The notes under the pieces: model-generated | Seen by the model: only the letters and a program-made list of their open reading frames with translations | What the model was told of the DNA's origin: nothing | Database searches by the model: none | From: Bacteroidales bacterium | Lineage (GTDB): Bacteria; Bacteroidota; Bacteroidia; Bacteroidales; JAAYJT01 | Assembly (NCBI GenBank): GCA_014860575.1 | Contig: JACZJK010000005.1 | Location: 186,001-250,000, forward strand | Direction: 5' to 3' | DNA length: 64,000 nt | Translations under genes and position numbers: made by a program | Part shown: piece by piece, positions 1 to 64,000 of the stretch | Layout: the number at the start of each line of letters is the position of its first letter | Position numbering within the stretch: position 1 is the stretch's first letter

Positions 1-1
1 T

Positions 2-391
2 CAGATCGGTATCAGAAGTATGAGCGTTGAAGAAAGTTTTGGCGTTGAGCAGGGTCGGATTTTCTATGCCCGCGATATCAACGACAACGAAACCTGGAAA
101 TACGATATGCTAAGCATACTCACCAACAATGTTTACATTACTTTCGATCTTGACGCCCTTGATCCTTCCATTATGCCATCAACCGGCACCCCCGAACCAG
201 GTGGATTGCTTTGGTATCAGGCAATTGAGATTTTACGCCGCATTAGCGAAAGGAGCAATATCGTAGGCTTTGATGTGACAGAACTTGCTCCGAACCCAAA
301 TACAAAAGCTCCTGATTTTCTCGCATCAAAACTGATTTATAAGCTGCTGACTTATAAATTTATTGACCAGATACCGGGCCAGGAAAAATAA
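2..391 (+). CDS. speB: Agmatinase / ureohydrolase family, C-terminal part (cut by window edge)
   Basis: The frame is open from the first bases, so the gene begins outside the window; an internal ATG at 20 is not the start. The visible 129 residues contain the ureohydrolase metal motif FDLDALDPS, where the aspartates bind the two Mn ions, after a GIRSMS stretch typical of agmatinases. The C-terminal VGFDVTELAPN segment also fits the family. Agmatinase hydrolyses agmatine to putrescine and urea in the cytoplasm. The next gene is a deoxyhypusine-synthase-like protein, a pairing that points to polyamine metabolism. Arginase or formiminoglutamase cannot be fully excluded without the N-terminal half. 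Confidence 0.88.
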   Translation, partial: QIGIRSMSVEESFGVEQGRIFYARDINDNETWKYDMLSILTNNVYITFDLDALDPSIMPSTGTPEPGGLLWYQAIEILRRISERSNIVGFDVTELAPNPNTKAPDFLASKLIYKLLTYKFIDQIPGQEK

Positions 392-436
392 TTCCGGCGC
401 AAAATATAGATTCAATAATTTTCAATAAAGAATAAA

Positions 437-1465
437 ATGAAAAAATCAGATCTCCTCAAAGATCCAGTAAAACACATTGACATCAAGAGTTTCGATGCAA
501 GCCCAATGATCAATGCAATGCGCGAAATGTCGTTCACATCGCGCGATACGGCCGCTGCTGCCGATATTTTTGATCTTATGATCAATGATAAGGATTGTTC
601 AATAATCCTCACCCTGGCCGGCAGTACCAGTGCGGGCGGTTGCATGCAGATTTATGTTGACATGATCCGGAACAATATGATTGATGCAATTGTAGCTACC
701 GGTGCAAGCATTGTTGATATGGACTTTTTCGAAGCCCTTGGGTTCAGGCATTATAAAGGCAGTTCCGACCTCGACGACAAGGTGCTTAGAGAACTATACA
801 TTGACCGGATTTATGACACGCTGATAGACGAGGAAGAACTTCAGGCTTGCGATCACACAGTATATGAAATTGCAAGCCAGCTTGAACCAAGGCCATACAG
901 CTCACGCGAATTTATTCATGAAATGGGCCGGTGGCTCGTGAATAATCCGGATAAAGCTGTTAAGAAAGATTCATTGGTCCAGGTTGCTTACGAACACAAA
1001 GTGCCCATTTTCTGCCCGGCTTTCTCTGATAGCAGCGCGGGTTTTGGTTTGGTAAAACACCAATGGGACAACCCCGGGAAACACCTTTCAATAGATTCAG
1101 TAGCCGATTTCCTTGAACTCACCAAAATTAAAATGGCTGCTCCTACAACCGGTTTGTTTATGATTGGGGGTGGGGTTCCAAAAAACTTTGTTCAGGATAC
1201 AGTTATTTGTGCCGAAATTCTTGGAAAAGATGTTCCCATGCATAAATATGCCGTTCAGATTACTGTTGCCGACTCCCGTGATGGCGCTTGCTCTAGTTCA
1301 ACACTCAAAGAAGCAGCATCATGGGGAAAGGTTGATACCGTGTATGAACAAATGGTTTACGCCGAGGCTACCTCCGTGTTGCCTATGATTGCAAGCTACC
1401 TTTACCACAAAGGCGACTGGCGCAACCGTCAAAAGTTTGAGTGGGCAAATCTGTACGGGAAATAA
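437..1465 (+). CDS. Deoxyhypusine synthase-like protein
   Basis: The 342-residue protein matches the deoxyhypusine synthase fold throughout: an NAD-site glycine-rich segment (LTLAGSTSAGG), the GGGVPKNF segment near residue 245, and an ASWGK motif whose Lys298 aligns with catalytic Lys329 of human deoxyhypusine synthase. Bacteria lack eIF5A, so this group is thought to act on free polyamines, for example as a homospermidine-synthase-like enzyme; the exact product is not decidable here. It lies 45 bp after the agmatinase on the same strand and may be co-transcribed. The ATG at 437 is preceded by an A-rich leader without a Shine-Dalgarno sequence, as is usual in this phylum. Confidence 0.88.
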   Translation: MKKSDLLKDPVKHIDIKSFDASPMINAMREMSFTSRDTAAAADIFDLMINDKDCSIILTLAGSTSAGGCMQIYVDMIRNNMIDAIVATGASIVDMDFFEALGFRHYKGSSDLDDKVLRELYIDRIYDTLIDEEELQACDHTVYEIASQLEPRPYSSREFIHEMGRWLVNNPDKAVKKDSLVQVAYEHKVPIFCPAFSDSSAGFGLVKHQWDNPGKHLSIDSVADFLELTKIKMAAPTTGLFMIGGGVPKNFVQDTVICAEILGKDVPMHKYAVQITVADSRDGACSSSTLKEAASWGKVDTVYEQMVYAEATSVLPMIASYLYHKGDWRNRQKFEWANLYGK

Positions 1466-1516
1466 TTATTCAACAGGTATCTCTGCCCTTTCGCGCTTAA
1501 AATAAGATCCTTTGAC

Positions 1517-1647
1517 GAGGCTGTCTCAAATGGTCATATCTTGTCATCCTGAACGAAGTGAAGGATCTCTATTTGACTGTATATTAGATTCTTCGCTGCG
1601 CTCAGAATGACAAAAGCCGACAATCCGAAAAGTTTGGAGACAGCCTC
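1517..1647. repeat. MITE-like long imperfect palindrome
   Basis: The 131-bp element has terminal inverted repeats GAGGCTGTCTC (1517-1527) and GAGACAGCCTC (1637-1647), extendable to about 15 bp with one bulge. Inside, a second inverted repeat pairs the TGTCATCCTGAACGAAG region (near 1543) with the CGCTCAGAATGACA region (near 1600), about 22 of 27 bases. It contains no ORF. The right end runs into a T tract, so it may also end transcription of the upstream gene. I saw no second copy in the window. Confidence 0.75.
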
Positions 1648-1755
1648 TTTTTTGTTAGCCTTATTTTTTTACGGCTTGACCATAATCTCTCCCGTCATTC
1701 AATGATTTCATCAGGCATTTCATAGCCTAAAAACCGGCATTCACAGTACTTTGTT

Positions 1756-1785
1756 TTTGCACATAATTGGCTGGATTTACATTTG
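1756..1785 (+). promoter_or_regulatory. Bacteroidota-type promoter of the GIN-domain gene
   Basis: A TTTG box (1756-1759) is followed after 18 bp by TACATTTG (1778-1785), an exact match to the TAnnTTTG -7 element of the phylum. The gene starts at 1823, leaving a leader of roughly 30 nt. Confidence 0.65.
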
Positions 1786-1822
1786 CTGCATAATCATTTC
1801 AAAATCTTTAAACAGTAAAATC

Positions 1823-2557
1823 ATGAAAACACAATTCAACCAGTTACTTGCCCTGTTTACCTTCAGCGCTCTGCTTTTATCCGGATGTTACAAACTTGAA
1901 CCCTGGCCTTCAATTAAGGGCGAAGGTCCGATGGTTCGCGACACATATCAAATGGGATATTTTGATGGGGTGCAGGTAGATGTAAATGCGTTCGTAAGAA
2001 TATCGCAAGGATCAGAAACCAGGGTTGAAATCCTTGGCCAGGAGAATATTCTTGATATTCTTGATGTGCGAACAATAAATAATGTTCTCGTCATTAGTTT
2101 CGATGTGAATGTCTGGAAGTATGAGAAGCTGCAGATTGACATTGAAGTTCCTGATCTGAACCTCATATCCTCTATGGGCAGCGCAGATATTCATATGATA
2201 ACGCCATTGGTTACGGATAATCTGAGCATTGATATTTTTGGCTCAGGAACCACGATAATCCCTGAGTTATCGGCTGAAAAACTCACCTCACGCATTCATG
2301 GATCAGGAAATATTGAAGTAGGCGGATCGGTTGAAACCGAACATGTGAGCATAAACGGTTCAGGCAATTTTTACGCATTTGATCTTTTTGCCGCCGAAGT
2401 CAGGATTAATATCTTCGGTTCAGGAAATGGCAACATTTTTGTAAGCAACTCGCTCGATGCTTCAATTCATGGAAGTGGCAGCGTGTTCTTCAAGGGAAAC
2501 CCACAAGTTAGCACGACCTCAATTTTTGGAAGTGGAAAAGTTGTAAAGGTTAACTAA
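1823..2557 (+). CDS. GIN-domain (DUF2807-like) putative auto-transporter adhesin head lipoprotein
   Basis: The 244-residue protein begins with a lipoprotein signal ending in LLLSGC (Cys near residue 22). The mature part is a series of beta-helix-like turns with the recurring H/F-GSGN/GSGK motifs (IHGSGN, INGSGN, IFGSGN, IHGSGS, IFGSGK), the hallmark of the GIN domain. The function of the family is unknown; it is exported and probably anchored in an outer membrane leaflet. The ATG at 1823 is preferred over upstream in-frame codons because the signal peptide starts there and the promoter lies at 1756-1785. It is followed after 62 bp by another exported protein. Confidence 0.85.
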   Translation: MKTQFNQLLALFTFSALLLSGCYKLEPWPSIKGEGPMVRDTYQMGYFDGVQVDVNAFVRISQGSETRVEILGQENILDILDVRTINNVLVISFDVNVWKYEKLQIDIEVPDLNLISSMGSADIHMITPLVTDNLSIDIFGSGTTIIPELSAEKLTSRIHGSGNIEVGGSVETEHVSINGSGNFYAFDLFAAEVRINIFGSGNGNIFVSNSLDASIHGSGSVFFKGNPQVSTTSIFGSGKVVKVN

Positions 2558-2619
2558 CCGCGGAACGATGACTCTTAAAATTTAATCACCTCAATTACAT
2601 TAACTTAATTTTTAAAACT

Positions 2620-3075
2620 ATGAAAAAGTTGGTCTTAAGCATGATAGTGGCAATTATGTCGGTATCAGCAGTTGCACAAAGTTATGAATACAAAATCGTA
2701 ACAATTGTTGAGTCAATCGTTCCAATGGGTCTTGGAAGATCACGTATCATTGAAAACAAGCAGGAAATCAATGCAAGCGATTTAACCACGGCCAGAACCG
2801 ATGGCAAAACCAGTAAACAAAAAGAAGTGAGCAGGAGCGATGCCAAGATCCAGGAATTTGAAGAAACTACTTTACTGAATTTTTACAGCGGTGTTGGTAT
2901 CAATTTCCAGAATATTGCTTCAAATGATGCTATTATCACATCAAAGATCATGGAGATTGTTCAAGAAGGATGGGACCTGGCATTTGCCCTCAGCGGAGTT
3001 GAAAGCGACAGTGGCGATACCGATGGTAAAGGCATCTATATCACCCGCCTGATATTCAAGAGAGTGATCGAATAG
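2620..3075 (+). CDS. Small exported protein of unknown function
   Basis: The 151-residue product starts with a clear Sec signal peptide (MKKLVLSMIVAIMSVSAVAQ), cleaved probably after the AQ. The mature part is mixed charged sequence with no motif I recognise and no further membrane segment, so it is probably periplasmic or loosely surface-associated. It lies 62 bp downstream of the GIN lipoprotein with no terminator between them, and a hairpin follows it, which suggests a two-gene unit. No function is assigned. Confidence 0.75.
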   Translation: MKKLVLSMIVAIMSVSAVAQSYEYKIVTIVESIVPMGLGRSRIIENKQEINASDLTTARTDGKTSKQKEVSRSDAKIQEFEETTLLNFYSGVGINFQNIASNDAIITSKIMEIVQEGWDLAFALSGVESDSGDTDGKGIYITRLIFKRVIE

Positions 3076-3099
3076 TTTTTTATTCATTCAATATTTTCA

Positions 3100-3144
3100 A
3101 GCCCCGGAAGGTTTATATAAATCTGACGGGGCTCTTCATTTCTT
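3100..3144 (+). terminator. Probable terminator after the small exported protein
   Basis: AGCCCCG (3100-3106) pairs with CGGGGCT (3127-3133) around a 20-nt loop, followed by a T-rich but interrupted tract. The loop is long, so this is a moderate call. Confidence 0.45.
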
Positions 3145-3198
3145 AGCATTCCATTGTATCTTTACACATCGATCAATTGAAATTTAAATTTATTGCAC

Positions 3199-3957
3199 AT
3201 GGTTTTCACAAAGCCATTCATCATATTTAACCTGGCCTTGGTTTCCATGATGATATTCGGGTCATGTAACACTACCCGCAGGCTCGAAAAGGCATTGGCC
3301 AACCCGAAAGGAGTTACCAAACTCAATTTAAGTTATGGCAGTCTTAATGAGCTGCCGGCAGAAATTTCAACCTTAACTGAACTTGAAGAACTTATCCTTT
3401 TTAAAAATCAGATTAGCAGCCTGCCACCTGAAATTGGCCAGCTCAGCAAACTCCGGAAGTTGGTAGTCAGTAGCAACAACTTAAAGACAATACCGCCCGA
3501 AATAAGCCAACTAACAAACCTTGAACATTTATCTTTAAAATTCAATGAAATTGATAGCCTTCCACCCGAAATAGGCTCGTTGGCGAACCTGGATTATCTT
3601 GATCTGAGCTACAACCGGATTGAAAAACTTCCGCCAGAAATAGGCATGCTCAAAAACCTTGAATTTCTGTATCTCGGTCAGAACCAATTATACGAAATCC
3701 CACCCGAAATAGGACAGCTCGAGCGCCTGCGCCATTTATACATCGGCAGGAATTTTCTCACATTTCTGCCCTTTGAAATCGGGAATCTGCGTAACCTGAA
3801 TGAACTTGACATCGCAGGAAGCGGTCCTTTACTTGATGTGCCTGAAAGCATCTCAAATCTTAGAAGCCTTGATATAATTTATATTGATCAAACAACTGTT
3901 TTGCCTTACAGTATCCATTTATTGCGCAACCGGACGATGATTATAATTAAATTCTGA
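3199..3957 (+). CDS. Leucine-rich-repeat lipoprotein
   Basis: The 252-residue protein has a lipoprotein signal ending in IFGSC (Cys near residue 23). About seven 23-residue leucine-rich repeats of the LPPEIGxLxNLxxLxL type follow, close to the ribosomal-like or plant-intracellular-like LRR consensus, ending with a short capping region. Such proteins usually bind other proteins and have no catalytic activity. The ATG at 3199 is chosen over an in-frame TTG at 3193. A TATCTTTA sequence at 3157-3164 is a near match to the -7 promoter box. No partner gene is evident next to it. Confidence 0.85.
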   Translation: MVFTKPFIIFNLALVSMMIFGSCNTTRRLEKALANPKGVTKLNLSYGSLNELPAEISTLTELEELILFKNQISSLPPEIGQLSKLRKLVVSSNNLKTIPPEISQLTNLEHLSLKFNEIDSLPPEIGSLANLDYLDLSYNRIEKLPPEIGMLKNLEFLYLGQNQLYEIPPEIGQLERLRHLYIGRNFLTFLPFEIGNLRNLNELDIAGSGPLLDVPESISNLRSLDIIYIDQTTVLPYSIHLLRNRTMIIIKF

Positions 3958-4016
3958 GTAAGCCTGCAAATCTGAAACATATCTAAACCCTGCAATCCTG
4001 CATCGCTGAAAAGTCT

Positions 4017-4024
4017 TACTTTTG
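4017..4024 (+). promoter_or_regulatory. TAnnTTTG -7 box directly before tilS
   Basis: TACTTTTG ends only 6 bp before the ATG at 4031. If transcription starts about 7 bp after the box, the tilS mRNA would be leaderless or nearly so. No clear -33 TTTG is visible. Confidence 0.55.
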
Positions 4025-4030
4025 TTCCTG

Positions 4031-5365
4031 ATGTGGGAAAAATTTAAACTTCACCTAAGCCAGGATCTTAAGATTGTAAAGCAATCGCGGATTCTTGTTG
4101 CAGTGAGTGGTGGGATGGATTCGGTTGCGCTTTTGCATCTGCTCAACAAAGCGGAACTGGCGATAGGTGTTGCACATGTAAATTTTAAATTGCGAGGCGA
4201 TGAATCAGACCGCGATGAAATCTTCGTAAAAGAACTTACGGATCAATACAAATTGCCATTTTATTCCGTGCATTTTGCAACCGGCGATTTTGCTGATAAA
4301 GAGAGTATTTCAATACAAATGGCAGCCAGGCAATTGCGCTACGAATGGTTCGAAAAGATTGCGGCCAGCAACAATTATGATTTTCTAGCCACCGCCCATC
4401 ATCTCGACGATCAGATCGAAACATTTTTTATTAACCTATTGCGTGGTTCAGGGATTGGCGGATTAAAAGGTATCCCTGTCAGAACCGGCATTTTCATCCG
4501 GCCATTGCTGCCTTTTCATCGGAGTGAAATTGAAGCGTATGTGAAATCAAACCGGCTTGACTTCAGAGAAGATTCAAGCAACCTCAAGTCAGATTATCTG
4601 CGAAATCGCATCCGGCATCATTTGATTCCACTATTGGAAGATTTGCAGCCATCGTTTCGTAAAGTGATGGCCAGTAATCTGAAACATCTTTCAAGTGCAG
4701 AAGCATTCTACAGGGAAGCAATCGGGCATTTGAGTTCTGGCATAATCAGAAATGAGGAATCCGGGACAATTATCTCTATTCAGAATTTGCTTGAGAGCAG
4801 TCACCCTGAATTGCTGCTGCATGAAATTCTGCAGGAATATGGGTTCACCACCGGCCAAACGCAGCAAATTTTCCTTGCAACAAGCGCGCAGCCTGGTAAA
4901 ATCTTCAGGTCAGAAACCCATCGCCTGATCAAGGACAGGGATAACTTCATATTGCAATCATTGAATGAAATTGACGACGATAAAGCGGGTTATACTGTTG
5001 AGTGTGATACTATAGAGGTAGTTCATCCCATTTGTTTGCAATTTAAGACCATCGAAAGGAATATTGATTTTCATCCTTTTGCTGATCCTGACAAGGCCTT
5101 CCTGGATTTTGATACAATCAAATTCCCATTAATGATTCGAAAATGGAAGCAGGGTGATAAGTTTAAACCCCTGGGCATGTCAGGTCATGTGAAACTGAGC
5201 GACTTTTTTATCGCAAATAAGATGTCATTAAGTGATAAAGAGAAGATATGGTTGCTTACAGATGCCGGCGATCAGATACTTTGGATCATAGGCTATCGCA
5301 TTGCCGGGCAAAACAGGATCAAGCAATCAACAAAAACCGTATTTATGATTGAATGGTTACATTGA
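4031..5365 (+). CDS. tilS: tRNA(Ile)-lysidine synthase
   Basis: The enzyme ligates lysine to C34 of the CAU-anticodon tRNA-Ile using ATP, allowing it to read AUA codons. The PP-loop motif SGGMDS at residues 26-31 binds ATP, and a conserved ATAHHLDDQIETF block follows near residue 125. The C-terminal domain (WKQGDKFKPLGMSG near residue 375) is the TilS_C substrate-binding region. The 444-residue length is normal for the family. The ATG at 4031 is preferred to the TTG at 4022, because the TTG overlaps the promoter box. It is an essential, single-copy gene in most bacteria. Confidence 0.95.
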   Translation: MWEKFKLHLSQDLKIVKQSRILVAVSGGMDSVALLHLLNKAELAIGVAHVNFKLRGDESDRDEIFVKELTDQYKLPFYSVHFATGDFADKESISIQMAARQLRYEWFEKIAASNNYDFLATAHHLDDQIETFFINLLRGSGIGGLKGIPVRTGIFIRPLLPFHRSEIEAYVKSNRLDFREDSSNLKSDYLRNRIRHHLIPLLEDLQPSFRKVMASNLKHLSSAEAFYREAIGHLSSGIIRNEESGTIISIQNLLESSHPELLLHEILQEYGFTTGQTQQIFLATSAQPGKIFRSETHRLIKDRDNFILQSLNEIDDDKAGYTVECDTIEVVHPICLQFKTIERNIDFHPFADPDKAFLDFDTIKFPLMIRKWKQGDKFKPLGMSGHVKLSDFFIANKMSLSDKEKIWLLTDAGDQILWIIGYRIAGQNRIKQSTKTVFMIEWLH

Positions 5366-5402
5366 AACAAGTATATTTATCAATCATTTCAGGGATAAAA
5401 AC

Positions 5403-5410
5403 TATTTTTG
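5403..5410 (+). promoter_or_regulatory. TAnnTTTG -7 box of dsbD
   Basis: TATTTTTG lies 24 bp before the ATG at 5435, and is followed by CAAAA as at several other promoters here. No clear -33 box is seen. Confidence 0.5.
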
Positions 5411-5434
5411 CAAAATAATTAATACTCGAAACCC

Positions 5435-7483
5435 ATGCTTAACCGACTGCTTTTAATCTCGACTTTCGTGGCCATAACTTTATCAAGCGCTGCCCAAATT
5501 CTTGAGCCGGTAAAATGGTCCTTCTCAACCAACAGAACCAGCCTGAACGAGGCAGAAATTATTTTTACTGCCACCATTGACGATGGCTGGTACCTATACT
5601 CACAGCATCTTCCTGAAGGCGGACCGGTTCCGACAAGCTTTACCTTTGAAGAAAACGCTTCTTTTACCCTCGTTGGAAAGGTGATTGAGTCTAATGCAAA
5701 GGAGAAGTTTGATGAGATCTTCAAAATGGACATTAAGTATTTTCTTGGTGAACCGGTTTTCAGGCAAAAAATCAAACCCCTCACAAACGAGGCTTTCAAG
5801 GTCACGGGCTATGTAGAATTTATGAGCTGCGATAACAATAATTGCACTCCTCCTACTGCCGTTGATTTTGAATTAACTGTACCAGCGTTTATTGCTGATG
5901 AAACTACTCCGGCCAATCCTGATAGTGGGGAAGAATCAACTGAAACTTTGAAGGAAGAAACTATAGAAGTAGCACAACCCACTGCAATAACGATCGCTGA
6001 AGAAATGCCATTAGATCAGTCAACTGATAAAAGAGGACTTTGGTATATTTTCTTTGCCGGTTTGCTGGGTGGTTTGCTTGCATTGTTAACCCCATGTGTC
6101 TTTCCTATGATCCCAATGACGGTCAGTTATTTTATCAGGAATACAAGCAATAAGGCCAAAGGTAGAAGAGATGCAGTTATTTACGGTATTTCCATCGTGA
6201 TTATTTATGTGACCCTGGGTCTGGGCGTTTCATTGATTTTTGGATCCGATGGCCTGAACCAATTGTCAACCAGTCCCTGGTTCAACCTGTTTTTCTTTGT
6301 ATTGCTTATCGTTTTTGCGGCAGCATTTTTTGGTGCATTTGAGTTACAATTGCCGTCGAGCTGGACGAACGCCATTGATAACAAGGCAGAAAAAACCGGT
6401 GGGTTCGTAGGTGTATTTCTGATGGCGCTGGTTCTTGTGTTGGTTTCCTTTTCATGTACCGGCCCAATCATTGGCACGCTGCTGGTTGAAGCAGCAACTT
6501 CAGGCAGCATGCTCTCTCCTATGATTGGCATGACAGGTTTTTCAATAGCCCTTGCAATTCCTTTTACACTCCTGGCTATTTTCCCCTCAATGATGGGTTC
6601 GATACCAAAATCAGGAGGCTGGCTTAATTCAGTAAAAGTGGTGCTGGCATTTTTGTTGCTTGCTTTCTCACTCAAATTCCTCACCGTTGCCGATTCAGTT
6701 GCACAGTGGAATTTAATGAGCCGCGATGTTTTCCTCGCGATCTGGATTGCTATTTTCACCTTGATGGGCTTTTATCTGCTCGGAAAGATCAAATTCCACC
6801 ACGACAGCGATTTACCTTATGTTTCTGTGCCACGCATTTTTCTTGTCATCATCGTTTTCTCTTTTGTGGCTTATTTAATTCCGGGTATGTGGGGAGCGCC
6901 TCTAACAAGCATCAGTTCTTTTGCTCCTCCGGTTACCACACAGGTATTTGATGTCAACCGTTCATCGGGAGGCGAGCAGGGCAGCGCAGTAAATCAAACC
7001 AGCCTGCTTCCTGAAGGTTATCATACCAAAGAAGGCGCTTATGGGCTGGTTAAATTTCTTGAATACGACGAAGGCCTTGAATACGCCCGCAAAGTAGGCA
7101 AACCCATATTTCTCGACTTCACGGGTCATGGCTGCGTTAACTGCCGGAAAATGGAAGCAGCCGTGTGGAGCGATCCGCAAGTGCTGCAGAGGTTACGAAA
7201 TGAATATGTGATCATTTCATTGTATGTTGACGATCGAACACGCTTATCGGATGAAGAACAATATACTTCCGATTTTGGAGGTAGGGAAAGGCGAATCAGA
7301 ACGATTGGTAATAAATGGAGCGATTTTCAGGCAAAGCGCTATGGAGTAAATTCCCAACCGTATTATGTTTTGCTCGACCACCAGGAAAACCAGTTGGCTC
7401 AACCCTATAGTTACAATACAAATGTTGGGCAGTTTGTCGACCACCTGGACAAGGGAATTGAGGCTTTCAGGCAAGCACAATAG
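5435..7483 (+). CDS. dsbD: Thiol:disulfide interchange protein DsbD-like
   Basis: The 682-residue inner-membrane protein moves electrons from cytoplasmic thioredoxin to periplasmic thiol proteins. It has the complete three-part layout. After a signal peptide comes an immunoglobulin-like N-terminal domain with a Cys pair (Cys132, Cys137). About eight membrane helices follow from residue 203, with the redox cysteines in LTPCVFP (Cys221) and SFSCTGP (Cys341). A C-terminal thioredoxin-like domain carries CVNC (Cys567, Cys570). A Glu/Thr-rich linker of about 50 residues joins the first two parts. It may serve the TlpA- and Omp28-type thioredoxin-fold proteins encoded near 32-34 kb, but that is inference. 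Confidence 0.93.
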   Translation: MLNRLLLISTFVAITLSSAAQILEPVKWSFSTNRTSLNEAEIIFTATIDDGWYLYSQHLPEGGPVPTSFTFEENASFTLVGKVIESNAKEKFDEIFKMDIKYFLGEPVFRQKIKPLTNEAFKVTGYVEFMSCDNNNCTPPTAVDFELTVPAFIADETTPANPDSGEESTETLKEETIEVAQPTAITIAEEMPLDQSTDKRGLWYIFFAGLLGGLLALLTPCVFPMIPMTVSYFIRNTSNKAKGRRDAVIYGISIVIIYVTLGLGVSLIFGSDGLNQLSTSPWFNLFFFVLLIVFAAAFFGAFELQLPSSWTNAIDNKAEKTGGFVGVFLMALVLVLVSFSCTGPIIGTLLVEAATSGSMLSPMIGMTGFSIALAIPFTLLAIFPSMMGSIPKSGGWLNSVKVVLAFLLLAFSLKFLTVADSVAQWNLMSRDVFLAIWIAIFTLMGFYLLGKIKFHHDSDLPYVSVPRIFLVIIVFSFVAYLIPGMWGAPLTSISSFAPPVTTQVFDVNRSSGGEQGSAVNQTSLLPEGYHTKEGAYGLVKFLEYDEGLEYARKVGKPIFLDFTGHGCVNCRKMEAAVWSDPQVLQRLRNEYVIISLYVDDRTRLSDEEQYTSDFGGRERRIRTIGNKWSDFQAKRYGVNSQPYYVLLDHQENQLAQPYSYNTNVGQFVDHLDKGIEAFRQAQ

Positions 7484-7984
7484 TTGCTTTTCCCCTTTTG
7501 GCTCAGCTAGAATCTATATTTCTCCCCTGAGAGAAAAGCCCTTCGGGGATGAATGGGCAGCCCGCCCGGCTGAACACCGTTCGGACGGGTTGGCAATCAA
7601 ATACAACGCTCCCCGCCCGTACCGAAGCGGCACGTTCGGGCTGGCATCACTCTATTACTGCAATCATTCAAGGATTAAAGTCCAAAGCCAAAATCCAAAA
7701 TCCAAGTCTAAGATTTCAATCCAAAATATAAGTTACTTGTATTTACGAATCTTAAATCTGGAATTTTGAATGAGTAATTCCCTTACTCCATCTAAAATGG
7801 CACATCGGGACTCCGACACTCGAAACTGTATCATAAACAACAGGGCTTCAATCCCCTCGTACCTCGGGGCTTGGATCCCTTCCATTACTCCAACACTCCA
7901 ACACTCCAATCCTACAGTATCACAGCAGCACTGCCTCACTGCATCACAAAAAATGCAACATGTGGGTTAGTTAGATTACCGTGC
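7484..7984. repeat. 500-bp gene-free gap with GC-rich imperfect palindrome and word-like repeats
   Basis: No gene is supported. At about 7556-7650 there is a GC-rich imperfect inverted repeat (CAGCCCG and CGTTCGGACGGG against GCCCGTACCGAA and CGGGCTGGC). From 7676 to 7955 follow three degenerate word families also found in other gaps: CCAAAATCC-type (7676-7725), CATTACTCCA/ACACTCCA-type (7880-7915) and CACTGCATCAC-type (7917-7955). The adjoining genes converge here. Confidence 0.7.
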
Positions 7985-9529
7985 CTAATCAAACGCAATC
8001 TTATTCACATAAAAAACATTCCTTTTGTTTTGTGAAGGAAGATAATTGTTGGTGATGGTCTGATAACCCGAAGCCAGAAAATAATTCCCATACCATTTAA
8101 TCAGGCGACTGCTTTGTTCACTGTTTACCCTGTCTTTTGAATAACTGGTTTCAATATTTGCGTAAGAAATGTTGGTTATCGTGGTGTCTTCCTGTAACAG
8201 TTTCCACGCTATTTTACCTTCATGATTATAAGCCAAAGCCAGTCCATCCACATCGTTGTGAAGAACGAGCCTGGGAAAAAGATCAAAAGTCCGGATGTTG
8301 ATCATTTCTATTCCATTGTCCCATTTTAGCTGACCCTGGCTGTCAAAAGCCACGACTACTCCATGGCTGTACCTGTAGCCATCAAACACGGAATAGCTCC
8401 TGGGCACCGGTCTGCCATAATAATCATAAGCAATGGTTGTAACCGTGCGGAAGTCAGGAGTAAAAGCCTCACCTGCCAGCAGAAAGGCATCATTTGCTTT
8501 TAACACTTCATGCATCACAAGGTAGTGTTCAAAACTTGCTGCTTGTGAGCGTTGAAACCAGCGCCTGAGCGAACGCTGCCTTCGTTCTGCAATGGTTCCG
8601 CGAATGTAATTTTCGAGATTGGTAAGATCGCTGAAATTATGGAATTGTACTTGTGGATTGTTGCCATCCAACCCAACCAACACGTTATAAAAGCCGGTTG
8701 AACGGCTTCCTTCTGCATCAGTTACACCGGAAGCTCTCCTTTGAGGTTGTGAAGTAAAACTGCCCAATACCATATAAGAACCTTCATTCAGCGGAACGTA
8801 TTCAGCAGAGGTGATCATCTTCCGGCTGTCATTTTTTATAAGTTGCGTGAATGATTGCTCATTTCCTTCACTGTTGAAGCGATGCAGACAAAGTGCATTG
8901 CGGCGTCGCTCATTTCTGGAACTTGTTATAACAATAATCTCCTGTGTTTTATCATTAACATTGATGTTCTCTATAAAGTTACCTCCCTCAGAATTTAGCT
9001 CAAGCTCAATTGAATCGCCTGATTTTATATCAATACGGTAAACCTTGCACGCATTCTTTGAGTTCACACCAACATAGCAATGATTGCCTTGCCTTGTAAA
9101 GCGGTATGGTTCAAAGCGTTTATCAATATTTCCGTCAACCAGATGATATTGTTTTGATGCAGTATTGATAGTCAGGATTTGCAGGTTGGATTCTGCCGAT
9201 GCACGGGAATCATAAAACATCAACGAAACCTGTTGCTCATTATGGAATGAAGCCGCGTATTCCTGGTACCGAAGCAGAGGCACGGTAAACTCCCATTGCA
9301 GACCAAAAATAGTGTCATAATGCCCGAATCCCCATATTCGGGAATTTCGATCTTCAAATTCGTTGGTTTTAAGGCTTAACAACAGGCCATGCCCAGCCAT
9401 AGGAACGAGCATGAATGGCTCAGTATTTGGCTTGGATTCCAGCTCAATTCTTACAGGCTGGCTGTCAGTTTGCCCAGCTACGATTAAGCTCAGCAGAAAC
9501 GCGATTACAACTATCAGATAATGCTTCAT
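7985..9529 (-). CDS. Exported protein of unknown function
   Basis: The 514-residue product has a Sec signal peptide (MKHYLIVVIAFLLSLIVAGQ) and no other membrane segment. The mature protein is rich in aromatic residues, with phrases such as YDYYGRPVPRSYSVFDGYRY and WGFGHYDTIF suggestive of a beta-propeller-like or other beta-rich fold, but I recognise no named domain. The start at 9529 is supported by the signal peptide, by a TACTTTTG promoter box at 9550-9557, and by the dnaK terminator, which overlaps the longer reading frame. It is transcribed separately from dnaK. Confidence 0.75.
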   Translation of the reverse strand: MKHYLIVVIAFLLSLIVAGQTDSQPVRIELESKPNTEPFMLVPMAGHGLLLSLKTNEFEDRNSRIWGFGHYDTIFGLQWEFTVPLLRYQEYAASFHNEQQVSLMFYDSRASAESNLQILTINTASKQYHLVDGNIDKRFEPYRFTRQGNHCYVGVNSKNACKVYRIDIKSGDSIELELNSEGGNFIENINVNDKTQEIIVITSSRNERRRNALCLHRFNSEGNEQSFTQLIKNDSRKMITSAEYVPLNEGSYMVLGSFTSQPQRRASGVTDAEGSRSTGFYNVLVGLDGNNPQVQFHNFSDLTNLENYIRGTIAERRQRSLRRWFQRSQAASFEHYLVMHEVLKANDAFLLAGEAFTPDFRTVTTIAYDYYGRPVPRSYSVFDGYRYSHGVVVAFDSQGQLKWDNGIEMINIRTFDLFPRLVLHNDVDGLALAYNHEGKIAWKLLQEDTTITNISYANIETSYSKDRVNSEQSSRLIKWYGNYFLASGYQTITNNYLPSQNKRNVFYVNKIAFD

Positions 9530-9549
9530 GGTTTTTGCAGGTTCGAATC

Positions 9550-9557
9550 CAAAAGTA
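9550..9557 (-). promoter_or_regulatory. TAnnTTTG -7 box of the 7985-9529 gene
   Basis: On the minus strand the sequence reads TACTTTTG, 20 bp before the start codon at 9529. It sits between the dnaK terminator and the gene. Confidence 0.55.
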
Positions 9558-9601
9558 CAAAACTCTGCCCAGATGGCTATGTTATTCAGTATTTGCCAGG
9601 G

Positions 9602-9636
9602 CAAAAAAAAAGCCGTTCTTATTACTGAACGGCTTT
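9602..9636 (-). terminator. Rho-independent terminator of dnaK
   Basis: On the minus strand AGCCGTTC pairs with GAACGGCT around an 8-nt loop (stem arms 9611-9618 and 9627-9634) and is followed by nine T residues. It begins 18 bp after the dnaK stop codon. Confidence 0.88.
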
Positions 9637-9654
9637 ACTTGATAATTAAGTTTA

Positions 9655-11565
9655 TTAGTTTTTGACTTCTTCGAAGTCAACATCGGTTACTTCGTCATTT
9701 CCGCTTTTGGGTTCGGAAGCTCCCTGATCAGAACCAGGTTGATTTTGTGCTTGCTCCTGACCTTGTGTGGCCTTGTACATTTCTTCACTTGCGGCCTGCC
9801 ATGCAGCATTAAGTTCAGTCATTGAAGCATCTATTCCGGCAATGTCTCGATTTTTATGCGCTTCCTTAAGCTTATTTAGCGCATCTTCAATCGGTAGCTT
9901 TTTCTCTGCCGGAAGCTTCTCGCCGAATTCCTTGAGTTGTTTTTCTGTTTGGAACACAAGGGCATCAGCGCTGTTTAATTTGTCCACTTCTTCCTTGAGT
10001 TTCTTGTCAGACTCAGCATTGGCTTCAGCTTCTGTTTTCATACGTTTTACTTCATCATCGCTGAGACCGCTGGTGGCTTCAATTCTTATCTGGTGCGATT
10101 TCCCGGTGCCTTTATCTTTGGCTCCAACATTCAGAATACCATTGGCATCAATATCAAAAGTAACTTCAATTTGAGGTATACCGCGTTGTGCCGGTGGAAT
10201 GCCATCGAGATGGAACCTGCCGATGCTTTTGTTATCTTTTGCCATCGGACGCTCGCCTTGCAGCACATGGATCTCAACAGATGGCTGGTTATCAGAGGCT
10301 GTGGAAAACACTTCCGATTTTTTTGTAGGAATCGTTGTGTTTGATTCTATGAGTTTGGTCATTACACCGCCAAGTGTTTCAATACCTAACGATAAAGGTG
10401 TTACGTCGAGCAACAGTACATCTTTCACTTCGCCGGTAAGAACGCCACCCTGTATGGCAGCGCCAATGGCAACTACTTCGTCGGGGTTCACACCTTTTGA
10501 AGGGGCTTTGCCGAAGAATTCTTCCACAACCTTTTGAATTGAAGGAATTCGGGTTGAACCACCAACAAGGATCACTTCGTCAATATCTGATGTTTTCAGG
10601 CCTGAATCGCTCATGGCTTTTCGGCATGGTTCAATGGTAGCCTTTACAAGACTTTCAGTAAGCTGATCAAATTTAGCTCTGGAAAGCGTTCTCACAAGGT
10701 GCTTGGGAATTCCGTCAACCGGCATAATGTAGGGCAGGTTGATTTCGGTTGAAGTTGAGCTTGATAATTCTATCTTCGCTTTTTCGGCGGCTTCTTTAAG
10801 TCTCTGCAAAGCCATTGCATCGCGGCGAAGGTCAATGCCTTCGTCTTTTTGAAACTCATCAGCAAGCCAGTCAATTATTTTCTGGTCGAAATCATCACCC
10901 CCCAGGTGAGTATCGCCGTTAGTTGATTTTACTTCAAATACGCCATCGCCCAATTCGAGGATCGAAATATCAAATGTTCCGCCTCCAAGGTCAAAAACGG
11001 CAACTTTCAAATCTTTATTTTTTTTATCGAGGCCGTAAGCAAGGGCAGCGGCTGTAGGTTCGTTAATGATTCGTTTAACAGTAAGCCCTGCAATTTCACC
11101 GGCTTCTTTTGTAGCCTGGCGTTGCGAATCACTGAAATATGCAGGCACGGTAATAACTGCTTCAGTTATTGTTTGACCCAAATAATCTTCAGCGGTCTTT
11201 TTCATCTTCTGCAACACCATTGCGGAAATTTCCTGGGGCGTATAAAGCCTGTCATCAATGCGGACGCGGGACGTATTATTGTCACCTTTTTCAATAACGT
11301 AAGGTACGCGCTTTACTTCTTTCTGAACCCTGTCAAATGTTTCGCCCATGATCCTTTTGATTGAAAAAACGGTTTTTTTTGCATTGGTGATGGCCTGACG
11401 TTTGGCAGGATCTCCGACTTTTCTTTCTCCGTTTTCGGTAAAAGCGACGATTGAGGGTGTAGTGCGACGGCCTTCGCTGTTAGGTATCACAACTGGTTCG
11501 CTGCCTTCCATTACGGCAACGCAGGAGTTTGTAGTTCCGAGGTCAATTCCGATTATTTTTCCCAT
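9655..11565 (-). CDS. dnaK: Molecular chaperone DnaK (Hsp70)
   Basis: The 636-residue protein is a full-length Hsp70. The N-terminal ATPase domain starts with [14 protein letters not shown] and includes the [10 protein letters not shown] phosphate loop and the [10 protein letters not shown] segment. The substrate-binding domain contains the [14 protein letters not shown] linker region, and a helical lid ends in a Gln/Pro-rich tail with the acidic DVDFEEVKN terminus that binds co-chaperones. It folds and protects cytoplasmic proteins with DnaJ and GrpE, whose genes are not next to it. A strong terminator follows. No CIRCE element or clear TAnnTTTG box was seen in the 264 bp upstream. Confidence 0.98.
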
Positions 11566-11829
11566 AGTAAATTATCTTTTCTGATTAACAAATATTTTCA
11601 GGTTTCGTTACCCAAGTCAATGATTGTGCCAAGCTGCCTCCTATGCAATATTCGCATTGGCATTTCATATGTGCGAGCTTGCTTTTACGAAGGATGGCTT
11701 TAGTCAAAACAAATTAATTACCAGTCGCTTAGCTGATTTTACAGAGTCAATAAATGAGGGAAGTGTTTAAAATTCCGGATCGTAGATGAAAGTGGAATGA
11801 ATGACAATTAGTCAGAAACTATGAGGCAA

Positions 11830-12819
11830 TTAAGGAACCCACTGGAAATTATGGCCATCCATTTCCATTAGCCGGTTAATGGTTTGGAAATGGATACGGT
11901 GCACACTAGTCTTATCATAGCGGGCGCTGAAAACACCAAGGCCATTTTCAATATTTGTATATTCCGGTCTTTCCTGAACCAGGCTCGAAGATGGTTCATT
12001 CACTTCAATATAAGTGCTTAGGTCGGTGGCTGCCACATAAAAAATGAGTTCGACATTTACGGGGTAACGGATAATATTTTCAAGTTTCGGGATTTGGGTT
12101 TCAACCATACTGAAAAATGTTTCGTTGGTGAACCTGATCTCAATATCACCACCACCACTTGTATTTCCTGATTTTACTATGGGCGAGAACCATTCAATAT
12201 GTCTTGCGATTGTATCGTTGGTTCCCACATCAACATCCAGATAATTGAAACGCATGATCATCTGGTAGCGTCCGGCATTTTTTGCCGGTCTCCAGGCAAA
12301 TGTTTTTGTCGGATTAGTAGGAATATTAAAGTTGATCTGGGTATTCGCAGCCGGTGTGGTTATGCCGAAATCGCCCACTAGTTCGCATTCCGATGTAATT
12401 ACCTTATTAGTACTGAGATTGGTAATTACCAATTTATATTTATAGTTCGGATTAAGAGTTGCTTCTCTAAAATACAGCGGTTGATTAGAGGAGAAAAATA
12501 TACCGGATTCTTTGTCCTTAATTGTTATGGTATCAAGTTGCAGGGTTCGAACCAGGGTAGCGTCGTTCCATTCCTGGATCACCACGTCGAGATTGTTCGG
12601 ATAGAGATTTGAATCGGCTTCCAGCGCCATTTGCAATACATTTCCCTGTCCGAGAAAAGCCTTTTGGATCCTGATATAATGGGTGTCCTCATTTTGATTA
12701 AGAATACCATAAACTACGGTAATATCTTTCCATTCGGCATTGAGGTCAAAATCAGTTTCGCACGAAACCCAAAGCAAGGGGATGAAGAGTAGAAGAATGA
12801 GGCGCTGGTAGTTTTTCAT
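11830..12819 (-). CDS. Bacteroidota lipoprotein of unknown function (DUF4249-like)
   Basis: The 329-residue product begins with a lipoprotein signal ending in LLWVSC (Cys near residue 20). The mature part resembles the exported lipoproteins grouped as DUF4249: an early DITVVYGILNQNEDTHYIRIQKAFLG segment, several beta-rich stretches, and a late YTNIENGLGVFSARY motif near residue 290. I assign that family from memory of such motifs and hold it tentative. The start at 12819 fits the signal peptide and the TACCTTTG box at 12850-12857. It is transcribed away from panB across a shared 223-bp promoter region. Confidence 0.72.
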   Translation of the reverse strand: MKNYQRLILLLFIPLLWVSCETDFDLNAEWKDITVVYGILNQNEDTHYIRIQKAFLGQGNVLQMALEADSNLYPNNLDVVIQEWNDATLVRTLQLDTITIKDKESGIFFSSNQPLYFREATLNPNYKYKLVITNLSTNKVITSECELVGDFGITTPAANTQINFNIPTNPTKTFAWRPAKNAGRYQMIMRFNYLDVDVGTNDTIARHIEWFSPIVKSGNTSGGGDIEIRFTNETFFSMVETQIPKLENIIRYPVNVELIFYVAATDLSTYIEVNEPSSSLVQERPEYTNIENGLGVFSARYDKTSVHRIHFQTINRLMEMDGHNFQWVP

Positions 12820-12849
12820 AAATATTATTGAGATAGCGATATAGGTTTG

Positions 12850-12857
12850 CAAAGGTA
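12850..12857 (-). promoter_or_regulatory. TAnnTTTG -7 box of the lipoprotein gene
   Basis: The minus strand reads TACCTTTG, inside the 15-mer GCTACCTTTGCAAAC (12845-12859). The identical 15-mer occurs on the plus strand at 12960-12974 in front of panB. Confidence 0.6.
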
Positions 12858-12961
12858 GCAATAATCAGATTAGCTTCATTTTCCATTAACGCTGAATGCC
12901 TGGGTTTATGATAAAAATGAATGGAAATACCGGAAAGTTCTGCAAACGCATACCGATTTGC

Positions 12962-12969
12962 TACCTTTG
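12962..12969 (+). promoter_or_regulatory. TAnnTTTG -7 box of panB
   Basis: TACCTTTG lies within GCTACCTTTGCAAAC, the same 15-mer as in the divergent promoter. The panB ATG is at 13043, giving a leader of roughly 65 nt. Confidence 0.58.
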
Positions 12970-13042
12970 CAAACTTGTTTAATTATCGCCATCGTAGTTG
13001 GCGTAATCATCGGGGAACTAAACATCAGTAATAATTTGACGC

Positions 13043-13855
13043 ATGACTAAAGTAATTGCCAGAAAAGTTACCACCCATGTGCTTCAGGAGATGAAGCTGA
13101 AAGGTGAAAAAATTTCAATGCTAACAGCCTATGATTTTTCAATGGCACGGCTTGTTGAGGCTGCCGGCATTGATGTGATCCTTGTTGGGGATTCCGCTTC
13201 AAATGTAATGGCAGGGCATAACAGTACGCTGCCTATTACGCTGGATCAGATGATCTATCATGGCAGTTCAGTTGTGAGGGCTGTAACAAGGGCGTTCGTG
13301 GTGGTTGATATGCCTTTTGGAACCTACCAGGGCAATTCAAAGGAAGCGCTGTCGTCATCTATCCGTATCATGAAAGAAACAGGCGCTGATGCTGTGAAAC
13401 TTGAAGGCGGCAAAGAAATACTTGAATCCATTGACCGTATCCTCTCAGCAGGAATACCCGTGATGGGGCACCTGGGCCTGACACCCCAATCCATACACAA
13501 GTTTGGAACCTATGTGGTGAGGGCAACCGAAGAAAGCGAAGCAAAAAAACTTGTTGAAGATGCGCATCTTCTTGAACAATCGGGTTGTTTTGCGTTGGTA
13601 CTTGAAAAAATACCAGCCAAACTAGGTGGAGATGTAGCCAATGCGTTAAAGATCCCTGTAATTGGCATTGGAGCAGGCAGGTACGTTGATGGGCAGGTGT
13701 TGGTTCTACATGATATGCTCGGGATCACACAGGAATTCTCACCAAGGTTTTTACGCCGCTATCATAATCTCAGTGAAGAAATTCAAGGTTCCGTGCGAAC
13801 CTATATCAAGGACATTAAGTCACTGGAGTTTCCAAATGAAAGGGAGCAATATTGA
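13043..13855 (+). CDS. panB: 3-Methyl-2-oxobutanoate hydroxymethyltransferase
   Basis: PanB transfers a hydroxymethyl group from methylene-tetrahydrofolate to 2-oxoisovalerate, giving ketopantoate for pantothenate and CoA synthesis. The 270-residue length is typical. Conserved blocks are [47 protein letters not shown], the VLEKIP stretch with the likely catalytic glutamate, and [20 protein letters not shown]. These carry the Mg-binding Asp/Asp/Glu set. No other pantothenate gene lies nearby. The downstream gap is filled with word-like repeats before an unrelated pseudouridine synthase gene. Confidence 0.96.
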
Positions 13856-13860
13856 TTTAA

Positions 13861-14021
13861 ATCCAAAGGCCAAAGTTCAAAATTCAAAGTCTCAAATCCC
13901 AAGCCCCAAATCCCAAGACTCAAGACCAGAATCCAAAGCTCAAAATTCAAAGAACAACGAATTAACTACTCAACACCGCAATACTCCAATACTCCACTAC
14001 TCCATTTCCCCAATATTCAAC
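13861..14021. repeat. Word-like low-complexity repeats between panB and the RluA gene
   Basis: About 160 bp are made of drifted short units: 7-11 bp forms of CCAAATCC / AATTCAAAG (13861-13962), then forms of AATACTCCA / ACTACTCCA (13968-14010). The same units recur near 7.7, 14.9, 49.4 and 51.8 kb. No gene or RNA is supported. Confidence 0.75.
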
Positions 14022-14030
14022 TAAGCCCAA

Positions 14031-14732
14031 ATGGATGAAATTGACTATATAAGCCTGCGTGTTCTTTTTGAGGACAATCATTTGCTCGTGTTAAACAAGC
14101 GTGCCGGCGATATTGTGCAGGGCGATAAAACAGGAACAGAACCCTTACTGGATAAAGCCAAAGCTTACATCAAAGTAAAATACAACAAACCCGGGAATGT
14201 TTATCTGGGCCTTCCGCACCGGCTCGATCAACCGGTAACCGGAGCGGTTATTTTTTCCCGCACTTCAAAATCCCTTGCACGCCTGAACCAAATGCTACAG
14301 GATCATGAGATCACAAAAATATATTGGGCCATTGTTAAGAACCGCCCACCGGTTGATGAAGGAACGTTAATTCATTTCATGTCGCGCAACCGGGAGAAAA
14401 ATAAATCCTATGCTTTTGCCACTCCACGAAAAGATTCACAACGGGCAGAGCTAAAGTATACACTCATTGCCTCAAGCGAACATTACCATTTACTTGAAGT
14501 AGAATTGCTCACCGGTCGTCATCATCAAATCCGCTCACAACTTTCCATCAGTGGCTGCCCGATAAAGGGCGATCTGAAATACGGCGCCCCCCGCCCCAAT
14601 GAGGATGCTTCAATTCACCTTCACGCCCGAAAGTTGATGTTTGCTCACCCAGTTTCAGGCGAAGCGCTCAATATCATAGCGCCGGTTCCATCCGATCCAC
14701 TGTGGCAGTATTTTGAAAACATTCTTGGCTAA
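14031..14732 (+). CDS. RluA-family pseudouridine synthase
   Basis: The 233-residue enzyme isomerises specific uridines in rRNA or tRNA. The family motif HRLDQPVTG places the catalytic aspartate at residue 66, and the later LLTGRHHQIRSQLS block is the second conserved RluA motif. It lacks an S4 RNA-binding domain, so it is the short single-domain form, resembling RluA/TruC-type enzymes more than RluD. The exact RNA target cannot be inferred. The ATG at 14031 lies right after a block of word-like repeats, and no promoter box was recognised. Confidence 0.9.
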   Translation: MDEIDYISLRVLFEDNHLLVLNKRAGDIVQGDKTGTEPLLDKAKAYIKVKYNKPGNVYLGLPHRLDQPVTGAVIFSRTSKSLARLNQMLQDHEITKIYWAIVKNRPPVDEGTLIHFMSRNREKNKSYAFATPRKDSQRAELKYTLIASSEHYHLLEVELLTGRHHQIRSQLSISGCPIKGDLKYGAPRPNEDASIHLHARKLMFAHPVSGEALNIIAPVPSDPLWQYFENILG

Positions 14733-15061
14733 CACAATCCCAGCTTTATCTTGCCGACCATTGCTTATTCAAAGCCTATCAACTTCCCACTCAATCAGCC
14801 AGATAATCTTCAATAGCTTTCTGTAGTCAAGTATCTGCACACTAAACTACTGCACAACTGCATCACTGTTTCACTGCATTACAGCATCACAACATTACTC
14901 CAGACTTGGACAGGCTCAGCCATCCGATTCCATTACTCCATCACTCCATTACTCCATTCCTACTGCATCACTGTAACACTGCATCACAATCCAAAAGCAG
15001 AGAAAAAATACTGGCAGATTTAGCCAGATTCTGATAACTTTGCCATAAAAAGCAGCAGGTT
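14733..15061. repeat. Gene-free gap before mutS with word-like repeats
   Basis: The first 110 bp show nothing recognisable. From 14841 to 14993 the sequence consists of drifted CTGCATCACTG / CACTGCATTACAG units and CCATTACTCCATCACTCCA units, interrupted by a short unique stretch near 14900-14930. The mutS promoter box follows at 15035. Confidence 0.72.
15035..15042 (+). promoter_or_regulatory. TAnnTTTG -7 box of mutS
   Basis: TAACTTTG lies 19 bp before the GTG at 15062. It is directly downstream of the repeat block, so the repeats are probably not transcribed with mutS. Confidence 0.52.
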
Positions 15062-17689
15062 GTGAAAGAAGGTCAGAAAGGCAATATGGTTGAAACCCCC
15101 TTGATGAAGCAGTATTACTCCATCAAGGCGAAATATCCTGATGCATTGTTGCTTTTCAGGGTGGGCGATTTTTATGAAACCTTCGGCGAAGATGCCATCA
15201 AAGCCTCGAAAATACTTGGTATTGTACTCACAAGGCGGGCCAATGGCGCTGCTTCTTATGTTGAACTGGCCGGCTTTCCACATCATGCATTGGATACCTA
15301 TTTACCGAAGCTGGTAAGATCGGGACTGCGGGTTGCCATTTGCGATCAGCTTGAAGACCCAAAGCTAACCAAGACAATAGTAAAGCGCGGAGTAACAGAA
15401 CTTGTAACCCCCGGCGTTTCCTACAACGACAAAACGCTGGATCATAAGGCAAATAATTTCCTGGCCAGCATACATCTTCAACCTGTCACTTCCGGTATAA
15501 GTTTCCTGGATGTTTCCACCGGTGAGTTTTATCTTGCCGAAGGTTCGAACGAATATATTGATAAACTTCTTCAGGCTTTCCAACCCAGCGAAATCATCAT
15601 TCAAAAAAGCAAACGCCATCGTTTTGCCGAACTATTTGGCGACAAGTTTTACACCAATACTTTTGAAGATTGGGTTTTTACCTTCGACTTTGCCCACGAA
15701 CTCTTACTCAAACATTTCAAAACGGTATCCTTGAAAGGTTTTGGAATTGATGAGCAGAACCAGGGCACGATTGCTGCCGGTGCAGCGCTGCATTACCTCG
15801 CCGAAACACACCATGACAAGGTGGAACATATCTGCAAGATTTCGCGCATCGAAGAAGAAAACTACGTTTGGCTCGATAAATTCACGATCCGAAATCTTGA
15901 GCTGATCAGCTCAGTGAACGAAAATGCCGCTACTTTGCTCAATGTAATGGATCGAACCATTTCTCCGATGGGTTCGCGCATGATGAAACGCTGGATTGTG
16001 CTGCCGCTGAAAAACCGCAAGCCCATTGAGGAAAGACATGAAATGGTGGAGTTTTTCATTCAGCATCCGGAAGTTGTACAGGTTTTGAATCAGCAGATCA
16101 AAGTGATCGGCGACCTGGAGCGCCTGATTTCTAAAGTGGCAGTACGCCGTGTGAACCCCCGTGAAGTTGTGCAATTGAAGAGAGCGCTTGATGCGCTGAT
16201 CCCGATCAGGGAAGTGTTGGCTTCATCAGGTAAGGCAGCGCTCAAAATTATTGCTGAGCAATTGAACCCCTGTACACTTATCAGCACCCGGATCGAAAAA
16301 GAGGTTCAAACAGAGCCTCCGGTGCAGGTTCAAAAAGGCGGTGTGATTGCCGATGGCGTGAATAGCGAACTTGATGAACTGCGCAAACTCTTGTATTCAG
16401 GAAAAGATTTTCTGGTTCAGATCCAACAGCGGGAAATTCAGAACACAGGTATAGCTTCACTGAAAATAGGCTACAACAACGTTTTTGGGTATTATCTTGA
16501 AGTTACCAACACGCATAAAAATAAAGTCCCGCCTGAATGGCACCGTAAGCAAACGCTGGTGAATGGCGAGCGCTATATTACTGAAGAACTTAAAGTTTAC
16601 GAACAAAAAATTCTTGGCGCTGAGGAAAAGATCCTCGCTCTCGAGCAACGCTTGTTTGATGATTTGGTGCTGGCTCTTTCTGACTATATCGAACCGGTTC
16701 AGCTCAATGCATCGCTGATTGCCCGCCTTGATTGCCTGCTATCATTTGCTGCCATTGCTATTGAAAACAATTATGCACGGCCGGTAATGAATGATTCGTG
16801 GGCGCTGGACATTCGAGGAGGGCGGCACCCGGTGATCGAAAAACACATGCCAACAGGAGAAGAATACATTGCCAATGATGTTTACCTCGATCATGAAACC
16901 CAACAGATAATGATTATCACCGGGCCGAATATGTCCGGAAAATCGGCTTTGCTCAGGCAAACAGCGCTGATTGTGCTGATGGCGCAGGCCGGAAGTTTTG
17001 TTCCGGCCAGTGAAGCGACCCTCGGCGTAGTTGATAAGATTTTTACCCGGGTCGGAGCATCTGATAATATCTCGTCTGGTGAGTCCACTTTTATGGTGGA
17101 AATGAATGAAACAGCAAGCATTCTCAATAATGTTTCGAGCCGCAGCCTGATCCTGCTCGACGAGATAGGCCGTGGCACCAGCACCTACGATGGAATTTCC
17201 ATTGCCTGGGCCATCGCAGAATATCTGCATGAGCATCCACTGTTCAACCCCAAAATCCTGTTTGCCACTCACTACCACGAGCTGAATGAAATGGCGGCTT
17301 CATTCCCGCGCATCAAGAATTTTCATGTGGCAGTAAAAGAACTTGGCAATAAAGTGATATTCCTGCGCAAGCTTAAGCCTGGCGGAAGCGAACACAGTTT
17401 CGGGATACATGTAGCCCGTATGGCAGGGATTCCTTCAACTGTAATAGATCGTGCGAACCAATTGCTGAAGCAACTGGAGCAATCGCACAGCCATGAAACA
17501 CTTACAAGCAAGGGACGAAAAACAGGCAAACAAGCATCCGACCAATACCAGTTAAGCTTTATCCAACTGAATGATCCATTACTGGAACAAATCCGCGAAG
17601 ACATTCTCAACACCGATATAAACACGCTCACACCGGTTGAGGCGCTGATGAAACTAAATGAGATCAGGATGTTGATTGGGAAGAAATGA
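15062..17689 (+). CDS. mutS: DNA mismatch repair protein MutS
   Basis: MutS recognises mismatches and small loops and starts repair with MutL. The 875-residue protein has the mismatch-binding FYE motif (residues 37-39, in [10 protein letters not shown]), connector, lever and clamp domains, then the ABC-type ATPase with Walker A GPNMSGKS at 621-628, a signature region near [11 protein letters not shown], and Walker [15 protein letters not shown] helix-turn-helix dimerisation tail follows. The start is taken as GTG at 15062; an ATG at 15086 ([11 protein letters not shown]) is an equally possible start and would keep all motifs. Confidence 0.97.
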
Positions 17690-17894
17690 ATGCATGTCTG
17701 ATAAAAGGCAAAGCAGATAGTTTAAACAATGGTTTGTGTACCACTGGATTAATTATCATCACACAAGACCAGAGAATGAAATTTACGGAAAGTAAAATAA
17801 GGGAAAATATATTTCAGAGAGAATTATAAATTGAATGTCTATTGCAGTAAGGCTGGTTTTAGCGATAGGATCGCTGGAAGCGATATTATCGCAA

Positions 17895-17920
17895 TAAAAA
17901 AGCAGGAATTACTCCTGCTT
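17895..17920 (-). terminator. Terminator after tRNA-Leu
   Basis: On the minus strand AGCAGGA (17913-17919 on the plus strand reads TCCTGCT) pairs with TCCTGCT around a 5-nt loop, followed by a run of six T. It begins directly at the tRNA 3' end. Confidence 0.85.
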
Positions 17921-17921
17921 C

Positions 17922-18008
17922 TGGTACCCGGGGCGGGACTTGAACCCGCACGGCCGCGAGGCCAAAGGATTTTAAGTCCTTCGTGTATACCAATTTCACC
18001 ACCCGGGC
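17922..18008 (-). tRNA. tRNA-Leu (UAA)
   Basis: The minus strand folds as an 87-nt class II tRNA with the acceptor GCCCGGG paired to CCCGGGU (one G-U at the end), anticodon loop CTTAAAA with anticodon UAA, a long variable arm, the T-arm GTTCAAGTC and an encoded 3' CCA. A terminator follows at once. Confidence 0.96.
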
Positions 18009-18076
18009 TTTAAGAACTTATATAGCGGCACAAAAATACAATGCCTGTGCTAATTAATCAAATTTTTGTGCCTGAA

Positions 18077-18104
18077 CAAAAAATCCCGGCTTTTACCGGG
18101 ATTT
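18077..18104 (-). terminator. Terminator after tRNA-Gly
   Basis: On the minus strand AATCCCGG pairs with CCGGGATT around a 6-nt loop, followed by T residues. It separates the two tRNA genes, so they may be independent transcripts. Confidence 0.85.
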
Positions 18105-18105
18105 G

Positions 18106-18178
<73 letters not shown>

Positions 18179-18207
18179 TTTTTAATGAGCATTCCCTTTC
18201 GGGGCTG

Positions 18208-18237
18208 CAAATATACAATGATTTTCTTTTTGACAAA
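18208..18237 (-). promoter_or_regulatory. Promoter of tRNA-Gly
   Basis: On the minus strand TTTG (18237-18234) and TATATTTG (18215-18208) are separated by 18 bp, the same spacing as in the GIN-gene promoter. The box ends 29 bp before the tRNA 5' end. It is one of the two best full promoters in the window. Confidence 0.7.
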
Positions 18238-18518
18238 AAATCACTGAAAAAAATTTACTTGCTGTTTGTTACAATGATAAGTTCAATGGAGTTCTTAGCA
18301 AAGACACGAACCAAAACACCGTCTGAAGTTGTGAAAAGTGCTTCCACTCCTAACAGATGATTAACGTGGCTTCTAATCTTCCTCCAAGCTGGAAATTCAG
18401 TTGTTGTGAGCTTAAGGAATAGTACCATAGCATGTTAAGAACCAGGAATAAAATGATAAAATGAGTTGAGCGCGTAATGAATTGTTTAATTTTGATCCTT
18501 AACCTTAAATGAATTGCA
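18238..18518. other. Gap without a supported gene
   Basis: About 280 bp separate the tRNA-Gly promoter from the next gene. I see no ORF with a recognisable product and no RNA. The right end holds the promoter at 18465-18494. Confidence 0.6.
18465..18494 (+). promoter_or_regulatory. Promoter of the 18519 gene
   Basis: GTTG (18465-18468) and TAATTTTG (18487-18494) are separated by 18 bp. The ATG follows at 18519. Confidence 0.55.
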
Positions 18519-19112
18519 ATGAAACGCTCAAATGCCTTTTTGTTAATTGTAGTGGCGCTATTGTTGGGTTTTGGCGCTGCCATTGGGATTTACCTGATAG
18601 AAAAGAATCGCTACAGGAAAACGATCACTCAAATTCAAAGTGTAAATCTTCAGCATGTTTACCAGTTGCATGAATTTAAACGCGTTGTAGGACTGGATAA
18701 TGTGGGCCAGCAACAGGAATTGTTTTTTGTAAAAGTTGAACAGGCGCTGCCGCTTCAGGCTCAACTTTCAGAACTGGCAAGGGCACTGTCGAGACATTGT
18801 TTTTCTTATTTGCCAATTGAAGTTCAGGGAATTCAGGAATACGACGACAAAAAAGTAGCCGTGATAAACCTCAAAGAGTCCGAAGGCTTTGGGACCGTAG
18901 AAACGTGGTATGGTGCATCATGGGCACAAGGTTTTTTCCAGGGCAGTTTAGGCGGCTCTTCAACCAGCACAATCCTTATTGAATCATTTTTGCAACGCGA
19001 TAACCCGTTGCCATGGATTGATGGAGTGGTTTTTCTTTATGAAGATCAAACCATAAGGCAATTTGATCATGTTGCGGCTCTTGAGCAAACGGTATTCAGG
19101 AATGACAAATAA
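18519..19112 (+). CDS. Membrane-anchored protein of unknown function
   Basis: The 197-residue protein starts with one strong membrane helix (residues 7-26, LLIVVALLLGFGAAIGIYLI) and otherwise seems soluble, so it is likely an inner-membrane protein facing the periplasm. A C-terminal block, FFQGSLGGSSTSTILIESFLQ followed by WIDGVVFLY, distantly recalls the GerMN fold of envelope proteins, but the match is weak. Its stop codon abuts the stop of the convergent lpxH gene with no space for a terminator. Function unknown. Confidence 0.75.
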   Translation: MKRSNAFLLIVVALLLGFGAAIGIYLIEKNRYRKTITQIQSVNLQHVYQLHEFKRVVGLDNVGQQQELFFVKVEQALPLQAQLSELARALSRHCFSYLPIEVQGIQEYDDKKVAVINLKESEGFGTVETWYGASWAQGFFQGSLGGSSTSTILIESFLQRDNPLPWIDGVVFLYEDQTIRQFDHVAALEQTVFRNDK

Positions 19113-19916
19113 TCACAGTAAATCAGGAGCGGGATCATATTTCTTAAGCTCCAGCGTATCCCCATCAAAAACAGCATAGGTGAAATGTGTGATCCAATCG
19201 CCAAGAATCACAAGCCTGGCTTTATCGTTTATCAGAACATTTGTGGGAAGGTGGCGGTGCCCGAAGATAAAATAATCTATTTCAGGCTGATGAGAAATTT
19301 TCCGGGCTGCATACTTATATAGCATTTCTTCCTCAATGGGCGGGTTGCCGTATTTTGCTTCATTTTCATTATTGGCATATCGGCTTTTTCTTGAAAAATA
19401 CAAGGCCAATCGCGTACCGAAGTCGGGATGTAACCATCTGAAAAACCACTGGTTAAAGCGGCTCCTGAAGATTTTTTTCACGAATTTATAACCTTTGTCA
19501 CCTGGGCCTAGTCCATCGCCATGGGCAAGAAAAAATAATTTATTACCAAAGCGTGTAAGCATTTTACCATCGTGAAGTTGAATGCCCACTTCCGTTTGTA
19601 AATAATCAAACGCCCAGATATCGTGGTTGCCTCTAAAAAGATGCACAGCTATTCCACGATCAACAAGCTCAGCCAGTTTCCCGAGCAAGCGGACAAAACC
19701 TTTTGGGATCACAGTTTTATACTCAAACCAGAAATCGAATACATCGCCCATGAGATAGATAGACTGTGCACTGTCTTTCACTTCATCAAGCCAATGCACA
19801 AGGATTTTTTCACGTCGAAGGCTTTTTTCGTGATTGGGAACCCCCAGGTGAAAATCAGAGGCAAAATATATTTTCTTTGTTAAAGGAGCTTGGTATGAAT
19901 GTGTAGATTTATCCAT
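19113..19916 (-). CDS. lpxH: UDP-2,3-diacylglucosamine diphosphatase, LpxH-like
   Basis: The protein is a calcineurin-like metallophosphoesterase of 267 residues. It shows the full set of metal motifs in order: SDFHLG, GDVFDFWFE, RGNHD, AHGDG and FGHRH. LpxH hydrolyses UDP-2,3-diacylglucosamine to lipid X in lipid A synthesis at the inner membrane. The presence of lpxK two genes upstream in the same direction supports this role over a general phosphatase. It is 18 bp from the PNP gene, forming an lpxK-PNP-lpxH unit. Confidence 0.9.
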   Translation of the reverse strand: MDKSTHSYQAPLTKKIYFASDFHLGVPNHEKSLRREKILVHWLDEVKDSAQSIYLMGDVFDFWFEYKTVIPKGFVRLLGKLAELVDRGIAVHLFRGNHDIWAFDYLQTEVGIQLHDGKMLTRFGNKLFFLAHGDGLGPGDKGYKFVKKIFRSRFNQWFFRWLHPDFGTRLALYFSRKSRYANNENEAKYGNPPIEEEMLYKYAARKISHQPEIDYFIFGHRHLPTNVLINDKARLVILGDWITHFTYAVFDGDTLELKKYDPAPDLL

Positions 19917-19934
19917 CTGTTTCTTGTAACAGAT

Positions 19935-20747
19935 TTACATGCCTGATAATAATTCCCTGATCAGTAAGGTGACCTTTGGTTCAACCTGCGAAGCTGCTTC
20001 AATCACATCGTGATGCGATACTTCAACAATTTTGCCTGTTACACCTAAATCAGTTATTACGCTTATGGCAAAACAGGGGAGATCCATCTGGCGTGCAACG
20101 ATAACTTCCGGTATGGTTGACATTCCCACAGCATCAGCACCAATGGTTCGAATAAAGCGATATTCTGCAGGAGTTTCGTACATTGGCCCTGTTACAGCAG
20201 CGTAAACACCAGTTTTATATTTGATATTGTGACGACGTAAAATCTTGATGGCTTTGTGAATGAGTACGGCATCGTAGGCTTCGCTCATATCAGGGAAACG
20301 TGGACCGAATTCTTTTTCATTTGGTCCAAGCAAAGGATTGGTAGGCAAGAGGTTAATGTGGTCGGTGATGATCATCATGTCGCCGATCTCAAAATCGGGG
20401 TTCACACCACCACTGGCATTGGAAAGGATAAGCATTTTGATACCGAGCATCTTCATTACCCTAACCGGAAAGGTAAGTTCCTGCATGGTGTATCCTTCGT
20501 AGTAATGGAAACGGCCTTGCATGGCAACGATGCTTTTGTCTCCCAGCTTGCCAAAGATAAGTCGCCCCTGATGCCCTTCAACAGTTGAAACCGGGAAATG
20601 AGGAATTTCTTCGTAAGGAATGCTCTCGCTTATTTCAATTTCATTGATCAACCTACCCAGCCCGGAACCTAAAATTATGCCTACTTCCGGTTGAACCTTG
20701 GTTTGCAGCTTTATAAAATCAACGGTTTCTGTTACTTTTTTCAACAT
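19935..20747 (-). CDS. punA: Purine-nucleoside phosphorylase (PNP class I, trimeric type)
   Basis: The 270-residue enzyme cleaves inosine and guanosine with phosphate to the free base and ribose 1-phosphate. Family blocks visible are ILGSGLGRL at the phosphate site, the STVEGHQGRL and MQGRFHYYEGY segments, SNASGGVNP, YAAVTGPMYETPAE, and VGMSTIPEVIVA with SVITDLG. Length and motifs fit the trimeric mammalian-type class, not the hexameric DeoD. The start overlaps the end of lpxK by 29 bp, so the two are translationally coupled or at least co-transcribed. Confidence 0.94.
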   Translation of the reverse strand: MLKKVTETVDFIKLQTKVQPEVGIILGSGLGRLINEIEISESIPYEEIPHFPVSTVEGHQGRLIFGKLGDKSIVAMQGRFHYYEGYTMQELTFPVRVMKMLGIKMLILSNASGGVNPDFEIGDMMIITDHINLLPTNPLLGPNEKEFGPRFPDMSEAYDAVLIHKAIKILRRHNIKYKTGVYAAVTGPMYETPAEYRFIRTIGADAVGMSTIPEVIVARQMDLPCFAISVITDLGVTGKIVEVSHHDVIEAASQVEPKVTLLIRELLSGM

Positions 20748-21780
20748 AATCTAAAATTTGTCGGTCAAACGCTTCCTTGTCGCCTTCATGAAAGTCAATT
20801 TCAATTGGAATGTAATGAAGGGGCAAATTTACTACCAAATCCCATATCCCAGGCTCTTTTAAACGCATGAGGTCTTTTTCAGTAGTCACTAACAATTTAT
20901 TACGGGTAAAAATATCATCCCATTCCTTTGTAATCCGTGTAATGTCTTTAGCCGTGTAACGATGATGGTCAGGGAAAGTTAGCGTGATCAGATCAATGCA
21001 TAAACTTTTCAGATGATCCTCAAGCGGGTAGGGGTTTGCAATCCCTGCAAACATGAATATGGTGTTTGCTACCTTTCCTTTCTTCAATGGACATTCCTTT
21101 TTTTGTGCCGGAATTATTTGCCCGTATTTAATGTACGATAGATAAAGGCTCTGATGAGGAAGAGGTTTTAATGAATCAATCAATCGCTGACGAGTGATAG
21201 GCGAATGAACCTTACGTGTTTTGGTAATAATGATGATGTCAGCGCGTTTGGCTTCACTCCTGGGTTCGCGTAAATTACCGGCCGGAAGCAAATAATCTTC
21301 CGTGTATAGATGATAAAAATCAGTTAATAGTATTGAAAGCCCTGGTTTAAGGGCACGGTGCTGAAACGCATCATCCAGAATAACAGCGCTAAGGTCGGGA
21401 TAACGGTCGGTAAGTTCCCTGATGCCATGGCAACGGTTCTCGTCAACTGCCACAGGAAGATTGTCAAACTTTGTTGCAAATTGCAAAGGTTCATCACCAA
21501 TTTCAGATGGAGTGGAGAAAATGCTGGCAGCATGAAACCCCTTGGTACTTCTCCCGTACCCCCGGCTAAGTGTAGCAACTTTATAGTTGTTTGAAAGCAA
21601 TCGGATAAGGTATTCTGTATGAGGAGTTTTTCCGGTTCCACCGGTTGATAAGTTTCCAATGCCAATGATCGGAATGTCAAAACTTTGCGAGCGCAACACT
21701 TTCCGGTCAAACAACCAGTTTCGAATTACTATGATGAACCCAAAAATCAGGCTGAACGGGTACAAAAGTAATTTACGCAT
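20719..21780 (-). CDS. lpxK: Tetraacyldisaccharide 4'-kinase
   Basis: LpxK phosphorylates the 4' position of the lipid A precursor disaccharide at the inner membrane. The 353-residue protein begins with a hydrophobic membrane-binding helix (residues 6-22) and carries the Walker A motif GNLSTGGTGKT at 42-52, in the unusual form typical of LpxK. LDDAFQHR near residue 120 and TDFYHLYTEDYLLPAGNLREP are further family blocks. It is the first gene of the minus-strand unit with PNP and lpxH. Confidence 0.94.
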   Translation of the reverse strand: MRKLLLYPFSLIFGFIIVIRNWLFDRKVLRSQSFDIPIIGIGNLSTGGTGKTPHTEYLIRLLSNNYKVATLSRGYGRSTKGFHAASIFSTPSEIGDEPLQFATKFDNLPVAVDENRCHGIRELTDRYPDLSAVILDDAFQHRALKPGLSILLTDFYHLYTEDYLLPAGNLREPRSEAKRADIIIITKTRKVHSPITRQRLIDSLKPLPHQSLYLSYIKYGQIIPAQKKECPLKKGKVANTIFMFAGIANPYPLEDHLKSLCIDLITLTFPDHHRYTAKDITRITKEWDDIFTRNKLLVTTEKDLMRLKEPGIWDLVVNLPLHYIPIEIDFHEGDKEAFDRQILDYVEKSNRNR

Positions 21781-21939
21781 GCAATCAAACGATTAGGGTG
21801 AAAATAAAAATGAATCAAAACCCCGGAATCCCAATTAACGCGGCAAAATACAAAAAAAAACAATATCACCTGATTATCACATGTGCTTAATGGAAATTTA
21901 ATATGTCTGAATTGGTTATGTCAGAATACCTACAATCCT

Positions 21940-21947
21940 TAAATTTG
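21940..21947 (+). promoter_or_regulatory. TAnnTTTG -7 box of the Nif3-family gene
   Basis: TAAATTTG is followed by CAG and lies 49 bp before the ATG at 21997. A TTG at 21912-21914 is further away than the usual spacing. Confidence 0.45.
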
Positions 21948-21996
21948 CAGTTGAAAATCAGGTTTTCAGATATTTCTTACAATTTAATTCCGACCC

Positions 21997-23094
21997 ATGA
22001 TCTACATAAAAACAATTACATCTTACCTTGACAAGGAATTTCCGTTGGCCGATCAGGAGGATTGGGATAACTGTGGGTTGCTTATCGGGAATGCAGAACA
22101 GGAAATAACCAGTGCCCTGCTATGCGTTGATATAACCGAAGATATCGTTGAGGAAGCGGTTCTGCTTAAATGTGGTTTAATCATTGCACATCATCCCATC
22201 ATTTTTGGAGGCTTAAAGCGTATTACCGGAAAAACCTATGTGGAACGCATTGTTCAGAAAGTCATAAAATACAACATAGCCATTTATGCAATCCACACCA
22301 ATCTCGATAATCATATCAATGGGTTGAACCGCATGCTGGCCGAAAAACTTGGCATGACCAACCTAAAGATCCTGCGGCCTAAGCAAGACACGCTTAGAAA
22401 GATCGTCACCTTTTGCCCGACCGAACATGCAGAAAAGGTTCGCAACGCTATTTTTGAAGCAGGCGCCGGCCAGATTGGCAATTACGATAGCTGCAGTTAC
22501 AATACCCTAGGTGAGGGTTCGTACAGGGCAAATGCAGAGGCAAATCCCTATGCAGGAGAAACTGACAAGCTGCACTTCGAAAAAGAAGTTAAGATTGAAG
22601 CAATTTATCCTGTTTATCTTGAGCAGCTTATTATTTCCAGTATGATCAAAGCCCATCCGTACGAAGAAGTTGCGTATGATATTCTATTGCTGGGAAACAC
22701 TAATAAATACAGGGGAAGTGGGATTATAGGAAACCTTGCATCGGAAACTACGGCTTCCGGGTTTCTTGAAAAGGTTAAAACAGTTTGTGGGATGCCTGTA
22801 ATCAAATACAACGGCGATCTTAGCCAGCAGGTTACAACTATTGCTTTGTGTGGTGGTTCAGGAAGTTTTTTGATCCAGGATGCAATGAAGGCCGGCGCCC
22901 AGGTTTTTCTTACCGCCGACCTGAAATACCATGATTACTTTTTACCGGAAGGGAAAATGTTGCTGGGCGATATAGGGCATTATGAATCCGAACAGTTTAG
23001 CAAAGATTTGATTGCACAAGTACTTATGAAAAAATTTCCTAATTTTGCCGCTCTTAAAACAAAGACGAACTCAAACCCTGTTAAGTATTTATAA
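21997..23094 (+). CDS. Nif3-like dinuclear metal centre protein (DUF34/YbgI)
   Basis: The 365-residue protein has the Nif3 metal-binding blocks: AHHPIIFGGLK near residue 65, AIHTNLDNHINGLNRML near 100 and GDIGHYESEQF near 325, which together bind two metal ions. A middle insertion of about 100 residues (PII-like, HPYEEVAYD) marks the long bacterial form. The family is a GTP cyclohydrolase I type 2-like fold of uncertain function. The next gene, a zinc-ribbon coiled-coil protein, starts 17 bp later; this pair is common in Bacteroidota. Confidence 0.92.
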   Translation: MIYIKTITSYLDKEFPLADQEDWDNCGLLIGNAEQEITSALLCVDITEDIVEEAVLLKCGLIIAHHPIIFGGLKRITGKTYVERIVQKVIKYNIAIYAIHTNLDNHINGLNRMLAEKLGMTNLKILRPKQDTLRKIVTFCPTEHAEKVRNAIFEAGAGQIGNYDSCSYNTLGEGSYRANAEANPYAGETDKLHFEKEVKIEAIYPVYLEQLIISSMIKAHPYEEVAYDILLLGNTNKYRGSGIIGNLASETTASGFLEKVKTVCGMPVIKYNGDLSQQVTTIALCGGSGSFLIQDAMKAGAQVFLTADLKYHDYFLPEGKMLLGDIGHYESEQFSKDLIAQVLMKKFPNFAALKTKTNSNPVKYL

Positions 23095-23111
23095 AATACA
23101 TACAATCACCA

Positions 23112-23963
23112 ATGACAACTAAAAAGAAAGCCGTTAGCGAGGAACTTGAAATTCAGGAACCCGAAATTCATACCGAAACATCAAAAGGAAGTGTTCAGGC
23201 CCAGGACGATTCAGATGAGGCCATTATCTCAATCGAAAAGAAACTTGTGGCACTATATAATTTGCAGCAAATTGACTCTCAGATTGATAAGATTCGTATC
23301 GTTCGTGGAGAACTTCCACTCGAAGTTGAAGACCTTGAAGATGAAGTAATAGGACTCGAAACAAGGATCGCTAATTTTAATCAGGACGTTGATGTGTTGC
23401 AGCGCCAGATATCCGAAAAGGAAGCCATGATCAAAGATAGCAAAACACTGATAGATAAGTACAAGGCGCAACAAATGAATGTACGCAATAACCGCGAGTT
23501 TGAATCGCTCAACAAAGAAGTAGAATATCAGGGTCTTGAAATCCAGCTTGCTGAAAAGCATATCCGCGAATATTCGGGCAGCCTTGCCCTGAAAAAGGAA
23601 GAAATAACAAAAGCAGCGCAAGAGTTGGAAGAACGCCGTGGCGATCTGGAAGTTAAGAAAAATGAACTGTCAGATATAGTTTCAGAAACTAAGAAAGAAG
23701 AAGAAAATTTAGACATTCAATCAAAAGAAAACCAAAAAGTTATTGAAGAACGTTTGTTGAATGCATACACCCGCATCAGGGAAAATGCACGTAATGGACT
23801 GGCTGTGGTGATGGTTGAAAGAGACGCCTGTGGTGGTTGTTTCAGCAAAATTCCACCCCAGCGCCAACTTGACATCAAAATGCACAAAAAGATTATAGTG
23901 TGCGAATACTGCGGTCGTATCCTGGTGGATCCAGCTATTGTAGAAGCAGCACATTTAGCCTGA
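23112..23963 (+). CDS. C4-type zinc ribbon / coiled-coil protein (DUF164, CdsZ-like)
   Basis: The 283-residue protein is mostly a long charged coiled coil (residues 55-220) ending in a zinc ribbon with two Cys pairs, CGGC and CEYC, about 25 residues apart. This layout matches the DUF164 zf-RING_7 family, whose members are described as secretion-associated or as RNA/nucleotide-related proteins, so the role is unclear. It lies 17 bp after the Nif3-family gene, and a strong terminator ends the pair. The first 35 residues are acidic and low in complexity. Confidence 0.88.
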   Translation: MTTKKKAVSEELEIQEPEIHTETSKGSVQAQDDSDEAIISIEKKLVALYNLQQIDSQIDKIRIVRGELPLEVEDLEDEVIGLETRIANFNQDVDVLQRQISEKEAMIKDSKTLIDKYKAQQMNVRNNREFESLNKEVEYQGLEIQLAEKHIREYSGSLALKKEEITKAAQELEERRGDLEVKKNELSDIVSETKKEEENLDIQSKENQKVIEERLLNAYTRIRENARNGLAVVMVERDACGGCFSKIPPQRQLDIKMHKKIIVCEYCGRILVDPAIVEAAHLA

Positions 23964-23990
23964 TCAATTTCAAGATAAAGTGATTTTCTG

Positions 23991-24016
23991 AGCCTCTTTT
24001 TACGAGGCTTTTTTTG
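23991..24016 (+). terminator. Terminator of the Nif3/zinc-ribbon operon
   Basis: AGCCTC (23991-23996) pairs with GAGGCT (24004-24009), followed by seven T. The next gene starts only about 10 to 50 bp later. Confidence 0.8.
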
Positions 24017-24026
24017 TTTGTTATTT

Positions 24027-25580
24027 ATGCGAAAGCCAAATAAACATAGCGTCCGTTCTTTAATGTTGCAATTCAACAAAAGTATCTTGACTGGCAGATT
24101 TGTTGTCGCTGTGTTTCTGTGCAGCTTTTTTGTTCCACTTTCTGGAAACACTTCTCCGCACTATGACTTTAACGCCAACTGCATCAAGGCATACACAGAG
24201 ATTATTTCACTGAACTTCATGGCTGGCGCTGAGTTACTTAGCCTCGAAAAAACTGAGAACCCGGCGAATAGAATTCCGGTTTTTCTGGAGAATTATATTG
24301 ATTTCCTTACCCTGGCCATCGGTGAAGAGCAATCCGACTTTGAGCAACTCAAACAGAACCGATCGGTTCGTATTAATATTCTTTCATCCGGCGAACCAAA
24401 TTCGGCATGGCATAAACATTGCCAGGCTGCTGTTTATCTGCAATGGTCGTTCGCAAGGGTAAAGTTTGGTGAATACACCATGGCCGGGCTCGACCTAAAC
24501 CGAGCTTACCGCCTGCTAGAAGAAAACAAAACCCTTTATCCCGGATTTGTACCCGACATGCTTTTGAATGGTGTGATGAATGCACTCATCGGGAGCATAC
24601 CTGATAATTACAAATGGGCAAGCAGGCTTGCAGGAATGGAAGGAGCAATAGAATCTGGCCGTACCATGCTTTATCAACTTCTTGACATCACGGATGCAAC
24701 TCCACAATGGGCGCATCTAAAATCCGAAACATTTTTTTACCTCGCCTTCATTGAAATGAACCTTCAAAGCGATAAAAACCGTGTTGTTGAACTTCTAAAA
24801 CGTATGGAAAGCACTGACGGCCATGCTACCGGCCCGCTGAACTGTTATATCAAAGCCAATCTTGCCATGCGAACCCGCAATAATGACAAGGCCATAGAAA
24901 TTCTTGAAGGCTGCAAAATTCCTGATGGTTCATACCCCTTTCACTATCTCGAATTTGTTATTGGCAATGCAAAGTTGAATCGTTTGGATCAGAGCGCTGC
25001 CAAGCACTTCCTCAACTATGTGAACCATTACAAAGGCTCAAACTATATTAAGAGCGCTTACCAGCGTTTGGCTTGGCTATCGCTGCTCAAGGGAGATTAT
25101 AACGGATACCGATTTTACATTTCTCTTATTCTTAAGCATGGACAAACCTTTGTTGATGAAGATAAGCAGGCACAAGCGGAAGCACTGTCAGATATATTGC
25201 CGCAAACCTCATTACTTAAAGCGAGGCTTTTGTTTGATGGCGGTTATTTTGAAGATGCGCTCGAGGCTCTTGGAACCAATGTATTTAGTGAACCGGGAGA
25301 TTCGGTAGAATATCTGTATCGCAAGGCCAGGATTTATCATGAATGGGGGAAACCGGTTCAGGCAAAAGATTTTTACCTCCGCACAATTGAAGCCGGAAGC
25401 GATTTAAAATACTACTTTGCAGGTAATTCAGCCTTGCAAATGGGGCTGATTTCAGAAAGTGAAGGTAAATATACCGAAGCTGCGCATTACTATGATATGT
25501 CTATCAAAATGCATTTTACTGAATACCGGAACAGCATCCAGCAAAAAGCAAAAGCCGGACTTCAACGCGTTAGAAAATAA
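24027..25580 (+). CDS. TPR-type exported protein
   Basis: The 517-residue protein has an N-terminal hydrophobic stretch (FVVAVFLCSFFVPLSG) that serves as signal peptide and an alpha-helical body with tetratricopeptide-like helix pairs, clearest in the C-terminal 150 residues (YLYRKARIYHEWGKPVQAKDFYLRTIEAG and similar). TPR domains bind partner proteins; the partner is unknown. The start is uncertain: ATG at 24027 or ATG at 24063, the latter giving a shorter N-region. It begins just after a terminator, so its promoter must overlap that hairpin or lie within the leader. Confidence 0.8.
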   Translation: MRKPNKHSVRSLMLQFNKSILTGRFVVAVFLCSFFVPLSGNTSPHYDFNANCIKAYTEIISLNFMAGAELLSLEKTENPANRIPVFLENYIDFLTLAIGEEQSDFEQLKQNRSVRINILSSGEPNSAWHKHCQAAVYLQWSFARVKFGEYTMAGLDLNRAYRLLEENKTLYPGFVPDMLLNGVMNALIGSIPDNYKWASRLAGMEGAIESGRTMLYQLLDITDATPQWAHLKSETFFYLAFIEMNLQSDKNRVVELLKRMESTDGHATGPLNCYIKANLAMRTRNNDKAIEILEGCKIPDGSYPFHYLEFVIGNAKLNRLDQSAAKHFLNYVNHYKGSNYIKSAYQRLAWLSLLKGDYNGYRFYISLILKHGQTFVDEDKQAQAEALSDILPQTSLLKARLLFDGGYFEDALEALGTNVFSEPGDSVEYLYRKARIYHEWGKPVQAKDFYLRTIEAGSDLKYYFAGNSALQMGLISESEGKYTEAAHYYDMSIKMHFTEYRNSIQQKAKAGLQRVRK

Positions 25581-25609
25581 AAAAGCCGGCTGAAATAAAT
25601 CAGCCGGCT
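25577..25609 (-). terminator. Terminator of the FadL-like operon
   Basis: On the minus strand a perfect 10-bp stem AGCCGGCTGA/TCAGCCGGCT with a 6-nt loop is followed by a T-rich tract. It overlaps the 3' end of the convergent TPR gene. Confidence 0.88.
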
Positions 25610-25644
25610 GCCCCTCCCCAGGGGTATCAACAAACCAAACCAAA

Positions 25645-27126
25645 CTAAAATCTCCAGCCCAGTGTTAGCATAAAAAGTTGCCTGTTAAATGTTTGATTGG
25701 CAACGGGAGTTGAAAAGTCAAGACCTTCTCCTTCCGGAACCCAATACATGTATTTGTCTTCTTTGTACGAACTGCTGACCCAGGCAAAATCAACATAATA
25801 ATCTTGTTGCCTTAATCCTATTCCTAACGAAAGCTGATCAGTTGCACCATCGTTGACTCCGGATTTGTACGGACTGCCATAGATAGCATATCCTCCACGG
25901 AAATACACATCATTCAACCTCCATTCGGTTCCTAGTTTAAGATTATGCGCAGCAGTGTATTCATCACGGATGGTCTGGTTCTCATCAACAAATTTAAAAG
26001 AAGAAGAGTTGAGTTTCATTTCAGAGTAATCGGCAAACTCGTATTCTGCTGAAACAAGCCCTGATTTTCCGAATAATATGGTTGCACTTCCTATTGCTTT
26101 CATAGGGGTTGTTAATTCATAGTCGAATCTTCCGGGTTGTGATTGAGCCGAGCGGTTTTCAATCTTATTGTCCAGGAACAATTCTGATTTCATGCTATAA
26201 CTCCAATCATCGCGCATGTTTGAATAAAAAGTAGGTGTGTGGAATGCAGCGCCGAGCCTCAACCAATCTGTTGCCCTTAAAATGGCTCCTAATTTCAGGT
26301 TTACGCCGGTACCGCTGGTTTCAATATTTTCTCTCCTTGTTAAGGAGTTAAATTCAGCATACCTGTTATCAGTATCTGTTTCAGTGTATTCCGATTCATA
26401 TTTGTATCGGATATAGGGTATGCCAACTGAAGCGCCCAAATAAAGCCTGTCATTGTAGCTTGATCCAACTGTGAAAAGCATTTCACTCATGGAGCCTGAG
26501 GTAGTTATTGTTTGTTGTTGATTCACTCCGCCAAAATAAGCATCGGTTTGGTAAAAATAGTCCTCAGTATCATCCTCAGGCCAAATCAGCCATGCATCGT
26601 ATGCAAGCTGAGTTGTAAACTGGTTAAGGTTATCAGGTGCGAACCCATCGGCCTGATGCACATAACCTGTCATCAGTGAACTGTTGTCATTGAAGCCCTG
26701 AATAAAAACCCTGTTGCTGAAATTATTGATCCGGTTAAGTCCGAAACCAAACTGAATTCTTTGCCATCCGGAGGACTGGGCGTTTCCCGAAAGGTCGGAG
26801 CTTAAAACAAAACCTATGTTTCCTAAACCCAGGTTGTATTTACTGTCATCTCGCATTTGGCTGAAATATGTGGCTTCTGTTTCGCTGAAGGTAATCAAGG
26901 GAGTAAATGCAAATTCTGATCGTCTGAACATGCCAATCCCGGCAGGATTTACACTAAGTGCTGAAAAATCTGCTCCAATTGAACCGTAAGCTCCACCCAT
27001 AGCCATATACCTGGCTGAACCAACAAGCGAAGTTTTCCCGTAGCGCAGTGCATCCTCCTGGTTCTGAGAATGAAGCGTGAGTACTGAGAGTGAGAGAGAT
27101 AGTATTATAAGCAATCGCGTTTTCAT
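25645..27126 (-). CDS. OmpP1/FadL/TodX-family outer membrane protein
   Basis: The 493-residue protein has a signal peptide (MKTRLLIILSLSLSVLTLHSQ) and the N-terminal plug-like block ARYMAMGGAYGSIGADFSALSVNPAGIGMFR, typical of FadL-type proteins. The rest alternates aromatic beta strands and ends with an aromatic residue (LGWRF), as expected for an outer membrane barrel. Such channels take up hydrophobic compounds; the substrate is not predictable. The start at 27126 is set by the signal peptide. It lies 38 bp after a Tyr-rich lipoprotein gene, probably in one operon. Confidence 0.88.
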   Translation of the reverse strand: MKTRLLIILSLSLSVLTLHSQNQEDALRYGKTSLVGSARYMAMGGAYGSIGADFSALSVNPAGIGMFRRSEFAFTPLITFSETEATYFSQMRDDSKYNLGLGNIGFVLSSDLSGNAQSSGWQRIQFGFGLNRINNFSNRVFIQGFNDNSSLMTGYVHQADGFAPDNLNQFTTQLAYDAWLIWPEDDTEDYFYQTDAYFGGVNQQQTITTSGSMSEMLFTVGSSYNDRLYLGASVGIPYIRYKYESEYTETDTDNRYAEFNSLTRRENIETSGTGVNLKLGAILRATDWLRLGAAFHTPTFYSNMRDDWSYSMKSELFLDNKIENRSAQSQPGRFDYELTTPMKAIGSATILFGKSGLVSAEYEFADYSEMKLNSSSFKFVDENQTIRDEYTAAHNLKLGTEWRLNDVYFRGGYAIYGSPYKSGVNDGATDQLSLGIGLRQQDYYVDFAWVSSSYKEDKYMYWVPEGEGLDFSTPVANQTFNRQLFMLTLGWRF

Positions 27127-27164
27127 GGTATTACTTTTTTTAATTTTAGTAATGGTCACTGATT

Positions 27165-28823
27165 TTACCTTTTGCCCCTTCCAGATGAAGACCCTGAAGA
27201 CCTTGATGATCCTGAAGATCCTGATGAGCTGGGAGGAGGTGAGCTACTTCCGCTTGAGCGGGAAGGTGCAGAATAGCTTGGGCTTGATGAGCGCGAAGGA
27301 GAAGAGCTGTTACTTCTTGATGGTGCTGAGTAAGATGGGCTTGAGTTATTATTCCGGGTTGGTGGAGTATAAGTTGGCCCGCTTGATCTCGCTGGTGTTT
27401 CACTTCTTGTAGGAGGTGAATATGACCTGGGCGGTGGAGTTGATTGCCTGTTGTCATTCGACCTTCCGGGAGGAGTATACCGCGGTTGACTCTGCTCCTC
27501 ACGGCCAGGCGATGTCTGAACCGGTGACCTTTGCTGCGAAGGAGAAGCTTCCTGACGCTGTGGCTGATTATCTGCGGGCCGGACAACGTTGCTCGGGTTG
27601 CGATAAGCAGGACTCGTAAACTCTTCACTGGTTTTGGGTTTGGTGTACCTGGGCGAAGAATAAGGTTGTGGCTGCCTTTGAATTTGCGTTGGTTGCTGTC
27701 TTTGGGCATCAGGCCTTACATAACCGGGATTCGGGCGACTGCTGCTACCATCGTACTCATAGTTGCGCTGATTAGGAGCTACTGTGCGGGCTGGTTGAGT
27801 ATTTTGGTCAGTTGGCTCATTTATCCGGCGTCCTTCAGCGTTTTGTCCTTCACGAACTCCTGAACCTACCCGGGTGCCGGAACGGTCGGTATCTTGTGGA
27901 CTTGTAATAGCTTCACCTCTTTTTACATCAGTTGAAGTTTGCCTTTCAGCATCGACAGCACCGGAATTGCTACCCCGTGTAACTTCTGTACCAGGTGCAG
28001 GTCTTGAACCCCTGCCATCTTGAGAACCGCGGGTTACACCTTCGCCGATTAATGCTTTTTCGTAACGTTCACCGAATGTTACAGGCCTCCCTGCGGCCTC
28101 GTTGTTGCCGCCACTACCGGTATTTCCTGCAAAACTTGTCCTGGGCCCATAATAGTATGAGTTTTGATCATTGCTGTTATAGTACCAGTCGTTACCGTAG
28201 TAAGAACCATAATAGCCATCCCAGTAACCGTGGTTGTAGCCCATCCAGTAAGAACTATAACCGCCATAATAATAGTGAGGGTAACCCATGCCATACATAT
28301 AATACGGACTGTACCATGATGACCAGTATGATCTTCTGGGCCAGCCCCATCCATAATAATACGAAGGATACCCGCCATAGCCAATATAAATGCTGGTTCC
28401 GTAGTAATAAGGATCGTAATTATACCAGTACATATTAGTGTAATAATCATTATAATAAGATCCAAAACCGGGGCTATGGAACCTTCTCAGGCGGGAGGTA
28501 TATGAATAGTCGTAATAATCACCATAGTAATAATTTGAAACAGAACCGCTTTGTGGATCTGAATAATACTGCGATTCGGTGTAGGGGGTTTCATACGATG
28601 GATCGGTATAATATTGCGTTTCTTCCTGATAATATTCCTGCTGATCCTGTCCTGTAGCTATTTGCTCCTGGTCATTGGTTGTTATTACAACTTCCTTAAC
28701 ATGAACAACCCGATCCCTCGGAGAATAATATACATCGTCGTAAACAGTTGCACCAGGCCTGCTGGTGGTGCAGGATGCCATCAACATCGCTGCGAATAAG
28801 CTTAAAATTGCAATGGGTTTCAT
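27165..28823 (-). CDS. Lipoprotein with Tyr-rich and Ser/Pro/Arg-rich low-complexity regions
   Basis: The 552-residue protein starts with a lipoprotein signal ending in MLMASC (Cys near 17). Residues 50-240 are extremely rich in Tyr, Gly and Ser (YYYGGYSSYWMGYNHG-type), and the C-terminal 200 residues are rich in Pro, Ser, Arg and Gln, ending in SSGRGKR. No catalytic domain is seen. Databases often carry misleading egg-protein names for such sequences because of composition. The start at 28823 is marked by a textbook Shine-Dalgarno sequence at 28832-28838, rare in this window. The FadL-like gene follows in the same direction. Confidence 0.82.
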   Translation of the reverse strand: MKPIAILSLFAAMLMASCTTSRPGATVYDDVYYSPRDRVVHVKEVVITTNDQEQIATGQDQQEYYQEETQYYTDPSYETPYTESQYYSDPQSGSVSNYYYGDYYDYSYTSRLRRFHSPGFGSYYNDYYTNMYWYNYDPYYYGTSIYIGYGGYPSYYYGWGWPRRSYWSSWYSPYYMYGMGYPHYYYGGYSSYWMGYNHGYWDGYYGSYYGNDWYYNSNDQNSYYYGPRTSFAGNTGSGGNNEAAGRPVTFGERYEKALIGEGVTRGSQDGRGSRPAPGTEVTRGSNSGAVDAERQTSTDVKRGEAITSPQDTDRSGTRVGSGVREGQNAEGRRINEPTDQNTQPARTVAPNQRNYEYDGSSSRPNPGYVRPDAQRQQPTQIQRQPQPYSSPRYTKPKTSEEFTSPAYRNPSNVVRPADNQPQRQEASPSQQRSPVQTSPGREEQSQPRYTPPGRSNDNRQSTPPPRSYSPPTRSETPARSSGPTYTPPTRNNNSSPSYSAPSRSNSSSPSRSSSPSYSAPSRSSGSSSPPPSSSGSSGSSRSSGSSSGRGKR

Positions 28824-28831
28824 AGGTTTGC

Positions 28832-28838
28832 CCTCCTT
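28832..28838 (-). promoter_or_regulatory. Strong Shine-Dalgarno sequence
   Basis: The minus strand reads AAGGAGG 8 nt before the ATG at 28823. Most genes in the window show only A-rich leaders, so this fixes the start and suggests high translation. Confidence 0.75.
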
Positions 28839-28864
28839 AATTGATGTGTTATTTTGTATTGGTC

Positions 28865-28897
28865 TTGATTTCATGCCTGTATTATTTCTTACTTTTG
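28865..28897 (+). promoter_or_regulatory. Promoter of proS
   Basis: TACTTTTG (28890-28897) is an exact -7 box followed by CC. TTG at 28865-28867 could serve as -33 box but the spacing of 22 bp is long. ATG is at 28955. Confidence 0.5.
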
Positions 28898-28954
28898 CCG
28901 CTTCAATAGAATTAGCAGCAAAATAGATACAATATTCATACCACAACAACTAAA

Positions 28955-30430
28955 ATGGCAAAAGATTTTCCAACACGGGCTGAAAATTACGCTCAATGGT
29001 ATAACGATTTGGTTATCAAGGCAGACTTGGCCGAGAACTCAGCCGTACGCGGTTGCATGGTCATAAAACCTTATGGCTATGCAATTTGGGAAAAGATGCA
29101 GGCTGCGCTTGATCAGATGTTTAAGAAAACCGGTCACGTGAATGCATACTTTCCAATTTTCATACCAAAGTCGTTTTTCAGCAAGGAAGCCAGCCACGTA
29201 GAAGGATTCGCAAAGGAATGTGCTGTGGTAACACACTACCGTTTAAAGAGTGCACCAGATGGCAAAGGCGTTGTGGTTGACGAAGATGCGAAACTGGAAG
29301 AAGAATTGATTATCCGCCCAACATCGGAAACCATTATCTGGGACACATACCGTAACTGGATACAATCTTACCGCGATTTACCCTTGCTTATCAATCAGTG
29401 GGCCAATGTGGTAAGATGGGAAATGCGCACCCGTTTGTTTCTTCGCACTGCTGAATTTCTCTGGCAGGAAGGACATACGGCTCATGCAACAAAACAGGAG
29501 GCAATTGAAGAAACCGAGCGCATGCTTGGTGTGTACGCCGATTTTGCTGAGAACTGGATGGCCATGCCGGTTTTAAAAGGACTAAAATCGCCGAACGAAC
29601 GCTTTGCCGGCGCCCTGGAAACCTATTGCATTGAAGCATTGATGCAGGATGGAAAAGCGTTGCAGGCAGGAACTTCACATTTCCTGGGTCAGAATTTCGC
29701 CAAGGCTTTTGAGGTGAAGTTTTTGAACCAGTCGAATCAACTTGACTATGTATGGGCTACATCCTGGGGCGTTTCCACCAGGCTTATTGGTGGATTGATC
29801 ATGGCGCACAGCGATGATAACGGCCTGGTCTTACCTCCAAAACTTGCTCCGATCCAGGTTGTGATCATTCCTATTTACAAACAGCCTGAGCAATTGGCGT
29901 TGATATCAGAAAAGGCCAATCAAATAAAATCAGATCTGGAGGCCAGAGGCATTTCAGTGAAATATGATGACCGCGATACCTTTAAGCCAGGATGGAAGTT
30001 TAACGAATATGAGTTCAAGGGAGTGCCCGTAAGACTGGCCATTGGCCCCCGCGATCTTGAAAATGGCACAGTTGAAGTTGCGCGCCGCGATACGTTAGAG
30101 AAGTCAGTTTACCAGATGACCGACATTGAAAACAAGATTGTGAACCTACTGGATAGTATCCAGGAAAATCTTTACCAGAAGGCGCTTTCATTCAGGGAAG
30201 ACAGCACTCACACAGTAGATTCCTGGGAAGAATTTTGCGATGTGATTGATAACAAGGCTGGCTTTATTTCCGCTCATTGGGACGGTACTGTTGAAACCGA
30301 ACAACGCATAAAAGAAGAAACCAAGGCAACCATCCGGGTGATACCCTTGGATGCAAAGGCAGAATCCGGCAAATGCGTTTATTCAGGAAAGCCATCAGAG
30401 AAGAGGGTGATTTTTGCGAGGGCGTACTAG
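28955..30430 (+). CDS. proS: Prolyl-tRNA synthetase, archaeal/eukaryotic-type (ProS type 3)
   Basis: The 491-residue class II synthetase charges tRNA-Pro. It lacks the bacterial-type editing insertion and has the short eukaryote-like layout that is normal in Bacteroidota. Motif 1 lies near PIFIPKSFF, motif 2 near [25 protein letters not shown], and motif 3 near [26 protein letters not shown]. An anticodon-binding domain and a C-terminal zinc-like domain (with CVYSGKPS and the terminal ARAY) follow. It has its own promoter and is divergent from the Tyr-rich lipoprotein gene. Confidence 0.96.
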
Positions 30431-30449
30431 GATCAGGGTTAAGATATAA

Positions 30450-30593
30450 CGTTGCTGGTTGCTGGTTACGGGTTGCGGATAGTGTGATTTGGGTCATACA
30501 ATTGATATACTGTGGTCATGCGGTTGTTGATTGCTACTTACAAAAATTATAAATTGGAGCGAAGCACAAATCCCGAGAGGAGTGATTCGGGAT
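30450..30593. repeat. Short repeat GTTGCTG and hairpin between proS and mazG
   Basis: At 30452-30478 GTTGCTGGTTGCTGGTTACGGGTT-type units repeat with drift. At 30570-30593 ATCCCGA and TCGGGAT form a 7-bp stem around a 10-nt loop. No gene is supported in this 240-bp gap. Confidence 0.5.
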
Positions 30594-30670
30594 CGTGAAT
30601 TCGATTACCAAACCCCATTCAAAAAGCACTGGCTTTAAGATTTCAAATTATAATACTAAGTCTACTGATC

Positions 30671-31438
30671 ATGAACGATACATTGGCATCATTCCAGAAA
30701 CTGCTCGAAATCATGGACGACCTGCGGGCGAAATGCCCCTGGGATCGCACCCAAACATTAGAATCACTACGCTATCTTACCATTGAAGAAACATACGAAC
30801 TTTCTGATGCTATTCTTGAAAACGATCTGAACGAGATTAAAAAGGAGCTTGGCGACCTGATGCTGCATATCGTATTTTACGCTAAGATTGGTGCCGAACA
30901 CAATGCATTCACCATCAAAGATGTTCTGGATGGGATCAATGAAAAACTGATCCGCCGCCACCCGCATATCTATGGCGATGTTGTGGCTGATAATGCGGAA
31001 CAGGTAAAAACAAACTGGGAAAAAATTAAACTCCACGAAGGGAACCGGACCGTGCTGGGTGGTGTGCCCGCTTCTTTGCCGGCTATGGTAAAAGCCTACC
31101 GCATTCAGGAAAAAGCCCGTGGTGTTGGCTTCGATTGGGAAGAACCACATCAGGTTTGGGACAAGGTGATGGAAGAAGCTGCTGAACTTAAGGAAGCGCT
31201 TAATAGCGGAGATGACAAAAAGAAAGAGGAAGAATTCGGCGATTTGTTATTTGCGCTTGTTAACTACGCCCGCTTTATTGGTGTGAACCCCGAAGATGCC
31301 CTTGAAAGAACCAATAAGAAGTTTATCCGCCGCTTTTCCTACCTCGAAGAAGAAACCCGCAAACGTGGGAAATCGCTCAAAGACATGACCCTCGACGAGA
31401 TGGATGTGTTTTGGAACGAAGCGAAGAAGGAAGAATAG
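30671..31438 (+). CDS. mazG: Nucleoside triphosphate pyrophosphohydrolase MazG
   Basis: MazG hydrolyses NTPs and dNTPs to monophosphates and pyrophosphate, cleaning the nucleotide pool. The 255-residue protein has two MazG modules. The first begins with CPWDRTQTLESLRYLTIEETYELSDAI, with the EExxE metal motif, and continues with the KKELGDLMLHIVFYA helix. The second is EEAAELKEAL with EEFGDLLFALVNYARF. The length is typical of the two-module form. The ATG at 30671 follows an unremarkable leader; no promoter box was found. Confidence 0.95.
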   Translation: MNDTLASFQKLLEIMDDLRAKCPWDRTQTLESLRYLTIEETYELSDAILENDLNEIKKELGDLMLHIVFYAKIGAEHNAFTIKDVLDGINEKLIRRHPHIYGDVVADNAEQVKTNWEKIKLHEGNRTVLGGVPASLPAMVKAYRIQEKARGVGFDWEEPHQVWDKVMEEAAELKEALNSGDDKKKEEEFGDLLFALVNYARFIGVNPEDALERTNKKFIRRFSYLEEETRKRGKSLKDMTLDEMDVFWNEAKKEE

Positions 31439-31494
31439 GGAGGAAGGGGAGAACGGGAGAAAATGAGAAGATGAGAGAGTGAGAAGAGGTTATC

Positions 31495-32334
31495 TTATCT
31501 GATCTTCACTTCGGCGGCTTGCAGTACTTCTTTGGTATCGCCGTCGTAAACGAAAGCCACAATATTGCAGTTTTCATCATTCCAATTCTCTGAAAGCGTT
31601 GTCTGATAGGATTGTTTGAAGGAAGTTCCAGGATCAATTGTACTGCCATCGCTTAACTGATCGCCCCAGGTTCCGTTCAACGAAGTCCGGAGTACATATT
31701 TATGAACATAATCCGTAATGACTTCTGTATCATTCTGCTGGGGGGAAACAATATCGTTTTCAGTGATAAACACCGATAATAGTAACTTTTTTTGAAGAGG
31801 GGCCAGAGCACTTACATTTATCTCCACCTCAAGTTCCTTTGAGATTGTTGAGTAGTTGTGAGTTATTCCTATGTCGGCAAGGGTATCACCTTCGAGAAGT
31901 TCAACAATTCTGCCCGCCAACTCAGCTGATTCCAGTCGGTGGGTTCCAGAAGGATAGCCAGTACGGTTTACAAGTCCTTTGGGATAACCTGAAGAACCGA
32001 TATCAAAAAACTGATCAAGTTCAGTGCTGGCAGGTGTGCGGTAATCGGTGGAAAAAGTTTGGCCAATGGGTATTGCGAAAAAACCCGCATGCATTGCTAC
32101 AACCACAACTTTATCATCAAAAGTCTCTTTCAATGATTTAATAGCGACTGCCATTTCGGGGCAATTGGGGCAACGTTGACCGGTAAATTCTTCGATAAGG
32201 ATAACCTTTTTAACTACATTTCCTGTATCAATAATGTTACTGGTTTGTATTTTATATGGGGAATCAATTTTATCGCAGGCCTGCCATGCAAAAACCAGGG
32301 CTATAAGGCTGAATATTATGGTTCTTAGTTTCAT
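31495..32334 (-). CDS. Omp28-related lipoprotein with thioredoxin-like fold
   Basis: The 279-residue protein has a lipoprotein-type signal (ending FAWQAC) and a thioredoxin-like Omp28 domain with the redox motif CPNC in EEFTGQRCPNCPEMA near residue 55. The C-terminal half is beta-rich. It is thought to sit in the outer membrane; redox activity is an inference from CPNC. The start is ATG 32334 rather than the TTG at 32340. It is the last gene of a TlpA - DUF6029 - Omp28 operon. Confidence 0.88.
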   Translation of the reverse strand: MKLRTIIFSLIALVFAWQACDKIDSPYKIQTSNIIDTGNVVKKVILIEEFTGQRCPNCPEMAVAIKSLKETFDDKVVVVAMHAGFFAIPIGQTFSTDYRTPASTELDQFFDIGSSGYPKGLVNRTGYPSGTHRLESAELAGRIVELLEGDTLADIGITHNYSTISKELEVEINVSALAPLQKKLLLSVFITENDIVSPQQNDTEVITDYVHKYVLRTSLNGTWGDQLSDGSTIDPGTSFKQSYQTTLSENWNDENCNIVAFVYDGDTKEVLQAAEVKIR

Positions 32335-32365
32335 TATCAAAGATTTTATGTTTTAATAATCCGGA

Positions 32366-34051
32366 TTAAAAAGAACTTGTGATCGTAAGCATCAATCCGC
32401 TGCTAGCCGGAACATAGCGGCAAACACCTCCTACGCAAACAATGCCCTCACGCTGCCTGCCCCAGGTAAACGCAATCCTTGATGAGTGATGCGTATAACC
32501 CATGGAAGCATTATAATAATGGAGACGTTTATCCTTATCGGTGTTGCCATAGTTGAATTCATCACTGAGGCTAAAAAACCATTTTGGAGCTATTGTGTAT
32601 TCCATCATGGCAGCAGCCCAATTGCCTTTATCCTGTTCGGTGTAAAGGTGTTGGAGTTCAAATCGAAGGGTTTTTGTTGGTGTGAGCTTATATTGTATGT
32701 CTGTGATCCCTATATGGGCTTTCACAGCAGGTTCGCCGGGATGGCCTTCAATTACAGCAATGTTATAATAAAGGTTGAGGTATTGCAGTGAAATTTTCAG
32801 GTTGCGGTTCATACGACGTGAAATCTCAATGTTGAAATCGCTGAAATATTTCTCATCACTGGCATCAAACAACCCGGCGTCGTATCCCAGCGTACCCCGC
32901 TGCCCGATGGCGATTGAGTCATTCATAGGCTTGCGGTTGAGCGCATGAACCATCGAATAATTGGCCGTGATGTAAGTTCCATACGGCCCTCCGGCTTTGG
33001 TGTTACGTTTGATTGTGTATATCACCTGTCCCTGGTAGGCCACTTCTCCATTAGGCTGAGTGGCATATGGGTACATACTTGATAATTTATAAGTGTGTTG
33101 TTTTGTAAGTGGGGGCAAAAAATTGATATCGAGCGCTGATGAGGCTTCGGTACGGCGGGTCTTAAAGCTCATATTATCAGTATGCTTGGCCGAAAGCATA
33201 ACGCTAAGGCCAGGCCGGAAGTAAGTTCCGGTGAGATAGAGTGACTGCCCGGGTTTGTAGATAAAATTATTGATGGAAGAAGGATCGTTGATTTTATGCG
33301 CATATTCGCCGGTAAAATTGAAGTTCGTGGTGCTAACGTTGAACCTTCCTGCAAAAGCTGAAACGTTTCTAGGGAGATCGAGGCGAAAGCCCGGATCGGC
33401 AATGATAAACTCATCTTTCTGGTATTTGCTTACAATACCGGCTCCGGCAAAAATGCGTGTTGAGTTTTCTTTGAGAGGTTTAATGAGATCATTCACTGAG
33501 AAATCGGCATCAAAACCTCTGATGATCCCAGGTGATTTATCCCAAAAGTATCGCTGCTTTCCGTACACGCCTTTGAGCGCAATGCCTTGCATAGGATTGA
33601 ATTTAACCCGGACTCCATCCAGCGAATTATCAATGCCCAGGTTCCAATCCTCGTAGGTTCGCAAAATAAGGCCATTGCCAAACTGCTCATAGAAATTCCC
33701 GGCTGTGATCTCAAAATCACCTGTTTTGTAAGAAATAAACCTGTAAGGCATTCCGGTTCCTTCCAGCCTTGGATCGTAGCCACTGATGGGGTTCAGATAA
33801 CTTTCGAACCGCAGCCCGGCGGTAAAATCACCTTGTGTGTACAAGAGATTGGTGAAGGCATTCATCAGCATTTTCTCACCCACATCAGGAGCACCGATCA
33901 GCGTATCACTACGGTAATACTGTGCGTCGAGCTGGAAGTTGCCACTTACCCTTGATGGGCTTGAAAAGCCTTGTGCCTGAACCTGGGTCGGAGTAAAAAT
34001 TGCGAGTAATGCGATTGTTAGGGAAGCCGGAAGCAGATGTGTGTACTTCAT
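32366..34051 (-). CDS. DUF6029-family outer membrane protein
   Basis: The 561-residue protein has a signal peptide ending in VQAQ and is composed of alternating aromatic strands suited to a beta barrel. The N-terminal GNFQLDAQYYRSDTLIGAP and GNFYEQFGNGLILRTYEDWNLG segments are typical of the DUF6029 family, which occurs beside Omp28 and TlpA genes in Bacteroidota. The protein ends in LTITSSF with the terminal aromatic residue expected for barrel assembly. Its function is unknown. Confidence 0.85.
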   Translation of the reverse strand: MKYTHLLPASLTIALLAIFTPTQVQAQGFSSPSRVSGNFQLDAQYYRSDTLIGAPDVGEKMLMNAFTNLLYTQGDFTAGLRFESYLNPISGYDPRLEGTGMPYRFISYKTGDFEITAGNFYEQFGNGLILRTYEDWNLGIDNSLDGVRVKFNPMQGIALKGVYGKQRYFWDKSPGIIRGFDADFSVNDLIKPLKENSTRIFAGAGIVSKYQKDEFIIADPGFRLDLPRNVSAFAGRFNVSTTNFNFTGEYAHKINDPSSINNFIYKPGQSLYLTGTYFRPGLSVMLSAKHTDNMSFKTRRTEASSALDINFLPPLTKQHTYKLSSMYPYATQPNGEVAYQGQVIYTIKRNTKAGGPYGTYITANYSMVHALNRKPMNDSIAIGQRGTLGYDAGLFDASDEKYFSDFNIEISRRMNRNLKISLQYLNLYYNIAVIEGHPGEPAVKAHIGITDIQYKLTPTKTLRFELQHLYTEQDKGNWAAAMMEYTIAPKWFFSLSDEFNYGNTDKDKRLHYYNASMGYTHHSSRIAFTWGRQREGIVCVGGVCRYVPASSGLMLTITSSF

Positions 34052-34115
34052 AAATCAAAATTCGTTAATCCGTATTCTGAGATCAAAAAGAGAGAATTAT
34101 GCGAAGTCTTCAGTA

Positions 34116-34643
34116 TCAGTGCCCTGAAATGTCTTCTCCCTTGTTCAGCCTGCGAACCAATTCAATCAATTGGTGCTGGCTGCCTTCTGAAAACGAAGTG
34201 TGTTGCCACACAATTTCGCCTTTGCCGTTGATGATAAAATTATGCGGAATCTGGTTCACATTCATTGCCCGGCGGAAATCGCTGTTGGCATCCAGATAAA
34301 CTTCATAATCCCAGTTTCTTCCCTGAACCGTGGGCAATACCCGTGAGGTGCTGCGTGCATCATCAATTGAAACGGCAATGAGCTTCACACCTGTTTCTTC
34401 GGTCCAATCTTCGTAATCCTCAGCGATAGCCGTAAGTTCGCGCATGCAGGGTGTGCACCATAGCGCCCAGAAACTTAAGATGATAGGCTTGCCATCGTTT
34501 TCGATGTCGGCTGTGTTGAAGTCGCGCCCGTCAATGGTTTTAACAGTAACCGAAGGGATTTTTGGAAAGTTTTTTTCATCGCTCTGGGCCAGCGTGCTGA
34601 ATGCAATGAGCATTACAATTGCCGAAAGGAATAGTTTTCTCAT
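34116..34643 (-). CDS. TlpA-like thioredoxin-fold protein
   Basis: The 175-residue protein has a signal peptide (ending TLAQ) and a TlpA/AhpC-TSA-like domain with the CTPC active site in WALWCTPCMREL near residue 60 and the cis-proline segment NQIPHNFIING. It probably reduces periplasmic disulfides and could be kept reduced by the DsbD of this window. It is the first gene of the TlpA - DUF6029 - Omp28 operon, with gaps of 64 and 31 bp. Confidence 0.92.
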   Translation of the reverse strand: MRKLFLSAIVMLIAFSTLAQSDEKNFPKIPSVTVKTIDGRDFNTADIENDGKPIILSFWALWCTPCMRELTAIAEDYEDWTEETGVKLIAVSIDDARSTSRVLPTVQGRNWDYEVYLDANSDFRRAMNVNQIPHNFIINGKGEIVWQHTSFSEGSQHQLIELVRRLNKGEDISGH

Positions 34644-34681
34644 GTTGTATTGACTTATATTTAAAGATAAATATCTGCGGA

Positions 34682-34689
34682 CAAAAATA
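34682..34689 (-). promoter_or_regulatory. TAnnTTTG -7 box of the TlpA operon
   Basis: The minus strand reads TATTTTTG, 38 bp before the ATG at 34643. A -33 box at the usual spacing is not clear. Confidence 0.5.
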
Positions 34690-34721
34690 CTTTAAAATAA
34701 TGAAAATGGAGCAGGCAAAAA

Positions 34722-35702
34722 TCAAGCCGTAAAAATTTCCAGGATGCGTGTTTCCGGCTGCGGAAGTATGGCAACACGTTTCGTAGAGGCTGGCAGCAGA
34801 AGGCATTCCCCGGTTTTAAGTTTCGTTTTTCCTGAAGATGAATCAATGTGAGTCATACCTTCGACGCAGAGATAGATAACGAAAGAATCCAGTTCAGTAT
34901 AATCTTTTGGCAAAGGCTTGTTAAGATACAATTGGTTGACCACAAAATACGGGCTTTTAACCATTGAAGAAGTCTGGTTGGGTTTGATCACAGGCTTGAT
35001 TTTGTAATCATCGTAAACGTTGAAGTCAATCGCATCCAAAGCTTCTTCGGTATGCAAATCGCGCGATTTTCCAGCAGCATCTACACGGTCCCAATCATAC
35101 ATCCGGTAAGTAATGTCAGAGGTTTGCTGGATTTCGGCAAGCAAAATTCCTGGCCCCAGTGCATGAACGCGGCCTGAGGGCATATAAAAAACATCCCCGG
35201 CTTTCACTCTTTCAAAGTTCATGATGTCGGGCAGGGTTTTGTTTTTGAGGTGTTGAAGATACAGTTCCTTGTTCATTTTTTGGTTGAAACCGCTGATCAG
35301 TTCCGACTTTTCATCAGCGCCAAGCACATACCACATTTCAGTTTTTCCCGAACCATTGTGACGTTTTTTTGCAAGCTCATCATCCGGGTGGACTTGTATA
35401 GAAAGCCAGTCGTTGGCATCAAGTAATTTGATAAGCAAGGGAAATTCTTCACCAAACTTTTCATACACTTTTTCACCAACAAGTTCGTCCATGTAAATTT
35501 CAACGAGTTCGTTGAGGTGGTTGCCAGCTAGCCAGCCATCGCTCACCACGGTTTCGTTGTCATTTACACCCGAAAGCACCCAGGCCTCGCCGCAATTGGG
35601 CAGAGGTGAAAAATCCAGACCAATCTGGGATTTGATTTTTTGCCCACCCCATATCTTGTCTTTGAACAGCGGATGGAATTTTAATGGATAGAGTTGGTTC
35701 AT
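34722..35702 (-). CDS. manA: Mannose-6-phosphate isomerase, class I
   Basis: The 326-residue zinc enzyme interconverts fructose 6-phosphate and mannose 6-phosphate, feeding GDP-mannose for cell-surface glycans. Key blocks are LSIQVHPDDELA and KTEMWYVLGA, which supply zinc ligands (Gln, His, Glu), then GDVFYMPSGRVHALGPGILLAEIQQTSDITYRMYDWDR with the last His ligand. The short form without the large C-terminal extension is usual in Bacteroidota. The start at 35702 begins MNQLYPLKFHPLF; an upstream extension is unconserved and overlaps the promoter. Confidence 0.94.
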   Translation of the reverse strand: MNQLYPLKFHPLFKDKIWGGQKIKSQIGLDFSPLPNCGEAWVLSGVNDNETVVSDGWLAGNHLNELVEIYMDELVGEKVYEKFGEEFPLLIKLLDANDWLSIQVHPDDELAKKRHNGSGKTEMWYVLGADEKSELISGFNQKMNKELYLQHLKNKTLPDIMNFERVKAGDVFYMPSGRVHALGPGILLAEIQQTSDITYRMYDWDRVDAAGKSRDLHTEEALDAIDFNVYDDYKIKPVIKPNQTSSMVKSPYFVVNQLYLNKPLPKDYTELDSFVIYLCVEGMTHIDSSSGKTKLKTGECLLLPASTKRVAILPQPETRILEIFTA

Positions 35703-35732
35703 GTTACGCCCAGGTTGTTTTGAGTTAGGTCG

Positions 35733-35740
35733 CAAAGTTA
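35733..35740 (-). promoter_or_regulatory. TAnnTTTG -7 box of manA
   Basis: The minus strand reads TAACTTTG, 30 bp before the ATG at 35702. Confidence 0.52.
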
Positions 35741-36129
35741 GTATAATGTGTTGAAGTTGATTTCCACACCAGAACATAAAACGCAAAAAGATCGGCGCAA
35801 TGTTTTCTCAAGTTTATTGAGGTTGCATTCAAATAGGTAATGGAATTTTCATACCACTTGCGAACATAACTTCCGTAGCATGACTCATTGTTTGTCATCC
35901 GGGAGCGAAATTTAGATAAATAGTCTATTATTGCACACATGTGTATTATTTAAAGCTTTGAACCTAGGCTAAGTGCCAATAAATAAAAAGGTAGCGGTGT
36001 ATTAATTAAATGATTATTTATAACTTGGCCTATTCATTATTGTTTATTTTTGGTTTGCAAATTTGTATTATCCAAATTAACAGACTCTTGACAAGCGAGC
36101 TACAACTTAGGAGAATTCGAAAGAGAAAT
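35741..36129. other. Regulatory gap before the HTCS gene
   Basis: The AT-rich gap has no supported gene. A short palindrome ACACATGTGT lies at 35935-35944. I found no exact TAnnTTTG box for the HTCS. An alternative HTCS start at 36010 lies in this stretch and would add 40 residues. Confidence 0.5.
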
Positions 36130-39100
36130 ATGCATTTTAATTTTACGATCCTCCTAATTTCAATAACGGCTTTTGGTAAAATTTTGTTTTCATCAAATCC
36201 TTATAACTTTGCTGAAGATTTTGCCTATTCAACCCGGCAAATTTCCATATCTAATGGCCTTCCATCAAACGTTGTAACAGCAATCATTAAGGACGATTAT
36301 GGATTTGTGTGGTTCGGAACAACAAAGGGTTTATGCCGATGGGATGGTATTAGTGCGATTGTTTTCCAGCAAAACCAAACCGACAGCACCTCACTAATTG
36401 GTAACCGGATACCGCGCAACGGACTATGTTGGGATGAAAAAAGACAGCATTTGATCGTCGGGACAAATGAGGGAATCAGTATGTTCGATCCGTTAACAGG
36501 GGTTTGTAGTAATTACTATGTCAATCCTGCTGAACCCCGATCCATCCCGGCACCGGTAAACACGATATTTACCGATAAGCAGGGAATAATTTGGGTCGGT
36601 ACTGACAATGGGTTCAGCCGGTTCAATTCTTTATCCGGAGATTTCGACACTTTTAAGCTTGATAAAAATCTACCTGCAGGGGTCATTCTCGACCGGATTT
36701 CAACCAACATGATCCATGATATCTGTCAGGATCTGAATAATGATTCCATCTTATGGCTTGCATCCCTGGCTGGTTTGCTAAAGTATAACAACCATACCGA
36801 AAGCCTTTCATGGTTTTATTATCCCGATAAGGACTACATCCGTGAGATAAACCAGTTTAACCTGATTGTTCCTCACCCGGATGGGAAACTTTACCTGGGT
36901 ACGTGGAACTTTGATATGGTTGTTTTCGACACCCAAACCGAAAAATTTTCCGGACGTTTTGGGCCATCAACCCAAGAAGCATCTTCCATTACGAATAGAA
37001 TTGCACCTTGTGCAGTGCACCCTGATGGTGGTGTCTGGATTTCATCATTGCAGGGATTAGGGATATTGAATCCGCAAAATGGTAGAATCAATTTTATCAA
37101 GTCCTTCAAAAACGAAAGTGGGCACCGTTTTGCCCCCGAACTTTATTTTACGGATAAAGAAGGGCAATTGTGGCTGGGTTCAGAGACAGGCGTATTTATC
37201 CTCAATCCTGGGAATCATCCGGTAAACAACTTTTTTTTGAATCCTTTAGATGAGGATCATTGGTATCTAACCCTTTCTCTTTTTGAGGATACCTTGAAAA
37301 ACGAATTGCTTATTGGCTATGGCCGGGGCGAAGGATTACATTATTTCGATTTAATAACAAACAGTTTCGGAATAACTCCCTACAAACAAAGGATTATATC
37401 TGAATACAATCTGGTCGAAATTATTCGATTACAAAACGGGGAGATATTTTTTTTGGCTTCTGATGAAATTTATCAATATTTTCCCGATAGTAAAAAAACT
37501 AAAGCCCTGAATTATCCTTACGCCCATTTTCCGGCTTTTACTGATATCAAGCAGGATACAACAGGCCATATCTGGGTAGCTTCCGGAAACCTGGGATTAC
37601 AGCAGTACATAGATGAGAACAACAATGTAAAAAACATTCGTAACTGGAGCGACATTTTTACCACGGGTCATGAACTCCCCTTGTTTAGTGAATTGTGCAT
37701 TGACCCTCAAAATAGGATATGGTTTCGGCGCAGAGGCGAATCCTACGGTTATTATGATCCACAAACAGATTCATTACGTTATTTCAAAGATGCTGAAAAT
37801 AAATATGACCTGACTTGTTTCGGCGAAATTTCCGGAGATACGCTTTGGGTAGCAATTGCAACTCATGGATTAGGTTTTATTGATTTGAAGAACCCTGAGG
37901 AAGGCGTAAAACTGAGTAATTTTCTCAGTTCCATAAAAACCGGAATGATTGGGGATATGGCTTTTGATCAAAGGGGAAGGCTTTGGTGCATGGCAGAGAA
38001 GGGCCTTTTCCGCATCAATACAAATTCGGGAGCATCGGTTCTGTTCGATGAAAATTACGGAATACCACTCCTCGATGCCTGGTCAGATAAAGGTGCCCTC
38101 ATTCCCGGCCAACTAAAATTATTGTCGGATGGACGCATGGCCATCAGTTACCGGCGTGGTCTCGGGTTTTTCCATCCCGACAGCCTCAAAGTTTTATACC
38201 GGACACCTGAACCCTATTTCATATCTATCAGGATTTTTGATAAAGTGATTTCAACCATCAACGATGATACATTGAAGCTGCGATACAATGAAAACTTTTT
38301 ATCATTCCGCTATTCAGCACTGGAACTTTATCATCAAGGCATCTCATTCCAGCACAAACTTTCAGGTGTGGATACGGACTGGTATGAAAATCCCTCCGTG
38401 CATGAAGTTGCCTACCCAAATCTTCAGCCTGGGTCGTATCAGTTCAAAGTGCAGGCCGTGTCCGAATCCGGCCTGGGCGAAACAAAAGAATTGGTGCTAA
38501 ACTTCAAAGTTTTACCACCCTGGTGGAAAACAGTATGGGCTTTTGTACTCTTTTTATTGCTGATAGCCGTGCTGTTTTATGTGCTTTACCGTTTCCAGAT
38601 CAAACGGCAGTTGGCTCATCGCGAAACCCTTCGCCTGCTCGAGATGGATGAGCTAAAAACCAGGTTATATGCCAATATCACCCATGAATTCCGCACACCC
38701 ATTACCGTGATTATGGGACTGGCTGAAGAACTTACCCATTCGTTTGAAACCATCGAAAAGATTCAATTCAGAAAAAGCATGGAAACCATTCAACGAAGTG
38801 GCGGCAACCTGCTTCACCTGGTCAACCAGATGCTCGATCTTGCCAGGCTGGAGCAAGGTAAACTCAAATACAACCCCATCCTGTCCAATATCATTCCCTG
38901 GCTTCAATACATCGTGGAAAGCCATCAATCGTTGGCTTCCACCAAAGAAATCCAACTCACTTTTTACTCCGAAACCGAATTACTGGAGATGGATTATGAT
39001 TCCGATCAGCTTTCAAAAGTAGTTTCGAACCTGCTCACAAATGCTATAAAATTTACAGAAAAAAGAGGCAAAGTAATCTGTCATGTGAAATTTGAATTCT

Positions 39101-40197
39101 CTGCCAATACCCTTCACATCAAAGTAAAAGATACCGGTGTGGGCATTCCGGAAGGTGAACAATCCAGGATATTCGACCGCTTTTACCAGGTGGAATCAGC
39201 AGTTCAGCAAAACAGGGGCGGAACCGGCATCGGACTTTCGTTGACAAAAGAGATCGTAGAACGGATTGGCGGTACCATTTCTGTAAAAAGCCAGCCAGGA
39301 AAAGGAAGTGAGTTTGAAGTGGTAGTGCCGGTTTCCCGGAATGCTAAGGGAATTTCATCCAATAGTGTGCAAGTTGAGAAACTGTTGATCCAACAGACAA
39401 TACCTACCGATGTTTTTGAAGAAGATCAGCCCGAAATTGGAAATATAAAACCCTTGGTACTGATTGCGGAAGACAATCCAGACGTGGCCGCTTATATTCG
39501 CGACATCATCCGGAAACAATACAAGGTGAAATGGGCGTCAGACGGTGAAAAGGCTATTCAAATGGCTTTTGATCTCATTCCCGACCTGGTGATCACCGAT
39601 GTGATGATGCCCGGTAAGGATGGGTTTGAGGTTTGTAATTCCTTAAAAACCGATGAGCGTACCGACCATATTCCTGTGATCATGCTCACCGCGAAAGTTA
39701 GTGATACCGACCGGATTTCAGGTTTTGAACGGGGGGCAGATGCTTATCTTACCAAGCCTTTCAACAAAAAGGAATTGCTGGTAAGGATTGAGCAACTACT
39801 CCGGCTTCGCAGGCAATTGCAAGCTAAATTTGGTAAACTGGAATTTAGAGCCGGGCCTGAAATTCCGGCAAGTCGGGAAGAACAATTTATTCTGAAAGCT
39901 TTTCAAATTGTGGAAGCCAATCTGGAAAAATCCATATTTAATGCCACTGACCTGGCCAGTGAGGTCCACCTCAGCGAAAGCCAGCTATACCGGAAACTGA
40001 AAGCCATCTCCGGTAAATCCACAGCCATTTTCATCCGGACGATCCGGCTGAAGAAAGCAAAAGAATTACTCGAAACGACCAACCTGTCTGTTTCCGAAAT
40101 CGCATACGAAGTGGGATTTAACGATCCGGCCTGGTTCAGCCGCGTGTTTAAGGAAGAGTTTGGGCTGTCGCCGACGGAGGCTAAATTGAAAAGTTAA
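36130..40197 (+). CDS. Hybrid two-component system regulator (HTCS)
   Basis: The 1355-residue one-protein signalling system has these parts: signal peptide; a periplasmic beta-propeller (about residues 30-690) with repeated FGTTKGLCRWDG / VGTDNGFSRFNS / WLGSETGVFIL units; a Y_Y_Y domain before a membrane helix (about 800-823); histidine kinase with His852 in ANITHEFRTP and the ATP-binding DTGVGI and GGTGIGLSL; a receiver domain with Asp1157 in ITDVMMPG; and a C-terminal AraC-type helix-turn-helix. HTCS proteins normally sense glycans and control polysaccharide loci. Here the downstream genes are surface fibres and T9SS proteins. ATG 36130 starts at the signal peptide; ATG 36010 is an alternative. 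Confidence 0.95.
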   Translation: MHFNFTILLISITAFGKILFSSNPYNFAEDFAYSTRQISISNGLPSNVVTAIIKDDYGFVWFGTTKGLCRWDGISAIVFQQNQTDSTSLIGNRIPRNGLCWDEKRQHLIVGTNEGISMFDPLTGVCSNYYVNPAEPRSIPAPVNTIFTDKQGIIWVGTDNGFSRFNSLSGDFDTFKLDKNLPAGVILDRISTNMIHDICQDLNNDSILWLASLAGLLKYNNHTESLSWFYYPDKDYIREINQFNLIVPHPDGKLYLGTWNFDMVVFDTQTEKFSGRFGPSTQEASSITNRIAPCAVHPDGGVWISSLQGLGILNPQNGRINFIKSFKNESGHRFAPELYFTDKEGQLWLGSETGVFILNPGNHPVNNFFLNPLDEDHWYLTLSLFEDTLKNELLIGYGRGEGLHYFDLITNSFGITPYKQRIISEYNLVEIIRLQNGEIFFLASDEIYQYFPDSKKTKALNYPYAHFPAFTDIKQDTTGHIWVASGNLGLQQYIDENNNVKNIRNWSDIFTTGHELPLFSELCIDPQNRIWFRRRGESYGYYDPQTDSLRYFKDAENKYDLTCFGEISGDTLWVAIATHGLGFIDLKNPEEGVKLSNFLSSIKTGMIGDMAFDQRGRLWCMAEKGLFRINTNSGASVLFDENYGIPLLDAWSDKGALIPGQLKLLSDGRMAISYRRGLGFFHPDSLKVLYRTPEPYFISIRIFDKVISTINDDTLKLRYNENFLSFRYSALELYHQGISFQHKLSGVDTDWYENPSVHEVAYPNLQPGSYQFKVQAVSESGLGETKELVLNFKVLPPWWKTVWAFVLFLLLIAVLFYVLYRFQIKRQLAHRETLRLLEMDELKTRLYANITHEFRTPITVIMGLAEELTHSFETIEKIQFRKSMETIQRSGGNLLHLVNQMLDLARLEQGKLKYNPILSNIIPWLQYIVESHQSLASTKEIQLTFYSETELLEMDYDSDQLSKVVSNLLTNAIKFTEKRGKVICHVKFEFSANTLHIKVKDTGVGIPEGEQSRIFDRFYQVESAVQQNRGGTGIGLSLTKEIVERIGGTISVKSQPGKGSEFEVVVPVSRNAKGISSNSVQVEKLLIQQTIPTDVFEEDQPEIGNIKPLVLIAEDNPDVAAYIRDIIRKQYKVKWASDGEKAIQMAFDLIPDLVITDVMMPGKDGFEVCNSLKTDERTDHIPVIMLTAKVSDTDRISGFERGADAYLTKPFNKKELLVRIEQLLRLRRQLQAKFGKLEFRAGPEIPASREEQFILKAFQIVEANLEKSIFNATDLASEVHLSESQLYRKLKAISGKSTAIFIRTIRLKKAKELLETTNLSVSEIAYEVGFNDPAWFSRVFKEEFGLSPTEAKLKS

Positions 40198-40243
40198 TTC
40201 GGTTCTTTCACCAGATCCATCTGAATAGCCTCAATTAATTGAC

Positions 40244-40285
40244 TTTGCAACAATACCATTAGCCTTTGCAGAAATACCACAAGCC
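40244..40285 (+). repeat. Tandem 21-bp direct repeats upstream of the first surface gene (putative operator)
   Basis: Two adjoining 21-bp units (40244-40264 and 40265-40285) share 17 of 21 bases, with the core TTTGCA..AATACCA..AGCC. The following CTCCAAATGAAGCT block (40291-40304) also occurs at 41826-41839. A two-helical-turn spacing suits a dimeric AraC-type regulator such as the adjacent HTCS. Confidence 0.6.
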
Positions 40286-40315
40286 ATTCACTCCAAATGA
40301 AGCTATTTTAGCTGA

Positions 40316-41758
40316 ATGAAAAATAAAATATATAAACTCATTTTGCTTACACTTATCGGACTTGGACCGATTACTGTAAGCGCGCAAAACACCTGGACTA
40401 AAACCTATGGTGCAAATAATGACGATGAAGGGAATGTAGTCCAACAAACTTTTGATGGCAGCTATATCATTACCGGGAACACATTTCCAAATCAGCCCTG
40501 GGATTCTGATCTCTATCTCATTAAAACAAACAACTTCGGCGACACCGTCTGGACAAAAACCTATGGTGGAGCGGGCAATGAAATCGGTGTTGATGTAAAG
40601 CAAACAACAGATAATGGGTATATCATTGTTGGGTACAATGCAACGATGGAGTCAGGAGGCTTCGATGTCTGGTTATTAAAAACAAACAGCAGCGGGGACA
40701 CTTTGTGGACCAAAAAATTTGGGGGCCCTAACAATGATTTCGGTAACTCGGTTTTCCAAACCGATGATGGCGGTTATGTAATTATTGGTTCTACAGTATC
40801 GTTTGGGGCCGGCTTTTCCGATTTTTGGATCATAAGAACAAACACCGTTGGTGATTCGTTGTGGTCGCAGACCTATGGCGGAATTTATAACGACATTGCC
40901 TTTGAAGCGCAGGCAACATCAGACGGGGGCTATATTATAGCAGGGTACACACAGTTGCAGGGATTTAATGATGTTAATGTCTGGCTGCTTAAACTATTTA
41001 GCAATGGTGAAATTGAATGGTCACAAACCTATGGCGGCAGTCTGGCCGGAATTGCCAATTCGGTGCAGGAAACGGCTGATGCAGGATATATCGTTACCGG
41101 TGGAGGTCCGGATCTGTTTTTGATTAAAACGGATATGTACGGCGATACACTCTGGACCAAAACTTTTGGCGGAGACAGGAATGATGCCGGCTATTCAGTC
41201 ACCGAGACAGCAGAAGGTGACTTCTTAGTGTGTGGAACTACTTCTTCGTTTTCGGCAGATGGGGATTTTGATCTCTGGCTGATCAAAACAGACATCAGCG
41301 GATATACCTTATGGACAAAAACCTATGGGGAAACCGGCGCTGAAATAGGCTTTTCCATAATTGAAACCTTTGACGGCAGAATAACAGTTTGTGGTTTTAC
41401 CTCATCCTTTGGAGCCGGTAAAATAGATGTCTGGCTACTCCACCTTGATGCAAACGGGCAGGTTGGTATTGCAGATCATCTATCCACGAAGCCGAAAGGA
41501 TATAGACTGGGTCAGAATTTTCCAAATCCGTTTTCTGGCGAAACTACAATTTATTATTCCATCCCAACATCAGGAACCGTATCCCTGGAAGTTTTTGACT
41601 TATCAGGTAAGCTCATAACAACATTGGTGCATGAATACAAGCATGCCGGAAGCTATTCGGTTCGTTTTGAAAACAAGCAACTACCAAACGGAATTTACTA
41701 TTACCGCCTGCTATCAGGCAACTTTAATTGCGCGAAGCAATTAATTTTGAGCCGGTAA
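40316..41758 (+). CDS. T9SS-sorted secreted repeat protein
   Basis: The 480-residue protein has a signal peptide (ending TVSAQ), seven repeats of about 50 residues each starting with a W(T/S)KTYGG motif and containing DGGYIIxG and WLIKTN segments, and a C-terminal type A sorting domain of about 80 residues (LGQNFPNPFSGETTI at its start, ending LILSR). The repeats look like a beta-propeller or related beta-rich fold. The CTD directs export through the type IX system and attachment at or release from the cell surface. A TATTTTAG sequence ends only 4 bp before the ATG, so the true promoter position is unclear. Confidence 0.88.
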   Translation: MKNKIYKLILLTLIGLGPITVSAQNTWTKTYGANNDDEGNVVQQTFDGSYIITGNTFPNQPWDSDLYLIKTNNFGDTVWTKTYGGAGNEIGVDVKQTTDNGYIIVGYNATMESGGFDVWLLKTNSSGDTLWTKKFGGPNNDFGNSVFQTDDGGYVIIGSTVSFGAGFSDFWIIRTNTVGDSLWSQTYGGIYNDIAFEAQATSDGGYIIAGYTQLQGFNDVNVWLLKLFSNGEIEWSQTYGGSLAGIANSVQETADAGYIVTGGGPDLFLIKTDMYGDTLWTKTFGGDRNDAGYSVTETAEGDFLVCGTTSSFSADGDFDLWLIKTDISGYTLWTKTYGETGAEIGFSIIETFDGRITVCGFTSSFGAGKIDVWLLHLDANGQVGIADHLSTKPKGYRLGQNFPNPFSGETTIYYSIPTSGTVSLEVFDLSGKLITTLVHEYKHAGSYSVRFENKQLPNGIYYYRLLSGNFNCAKQLILSR

Positions 41759-41777
41759 ATTCTGTTTTGATTAACCT

Positions 41778-41819
41778 AATGCAGAAATACCACAAGCCTT
41801 CGCAGAAATACCACAAGTT
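41778..41819 (+). repeat. Second pair of 21-bp direct repeats (putative operator)
   Basis: Units 41778-41798 and 41799-41819 share the 16-mer GCAGAAATACCACAAG and match the second unit at 40265-40285. They are followed by the shared CTCCAAATGAAGCT block and a TAATTTGG sequence (41838-41845), a near -7 box. The next gene starts at 41867. Confidence 0.62.
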
Positions 41820-41866
41820 ATTTACTCCAAATGAAGCTAATTTGGCTGTAAATAAAAACAACTGGT

Positions 41867-44650
41867 ATGAACAAGGCAAAAACTACTTTTCTAACAGCAA
41901 TCTTCCTCTTCAGCACCCTCATCACATTTTCACAGGGAGTTGGTATTAACAATGATGAATCCAATCCGGATCCATCGGCTATCCTGGATGTGAAATCAAC
42001 AACGCAGGGCATGTTGGTTCCGAGGATGACTGCTGCACAGGCTTTTGCAATTTCAAATCCTGCTGAAGGATTGTTGATTTATGCTACCGATGCCCAAAGT
42101 TTTCTGTATTTCAAATCAGGCACCTGGGAATACCTGACCAGTGAATTTGCACGGGAAATAGCCGATTTTGATTTCGATACGAGAATTACAACAGGCAATG
42201 GTTTACATCCGGATGATGACCTGATTGAATTTTATCTTGGCAATTATAGCGAACCAAAATATAGGATAGATTCCTTAAGAATTGAACCTTTGATTGGGAG
42301 TATTTTTATTGGTAGGGATGCTGGGAAAAACGCAACTATATTTGAAAAAATAATAGCTTTTGGGGATTCCGCTTTGATGAATAATAGTGGAGCCTATAAC
42401 ATGGCCATCGGTAATAAAAGTTTATTGAATAATTCAATCGGAGAAGGAAACCTTGCAATCGGTGTAAATGCGTTGGAAGAAAACATTAATGGAAAATTTA
42501 ATGTTGCTATTGGTTTTTACTCATTAAACAATAATATTTCAGGGAATAGCAACGTGTCACTGGGAAACGGTTCCCTATTTCGAAATGAAACAGGGAGCTC
42601 AAACGTTGCAGTTGGCAAGTCTGCCTTATATGAATCACTTTCCGGAAGCTATAATACGGCAATTGGCTGGCAATCTATGGGCTTCAACATAAGCGGAAGG
42701 GCAAACACTGCCATCGGGTATAGTGCACTTGAGGGTGATCAAAATGGATTTTCAAATGTTGCCATTGGGGTAAATGCTGCTTCACAGGGGAGCGGCCAGC
42801 ATAATGTGGTTGCCATCGGTGATTCGGCATTGTATAGCAACCTGGAATCAGGCAATGTGGCCGTGGGTTCAAAAGCCATGTTTAGCAATACAACAGGCAC
42901 CACCAATACCGCAATCGGGTATGAGACACTCTATTCAAATACCGTTGGTAATTACAACTCAGCTTTTGGTTATACTGCCCTTGCTACTAATACAATCGGA
43001 GCAGGGAATACAGCAATTGGCTGGAGATCAATGTATCAAAACACTCTTGGTGATGAGAATACAGCTGTTGGATTTTCTGCGCTTCTCTCCAATCAGGATG
43101 GCCAACAGAATACGGCTGTGGGTGCAGGTTCTCTTGGCGATAACACAGGTGGAAGTGCAAATTCTGCTTTTGGGAGGGGTGCAATGATTAGCAATTCTAC
43201 GGGAAGTTTAAATACGGCAGTGGGAACTTATGCGCTTTTTAATAATTCAACCGGGCAATCTAATGTGACCATAGGTGCCATGGCTGCTTTTACCGGAGTA
43301 TCAGCCAGTAATGTGGTTGCCATTGGCGATTCGGCACTGTTCAATAATCTTGTATCAGAAAATGTGGCGGTGGGGTCGAAGGCACTTTACTCAAACACAA
43401 CTGGTGATAATAATACAGCAACTGGTTCTTATGCACTCTATTCCAACTCGATAGGCTATTATAATACAGCAACTGGCATATCTGCACTTGAATCCAATAC
43501 ATTAGGATATGATAATACAGCAACTGGTGCTCATGCGCTCAGTAGCAATACAACTGGGAAATATAATACAGCAGATGGTGTATTCGCACTTGGATATAAC
43601 ACAACCGGAAATCACAATTCAGCATACGGATTTTTTACACTTTATAACAATACAACCGGATATTCAAATGTAGCCATAGGCGCTGGTGCGGCTTTTAATA
43701 GTCAAACGGTTAGTAATACAGTTGCCATTGGCGATTCAGCATTGTATTATAATGGCACCGGAGCGACAGGATTTTATGAAGGAAAATACAATACAGCTGT
43801 GGGTTCAAAAACACTATTTTTGAATAATACAGGATACTCTAATACGGCTGTTGGTCATAATGCCCTCCGTGGAAACCAGGGCGGTTATGAAAATACTGCA
43901 ATGGGCAATACTGCCTTATATTATAATATCAATGGATATGCAAATACGGCCCTTGGTAATTATGCCCTTTCAACAAGTAATTCCGGATCTATGAATACTT
44001 CCATCGGAAACCATTCATTACAATCCAATGGTTCAGGTAATCGAAATACCGCAGTCGGAAATTATGCAGGGCAAAACACCATAAGCGGCAGCTATAATAC
44101 CATGATAGGAGCTTACACAAGTTTTTCTACATCATATAATAATTCGGCTGCGCTGGGGGATGCTGTAAACATTACAGCCAGCAACCAGATAAGGTTGGGT
44201 GATGCAGGTGTCAACAGCATCGGCGGATATGCCAACTGGACCAATATTTCCGATAAACGGTTTAAAACCAATGTCAGCAAAGATGTTCCCGGGTTGGATT
44301 TCATTAAACTTCTTGAACCGGTAACCTATAATCTGGATGTATCAGCGATCAATGATTTTTTGGGTGTTGATAATTCCGAAAAAGCAGAAGTACTTGCAGA
44401 ATCCGGAAAGGAGAACATGAAAATGACCGGATTGCTGGCCCAGGACGTGGAGACGGCGGCCCTATCGATAAGCTACGATTTCAGCGGTGTAGATGCACCC
44501 AAAAATGATAAAGACACTTATGGCCTTCGTTATGCCGAGTTTGTTGTGCCACTGGTAAAAGCTGTGCAGGAGCTTGCCGAAGAAAACCAGGAACAGCAAG
44601 CTTTGATAAAAACATTATTTGAACGTATTGAAATACTTGAAAACAAATAA
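41867..44650 (+). CDS. Fibre-like protein with YadA-head-like repeats and C-terminal peptidase S74 chaperone
   Basis: The 927-residue protein has a signal peptide (ending ITFSQ), a conserved N-terminal domain (GVGINNDESNPDPSAILDVKS, then GMLVPRM and GLLIYATD), then about 35 repeats of 17 residues with the pattern NTAIGxxALxxNTxGxx, like the left-handed roll of YadA heads. The last 133 residues are a peptidase S74 domain, where Ser795 and Lys800 in SDKRFK match the self-cleavage dyad. A short coiled coil ends the protein. By analogy with phage tail fibres it should trimerise and may shed its chaperone. There is no YadA anchor and no T9SS tail. A paralogue follows 7 bp later. Confidence 0.88.
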   Translation: MNKAKTTFLTAIFLFSTLITFSQGVGINNDESNPDPSAILDVKSTTQGMLVPRMTAAQAFAISNPAEGLLIYATDAQSFLYFKSGTWEYLTSEFAREIADFDFDTRITTGNGLHPDDDLIEFYLGNYSEPKYRIDSLRIEPLIGSIFIGRDAGKNATIFEKIIAFGDSALMNNSGAYNMAIGNKSLLNNSIGEGNLAIGVNALEENINGKFNVAIGFYSLNNNISGNSNVSLGNGSLFRNETGSSNVAVGKSALYESLSGSYNTAIGWQSMGFNISGRANTAIGYSALEGDQNGFSNVAIGVNAASQGSGQHNVVAIGDSALYSNLESGNVAVGSKAMFSNTTGTTNTAIGYETLYSNTVGNYNSAFGYTALATNTIGAGNTAIGWRSMYQNTLGDENTAVGFSALLSNQDGQQNTAVGAGSLGDNTGGSANSAFGRGAMISNSTGSLNTAVGTYALFNNSTGQSNVTIGAMAAFTGVSASNVVAIGDSALFNNLVSENVAVGSKALYSNTTGDNNTATGSYALYSNSIGYYNTATGISALESNTLGYDNTATGAHALSSNTTGKYNTADGVFALGYNTTGNHNSAYGFFTLYNNTTGYSNVAIGAGAAFNSQTVSNTVAIGDSALYYNGTGATGFYEGKYNTAVGSKTLFLNNTGYSNTAVGHNALRGNQGGYENTAMGNTALYYNINGYANTALGNYALSTSNSGSMNTSIGNHSLQSNGSGNRNTAVGNYAGQNTISGSYNTMIGAYTSFSTSYNNSAALGDAVNITASNQIRLGDAGVNSIGGYANWTNISDKRFKTNVSKDVPGLDFIKLLEPVTYNLDVSAINDFLGVDNSEKAEVLAESGKENMKMTGLLAQDVETAALSISYDFSGVDAPKNDKDTYGLRYAEFVVPLVKAVQELAEENQEQQALIKTLFERIEILENK

Positions 44651-44657
44651 ACGCAAT

Positions 44658-46901
44658 ATGAAAACACATCGATTACTATTAACTATTGTGGCAGCCATGC
44701 TTTCATTAGTATCCTTTTCACAGGGTGTAGGTATCAATAATGATGAATCTGATCCGGATCCCTCAGCGATGCTGGATGTAAAATCCACCACACAGGGCAT
44801 GTTGGTGCCGCGGATGTCTGCAGCTCAGGCTTTTGCAATCTCAAATCCTGCCGAAGGATTGTTGATTTATGCTACCGATGCCCAAAGTTTCCTGTATTAT
44901 AAATCAGGTACCTGGGAATACCTAACCAATGAATTTGCCCGGGAAATAGCAGATTTCGATTTCGACACAAGAATTACAACAGGTAATGGTTTGGATCCGG
45001 ATGATGATATTATTGAAATCTATCTTGGCAATGCGACGAATCCAAGATACAGGATTGACTCCATGCGGATTGAACCTTTATCTGATAATATTTTGATCGG
45101 CAGCAATACAGGGATTTTCAACCAAACCGGCAAAAGCAACATCGCCATTGGTAACGGGGCATTAAGAAGTAATGACAGCATTTCAGGCCTTGTTGCTATT
45201 GGTGATTCAGCGCTGTTATATAATTTCAGTGGTTGGGATCCATTCTTCATTCAGGGTGAAGAAAATACAGCCATAGGATTCAAAGCGCTTATGTTTAATT
45301 CTTATGGTTCTTTTAACACAGCATTAGGGTACGAAGCTCTAAAAAAAAATACAGCGGGGTATGGAAATACGGCTATCGGAACAAGAGCGCTTCTTAACAA
45401 CAACAGCACTATTTCAACCTCAGAATGTATCAACAACACCGCTGTTGGTGCATTTTCCCAGGAAGGTACTACCAAAGGCAGTTACAATACTTCGGTTGGT
45501 TCACATTCGCTTCATGCCAATTCTGACGGCAACAACAATTGTGCATTCGGATATCTCGCCTTATCTACAGCTTCGGGCAATAACAATTCTGCCTATGGAA
45601 CTCGTGCCCTGCAAGCCAATTGGGGCGGAAATTCGAATGTAGGAATCGGTTATATGGTGCTGTTGAGCAATCAGTCAGGAAGCAACAATGTTGCTGTAGG
45701 CATTGGTGCTGCTGCTCTTGGGCAAACGGCAGATCATGTAGTAGCCATTGGCGATTCGGCACTGTACAACAACACGCAGTCATTTAATACCGCAGTGGGC
45801 TCAAGTGCCTTGCTCCACAATGTCAATGGATTTTGGAATACGGCTATTGGCAGAAAGGCACTTTATGCAAACACCTCAGGTATTTTCAATACAGCTAACG
45901 GAAATTCTGCTCTTTCTTCCAATACAGAAGGATATCAAAATACAGCCATCGGGGTTGAAGCCTTACATTCGAATTTATTGGGTTACAACAATACAGCCAA
46001 TGGCTTCCAGGCTTTATATCACAATTCAGGGGGGAATTTGAACGTGGCCATGGGCACATCGGCTTTGTATCAAAATGTAAGTGGAAGCAATTCAGTTGCC
46101 ATTGGTTTAAATGCGTTATTCAATAATAATACTTCAGGAAATGTGGCAGTTGGCTCCGAAGCTGCCTGGCAAGGCACTACAGCTTTCAGTATTACAGCAT
46201 TAGGGCAGCAAGCACTATATACCAATACAGTAGGATATGGAAATACCGCTATTGGTGACAAAGCCCTGTATTCAGTTGATTATGGTAACAGGAATACAGC
46301 AGTGGGTAATGAGGCAGGATATGCTTTACCTCAGGGTTCATACAATACCATAATAGGTGCCTCTGCCACTACTCCTGCCAGTTATATTTCTAATTCAGCG
46401 GCACTGGGTGACGCGGTATCAATCACTGCCAGCAATCAAATCCGCTTGGGAGATGCCGGTGTAACCAGCATTGGTGGATATGCCAACTGGACCAATATTT
46501 CCGATAAACGGTTTAAATCCAATGTTTCGAAAGATGTTCCCGGGTTGAAATTCATTCAATTACTTGAGCCGGTAACCTATAATCTCAACATCAGTGCCAT
46601 CAACAATTTTCTGGGTGTAGATTATGCTGAAAAAGAAGAAGCCCTGGCTGAATCAGGAAAAGACACCATGAAGTTTTCCGGATTTTTTGCACAAGATGTA
46701 GAAGCAGCATCCCGTTCAATAGGTTATGATTTCAGCGGTGTAGATCCTCCTAAAAATGCTAAAGATACCTATGGCCTTCGTTATGCGGAATTTGTAGTTC
46801 CCCTGGTAAAAGCTGTGCAAGAACAACAGGCCATCATCGAAGCACTGATGAAAAGGATCGAGGTATTGGAAAATGAAAAAAGTTCTTCAGCAAACCATTA
46901 A
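44658..46901 (+). CDS. Paralogous fibre-like protein with YadA-head-like repeats and S74 chaperone
   Basis: The 747-residue protein repeats the layout of its upstream neighbour: signal peptide (ending VSFSQ), the same N-terminal domain with long identical stretches, about 25 repeats of 16-18 residues, and a closely similar S74 domain with Ser615 and Lys620 in SDKRFK. Both ends are nearly identical to the neighbour while the repeat number differs, so it arose by tandem duplication. The start is ATG 44658, 7 bp after the previous stop; an upstream in-frame ATG at 44619 lies inside the neighbouring gene and precedes the signal peptide. Co-transcription is likely. Confidence 0.87.
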   Translation: MKTHRLLLTIVAAMLSLVSFSQGVGINNDESDPDPSAMLDVKSTTQGMLVPRMSAAQAFAISNPAEGLLIYATDAQSFLYYKSGTWEYLTNEFAREIADFDFDTRITTGNGLDPDDDIIEIYLGNATNPRYRIDSMRIEPLSDNILIGSNTGIFNQTGKSNIAIGNGALRSNDSISGLVAIGDSALLYNFSGWDPFFIQGEENTAIGFKALMFNSYGSFNTALGYEALKKNTAGYGNTAIGTRALLNNNSTISTSECINNTAVGAFSQEGTTKGSYNTSVGSHSLHANSDGNNNCAFGYLALSTASGNNNSAYGTRALQANWGGNSNVGIGYMVLLSNQSGSNNVAVGIGAAALGQTADHVVAIGDSALYNNTQSFNTAVGSSALLHNVNGFWNTAIGRKALYANTSGIFNTANGNSALSSNTEGYQNTAIGVEALHSNLLGYNNTANGFQALYHNSGGNLNVAMGTSALYQNVSGSNSVAIGLNALFNNNTSGNVAVGSEAAWQGTTAFSITALGQQALYTNTVGYGNTAIGDKALYSVDYGNRNTAVGNEAGYALPQGSYNTIIGASATTPASYISNSAALGDAVSITASNQIRLGDAGVTSIGGYANWTNISDKRFKSNVSKDVPGLKFIQLLEPVTYNLNISAINNFLGVDYAEKEEALAESGKDTMKFSGFFAQDVEAASRSIGYDFSGVDPPKNAKDTYGLRYAEFVVPLVKAVQEQQAIIEALMKRIEVLENEKSSSANH

Positions 46902-47000
46902 CAAATAATCTTAACGGTTTTGAGAAATTGAACTTGTAGTTTCCCTTTCTCAACTTCCGGTAAAAATGGACTTAAAAAAAACACTCAAGCATAAAAGACA

Positions 47001-48161
47001 ATGAGAACAACCCTAACCCTTATGCTTACAATTCTGCTCACAGCAGGAGTGGCCCTTGCTCAAGGCATTAAAATCGGAACCAACATGATCATTACCGGTG
47101 GAACCGTTATGTATGTGGATGGTTATATTGTAGTTGATAATGACGGTGACCTCAAACTTGAATCCGGTTCAATCCTAAAACTAAGCGATGAGAAAACCCT
47201 CACCGTTAATGATGGCGGCATTCTCACCCTTAGGGGCGCTGATGGCGACCCCGTTACCGTTACCTCTGCCGGATACTTCGTATTCATTGTTAGTTCGGGT
47301 GGAACAATAGGCGCAGATTACGCGACTTTCGAAAAAATGAGCGGAGATGGGCTAAACATTCAATCAGGCGCTACCATTGACCCGGTATTCCCACTCAACA
47401 ACAGTATTTTTCAGAGCGGGTCATCTGGCAGCACTTTTCTCACCATCAACAACAGCCAGGAATTGACCATTGATGGTGTATCTTTCATCTCCACATCCGG
47501 CAATGAGTATTATAATGTTACCAAAACCCTTAACTTTGGCGAGGTAACCTTCACAAACTTCAACGGCAATTTTGCAGGCGAGACTTTTGAAAACGACCCC
47601 TTTAGTCGCATACATTGGAGCGAAGTACCGATAAACAGGCTGGTTGAAAACGTAACCGTTACCAACGGGCAGGAACTCTGTTTTGATGCCGTGCAAACCA
47701 TTTCGGTTCAAAATCTGCTGGTGCAAAGTGGCGGTATTTTTCATTTGGTGTCCGGACAGTCGGTATTGCTGCTTCCGGGTGTAATTGTTGAAAGCAATGG
47801 CTACCTGCACGCATGGATTGACCCTGACGGATTCTATTGCAGCAATGCCAAAGCCATTGTGGCTGCAACCGACCAGCCTATTCCTGAAATCATATTTGAG
47901 GGAACCTTGCCATTCGTTCAGGGCATAAGCGTTTATCCCAATCCCACCACAGGCATTATTACCCTTGAACTACCTGAAACAGAAGAAAACTCAACTGCCA
48001 AAGTTGAGATTTACGGCATGATGGGCGAGTTGGTTCAGCAGGTTACACTTTTAAATGAAAGCGGATATAAGTTCAACCTCGACGAAAATCCACACGGCAT
48101 ATATATCATTTGGGTGCTGCAGGGGGAGAAGCTATATTGGCAAAAAATAATTAAGCAGTAA
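47001..48161 (+). CDS. T9SS-sorted secreted protein with beta-helix-like body
   Basis: The 386-residue protein has a signal peptide (ending VALAQ), a body of short beta turns (GTVMYVDGYIVVDNDGDLKLESG and similar) resembling a right-handed beta-helix, and a type A sorting domain starting at VYPNPTTGIITLELP near residue 312 and ending in KIIKQ. It is therefore exported by the type IX system. It lies 99 bp after the second fibre gene and is probably part of the same regulated cluster. Function unknown. Confidence 0.83.
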   Translation: MRTTLTLMLTILLTAGVALAQGIKIGTNMIITGGTVMYVDGYIVVDNDGDLKLESGSILKLSDEKTLTVNDGGILTLRGADGDPVTVTSAGYFVFIVSSGGTIGADYATFEKMSGDGLNIQSGATIDPVFPLNNSIFQSGSSGSTFLTINNSQELTIDGVSFISTSGNEYYNVTKTLNFGEVTFTNFNGNFAGETFENDPFSRIHWSEVPINRLVENVTVTNGQELCFDAVQTISVQNLLVQSGGIFHLVSGQSVLLLPGVIVESNGYLHAWIDPDGFYCSNAKAIVAATDQPIPEIIFEGTLPFVQGISVYPNPTTGIITLELPETEENSTAKVEIYGMMGELVQQVTLLNESGYKFNLDENPHGIYIIWVLQGEKLYWQKIIKQ

Positions 48162-48179
48162 GCTGAATTCTGGCGTTCA

Positions 48180-48340
48180 ATTATTAACTCACTAGTGTTG
48201 CATTTTACCTCAAACTGACACAATGATAATTTACGCGATTTCATAACAAGAGAGTCCACTTTTAAGAATATTTTTAGGAATGCAATCAGCATGTAGGTGC
48301 AAAGAGCTATCCAAACCTGTATTAATGTGCCTTTTAGGCG
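48180..48340 (-). pseudogene. Remnant of an IS4-like transposase C-terminus
   Basis: On the minus strand the translated segment LIQVWIALCTYMLIAFLKIFLK resembles the conserved C-terminal helix of IS4-family DDE transposases (NAVKTQIWIALxTYLLxAxLK). Nothing of the catalytic domain remains and the frame runs on into the neighbouring gene, so this is a decayed fragment. No terminal inverted repeats were identified. Confidence 0.45.
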
Positions 48341-48348
48341 ATTGAATA

Positions 48349-48448
48349 GTTGCCACGGATTCACGGATGGATATATCTTATTCGTGCATTCGTGGCACCA
48401 ACATTATCTGCGAATATCCGCCAAATCCGCGTCATCAGCGTTCCATTG
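48349..48448. repeat. Imperfect inverted repeat and 'CCGCGTC-TCAGCG' word
   Basis: GCCACGGATTCACGG (from 48352) pairs with TTCGTGCATTCGTGGC (ending near 48395), about 15 of 19 bases. It is followed by ATCTGCGAATATCCGCC and AAATCCGCGTCATCAGCG (to 48440), a phrase that recurs with small changes at 49517-49562. Confidence 0.6.
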
Positions 48449-48482
48449 TTAATCATGGTAAACCACCCTTCCTATAAAAGTT

Positions 48483-48490
48483 TACTTTTG
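48483..48490 (+). promoter_or_regulatory. TAnnTTTG -7 box of lipA
   Basis: TACTTTTG followed by CAAA lies 18 bp before the ATG at 48509. Confidence 0.55.
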
Positions 48491-48508
48491 CAAATTGAAG
48501 TTGGGTAA

Positions 48509-49411
48509 ATGAATAATTCAGAGAATCAATACAAACGCAAACCCTCCTGGCTACGCATCAAACTACCTGGAGGGGAGGGCTACCGCAAGGTAAAACAGAT
48601 TGTGGAAGGCCACGGGCTGCATACCATCTGCAGCAGTGGCAATTGTCCGAACCTTGGGGAATGCTGGGGCGCAGGTACAGCCACTTTTATGATCCTTGGT
48701 GAGATTTGCACACGTTCCTGTCGCTTCTGTGCGACCCTTACAGGCAAACCTTTACCGCTTGATGATCAGGAACCTCAGCGTGTTGCGCAATCGGTAAAGC
48801 TGATGAACCTGAAACATTGTGTGATCACTTCCGTTGACCGCGATGACCTAGAAGACGGCGGCGCGTCCATTTGGGCCGAAACCGTCAAAGCGGTTCGTAA
48901 AGAAAATCCCGGAACAACCATAGAAGTGCTGATCCCGGATTTCCAGGAAAACAAAGATCACCTTCAGTTGGTGTTGGATCAGAAACCGAATATTACCGCC
49001 CATAACCTTGAAACGGTTCGAAGACTAACACCCATAGTTCGCAGTGCAGCTAACTACGACAGAAGTTTACAGGTAATTAAGTGGATTGCAGAAAGCGGTT
49101 TAACTGCAAAGTCAGGCATCATGCTTGGCCTGGGCGAAACCTATGAAGAAATCATGGAAACCATGGGCGATCTGCTAAAAGCCGGTTGTAAAGTTCTGAC
49201 CATTGGGCAGTACCTGCAGCCAAGCATCAAACACCTGCCTGTTGAAGAATACATTCATCCTGATATTTTTGCAAGATACAGGGAAGAAGGGCTGAAGAGA
49301 GGTTTTCGTGTGGTGGAGAGCAATCCGCTGGTGAGATCGTCGTATCATGCGGAGCATCAGCTTGTTGAAGACCCAAGCTCCAAGTCCCAAGTCTCAAATT
49401 CCAAGTCCTAA
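48509..49411 (+). CDS. lipA: Lipoyl synthase
   Basis: LipA is a radical SAM enzyme that inserts two sulfurs into protein-bound octanoyl groups. The 300-residue protein has the auxiliary-cluster cysteines Cys41, Cys46 and Cys52 (CSSGNCPNLGEC), the radical SAM cysteines Cys67, Cys71 and Cys74 (CTRSCRFC), and the C-terminal RSSYHA (276-281) whose serine binds the auxiliary cluster. The last 14 residues (EDPSSKSQVSNSKS) are encoded by the low-complexity repeat that fills the following gap, so the native C-terminus appears to have been replaced or extended. lipB follows in the same direction. Confidence 0.97.
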   Translation: MNNSENQYKRKPSWLRIKLPGGEGYRKVKQIVEGHGLHTICSSGNCPNLGECWGAGTATFMILGEICTRSCRFCATLTGKPLPLDDQEPQRVAQSVKLMNLKHCVITSVDRDDLEDGGASIWAETVKAVRKENPGTTIEVLIPDFQENKDHLQLVLDQKPNITAHNLETVRRLTPIVRSAANYDRSLQVIKWIAESGLTAKSGIMLGLGETYEEIMETMGDLLKAGCKVLTIGQYLQPSIKHLPVEEYIHPDIFARYREEGLKRGFRVVESNPLVRSSYHAEHQLVEDPSSKSQVSNSKS

Positions 49412-49585
49412 ATTCCAAATAAATTCAAAGTCTAAAGATCAAAGGTCAAAATTCAAAGTCTAAAACTCAATTTCAAAATTCATAGAAAAGTTGGCAGTTG
49501 GCAATTGGCAATCGGCAATAATCTGCGAAAATCAGTTAAATCCGCGTCTTCAGCGTTCTATTAAAATCCGAAATCGTAAATCAAA
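49374..49585. repeat. Word-like repeats spanning the lipA 3' end and the lipA-lipB gap
   Basis: Successive drifted families are CCAAGTCCCAAGT / AATTCAAAGTC (49374-49480), AGTTGGCAATTGGCAATCGG (49490-49515), AATCTGCGAAAATC and CCGCGTCTTCAGCG (49517-49560), and AATCCGAAATCG (49564-49580). The last ends 6 bp before the lipB start codon. Confidence 0.75.
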
Positions 49586-50299
49586 GTGTTAGATAACAAA
49601 CCCATTAACCACAAAGTCATTTATAGAGATCTGGGGCTTATCGCATACAAAGAGGCCTGGGATTACCAGGAAAAGCTTTTTAATGAGATTACTGAAGCCA
49701 AAAAGCAAATTGCAACGGGAAGCGAGTTGGAAATAACTCCAAACTACCTGCTTTTCTGCGAACACAAACATGTTTACACCCTTGGCAAAAGCGGTTCAGA
49801 ACAAAACCTGCTGGTTGACTACATTCAGCTACAGGCCAAAGAAGCTGAGTTTTTCCGAATCAACCGCGGTGGTGATATCACCTATCACGGCCCGGGGCAA
49901 ATTGTCGGCTATCCCATCCTGAACCTTGAATATTTTGTAAGCGGCGTAAAAGATTATATTTTCAAGCTCGAAGAATCCGTCATTCATTTGCTTGCAGATT
50001 ACGGAATTGCCGCTACCCGTCTGGAAGGCGCCACGGGTGTGTGGCTGGATGCAGGTACAAAAAGTGTCAGGAAAATTTGTGCCATTGGGGTTCGCACAAG
50101 CCGCTGGGTAAGCATGCATGGCTTTGCATTTAATGTGAACACCGACCTGAGCTTTTTCAATCATATAAATCCTTGTGGGTTTACAGATAAAGCAGTGACC
50201 TCCATGGAGAAAGAACTTGGCAATAAACAAGATATGGAAACGGTGAAACAAAAGCTGAGAGGAAAAATTACGGAGGTGTTTGAGATGGAACTTCTCTGA
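49586..50299 (+). CDS. lipB: Octanoyltransferase LipB
   Basis: LipB transfers octanoate from acyl carrier protein to lipoyl domains, the step before LipA. The 237-residue protein contains RINRGGDITYHGPGQIVGYPI, ATGVWLD, the catalytic Lys163 in RKICAIGVR, and the catalytic Cys197 in NPCGFTDKAVTSM. All active-site residues are present. The start is GTG at 49586 (or TTG 49589), directly after the repeat block. lipA and lipB together make a full endogenous lipoate pathway. Confidence 0.95.
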   Translation: MLDNKPINHKVIYRDLGLIAYKEAWDYQEKLFNEITEAKKQIATGSELEITPNYLLFCEHKHVYTLGKSGSEQNLLVDYIQLQAKEAEFFRINRGGDITYHGPGQIVGYPILNLEYFVSGVKDYIFKLEESVIHLLADYGIAATRLEGATGVWLDAGTKSVRKICAIGVRTSRWVSMHGFAFNVNTDLSFFNHINPCGFTDKAVTSMEKELGNKQDMETVKQKLRGKITEVFEMELL

Positions 50300-50300
50300 C

Positions 50301-50329
50301 CCGTCCGACCGCTCCAAGCGGTCTGACGG
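50301..50329 (+). repeat. GC-rich hairpin after lipB
   Basis: CCGTCCGACCGCT and AGCGGTCTGACGG (12 of 13 paired) flank a 3-nt loop starting 1 bp after the lipB stop. There is no T tract, so it may be a mobile palindrome or a pause/3'-end stabilising structure. Confidence 0.6.
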
Positions 50330-50378
50330 ATAATGATACAAAGTGGAATTTTAATAAGTTTGCATGATGGAACTTCAT

Positions 50379-50416
50379 AATTCAATTGTTCTAATACTCA
50401 ATTGTTCTACTGTTCA
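50379..50416. repeat. Direct repeat of CTCAATTGTTCTA-type words
   Basis: TTCAATTGTTCTAATA and CTCAATTGTTCTACTG repeat with a 16-18 bp period just before the LOG-family gene. Confidence 0.5.
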
Positions 50417-50432
50417 AAAACAGACTTTATAA

Positions 50433-51059
50433 ATGGATAAAACAATCGCTACAATAACAACCATATGCGTTTTCTGCGGTTCAAGCACCGGACGGGGAGA
50501 AAGCTATGCGGCAAACGCCCGGCTGCTTGGTAAAGCCATCGTAAGAAACAACTGTAATCTTGTTTATGGCGGCAGCAATATAGGACTGATGCGTATCATT
50601 GCCGATGAAGTGCTGTCTGGCGGCGGACAAGTTACAGGTGTGATGCCCAACGGCCTGGCTGATAAAGAAATCGCACACAACGGCTTACAGAACTTCCACC
50701 TGGTTGACACCATGCACGAACGCAAAGCCATGATGGCGTCCTTGTCGGATGCTTTTATTGCCATGCCGGGCGGGCTGGGCACGCTGGATGAAATTTTTGA
50801 GATCCTTTCGTGGAACCAGCTCGATCTGATCAACAATCCGGCTGCCCTCTATAACGTGGACGGATATTATGATCATTTGCTGAAATTCCTGGATCACACA
50901 GTTGAAGAAAAGTTTGTGCGAACCGAGCATAGAGCGAACCTGTTGGTAGATGAGGACGCCGAAAGGCTGATGAAGAAAATCATGGAATTCATACCTCAGA
51001 AGCCGCCAAGCAAATGGGTGGATGAGCTGAAAGTGGCAACGAAGAACTTATTGGCGTAG
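50433..51059 (+). CDS. LOG-family protein (TIGR00730 Rossmann fold)
   Basis: The 208-residue protein has the signature PGGLGTLDE near residue 111 and VFCGSSTGRGESY and VYGGSNIGLM near the N-terminus, the nucleotide-binding site of the LOG family. LOG proteins hydrolyse AMP or cytokinin riboside monophosphates to base and ribose 5-phosphate; the physiological role in this bacterium is unclear. It ends only a few bases before the repeat that precedes the kinase-like gene. Confidence 0.92.
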   Translation: MDKTIATITTICVFCGSSTGRGESYAANARLLGKAIVRNNCNLVYGGSNIGLMRIIADEVLSGGGQVTGVMPNGLADKEIAHNGLQNFHLVDTMHERKAMMASLSDAFIAMPGGLGTLDEIFEILSWNQLDLINNPAALYNVDGYYDHLLKFLDHTVEEKFVRTEHRANLLVDEDAERLMKKIMEFIPQKPPSKWVDELKVATKNLLA

Positions 51060-51063
51060 AAAG

Positions 51064-51137
51064 AGTTGGCAGTTGCAGTTGGCACTTCGGCAGGGTCACT
51101 GCCCGGAAATCGTAAATCCAAAATCGTAAATAAAAAA
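51064..51137. repeat. Word-like repeats before the kinase-like gene
   Basis: AGTTGGCAGTTGCAGTTGGC is followed by a short GC-rich stretch and GGAAATCGTAAATCC / AAAATCGTAAAT units, then the ATG at 51138. Related units stand before lipB and the dCMP deaminase gene. Confidence 0.68.
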
Positions 51138-51692
51138 ATGATCGTAATTGGTATCACAGGAACACTTGGCGCGGGGAAAGGAACCATTGTTGAGTACATG
51201 GTCGGTGAAAAAGGGTTCGCACATTATTCAGTCCGGGCTTACCTGATTGAGGAAATTGAACGCAGGGGAATGCCTGTGAACCGCGACAGCATGGTGGTTG
51301 TTGCCAACGATTTACGCACACGTAATTCCCCTTCATTTGTTACGGATCAGTTGTATGACCGGGCGTTTGAAACAGAGCAGAACTGCGTGATCGAAAGCAT
51401 TCGCACTCCCGGCGAGGTGGAATCTTTGCGATCGAAAGGAAGATTTTATCTTTTTGCCGTTGATGCCGACCCAAAAGTCCGTTATGAACGTATCTTTGCC
51501 CGTAACTCAGAAACCGACAAAATTGATTTCGAGACTTTCCTGGAAAACGAAAAACGCGAAATGGATGCCGACGACCCCAACAAACAAAACCTGCGCCGTT
51601 GCATCGAAATGGCCGATTTTGTATTTCAGAATGAAGGAAGCATTCAGGTGCTGAATGATGAGGTGGATAAGGTGCTGGAGAAAATATTATGA
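51138..51692 (+). CDS. P-loop nucleotide kinase-like protein
   Basis: The 184-residue protein has a Walker A loop GTLGAGKGT at residues 7-15 and a dephospho-CoA-kinase / adenylate-kinase-like layout (IESIRTPGEVESLRSKGRFYLFAVDADPKVRYERI). The substrate is unknown; AAA-family and dNMP-kinase-like proteins of this type often lie beside a dCMP deaminase gene, as here. The ATG at 51138 is chosen because the upstream in-frame extension from 51066 is encoded by repeat sequence. Confidence 0.85.
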   Translation: MIVIGITGTLGAGKGTIVEYMVGEKGFAHYSVRAYLIEEIERRGMPVNRDSMVVVANDLRTRNSPSFVTDQLYDRAFETEQNCVIESIRTPGEVESLRSKGRFYLFAVDADPKVRYERIFARNSETDKIDFETFLENEKREMDADDPNKQNLRRCIEMADFVFQNEGSIQVLNDEVDKVLEKIL

Positions 51693-51744
51693 AAACTAGC
51701 CACTAAGGCAGTAAATTTATCAGTATCAATAAAGACTTTACGGT

Positions 51745-51888
51745 ATGAGTTGGCAGTTAGCAATTGGCAGTTAGCAATCGGCAGGCGAGTGGCAATCGAA
51801 TACATCACTCCATTACTCCAACATTCCAAACTGCATCACTGAATCACACAATAAATCCGAAATCCGAAATCGAAAATCCGAAATAACA
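51745..51888. repeat. Word-like repeats before the dCMP deaminase gene
   Basis: Four families follow each other: AGTTGGCAGTTAGCAATTGG (51750-51795), CACTCCATTACTCCAACATTCC (51806-51828), CTGCATCACTGAATCAC (51832-51850) and AATCCGAAATCCGAAATCG (51852-51885). The last ends at the ATG at 51889. Confidence 0.72.
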
Positions 51889-52377
51889 ATGTCTTCAAAA
51901 TACATCCGCCCCACCTGGGATGAGTACTTCATGGAAGTAGCCAACACCATTGCCAAGCGTGCCACCTGCGATCGCGGCCGAAGCGGTTGTGTGATCGCCC
52001 GGAACCGCCAGATTCTTGTAACCGGATATGTGGGATCGCCCATCGGTTTGCCGCATTGCGATGAAGTGGGCCATTTGTTTAAAAGCATGACCCACGAAGA
52101 TGGCAAAGTGACCCAGCATTGCGTTCGTACGGTGCATGCCGAGCAAAACGCCATTTGCCAGGCCGCCCGCCTGGGTATCGCGCTTGAAGGCGCCACACTC
52201 TATTGCCGTATGACCCCCTGCCGCACCTGCGCCATGCTCATCATCAATTGCGGGATTAAAAGGGTGGTTTGCGAATACCGGTATCACAGCGGTTCAGAAT
52301 CTGAGGCTATGTTTGCCGATGCCGGCATTCAACTGTTTTATGTGAATGACGAAGTGTTGAAGTACGAGAAGCAATAA
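51889..52377 (+). CDS. Deoxycytidylate (dCMP) deaminase family protein
   Basis: The 162-residue zinc enzyme carries HAEQNAI (zinc His and catalytic Glu) and PCRTC (two zinc Cys) at about residues 83-115, with the early RDRGRSGCVIARN-like segment of ComEB/dCMP deaminases. It would convert dCMP to dUMP for thymidylate synthesis. It lies 5 bp from the convergent rsmA stop codon. Confidence 0.93.
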   Translation: MSSKYIRPTWDEYFMEVANTIAKRATCDRGRSGCVIARNRQILVTGYVGSPIGLPHCDEVGHLFKSMTHEDGKVTQHCVRTVHAEQNAICQAARLGIALEGATLYCRMTPCRTCAMLIINCGIKRVVCEYRYHSGSESEAMFADAGIQLFYVNDEVLKYEKQ

Positions 52378-52381
52378 CTTG

Positions 52382-53146
52382 CTACTGCAGGCTGCTGGAC
52401 AGTTTAACAAAATCGTCCACACTCAGCCGTTCAGCACGTTCACTCATGAAAGGCAGAGCAGCAGTGTCTTTATCTTTGATGATTGAAGAAAGCGCATTGC
52501 GCAAGGTTTTGCGACGCTGGTTAAAGGCGGTTTTTACGACGGCGGTAAAAAGGCTTTCATCGCATTCAAGCGTTTGCTTTTGATTTCGTGTGAGCCTTAT
52601 CACAGCAGATTTTACTTTGGGCGGTGGTATAAACACATTTTCATTTACCGTGAAAAGATATTCAATATCATACCATGCCTGCAACAAAACACTCATGATC
52701 CCATAGGTTTTGCTACCCGGCGGGGCGGCAATCCTTTCCGCAACTTCTTTTTGAACCATGCCCACAACTTCAGGAACCATATTGCGGTAATCCAGGACTT
52801 TAAATAAAATCTGGCTGGAAATATTGTAGGGGAAATTGCCAATGATGGCAAAAGGTTCTGAGAAAAAATCGTTCAGCTTACTTTTCAGAAAATCTGCATG
52901 GATAAGCCGGCCATGCATCACAGGAAAGTGATCGTGAAGGAAGGAAACGGATTCAGTATCAATTTCAATAGCCTTGAAATTCATATTTTCGTTTTCGAGT
53001 AAGAAGCGGGTAAGAATCCCGGTTCCCGGCCCGATCTCAAGCACATTGCTGCTCTCACCCGACAAACTTCCCGCAATCTTTCTCGCGATATTCTGATCAT
53101 GCAGAAAATGCTGGCCTAGATGTTTTTTGGGTCTGACGGGGAACAT
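52382..53146 (-). CDS. rsmA: 16S rRNA dimethyladenosine transferase
   Basis: RsmA (KsgA) dimethylates two adjacent adenines near the 3' end of 16S rRNA during small-subunit assembly. The 254-residue protein has KKHLGQHFL at the N-terminus, the SAM site LEIGPGTGILT, and the catalytic NFPYNISSQI. The C-terminal domain with FNQRRKTLRNAL is also present. It is transcribed toward the dCMP deaminase gene. The 258-bp region upstream contains an AT-rich repeat and a 22-bp tandem array. Confidence 0.96.
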   Translation of the reverse strand: MFPVRPKKHLGQHFLHDQNIARKIAGSLSGESSNVLEIGPGTGILTRFLLENENMNFKAIEIDTESVSFLHDHFPVMHGRLIHADFLKSKLNDFFSEPFAIIGNFPYNISSQILFKVLDYRNMVPEVVGMVQKEVAERIAAPPGSKTYGIMSVLLQAWYDIEYLFTVNENVFIPPPKVKSAVIRLTRNQKQTLECDESLFTAVVKTAFNQRRKTLRNALSSIIKDKDTAALPFMSERAERLSVDDFVKLSSSLQ

Positions 53147-53156
53147 GGGGGTGGTA

Positions 53157-53230
53157 GTATTCAGTGATCAGTAATCAGTATTTCAGTAATCGGTATTTGA
53201 ATTATGAATTTAGATTTATAATCAGTAATT
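53157..53230. repeat. AT-rich CAGTAATCAGT words upstream of rsmA
   Basis: CAGTGATCAGTAATCAGT, TTCAGTAATCGGT and AATCAGTAATTTC are drifted copies within 74 bp. They lie 11 bp upstream of the rsmA start codon. Confidence 0.55.
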
Positions 53231-53291
53231 TCATTCTGCTACTTTAATGCGATGCTTGCATCTGTAGCACTAGAATAATAGAACAACTGCC

Positions 53292-53394
53292 TGACAATCG
53301 TCTTACCACTGCATGACAATCGTATTACCACCGCATGACAACCTTCTGACCATTGAATGACAATTGTATGACCAGTGTTTGACCAATCTGTAAC
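53292..53394. repeat. 22-bp tandem repeat array built from 11-bp halves
   Basis: Four complete 22-bp units (53292-53313, 53314-53335, 53336-53357, 53358-53379) and part of a fifth follow without gaps. Each begins TGACAA and contains TTACCA or TGACCA after 11 bp, so the basic period is 11 bp. The array lies between the TPR gene stop (53405) and rsmA. There are no unique spacers and no ORF. Confidence 0.85.
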
Positions 53395-53404
53395 ACACTT
53401 TCCC

Positions 53405-55234
53405 CTAAACCACATCCCCCCGCAGCGCCCGGAAGCGTTGACGCGCGGGTGCAGCCTGAAGGCTGGCCGGGTATTTCAACAAAAGTTCTTTGTAGTATTC
53501 CATAGCTTGCTCCGGATCGTTAAGGTAAATTTCATACACTTCAGCAAGGCGGAACAAAGCCTTATCGGCAATCAAACCATCGGGGTATTGGGTCACAATT
53601 TGCTGAAGCTGATTGCCGGCTTCTGTGAATTCCAAACGCCTGATGCTGATCTCAGCCTTTTTAAATAGCACATCATCGTGAATGGCATGATAAGGATAAT
53701 TGGCAATCAATGAATCGAGCGTCATCATGGCCAGGTCATCGCGGTTGCGGTAGCTGTGTAGTTCCGCACGTGCAAAATACGACAAGGCTCCGAAAGTGCT
53801 GTCGGGATCCATATTATCCTTGATCACTAACGACAAGGCCATTGCATCGTTGGCAATGAGCTTTGAGGTTGCTGCCCGCAATACATTCAATTGTGCCCTG
53901 GCCCATACAAATTCGCCGATAAAGAACGATAATCTCGCGTTCCGGAATTTTGCCTCGTGGCCAATTGGTTCATTCGGAAATTCTTTTTCAACCTGCGAGT
54001 AAAGCAATGTAGCTTCCCATACATCTCCGGTAAAAAGCAGGATGTCAGCAAGGTCGAGTTTGCAGCCGGCCTGGTTTTGCTGCCCAATGCCAGCAATATC
54101 AAGCGCCTCATAAAGCAATTGAATGGCTTTGCCCGTGTCGTAAAGCTTGAATGCATAAAGGTTTGCCAGATCGCGTATCAATGCCACCGTGAAGCGGTTT
54201 TTGCCCAGTTCATCCAGTGTGTTCAGGTATCTCTTTTCGAGTTGAACTAAAAGCTCCTGATCAATCGGATAAGTGGAATTAAGGCGCTGGTATTCAGCAT
54301 TCAGGATTTCAATGCGGCTATGCAGATAATATCTGTTTTCTTCACCCCTGCCAATCAGATATTCGTAGGCTCGCACTGCAATATCGTACTCTTTGTTGGC
54401 AAGACTGAGTTGGGCGATGGAGAACACCCTGTCGCCGCTTTCATTGAACCTGCGGTCGAGGGCCACAGCCTGAGCATAAGCCGATTCAAAATCTTCCTGC
54501 TGTATGGCGAACCAAAGCATCAACTCAGAATATATTGGAACATCAGGATATTGCCTGATGCTTCTAAGCAGCGATGTACGAAGGTATTGGGTTCGCTTGC
54601 CGTCAATATCGGTTCTCATTGCGTTCTGAAAACGGTTCTGAATCTGGGAAATATTTGTGCCGTCAATCCTTATCTGGTTCAGATATTCGGTGACCATGTT
54701 CTCGAAATCGCCCATGCGGTCATAAAGATTTCCGAGTTCCATATGGAAACTGTACGAACCGCCAAGCAACTCTCTTCCTTTAAGATAAGCCTTGATGGCA
54801 TACTCATTTTCGAGCCGAATCATGAACGTATTTGCGGCTTCATTGATGATCCTCATGTCTGCATTCAGGCCTTTGATCACATCATCGTATTGGCGTTTAG
54901 CTTTTTCAGCTTCGCCATTGCTCATATATACGAAACCGAGGTCAATCTGATAGCGCAGGTTGTCGGGGTTTGTCCTGATTTGTTTGCGTGTTACCTGCTC
55001 TGCCTTTTTAAAGTTTTTTAGCTCGATAAGGCAACTGTAATAATAATGGTAAGTTACCTGAGATGGGTTTTTCTCATGAAGCTTTTCAAAAATAGTAAGG
55101 GCTTTTTCAAATTCCCGGTTACGGAAATATTCGGTTCCCAACTGCATATCGGTAGTTCTTGTCTGCGCTTTTGTTTCAGCAACTATGAGCGTTACCAGCG
55201 TGATAATAGTTAGAACCCTAAGAAAAAGCTTCAT
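53405..55234 (-). CDS. Exported TPR-repeat protein
   Basis: The 609-residue protein has a signal peptide (ending AETKAQ) and many TPR-like helix pairs spread from residue 30 to the end, for example TEYFRNREFEKALTIFEKLHEKNP and ADKALFRLAEVYEIYLNDPEQAMEYYKELL. It is probably a periplasmic scaffold, like the many TPR proteins of the phylum. It lies 15 bp downstream of serS and is probably co-transcribed with it. Confidence 0.88.
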   Translation of the reverse strand: MKLFLRVLTIITLVTLIVAETKAQTRTTDMQLGTEYFRNREFEKALTIFEKLHEKNPSQVTYHYYYSCLIELKNFKKAEQVTRKQIRTNPDNLRYQIDLGFVYMSNGEAEKAKRQYDDVIKGLNADMRIINEAANTFMIRLENEYAIKAYLKGRELLGGSYSFHMELGNLYDRMGDFENMVTEYLNQIRIDGTNISQIQNRFQNAMRTDIDGKRTQYLRTSLLRSIRQYPDVPIYSELMLWFAIQQEDFESAYAQAVALDRRFNESGDRVFSIAQLSLANKEYDIAVRAYEYLIGRGEENRYYLHSRIEILNAEYQRLNSTYPIDQELLVQLEKRYLNTLDELGKNRFTVALIRDLANLYAFKLYDTGKAIQLLYEALDIAGIGQQNQAGCKLDLADILLFTGDVWEATLLYSQVEKEFPNEPIGHEAKFRNARLSFFIGEFVWARAQLNVLRAATSKLIANDAMALSLVIKDNMDPDSTFGALSYFARAELHSYRNRDDLAMMTLDSLIANYPYHAIHDDVLFKKAEISIRRLEFTEAGNQLQQIVTQYPDGLIADKALFRLAEVYEIYLNDPEQAMEYYKELLLKYPASLQAAPARQRFRALRGDVV

Positions 55235-55249
55235 TTATTGTTTAGCTAG

Positions 55250-56521
55250 TTAATTAATGAGATCGTAACCCGTGTAAGGCTGCAATGCTGCTGGTATTCT
55301 GATCCCCGCTTCTGTCTGGTTATTTTCGAGCAATGCTGCCACTATACGGGGTAACGCCAAAGCGCTTCCGTTTAGTGTATGAACAAGACGCATCCGGCCT
55401 TGTTCATCTTTGAAACGTAATTTCATCCGGTTCGACTGGAATGTTTCAAAGTTTGAAACCGAACTAACCTCGAGCCAGCGCTGTTGTGCTGCAGAATAAA
55501 CTTCCATGTCGTAAGTAAGGGCAGATGTAAAACTCATATCGCCACCGCAAAGCTTCAGCACCCTGAAAGGCAATTCCAGTTTCCGCAAAAGCATGCACAC
55601 ATGTTCACGCATCTCTTCAAGGGTTTCGTATGATTTTTCCGGATGTTGAATCTGAACGATTTCAACTTTATCGAACTGGTGCAGGCGGTTCAAACCACGC
55701 ACATCTTTTCCGTACGAACCGGCTTCGCGACGGAAACAATTTGAATAGGCTACATTTTTAATGGGCAGATCGCTTTCTTTCACAATCTCATCGCGGTAAA
55801 AGTTTGTAACAGGCACTTCGGCGGTAGGGATCAGGTAAAGATTGTCTTCATTGATAAAATACATTTGCCCGTCCTTATCGGGCAATTGGCCGGTGCCATA
55901 GCCCGATGCCTCATTTACAAGCAAAGGCGGCTGGTACTCAATATAATCAGCGGCAATGGCCTGATCGAGGAAAAAGTTAATCAACGCTCTTTGTAAGCGT
56001 GCGCCTTCTCCACGGTAAACCGGGAATCCTGCCCCGGTGATTTTATTGCCAAGCTCAAAATCAACAATATCGTAGGTTTTGCAAAGATCCCAATGCGGAA
56101 CGGCTTCGCTGTAAAGTTCCGGGATGGTGCCTTCCTGATGGACTATTTCATTGTCCTCGGGAGTTTTGCCTGACTTTACAGAAGCGTGCGGGAGGTTCGG
56201 AAGTTGAACCAGGATTTTCTGAAGTTCGGTTTCAGCATCGCTGAGCTGATCGCCAAGGGTTTTTGCATGGGATTTCAGCGCAACTGTTTTTTCCTTCATT
56301 GCATTGGCTTCGTCTTTTTTGCCCGATTGGAATAGGGAGCCAATTTCCCTGGAAATGTTGTTGACCTCGGCAAGCGCCTGATCCATTTGGTTTTTGGTTT
56401 CCCGTCTTACTTTATCAATTGTCAGGATTTGTTCAATCAACTGGCTGGCCTGAAAATTTTTAACGGCCAATCTCTCTGAAATTTGTCCAGGATTTTCTCT
56501 GATAGCGTTGAGTTCTAACAT
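55250..56521 (-). CDS. serS: Seryl-tRNA synthetase
   Basis: The 423-residue class II synthetase has the N-terminal tRNA-binding coiled coil (residues 30-105, VRRETKNQMDQALAEVNN and following) and the catalytic core with motif 2 (FRREAGSYGKDVRGLNRLHQFDKVE) and motif 3 (NGSALALPRIVAALLENNQ). The coiled coil is of the usual bacterial length. A near -7 box TAATTTCG lies at 56546-56553 on the minus strand. The TPR gene follows in the same direction. Confidence 0.97.
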   Translation of the reverse strand: MLELNAIRENPGQISERLAVKNFQASQLIEQILTIDKVRRETKNQMDQALAEVNNISREIGSLFQSGKKDEANAMKEKTVALKSHAKTLGDQLSDAETELQKILVQLPNLPHASVKSGKTPEDNEIVHQEGTIPELYSEAVPHWDLCKTYDIVDFELGNKITGAGFPVYRGEGARLQRALINFFLDQAIAADYIEYQPPLLVNEASGYGTGQLPDKDGQMYFINEDNLYLIPTAEVPVTNFYRDEIVKESDLPIKNVAYSNCFRREAGSYGKDVRGLNRLHQFDKVEIVQIQHPEKSYETLEEMREHVCMLLRKLELPFRVLKLCGGDMSFTSALTYDMEVYSAAQQRWLEVSSVSNFETFQSNRMKLRFKDEQGRMRLVHTLNGSALALPRIVAALLENNQTEAGIRIPAALQPYTGYDLIN

Positions 56522-56545
56522 ATAGCTATATGATTATAAAGGCTG

Positions 56546-56553
56546 CGAAATTA
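56546..56553 (-). promoter_or_regulatory. Near-consensus -7 box of serS
   Basis: The minus strand reads TAATTTCG, seven of eight consensus positions counting the two free ones. It lies just after the rpmA terminator and 24 bp before the serS start codon. Confidence 0.4.
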
Positions 56554-56556
56554 GAT

Positions 56557-56584
56557 AAAAAAACCCGGCCTGAAACAAGCCGGG
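56557..56584 (-). terminator. Terminator of the rplU-rpmA operon
   Basis: On the minus strand CCCGGC pairs with GCCGGG around a 9-nt loop and is followed by seven T. Confidence 0.85.
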
Positions 56585-56624
56585 ATAAAGTATCTGAATA
56601 GGGGGGACAAAGCTGGTATCCCTG

Positions 56625-56888
56625 CTATTCCTGCATTTCGGGAAATACGGAAACGTATGATTTGTTATTTCTGCGTTTCTTGAATTCAACCTTGCCGTCG
56701 GCCATTGCAAACAAAGTATGATCTTTACCCATGCCTACGTTGATTCCGGGTGAGTGCACTGTGCCGCGCTGACGTACGATAATGTTACCGGCTGTGGCGA
56801 ATTGTCCGCCATAAATTTTAACGCCCAAGCGTTTGCTGTGCGATTCGCGACCGTTATTTGAACTACCGGCACCTTTCTTGTGAGCCAT
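56625..56888 (-). CDS. rpmA: 50S ribosomal protein L27
   Basis: The 87-residue protein starts [24 protein letters not shown] and contains [10 protein letters not shown], both diagnostic for L27, whose N-terminus reaches the peptidyl transferase centre. It lies 46 bp after rplU, the common L21-L27 pair, and is followed by a terminator. Confidence 0.98.
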
Positions 56889-56934
56889 AATATCTTGTTT
56901 TTGTTCCTATTCGGGATGGTTAAACTTCAATTTA

Positions 56935-57246
56935 CTAAATAACGATACCTTCAATTTCAATTTTGCTCAGGTATTGCCTGTGCCCATTGAGTTTCTGATA
57001 TCCTTTTCTTCTTTTCTTTTTGAACACCAAAACCTTGTCGCCTTTCATGTGCTCAAGGATGGTAGCCGAAACGCTTGCGCCTTCAACTTTTGGGGTGCCA
57101 ACGGTAACGGTTCCACCGTTATCAACCAGCATTACATTTCCGAATTCAACTTTTGCGCCGGCTTCACCTTCAAGGCGATGGACAAAAAGTTTCTGGCCTT
57201 TTTCTACTTTAAACTGCTGGCCTGCTATATCAACAATTGCGATCAT
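56935..57246 (-). CDS. rplU: 50S ribosomal protein L21
   Basis: The 103-residue protein begins [18 protein letters not shown] and ends with the basic [26 protein letters not shown] segment of L21. An in-frame upstream extension of 13 residues is not conserved. A TAATTTTG box lies 36 bp before the start. The gene is first in the rplU-rpmA operon. Confidence 0.98.
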
Positions 57247-57282
57247 TATTACTTGCTTTAAGAGTTGTTGCAAAGTGGGGTG

Positions 57283-57290
57283 CAAAATTA
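57283..57290 (-). promoter_or_regulatory. TAnnTTTG -7 box of rplU
   Basis: The minus strand reads TAATTTTG followed by CACC, 36 bp before the rplU ATG. Confidence 0.58.
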
Positions 57291-57300
57291 GATAAAAAAA

Positions 57301-58260
57301 TCAAATACCAAAGCGGTTGGTGTAATTTTTTGTTTTTCTGATCAGAACACCAATGATTGGTAGTCGGCTGGGGTGTTTGGCGCTCACAAGAATAATCCCT
57401 GTAAGAACCAAAAGCACCCATAAGAGGTAACTCCAGCCTAATTTTTCTCCATCCAGGAAGCCCCACAACACAGCAATGATAGGAATCAGGTAAGTTACAG
57501 AGGAAGCAAAAACCGGATCAGTCATCTTTAGTAATTTGTTGAATAGCATCAATGCTAATGCGGTTCCACCAATAGCCAGAATTGCGACATAACCCAAACC
57601 TGTCAGGGCCTGTGGATGGTTTGAAAGCTTTAAAGTAAAGTCAGTGAAGGTGAAAAGGTAAATGAGAACCGGCAATCCTATGAGCATAAATGAAAGTGCA
57701 ACAATACCAATGGAGTCAACATCTTTGAGATAAGTCTTAATGATGTTTACATTGATGGCATAAAGAAGAGTAGCGATGATCACATAAATTGCATAACTGA
57801 ACTTGAATGAAAATTCTCCGCTTCCACTAACAGCAAGCAAACCCATGGCTCCAGCCATTCCAATGGCTACACCTAAAAAATTGAACCAGCGAAGTTTAAG
57901 TTTAAAGGCGATAATGCCAACCAGAACTGTAAACAAAGGTGTAAGGGAATTCAGGATTCCGGCTACCGAACTGTCAATCACTGTTTGGGCTTTTGCAAAT
58001 AAAAATGCTGGGGCGCCATTTCCAAGAATGCCAGCCAACAATAATATCAGCAAGGTTCGCGGTTTAATATTCTTTAATCTTGCAAGAGCAAAAGGCAGAA
58101 GAAATAAAAAGCTGATTACTATGCGCAATGCACCCACTTCGCTGCTTGAATAAACCAGCAACCCTTTTTTCATTAAGATGAATGAACTGCCCCAGGTTAG
58201 CCCGAGAAGGATTAAAATGAGCCAAGCATAAGTCTGAGCTGGTTTGGGTTCGGGGTTCAT
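57301..58260 (-). CDS. EamA/DMT-family transporter
   Basis: The 319-residue protein has about ten membrane helices arranged as two EamA repeats (the first starting LILLGLTWGSSFILMKKG, the second IYVIIATLLYAINVNIIKTYL). DMT permeases of this kind export metabolites or amino acids; the substrate cannot be predicted. The start at 58260 is preceded by a TACTTTTG box. It ends 11 bp before the rplU promoter. Confidence 0.92.
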   Translation of the reverse strand: MNPEPKPAQTYAWLILILLGLTWGSSFILMKKGLLVYSSSEVGALRIVISFLFLLPFALARLKNIKPRTLLILLLAGILGNGAPAFLFAKAQTVIDSSVAGILNSLTPLFTVLVGIIAFKLKLRWFNFLGVAIGMAGAMGLLAVSGSGEFSFKFSYAIYVIIATLLYAINVNIIKTYLKDVDSIGIVALSFMLIGLPVLIYLFTFTDFTLKLSNHPQALTGLGYVAILAIGGTALALMLFNKLLKMTDPVFASSVTYLIPIIAVLWGFLDGEKLGWSYLLWVLLVLTGIILVSAKHPSRLPIIGVLIRKTKNYTNRFGI

Positions 58261-58279
58261 AAATGATTTAAAAAGTTTG

Positions 58280-58287
58280 CAAAAGTA
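58280..58287 (-). promoter_or_regulatory. TAnnTTTG -7 box of the EamA gene
   Basis: The minus strand reads TACTTTTG followed by CAAAC, 19 bp before the ATG at 58260. Confidence 0.55.
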
Positions 58288-58429
58288 GTTTTAATTGCTG
58301 AAGGGAAGATGATTGGAATAAGGTTCATTCGGATTTATTTGAAAAATAAACTTTCAACCAATACAAAGCTGTGACCCAATTTGCAAACCGGCTTTATTGT
58401 CTCTATCTTCGTGTACTTTTTCCGTATTC

Positions 58430-59797
58430 ATGCAATCACTTAATATTATTCACTGGTGGTTTGGATTGATTTGCTTTTTCATGCTTATGAAAACATCAAC
58501 AGGGCAGGAGCAATATCAGATCCCGTACAATACCAGTGACATATTTATTGACGGGGATCTCAGCGATTGGAACCATTTCCTGTCAATTTTCTTTTCTGAT
58601 ACGCTCGCCCAGCTTTGTCCCGTTCCGGATCGTGCTCTAAAGGCTTTCTATGACGATAAAGTTGACTACACAAAAACCTGGCATCCACTTTCGAAAAACG
58701 ATATTGAGATTTGGATTTGCTGGAACGTAAATTTTCTTTTTTTAGCTTTCAAGGTAGAAGATGAGCATCTTTTCAGCGAAGTTAAACCTGCTGAAGATCG
58801 GTTCCCGATTCAACTGAATGATGGAATTGAATTATATATTGATGCGAAAAACGATAGCTATCGGAAAATGGACTTCAATGATTACCAGTTTTTGGTTGAT
58901 GTTTCAGGAAATAGCGTTGTTTACCGTGGCGATAAACAAAGGTTCAATATTGATACCGTACAGGTTCCAAAATTAGCAGGACAGAACATCTATTATGAAA
59001 CGGCCGTCCGGTATCTGAATAATACAGTGGGTTTTGAAACAGGCTACTTAGTTGAACTTGCCATTCCATTCGCTGCTATAGGCATGAGACCCGAAACCGG
59101 TCTTAAAATGAAAATTGATTTGTGTAATAATGATATTGATTACTCATTAGAAGGTGCACAAACCTACGCTGATACTGCTTTACGCTATTGGGCATTTAAT
59201 ATGAGCGGGTACAGCGATTTCGGTTTCCCGGAAACATGGAAAACGATGCAACTGGCCGGAGCTCCGGGCTATATCGAAAGGCTCAGTGCGGCCAAGATTA
59301 GCAGGTATTTTAAGATATATATTTCCGTGCTTGTGATTTCCATTTTAGTAATCAGCTTTTTGTTGATCCGCATGAGAAAATTGCACAAACTTCCGGCGCG
59401 TGAAGATCTGCATCCTCAATCAATATTATTTCTTGAGAAACCGGGCACGGCTCAATATGCCGTAAGTGATGACCAGAAAATCCTTCAACAAGCTACTGAT
59501 TTCATTAGCAGGAATAGTCATGAAACAATCAATTCAGAAATGCTTGCCAAACACCTTGGGGTTTCATTAAGAAAACTTCAACGCATTACACGTGAAGAAC
59601 TATCATGCACTCCAACCAATTTTATTTATATCCTTAAGCTTAATCTTGCTGCTGAGTTCCTGAGGCAAGGAAAAGCCAACGTATCTCAAACCGCCTATGA
59701 ATTTGGTTTTTCTGACCCCGGATATTTCACCCGCCTCTTTCACAAACACTTTGGCGTTTCACCGATTGAATATCTGGCCACCCACAGTTCTGCATAG
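58430..59797 (+). CDS. Membrane-anchored AraC-type regulator with CBM9-like sensor domain
   Basis: The 455-residue protein combines an N-terminal signal/anchor, a periplasmic domain (about 30-285) resembling family 9 carbohydrate-binding modules (FIDGDLSDW, LAFKVEDEHLF, NDGIELYIDAKND), one membrane helix (about 293-316) and a cytoplasmic AraC helix-turn-helix (about 365-450, ending YFTRLFHKHFGVSPIEYL). It could couple binding of a carbohydrate outside the cell to transcription, but this is inferred from the layout. ATG 58430 is preferred to a TTG at 58397. The large exported protein gene downstream is a possible target. Confidence 0.85.
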   Translation: MQSLNIIHWWFGLICFFMLMKTSTGQEQYQIPYNTSDIFIDGDLSDWNHFLSIFFSDTLAQLCPVPDRALKAFYDDKVDYTKTWHPLSKNDIEIWICWNVNFLFLAFKVEDEHLFSEVKPAEDRFPIQLNDGIELYIDAKNDSYRKMDFNDYQFLVDVSGNSVVYRGDKQRFNIDTVQVPKLAGQNIYYETAVRYLNNTVGFETGYLVELAIPFAAIGMRPETGLKMKIDLCNNDIDYSLEGAQTYADTALRYWAFNMSGYSDFGFPETWKTMQLAGAPGYIERLSAAKISRYFKIYISVLVISILVISFLLIRMRKLHKLPAREDLHPQSILFLEKPGTAQYAVSDDQKILQQATDFISRNSHETINSEMLAKHLGVSLRKLQRITREELSCTPTNFIYILKLNLAAEFLRQGKANVSQTAYEFGFSDPGYFTRLFHKHFGVSPIEYLATHSSA

Positions 59798-60130
59798 ATT
59801 GTGATGCAGTGATGCGGTAATACAGTAATACAGTAATACAGTGATGCAGTCTGTTCAAGCAATGCAGTAACCTTTGTTTTTTGCGGCCACAACTTACTCT
59901 ACCCAATCTTACTAACCCATACTTAAGGCGTATAAGCCATGGCTTCACAGCATCACTGCATTACAAGAATCTGTCGTTTTCATCCCAATCTCTGTCGCTA
60001 TTATCCACGTTTTTTTTTTTGTGCTGAAGTAGTTTCGTTCAGTCTTAGGAATGTCATGGACATGCTTTAAATATTGGCTCACACAAAAGGATTGCAACAA
60101 TTAACCCCCAAAATCATAGGAGAAAACATC
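59798..60130. repeat. Gap with reversed TGCAGTGATGC words and an 11-T run
   Basis: At 59801-59870 the CTGCATCACTG family occurs in reverse orientation (GATGCAGTGATGC, AATACAGTAATACAGT). A forward copy CAGCATCACTGCATTAC is at 59948-59965. A run of 11 T lies at 60010-60020. No gene is supported and no exact TAnnTTTG box was seen. Confidence 0.68.
60118..60123 (+). promoter_or_regulatory. Shine-Dalgarno sequence of the large exported protein
   Basis: AGGAGA lies 7 nt before the ATG at 60131 and fixes this start. Confidence 0.65.
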
Positions 60131-63100
60131 ATGAAAACCTTAACAAGCATTTTATGCGGCATTTTATTGCCGTTTTTATTAACAGCACAGGGCTACAAAA
60201 TTGTTCCGGTCGAAACCATCAAAGAAATTGCCGGCCGCAATGCGCAGGCTCTGTGGGGCGATGTGTATCCGGCTGAACCAATTCCTTACTATGGCCAGGA
60301 TGATGAAATCGTGGCATGGCAGTTCAATTATTCCATCGGGAAACCATTTCCGGAATCAGAAAAGCTTGTCAGCGACTGCGGCGATTATGCTGCACAAAAG
60401 ATGATAAAAGAACAATGGGGAAGCCGGCAGTTTGGCAACATCCTAATCGGCGCGCGTGATAACCTGCCGGTTGTGCATCAGTATTCACAACAGCTTTCGC
60501 CGGAATTTGCATTGGGTCATAAACTCCGTAAAATGCTGATTGAGGCGTTTGGCGACCAAATACCGAAGGCAGGTAAAACCTATTATTTGGGTGGCGCTGA
60601 CATCTGGCAAGAATATTCGGCCTTGGATCAGAGCTATTATTTCTGCGCATCACCCGTGGGGAGAGTACTTTCAGAAACTGAATTCAGATTGATGAAAGCC
60701 TCAGCGGAACCATTCTGTTTAACAGGTGATTTCGGCGAAGAATGGATCAACTTCGAAAACGGTTATGATTTAGGCACACGAGGCGATGTATATATTTCTG
60801 ACCACGAAGTGATGCCATATTACGACTGGAGTTACGGGTGCGGCCCGACCGCAATGGTCATGTTACTTGGATACCATGATTATCGTTCATTGAATTCAAT
60901 CTACAAATATGCGAACCTGATAACACATCATTTTGAAAGATGGGATCCTGTGGATGTGGAGACTGATTTCAATGTTCCTGAAATACAAAAGCTTGTTGCT
61001 TTTTACATGGGAACCGACTCTACTAGTAGTGGTTTTACCCATCCGCACCTGATGGACAATGGAGTGGAATATATTGCCAATACGCTAAAAGGATATAATT
61101 TCAGTGCAAGCAATTACAGGGTTACCCCATGGACAAAGATCAATCCAAATATAGATAACAACAGGCCTTTGATTGGGCATCTATGGAATCATTTCATTAC
61201 TATTATAGGTTACCAGGAAGGCACAGATATAATCCATACACACTGGACCTGGCAGCCTGAAATAACTTCAGTCAACAGGTATCATGTGCTGGGTGTTACA
61301 GTTGTGGTGCCCGGGGGTTCTTCAGGCAATGCAATACAACTGGTTACTCCTTTTGGCGATCCCAGGTATAACAGAGATGGTCAGGGAGAGACTTTTCGGG
61401 CAGGAAATTATCACGAGATCCGATGGTTATCGGATAATGTGCCCGGATCAACGGTGGATATATCATACTCTCTTGATGGCGGGCACAGTTTCACGAAGTT
61501 TGTAACTAATTTGCCAAATACCGGATTTCACAACTGGTTTGTTCCTTCACACCTTAGTTCCACTAAAGCCAGGATCAGAGTAGACTTGTACACACCAACA
61601 AAAGAATATGCCGGCGCCGATGGATCATACGGGAATTTTATGATTAATTCAGGGGGTTCAATCGCTTATCTCGAACATTCGCAATTTTATTTAAACGATC
61701 ATTTAACAAAATATTACCGGTTCGAGCACTCGGTACCTTCCGATAACCCCAAGTGGGGAGTTGTAGGAACGTATCATTTAGAGGAAGAAAATCCCTGGAC
61801 CTGTGAATTGTGGGATGAATACTTTCTTAATATGCTCTCATCTTCAACTTTAACTGACTCTCCACAAAACATTGTGGTTCTGGATGGAAACCATCTTCTT
61901 GGCAATGTCCCCTATGGCATGAAGATCAGACCATTGAGCGAAGTAAGTCAGGTTCTTACACAGTTCCAGAAATCAACAGAGGTCCTTAACTGGTTTCCGG
62001 GAGTTGAAATGATTCGTTACTGGAATAACAATGATCTGGTTCAGATTTATGACCTCCAACTAAACCCCGGCCAATACTATATAAAGTTGGAGCATGAAAG
62101 TGTTGGAATGAGCCTGGATATGGCCTTGTTTGGTTCAACCAGCGGAAATTATTTTAAATCTCTGTCAGAGGCTGACTATATTTCAAGCAATGCTGGTTAT
62201 GCTCCTGAATCGTTCATCGTTAACATCACAACTGCCGACAGATATGGTCTTTGTGTTTTCGCGAGGGAAAGAATTTCAGGGCAATTCGGTATCACAATAA
62301 GCGATGCATTTATATGGACGGGTGCAGTCAGCCATAACTGGCATAATGGCAATAACTGGACAGGGTTGGCAGTGCCGGGCGCCGGAGATAAGGTTACCAT
62401 ACCACCAGTATCAAATTACCCCATTATAACAGCCGGTGCAGCTTTTTGCGGTGAACTGAATCTGCTTCAGAGCGGCCGGCTTCAGATTACCACTAACAAC
62501 CTAACCGTAAGTAATGATGTTTTCCTTAATGGACTCCTCGAAATAGATGATGATTGGGCATTGATTTGTAACGGCAATGTAAGTTGTATGCAACACGGAG
62601 CTATCATGCTGGATGCAGACGCAGGCATACAGGTTAAGAAAGACTGGACTTTTGAGCTTTACTCAAACATCGTATCAAATATCGGGTATGTTAGCATGAT
62701 CGGTTCTGAGGATTCGAAAATTTATGTTAAGTCGGGGAATAGTTGGTTCCCCAAACTAACAATTGCCAAAACGGATGCTTCGGTAACTTTTGCGGAAGAA
62801 TCATCTACCGGGAAAGCACCGGTATCGTCCTATCCATTGCTCATTAAAAAGGAGTTTACCATTTTCCCAAATGCTCATTTTATTGGAACCTCAACTCAGA
62901 ATACGATCATAAGGGACGTGTTTTTAACTTATCCGGGAAGTCAGTATACCTTTAATGAGGGTGCAGCAGTTTTTGAAATGCCTGGTTCAGACTCTTATTC
63001 AATAGGCACTCCAACAGGAAGCTATTTCAATGATGTGGATATAGATTTCTTTGGCACGCTCGATCTTTTATCCTTCATGGATATCAGGGGCGATCTTGAC

Positions 63101-64000
63101 TTAAAGAGAGGAACACTGCAAACGAATGGCTACAACATTAAGATCAGAGGCAGTTGGAACAGGTCAGATAATAGCACTTTCCAACATGGCAATGCCAGGG
63201 TTATTTTTTGCGGAAGTGGAGATCAAACGGTTAAGAATACCAATTTCTGGATACTTGAAATAGATAACTCGTTATGGGTTAGTTTTCCGGAAACAACAGT
63301 TACTTGTCAATTTTACGATTGGACAAAAGGAGTGTTGATGGTAAATGGTGGAACATTTTCAGCAGCCGGGATGATGGATCCGGGAATTTATGGTGGAGTG
63401 TTTGTAAGTTCCGGTGAATTGAATCTGCGCCAGGACCCGGGCGAATACATGGACCTAAATGGTGACCTGTTAATTATCGGGGGAACCGTTAAAATTACCG
63501 GTGGCCAGGGCCCAAGCTTCTGGCCTTGGGCTGCCAACGCTTCCATCACCATGAGCGGTGGCGTTCTTGATTTTTATGATGTAGGCATCCAGATTAACAA
63601 TTCCCCGTCCTATACTTTTACTGAGAATATTACAGGTGGAACAATCCGCACCCGAGGAAATTTGCTTGTTCAGCGAACTGATTTTAATCCAAGCGGCGGC
63701 ACTTTTGAATTTTACGGCATTGAGGATAATGCCACAGTTGCTGTGAATCCAGCAAGCAATCTTTATAATCTTTTGTTAACTAAGGCCACAGAAGGAAAAG
63801 ACAAAGGCATCGTAAAAAAACTGACCGCTTCCGGCACGCTTGACATCAACGGGGATTTTATTCTTGAACGCGGAATTTTTGAAGCACCACCCACCATGAA
63901 AGTTGCAGGGAACTTTATTAATCTTAAAAGCCAGGCAAATTTTACTGAACTCACAGGCCATGTTATCCTTGACGGCAACAGTAATATTATTATCAATAAT
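60131..64000 (+). CDS. Giant exported protein with C39-like peptidase domain (cut by right edge)
   Basis: A single frame stays open for 1290 codons from ATG 60131 to the window end without a stop. It starts with a signal peptide (ending FLLTAQ). A domain with Cys237 in YGCGPTAMVML and His354 in NHFITIIGYQ follows, the Cys/His pattern of C39-like papain-fold peptidases. Residues 20-190 may be a propeptide. A beta-sandwich region (about 430-700) leads to WTGAVSHNWHNGNNWTG near residue 725, a motif of Bacteroidota surface proteins, then beta-helix-like repeats to the edge. It is probably a surface or secreted protease/adhesin, with a T9SS tail likely beyond the window. Cleavage specificity is unknown. 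Confidence 0.85.
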   Translation, partial: MKTLTSILCGILLPFLLTAQGYKIVPVETIKEIAGRNAQALWGDVYPAEPIPYYGQDDEIVAWQFNYSIGKPFPESEKLVSDCGDYAAQKMIKEQWGSRQFGNILIGARDNLPVVHQYSQQLSPEFALGHKLRKMLIEAFGDQIPKAGKTYYLGGADIWQEYSALDQSYYFCASPVGRVLSETEFRLMKASAEPFCLTGDFGEEWINFENGYDLGTRGDVYISDHEVMPYYDWSYGCGPTAMVMLLGYHDYRSLNSIYKYANLITHHFERWDPVDVETDFNVPEIQKLVAFYMGTDSTSSGFTHPHLMDNGVEYIANTLKGYNFSASNYRVTPWTKINPNIDNNRPLIGHLWNHFITIIGYQEGTDIIHTHWTWQPEITSVNRYHVLGVTVVVPGGSSGNAIQLVTPFGDPRYNRDGQGETFRAGNYHEIRWLSDNVPGSTVDISYSLDGGHSFTKFVTNLPNTGFHNWFVPSHLSSTKARIRVDLYTPTKEYAGADGSYGNFMINSGGSIAYLEHSQFYLNDHLTKYYRFEHSVPSDNPKWGVVGTYHLEEENPWTCELWDEYFLNMLSSSTLTDSPQNIVVLDGNHLLGNVPYGMKIRPLSEVSQVLTQFQKSTEVLNWFPGVEMIRYWNNNDLVQIYDLQLNPGQYYIKLEHESVGMSLDMALFGSTSGNYFKSLSEADYISSNAGYAPESFIVNITTADRYGLCVFARERISGQFGITISDAFIWTGAVSHNWHNGNNWTGLAVPGAGDKVTIPPVSNYPIITAGAAFCGELNLLQSGRLQITTNNLTVSNDVFLNGLLEIDDDWALICNGNVSCMQHGAIMLDADAGIQVKKDWTFELYSNIVSNIGYVSMIGSEDSKIYVKSGNSWFPKLTIAKTDASVTFAEESSTGKAPVSSYPLLIKKEFTIFPNAHFIGTSTQNTIIRDVFLTYPGSQYTFNEGAAVFEMPGSDSYSIGTPTGSYFNDVDIDFFGTLDLLSFMDIRGDLDLKRGTLQTNGYNIKIRGSWNRSDNSTFQHGNARVIFCGSGDQTVKNTNFWILEIDNSLWVSFPETTVTCQFYDWTKGVLMVNGGTFSAAGMMDPGIYGGVFVSSGELNLRQDPGEYMDLNGDLLIIGGTVKITGGQGPSFWPWAANASITMSGGVLDFYDVGIQINNSPSYTFTENITGGTIRTRGNLLVQRTDFNPSGGTFEFYGIEDNATVAVNPASNLYNLLLTKATEGKDKGIVKKLTASGTLDINGDFILERGIFEAPPTMKVAGNFINLKSQANFTELTGHVILDGNSNIIINN

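Follow-up and report, generated by a model that had tools for sequence, protein, structure and literature searches.

A hybrid two-component regulator (HTCS) of a Bacteroidales bacterium heads a five-gene locus for two fibre-like S74 proteins and two proteins sorted for type IX secretion (T9SS), and a conserved, operator-like element lies ahead of two of the genes that follow it. On this evidence the phosphorylated HTCS probably activates two promoters for a surface fibre set, which would make this a dedicated, signal-controlled locus.

Organisation of the locus

The locus lies in a window of 64,000 nt (G000:C5:186001-250000), the whole stretch of DNA analysed here, from a host genome of 4.4 Mb in 66 contigs. 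Pfam matches and open reading frames give five genes on the forward strand in the order HTCS, T9SS, S74, S74, T9SS (Table 1). The initial annotation had described just this, an HTCS followed by two S74 and two T9SS-sorted genes with no glycan gene in the locus, and the description was borne out. No SusC, SusD or glycosidase was found among 25 window proteins scanned, the five-gene locus included; the regulator does not have beside it the SusC/SusD pair and glycan enzymes of a polysaccharide utilisation locus. Both flanks are housekeeping: on one side lie genes for a type I phosphomannose isomerase (reading away), a thioredoxin-like protein, a DUF6029 protein and Omp28, and on the other those for lipoyl synthase and LipB. 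Elsewhere in the window (58397-59797), an AraC-type regulator carries CBM9_1; carbohydrate-binding domains are not usually combined with an HTH.

Table 1. Coordinates, in the window, of the five genes and the two predicted operator/promoter elements
Feature	Position	Strand	Details
HTCS	36130..40197	+	Pfam; longest ORF 36010-40197
Predicted operator/promoter 1	40246..40311	+	half-sites 40247-40262 and 40268-40283; 20 nt; box TATTTTAG 40304-40311
PROP, T9SS-sorted beta-propeller-like protein (gene 2)	40316..41758	+	Por_Secre_tail 36.2 bits (cut-off 27)
Predicted operator/promoter 2	41780..41845	+	half-sites 41781-41796 and 41802-41817; 20 nt; box TAATTTGG 41838-41845
S74a	41867..44650	+	Peptidase_S74 27.9 bits (cut-off 22)
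S74b	44658..46901	+	Peptidase_S74 25.3 bits (cut-off 22); 44619 is merely an upstream TTG
Gene 5, T9SS-sorted protein with short repeat region	47001..48161	+	Por_Secre_tail 47.1 bits

The HTCS (1395 residues in its longest reading frame) carries Reg_prop, Y_Y_Y, HisKA, HATPase_c, Response_reg and HTH_18/AraC domains, all above the Pfam cut-offs, and so combines on a single chain the periplasmic sensor, kinase, receiver and AraC HTH that define its class. The start at 36130 (MHFNFTILL...), which yields a proper signal sequence, is as likely as that at 36010. The closest solved chains are 4a2l for the sensor and 12aw for the receiver and DNA-binding part; 4a2l is a sensor from a different hybrid two-component regulator, one that senses a glycan. 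The host genome encodes one other full HTCS, on contig C16 in a different context, and several further AraC-type HTH proteins. A scan of genome contigs yielded nothing but unrelated kinase and HTH matches.

In gut Bacteroides an HTCS usually turns on genes for sugar use. Even so, there is little ground for regarding its presence outside a glycan locus as unusual. Judged by eye, none of ten class-wide HTCS relatives adjoins a SusC/SusD pair, and HTCSs away from glycan loci seem to be common among the relatives looked at. Since such placement is not rare among them, what is new here is the conserved fibre output with its dedicated operator, rather than an HTCS away from glycan genes.

A candidate operator ahead of two genes

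Repeat finding revealed a 78-nt stretch, 82% identical between its two copies, upstream of both PROP (from 40246) and S74a (from 41780), despite these two genes being unrelated. Within it is a 66-67-bp element, in which two 16-bp half-sites (GCAnnAATACCAnnAG), spaced exactly 21 bp, are followed after exactly 20 nt by the box TAnTTTnG. This box resembles the -7 element TAnnTTTG of Bacteroidota promoters. Activators overlap the -33 region of the promoter, and a half-site ending 20 nt upstream of the box would do so. The two window places account for all matches to the strict half-site pattern in the host genome, and a looser two-half-site pattern, allowing up to 2 mismatches, found no further copy there (reversed control, 0). 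A matrix core score of 5.5 at 46625 was rejected, as it falls inside the S74b coding frame and within noise (6.6 at L139:862). No separate operator precedes gene 5, which may be transcribed by read-through or be under separate control.

In Bacteroides thetaiotaomicron, the predicted operators of HTCSs are direct repeats with an average of 21 bp between sites, and HTCS_Man uses a pair of 16-bp sites separated by 5 bp (PMC3878776). The window element has the same geometry. It thus shows what is expected of an HTCS operator, paired direct half-sites ∼21 bp apart upstream of neighbouring targets, both in its geometry and in its conservation, described below.

Conservation of the gene order and of the candidate operator

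When 119 relatives were searched for the HTCS with a limit of E 1e-150, the sole other genome matched was G068, which belongs to family f67 (17 genomes, one genus) and not to the family of the host; at the same limit the HTCS was not found in two genomes of the host's own genus. Full-length relatives with 68, 67 and 66% identity were present in G1110, G558 and G1114, respectively. In G1114 the order is HTCS, propeller, S74a, S74b and surface protein. G558 has this order with a third S74 gene and an inserted AAA_14/DUF4143 ATPase gene, the latter lying between the HTCS and propeller genes (L123 9913-11088), and G1110 has the HTCS, S74a, S74b and surface protein genes with the propeller missing. 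In G068 a propeller homologue follows the HTCS, and an S74 gene and a Fib_succ_major gene precede it. The HTCS of G713 is 45% identical and is followed by genes for an S74 protein and for a long protein with a gene-5-like part. With G1115, where the locus is split across two contigs, the HTCS has a propeller gene, S74 genes or both as neighbours in six genomes of f67, and the linkage drawn in the initial annotation proved to be a conserved one. Further f67 HTCSs (L149 and L150) adjoin other T9SS-sorted proteins, so T9SS cargo may more generally be under the control of HTCSs.

The non-coding element is conserved along with the genes. An ungapped alignment of eight sites, taken from the window, G1114, G558, G1110 and G068, shows the common pattern TGC-nnn-AATA...A, a 21-bp step, the proximal half-site GCAGAAATAnnACAAG, exactly 20 nt and TAnTTTnG. 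A matrix trained on the six f67 sites alone, with the window sites excluded, gave the two window sites 80.9 and 78.4 bits; no other position in the window exceeded -12.8, and the maximum in 1 Mb of random sequence of third-order composition was -3.3 bits. The whole 66-bp pattern had seven exact matches in the 17 f67 genomes and none when reversed. Six of these are the aligned sites, which precede PROP or S74a; the remaining one lies upstream of the propeller gene of G1115. An order-wide search of 393 genomes at up to 2 mismatches matched 31, which indicates that loose matches are common by chance; the exact matches in that search were solely in the host genome and G068. Because both the gene arrangement and the non-coding element recur in another family, the association of the HTCS with fibre genes is more than chance. 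Recent transfer between the families was considered and is possible, yet the identities (82-83% for ProRS between host and f67, against 67% for the HTCS) do not require it.

Diverged sites were also seen. Upstream of its second T9SS gene, G068 has ATAGTGCAAG twice, 21 bp apart, then 20 nt and TACATTTG, a diverged site of the same geometry, and a weaker diverged candidate with this geometry lies upstream of the S74 gene of G713. G648 has a similar variant at two places, one of them ahead of a surface-protein-like gene; these two direct-repeat sites, on two contigs (L166 and L169), are identical and may be an assembly duplicate. As operators, the diverged sites in the three genomes are suggestive candidates.

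The HTH domain follows the same trend. Its identity to that of the window HTCS is 83-88% in G1110, G1114 and G558 and 72% in G068, and falls to 39-63% in the compared HTCSs without such a strong operator alongside, G713 being at 63%. This co-variation bears on whether the element might instead be bound by a different regulator, or be an RNA leader, with the HTCS a mere neighbour. The several other AraC-type HTH proteins of the host genome make a different regulator conceivable, but the element accompanies this type of HTCS in both families, has the geometry of published HTCS operators, and is conserved where the HTH is conserved, with G713 offering just a diverged candidate. The element consists of direct repeats with a promoter-like box downstream, and Rfam gave no match in the locus; an RNA reading is unsupported. 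We consider it quite unlikely, overall, that the HTCS is a bystander. The conserved operator gives strong support to its predicted control of the four neighbouring genes.

G068 keeps the HTH and operator, yet its sensor propeller has just 16% identity to that of the window HTCS. This points to exchange, or extreme divergence, of the sensor with conservation of the output. Tentatively, there may be a dedicated HTCS family with a domesticated tailspike-like fibre output, in which the sensor is swapped between relatives and the HTH and operator stay constant, placing one output under different signals; we would lean slightly against this broader idea at present.

Products under predicted HTCS control

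PROP consists of repeats of ∼52 residues followed by Por_Secre_tail. A sequence search relates it to the CylK propeller (E 6e-13), and its low-confidence model (AlphaFold mean pLDDT 47.5) matches the same propeller in Foldseek (E 6.5e-11). Genes 2 and 5 both end in the tail domain and SprA is present in the host genome, as expected for T9SS cargo; the S74 proteins differ from such cargo, in that they start with a signal peptide but lack the T9SS tail. The short repeat region of gene 5 is, by reading, beta-helix-like.

S74a comprises a signal peptide, a Bacteroidota-type N-terminal region, 17-residue solenoid repeats, the S74 chaperone and the dyad motif SDKRFK, and S74b has the same architecture with a shorter repeat region. 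The self-cleavage dyad of S74 proteins is a Ser and a Lys (PMC3742443). Both residues are kept in the two window proteins, as SDKRFK, and both are also present in the locus relatives. In the window proteins the dyad, together with Peptidase_S74 matches above the Pfam cut-off, places both in the S74 class. For the C-terminal half of S74b the AlphaFold mean pLDDT is 52.1, and 60-83 for the solenoid part alone, which has a 17-residue period; Foldseek with the model of this half returned nothing significant, and a sequence search of solved structures with S74b gave no match. The assignment of S74a and S74b to the fibre fold class is well founded on tailspike homology, solenoid repeats and the Ser-Lys dyad. 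Near their 5' ends (41927-42226 and 44715-45014) the two genes agree at 87% of positions across 300 nt, and near their 3' ends (44140-44439 and 46391-46690) at 78%, with differing repeats in the middle, which suggests a tandem duplication with homogenisation of the ends.

That tailspike homology raises the question of whether the S74 genes are prophage remnants lying near the HTCS by chance. Both match PHROG tail spike family 4636 (1e-115 for S74a and 1e-80 for S74b), and residues 94-740 of S74b align with phage tailspikes at 32-36% identity. However, the best phage matches start at residue 94 or later, so that they cover neither the signal peptide nor an N-terminal region also found in other Bacteroidota surface proteins. 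Furthermore, housekeeping genes lie on both sides, and reading frames, dyad and gene order are kept in another family. A prophage origin by chance proximity is thus very improbable.

Tailspike-like S74 proteins are widespread in this group: of 60 genomes from the order, 23 encode similar ones. The host genome has a second cluster, on contig C43 (L070, G000:C43:166000-184708, at 6617-15791), with three S74 genes, two gene-5 paralogues and Fib_succ_major. One of these S74 copies has SDKRLY, in which the dyad Lys is lost. Neither an HTCS nor the operator was found in this cluster, so such S74 and gene-5-like proteins do not need this regulator.

Proposed mechanism

Taken together, the data suggest the following model. 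The periplasmic propeller of the HTCS would sense a ligand, and the kinase would phosphorylate its own receiver. The two AraC-type HTH domains of an HTCS dimer would then bind the paired 16-bp half-sites which, being 21 bp apart, lie on the same helix face. At the promoter-near half-site the HTCS would cover the -33 region and bring RNA polymerase to two promoters, the first producing the T9SS-exported PROP and the second the S74a-S74b-T9SS run. The S74 proteins would trimerise on the C-terminal chaperone and cut it off at the SDKRFK dyad, leaving tailspike-like fibres, and the T9SS proteins would be exported and placed at the surface. Of this scheme, the gene content and conserved order, the geometry, conservation and rarity of the operator, the dyad, the tailspike homology and the presence of SprA are observed. 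We infer that the HTCS binds the operator and activates, that it answers to a signal, that the S74 proteins are exported, that the four products assemble, and that they serve in adhesion. The signal-controlled surface fibre system proposed in the initial annotation is thus well founded for the fibre fold class and, through the predicted operator, strongly supported for control; its surface part fared less well, since S74a and S74b have no T9SS tail, and their export to the surface is tentative. Adhesion as the function of the locus is a guess.

The sensed ligand could be a polysaccharide. The locus would then be a disguised glycan system, with the propeller and fibres binding the polysaccharide and feeding a distant utilisation locus. 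Glycans are what most studied HTCSs respond to, phage tailspikes frequently bind or cleave them, and the closest solved relative of the sensor, 4a2l, comes from another hybrid two-component regulator. Nevertheless, neither the locus nor the scanned flanks contain SusC, SusD or a glycosidase, and no further operator copy was found in the host genome at up to 2 mismatches. We regard this as unlikely, and favour a dedicated fibre locus.

If so, HTCS control is not confined to glycan uptake but takes in a predicted surface fibre, in two families, with the cell probably making a surface structure in response to a signal. The mapped candidate operator defines a testable two-promoter regulon, and an operon under regulation offers a way to learn the conditions and reasons for making tailspike-like S74 proteins.

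Comparison with known systems

The S74 proteins resemble the phage tailspikes with an intramolecular chaperone (endosialidase and SPO1 gp2.52 type; PHROG 4636) in having a repeat region, a C-terminal self-cleaving chaperone, and a Ser and Lys five residues apart. They differ in their signal peptide, Bacteroidota-type N-terminal region and location in a chromosomal operon with no other phage genes. Genes 2 and 5 resemble T9SS cargo with a type A sorting domain, each ending in Por_Secre_tail above the cut-off in a genome with SprA, whereas the S74 proteins of the same operon are without the tail. Finally, the system shares with the HTCS regulons of B. thetaiotaomicron polysaccharide utilisation loci (PMC3878776) the domain order on one protein, a 21-bp direct-repeat operator ahead of the targets, and a regulator adjoining those targets. 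The targets themselves are SusC/SusD and glycosidases there, and fibre-like and T9SS-sorted proteins here.
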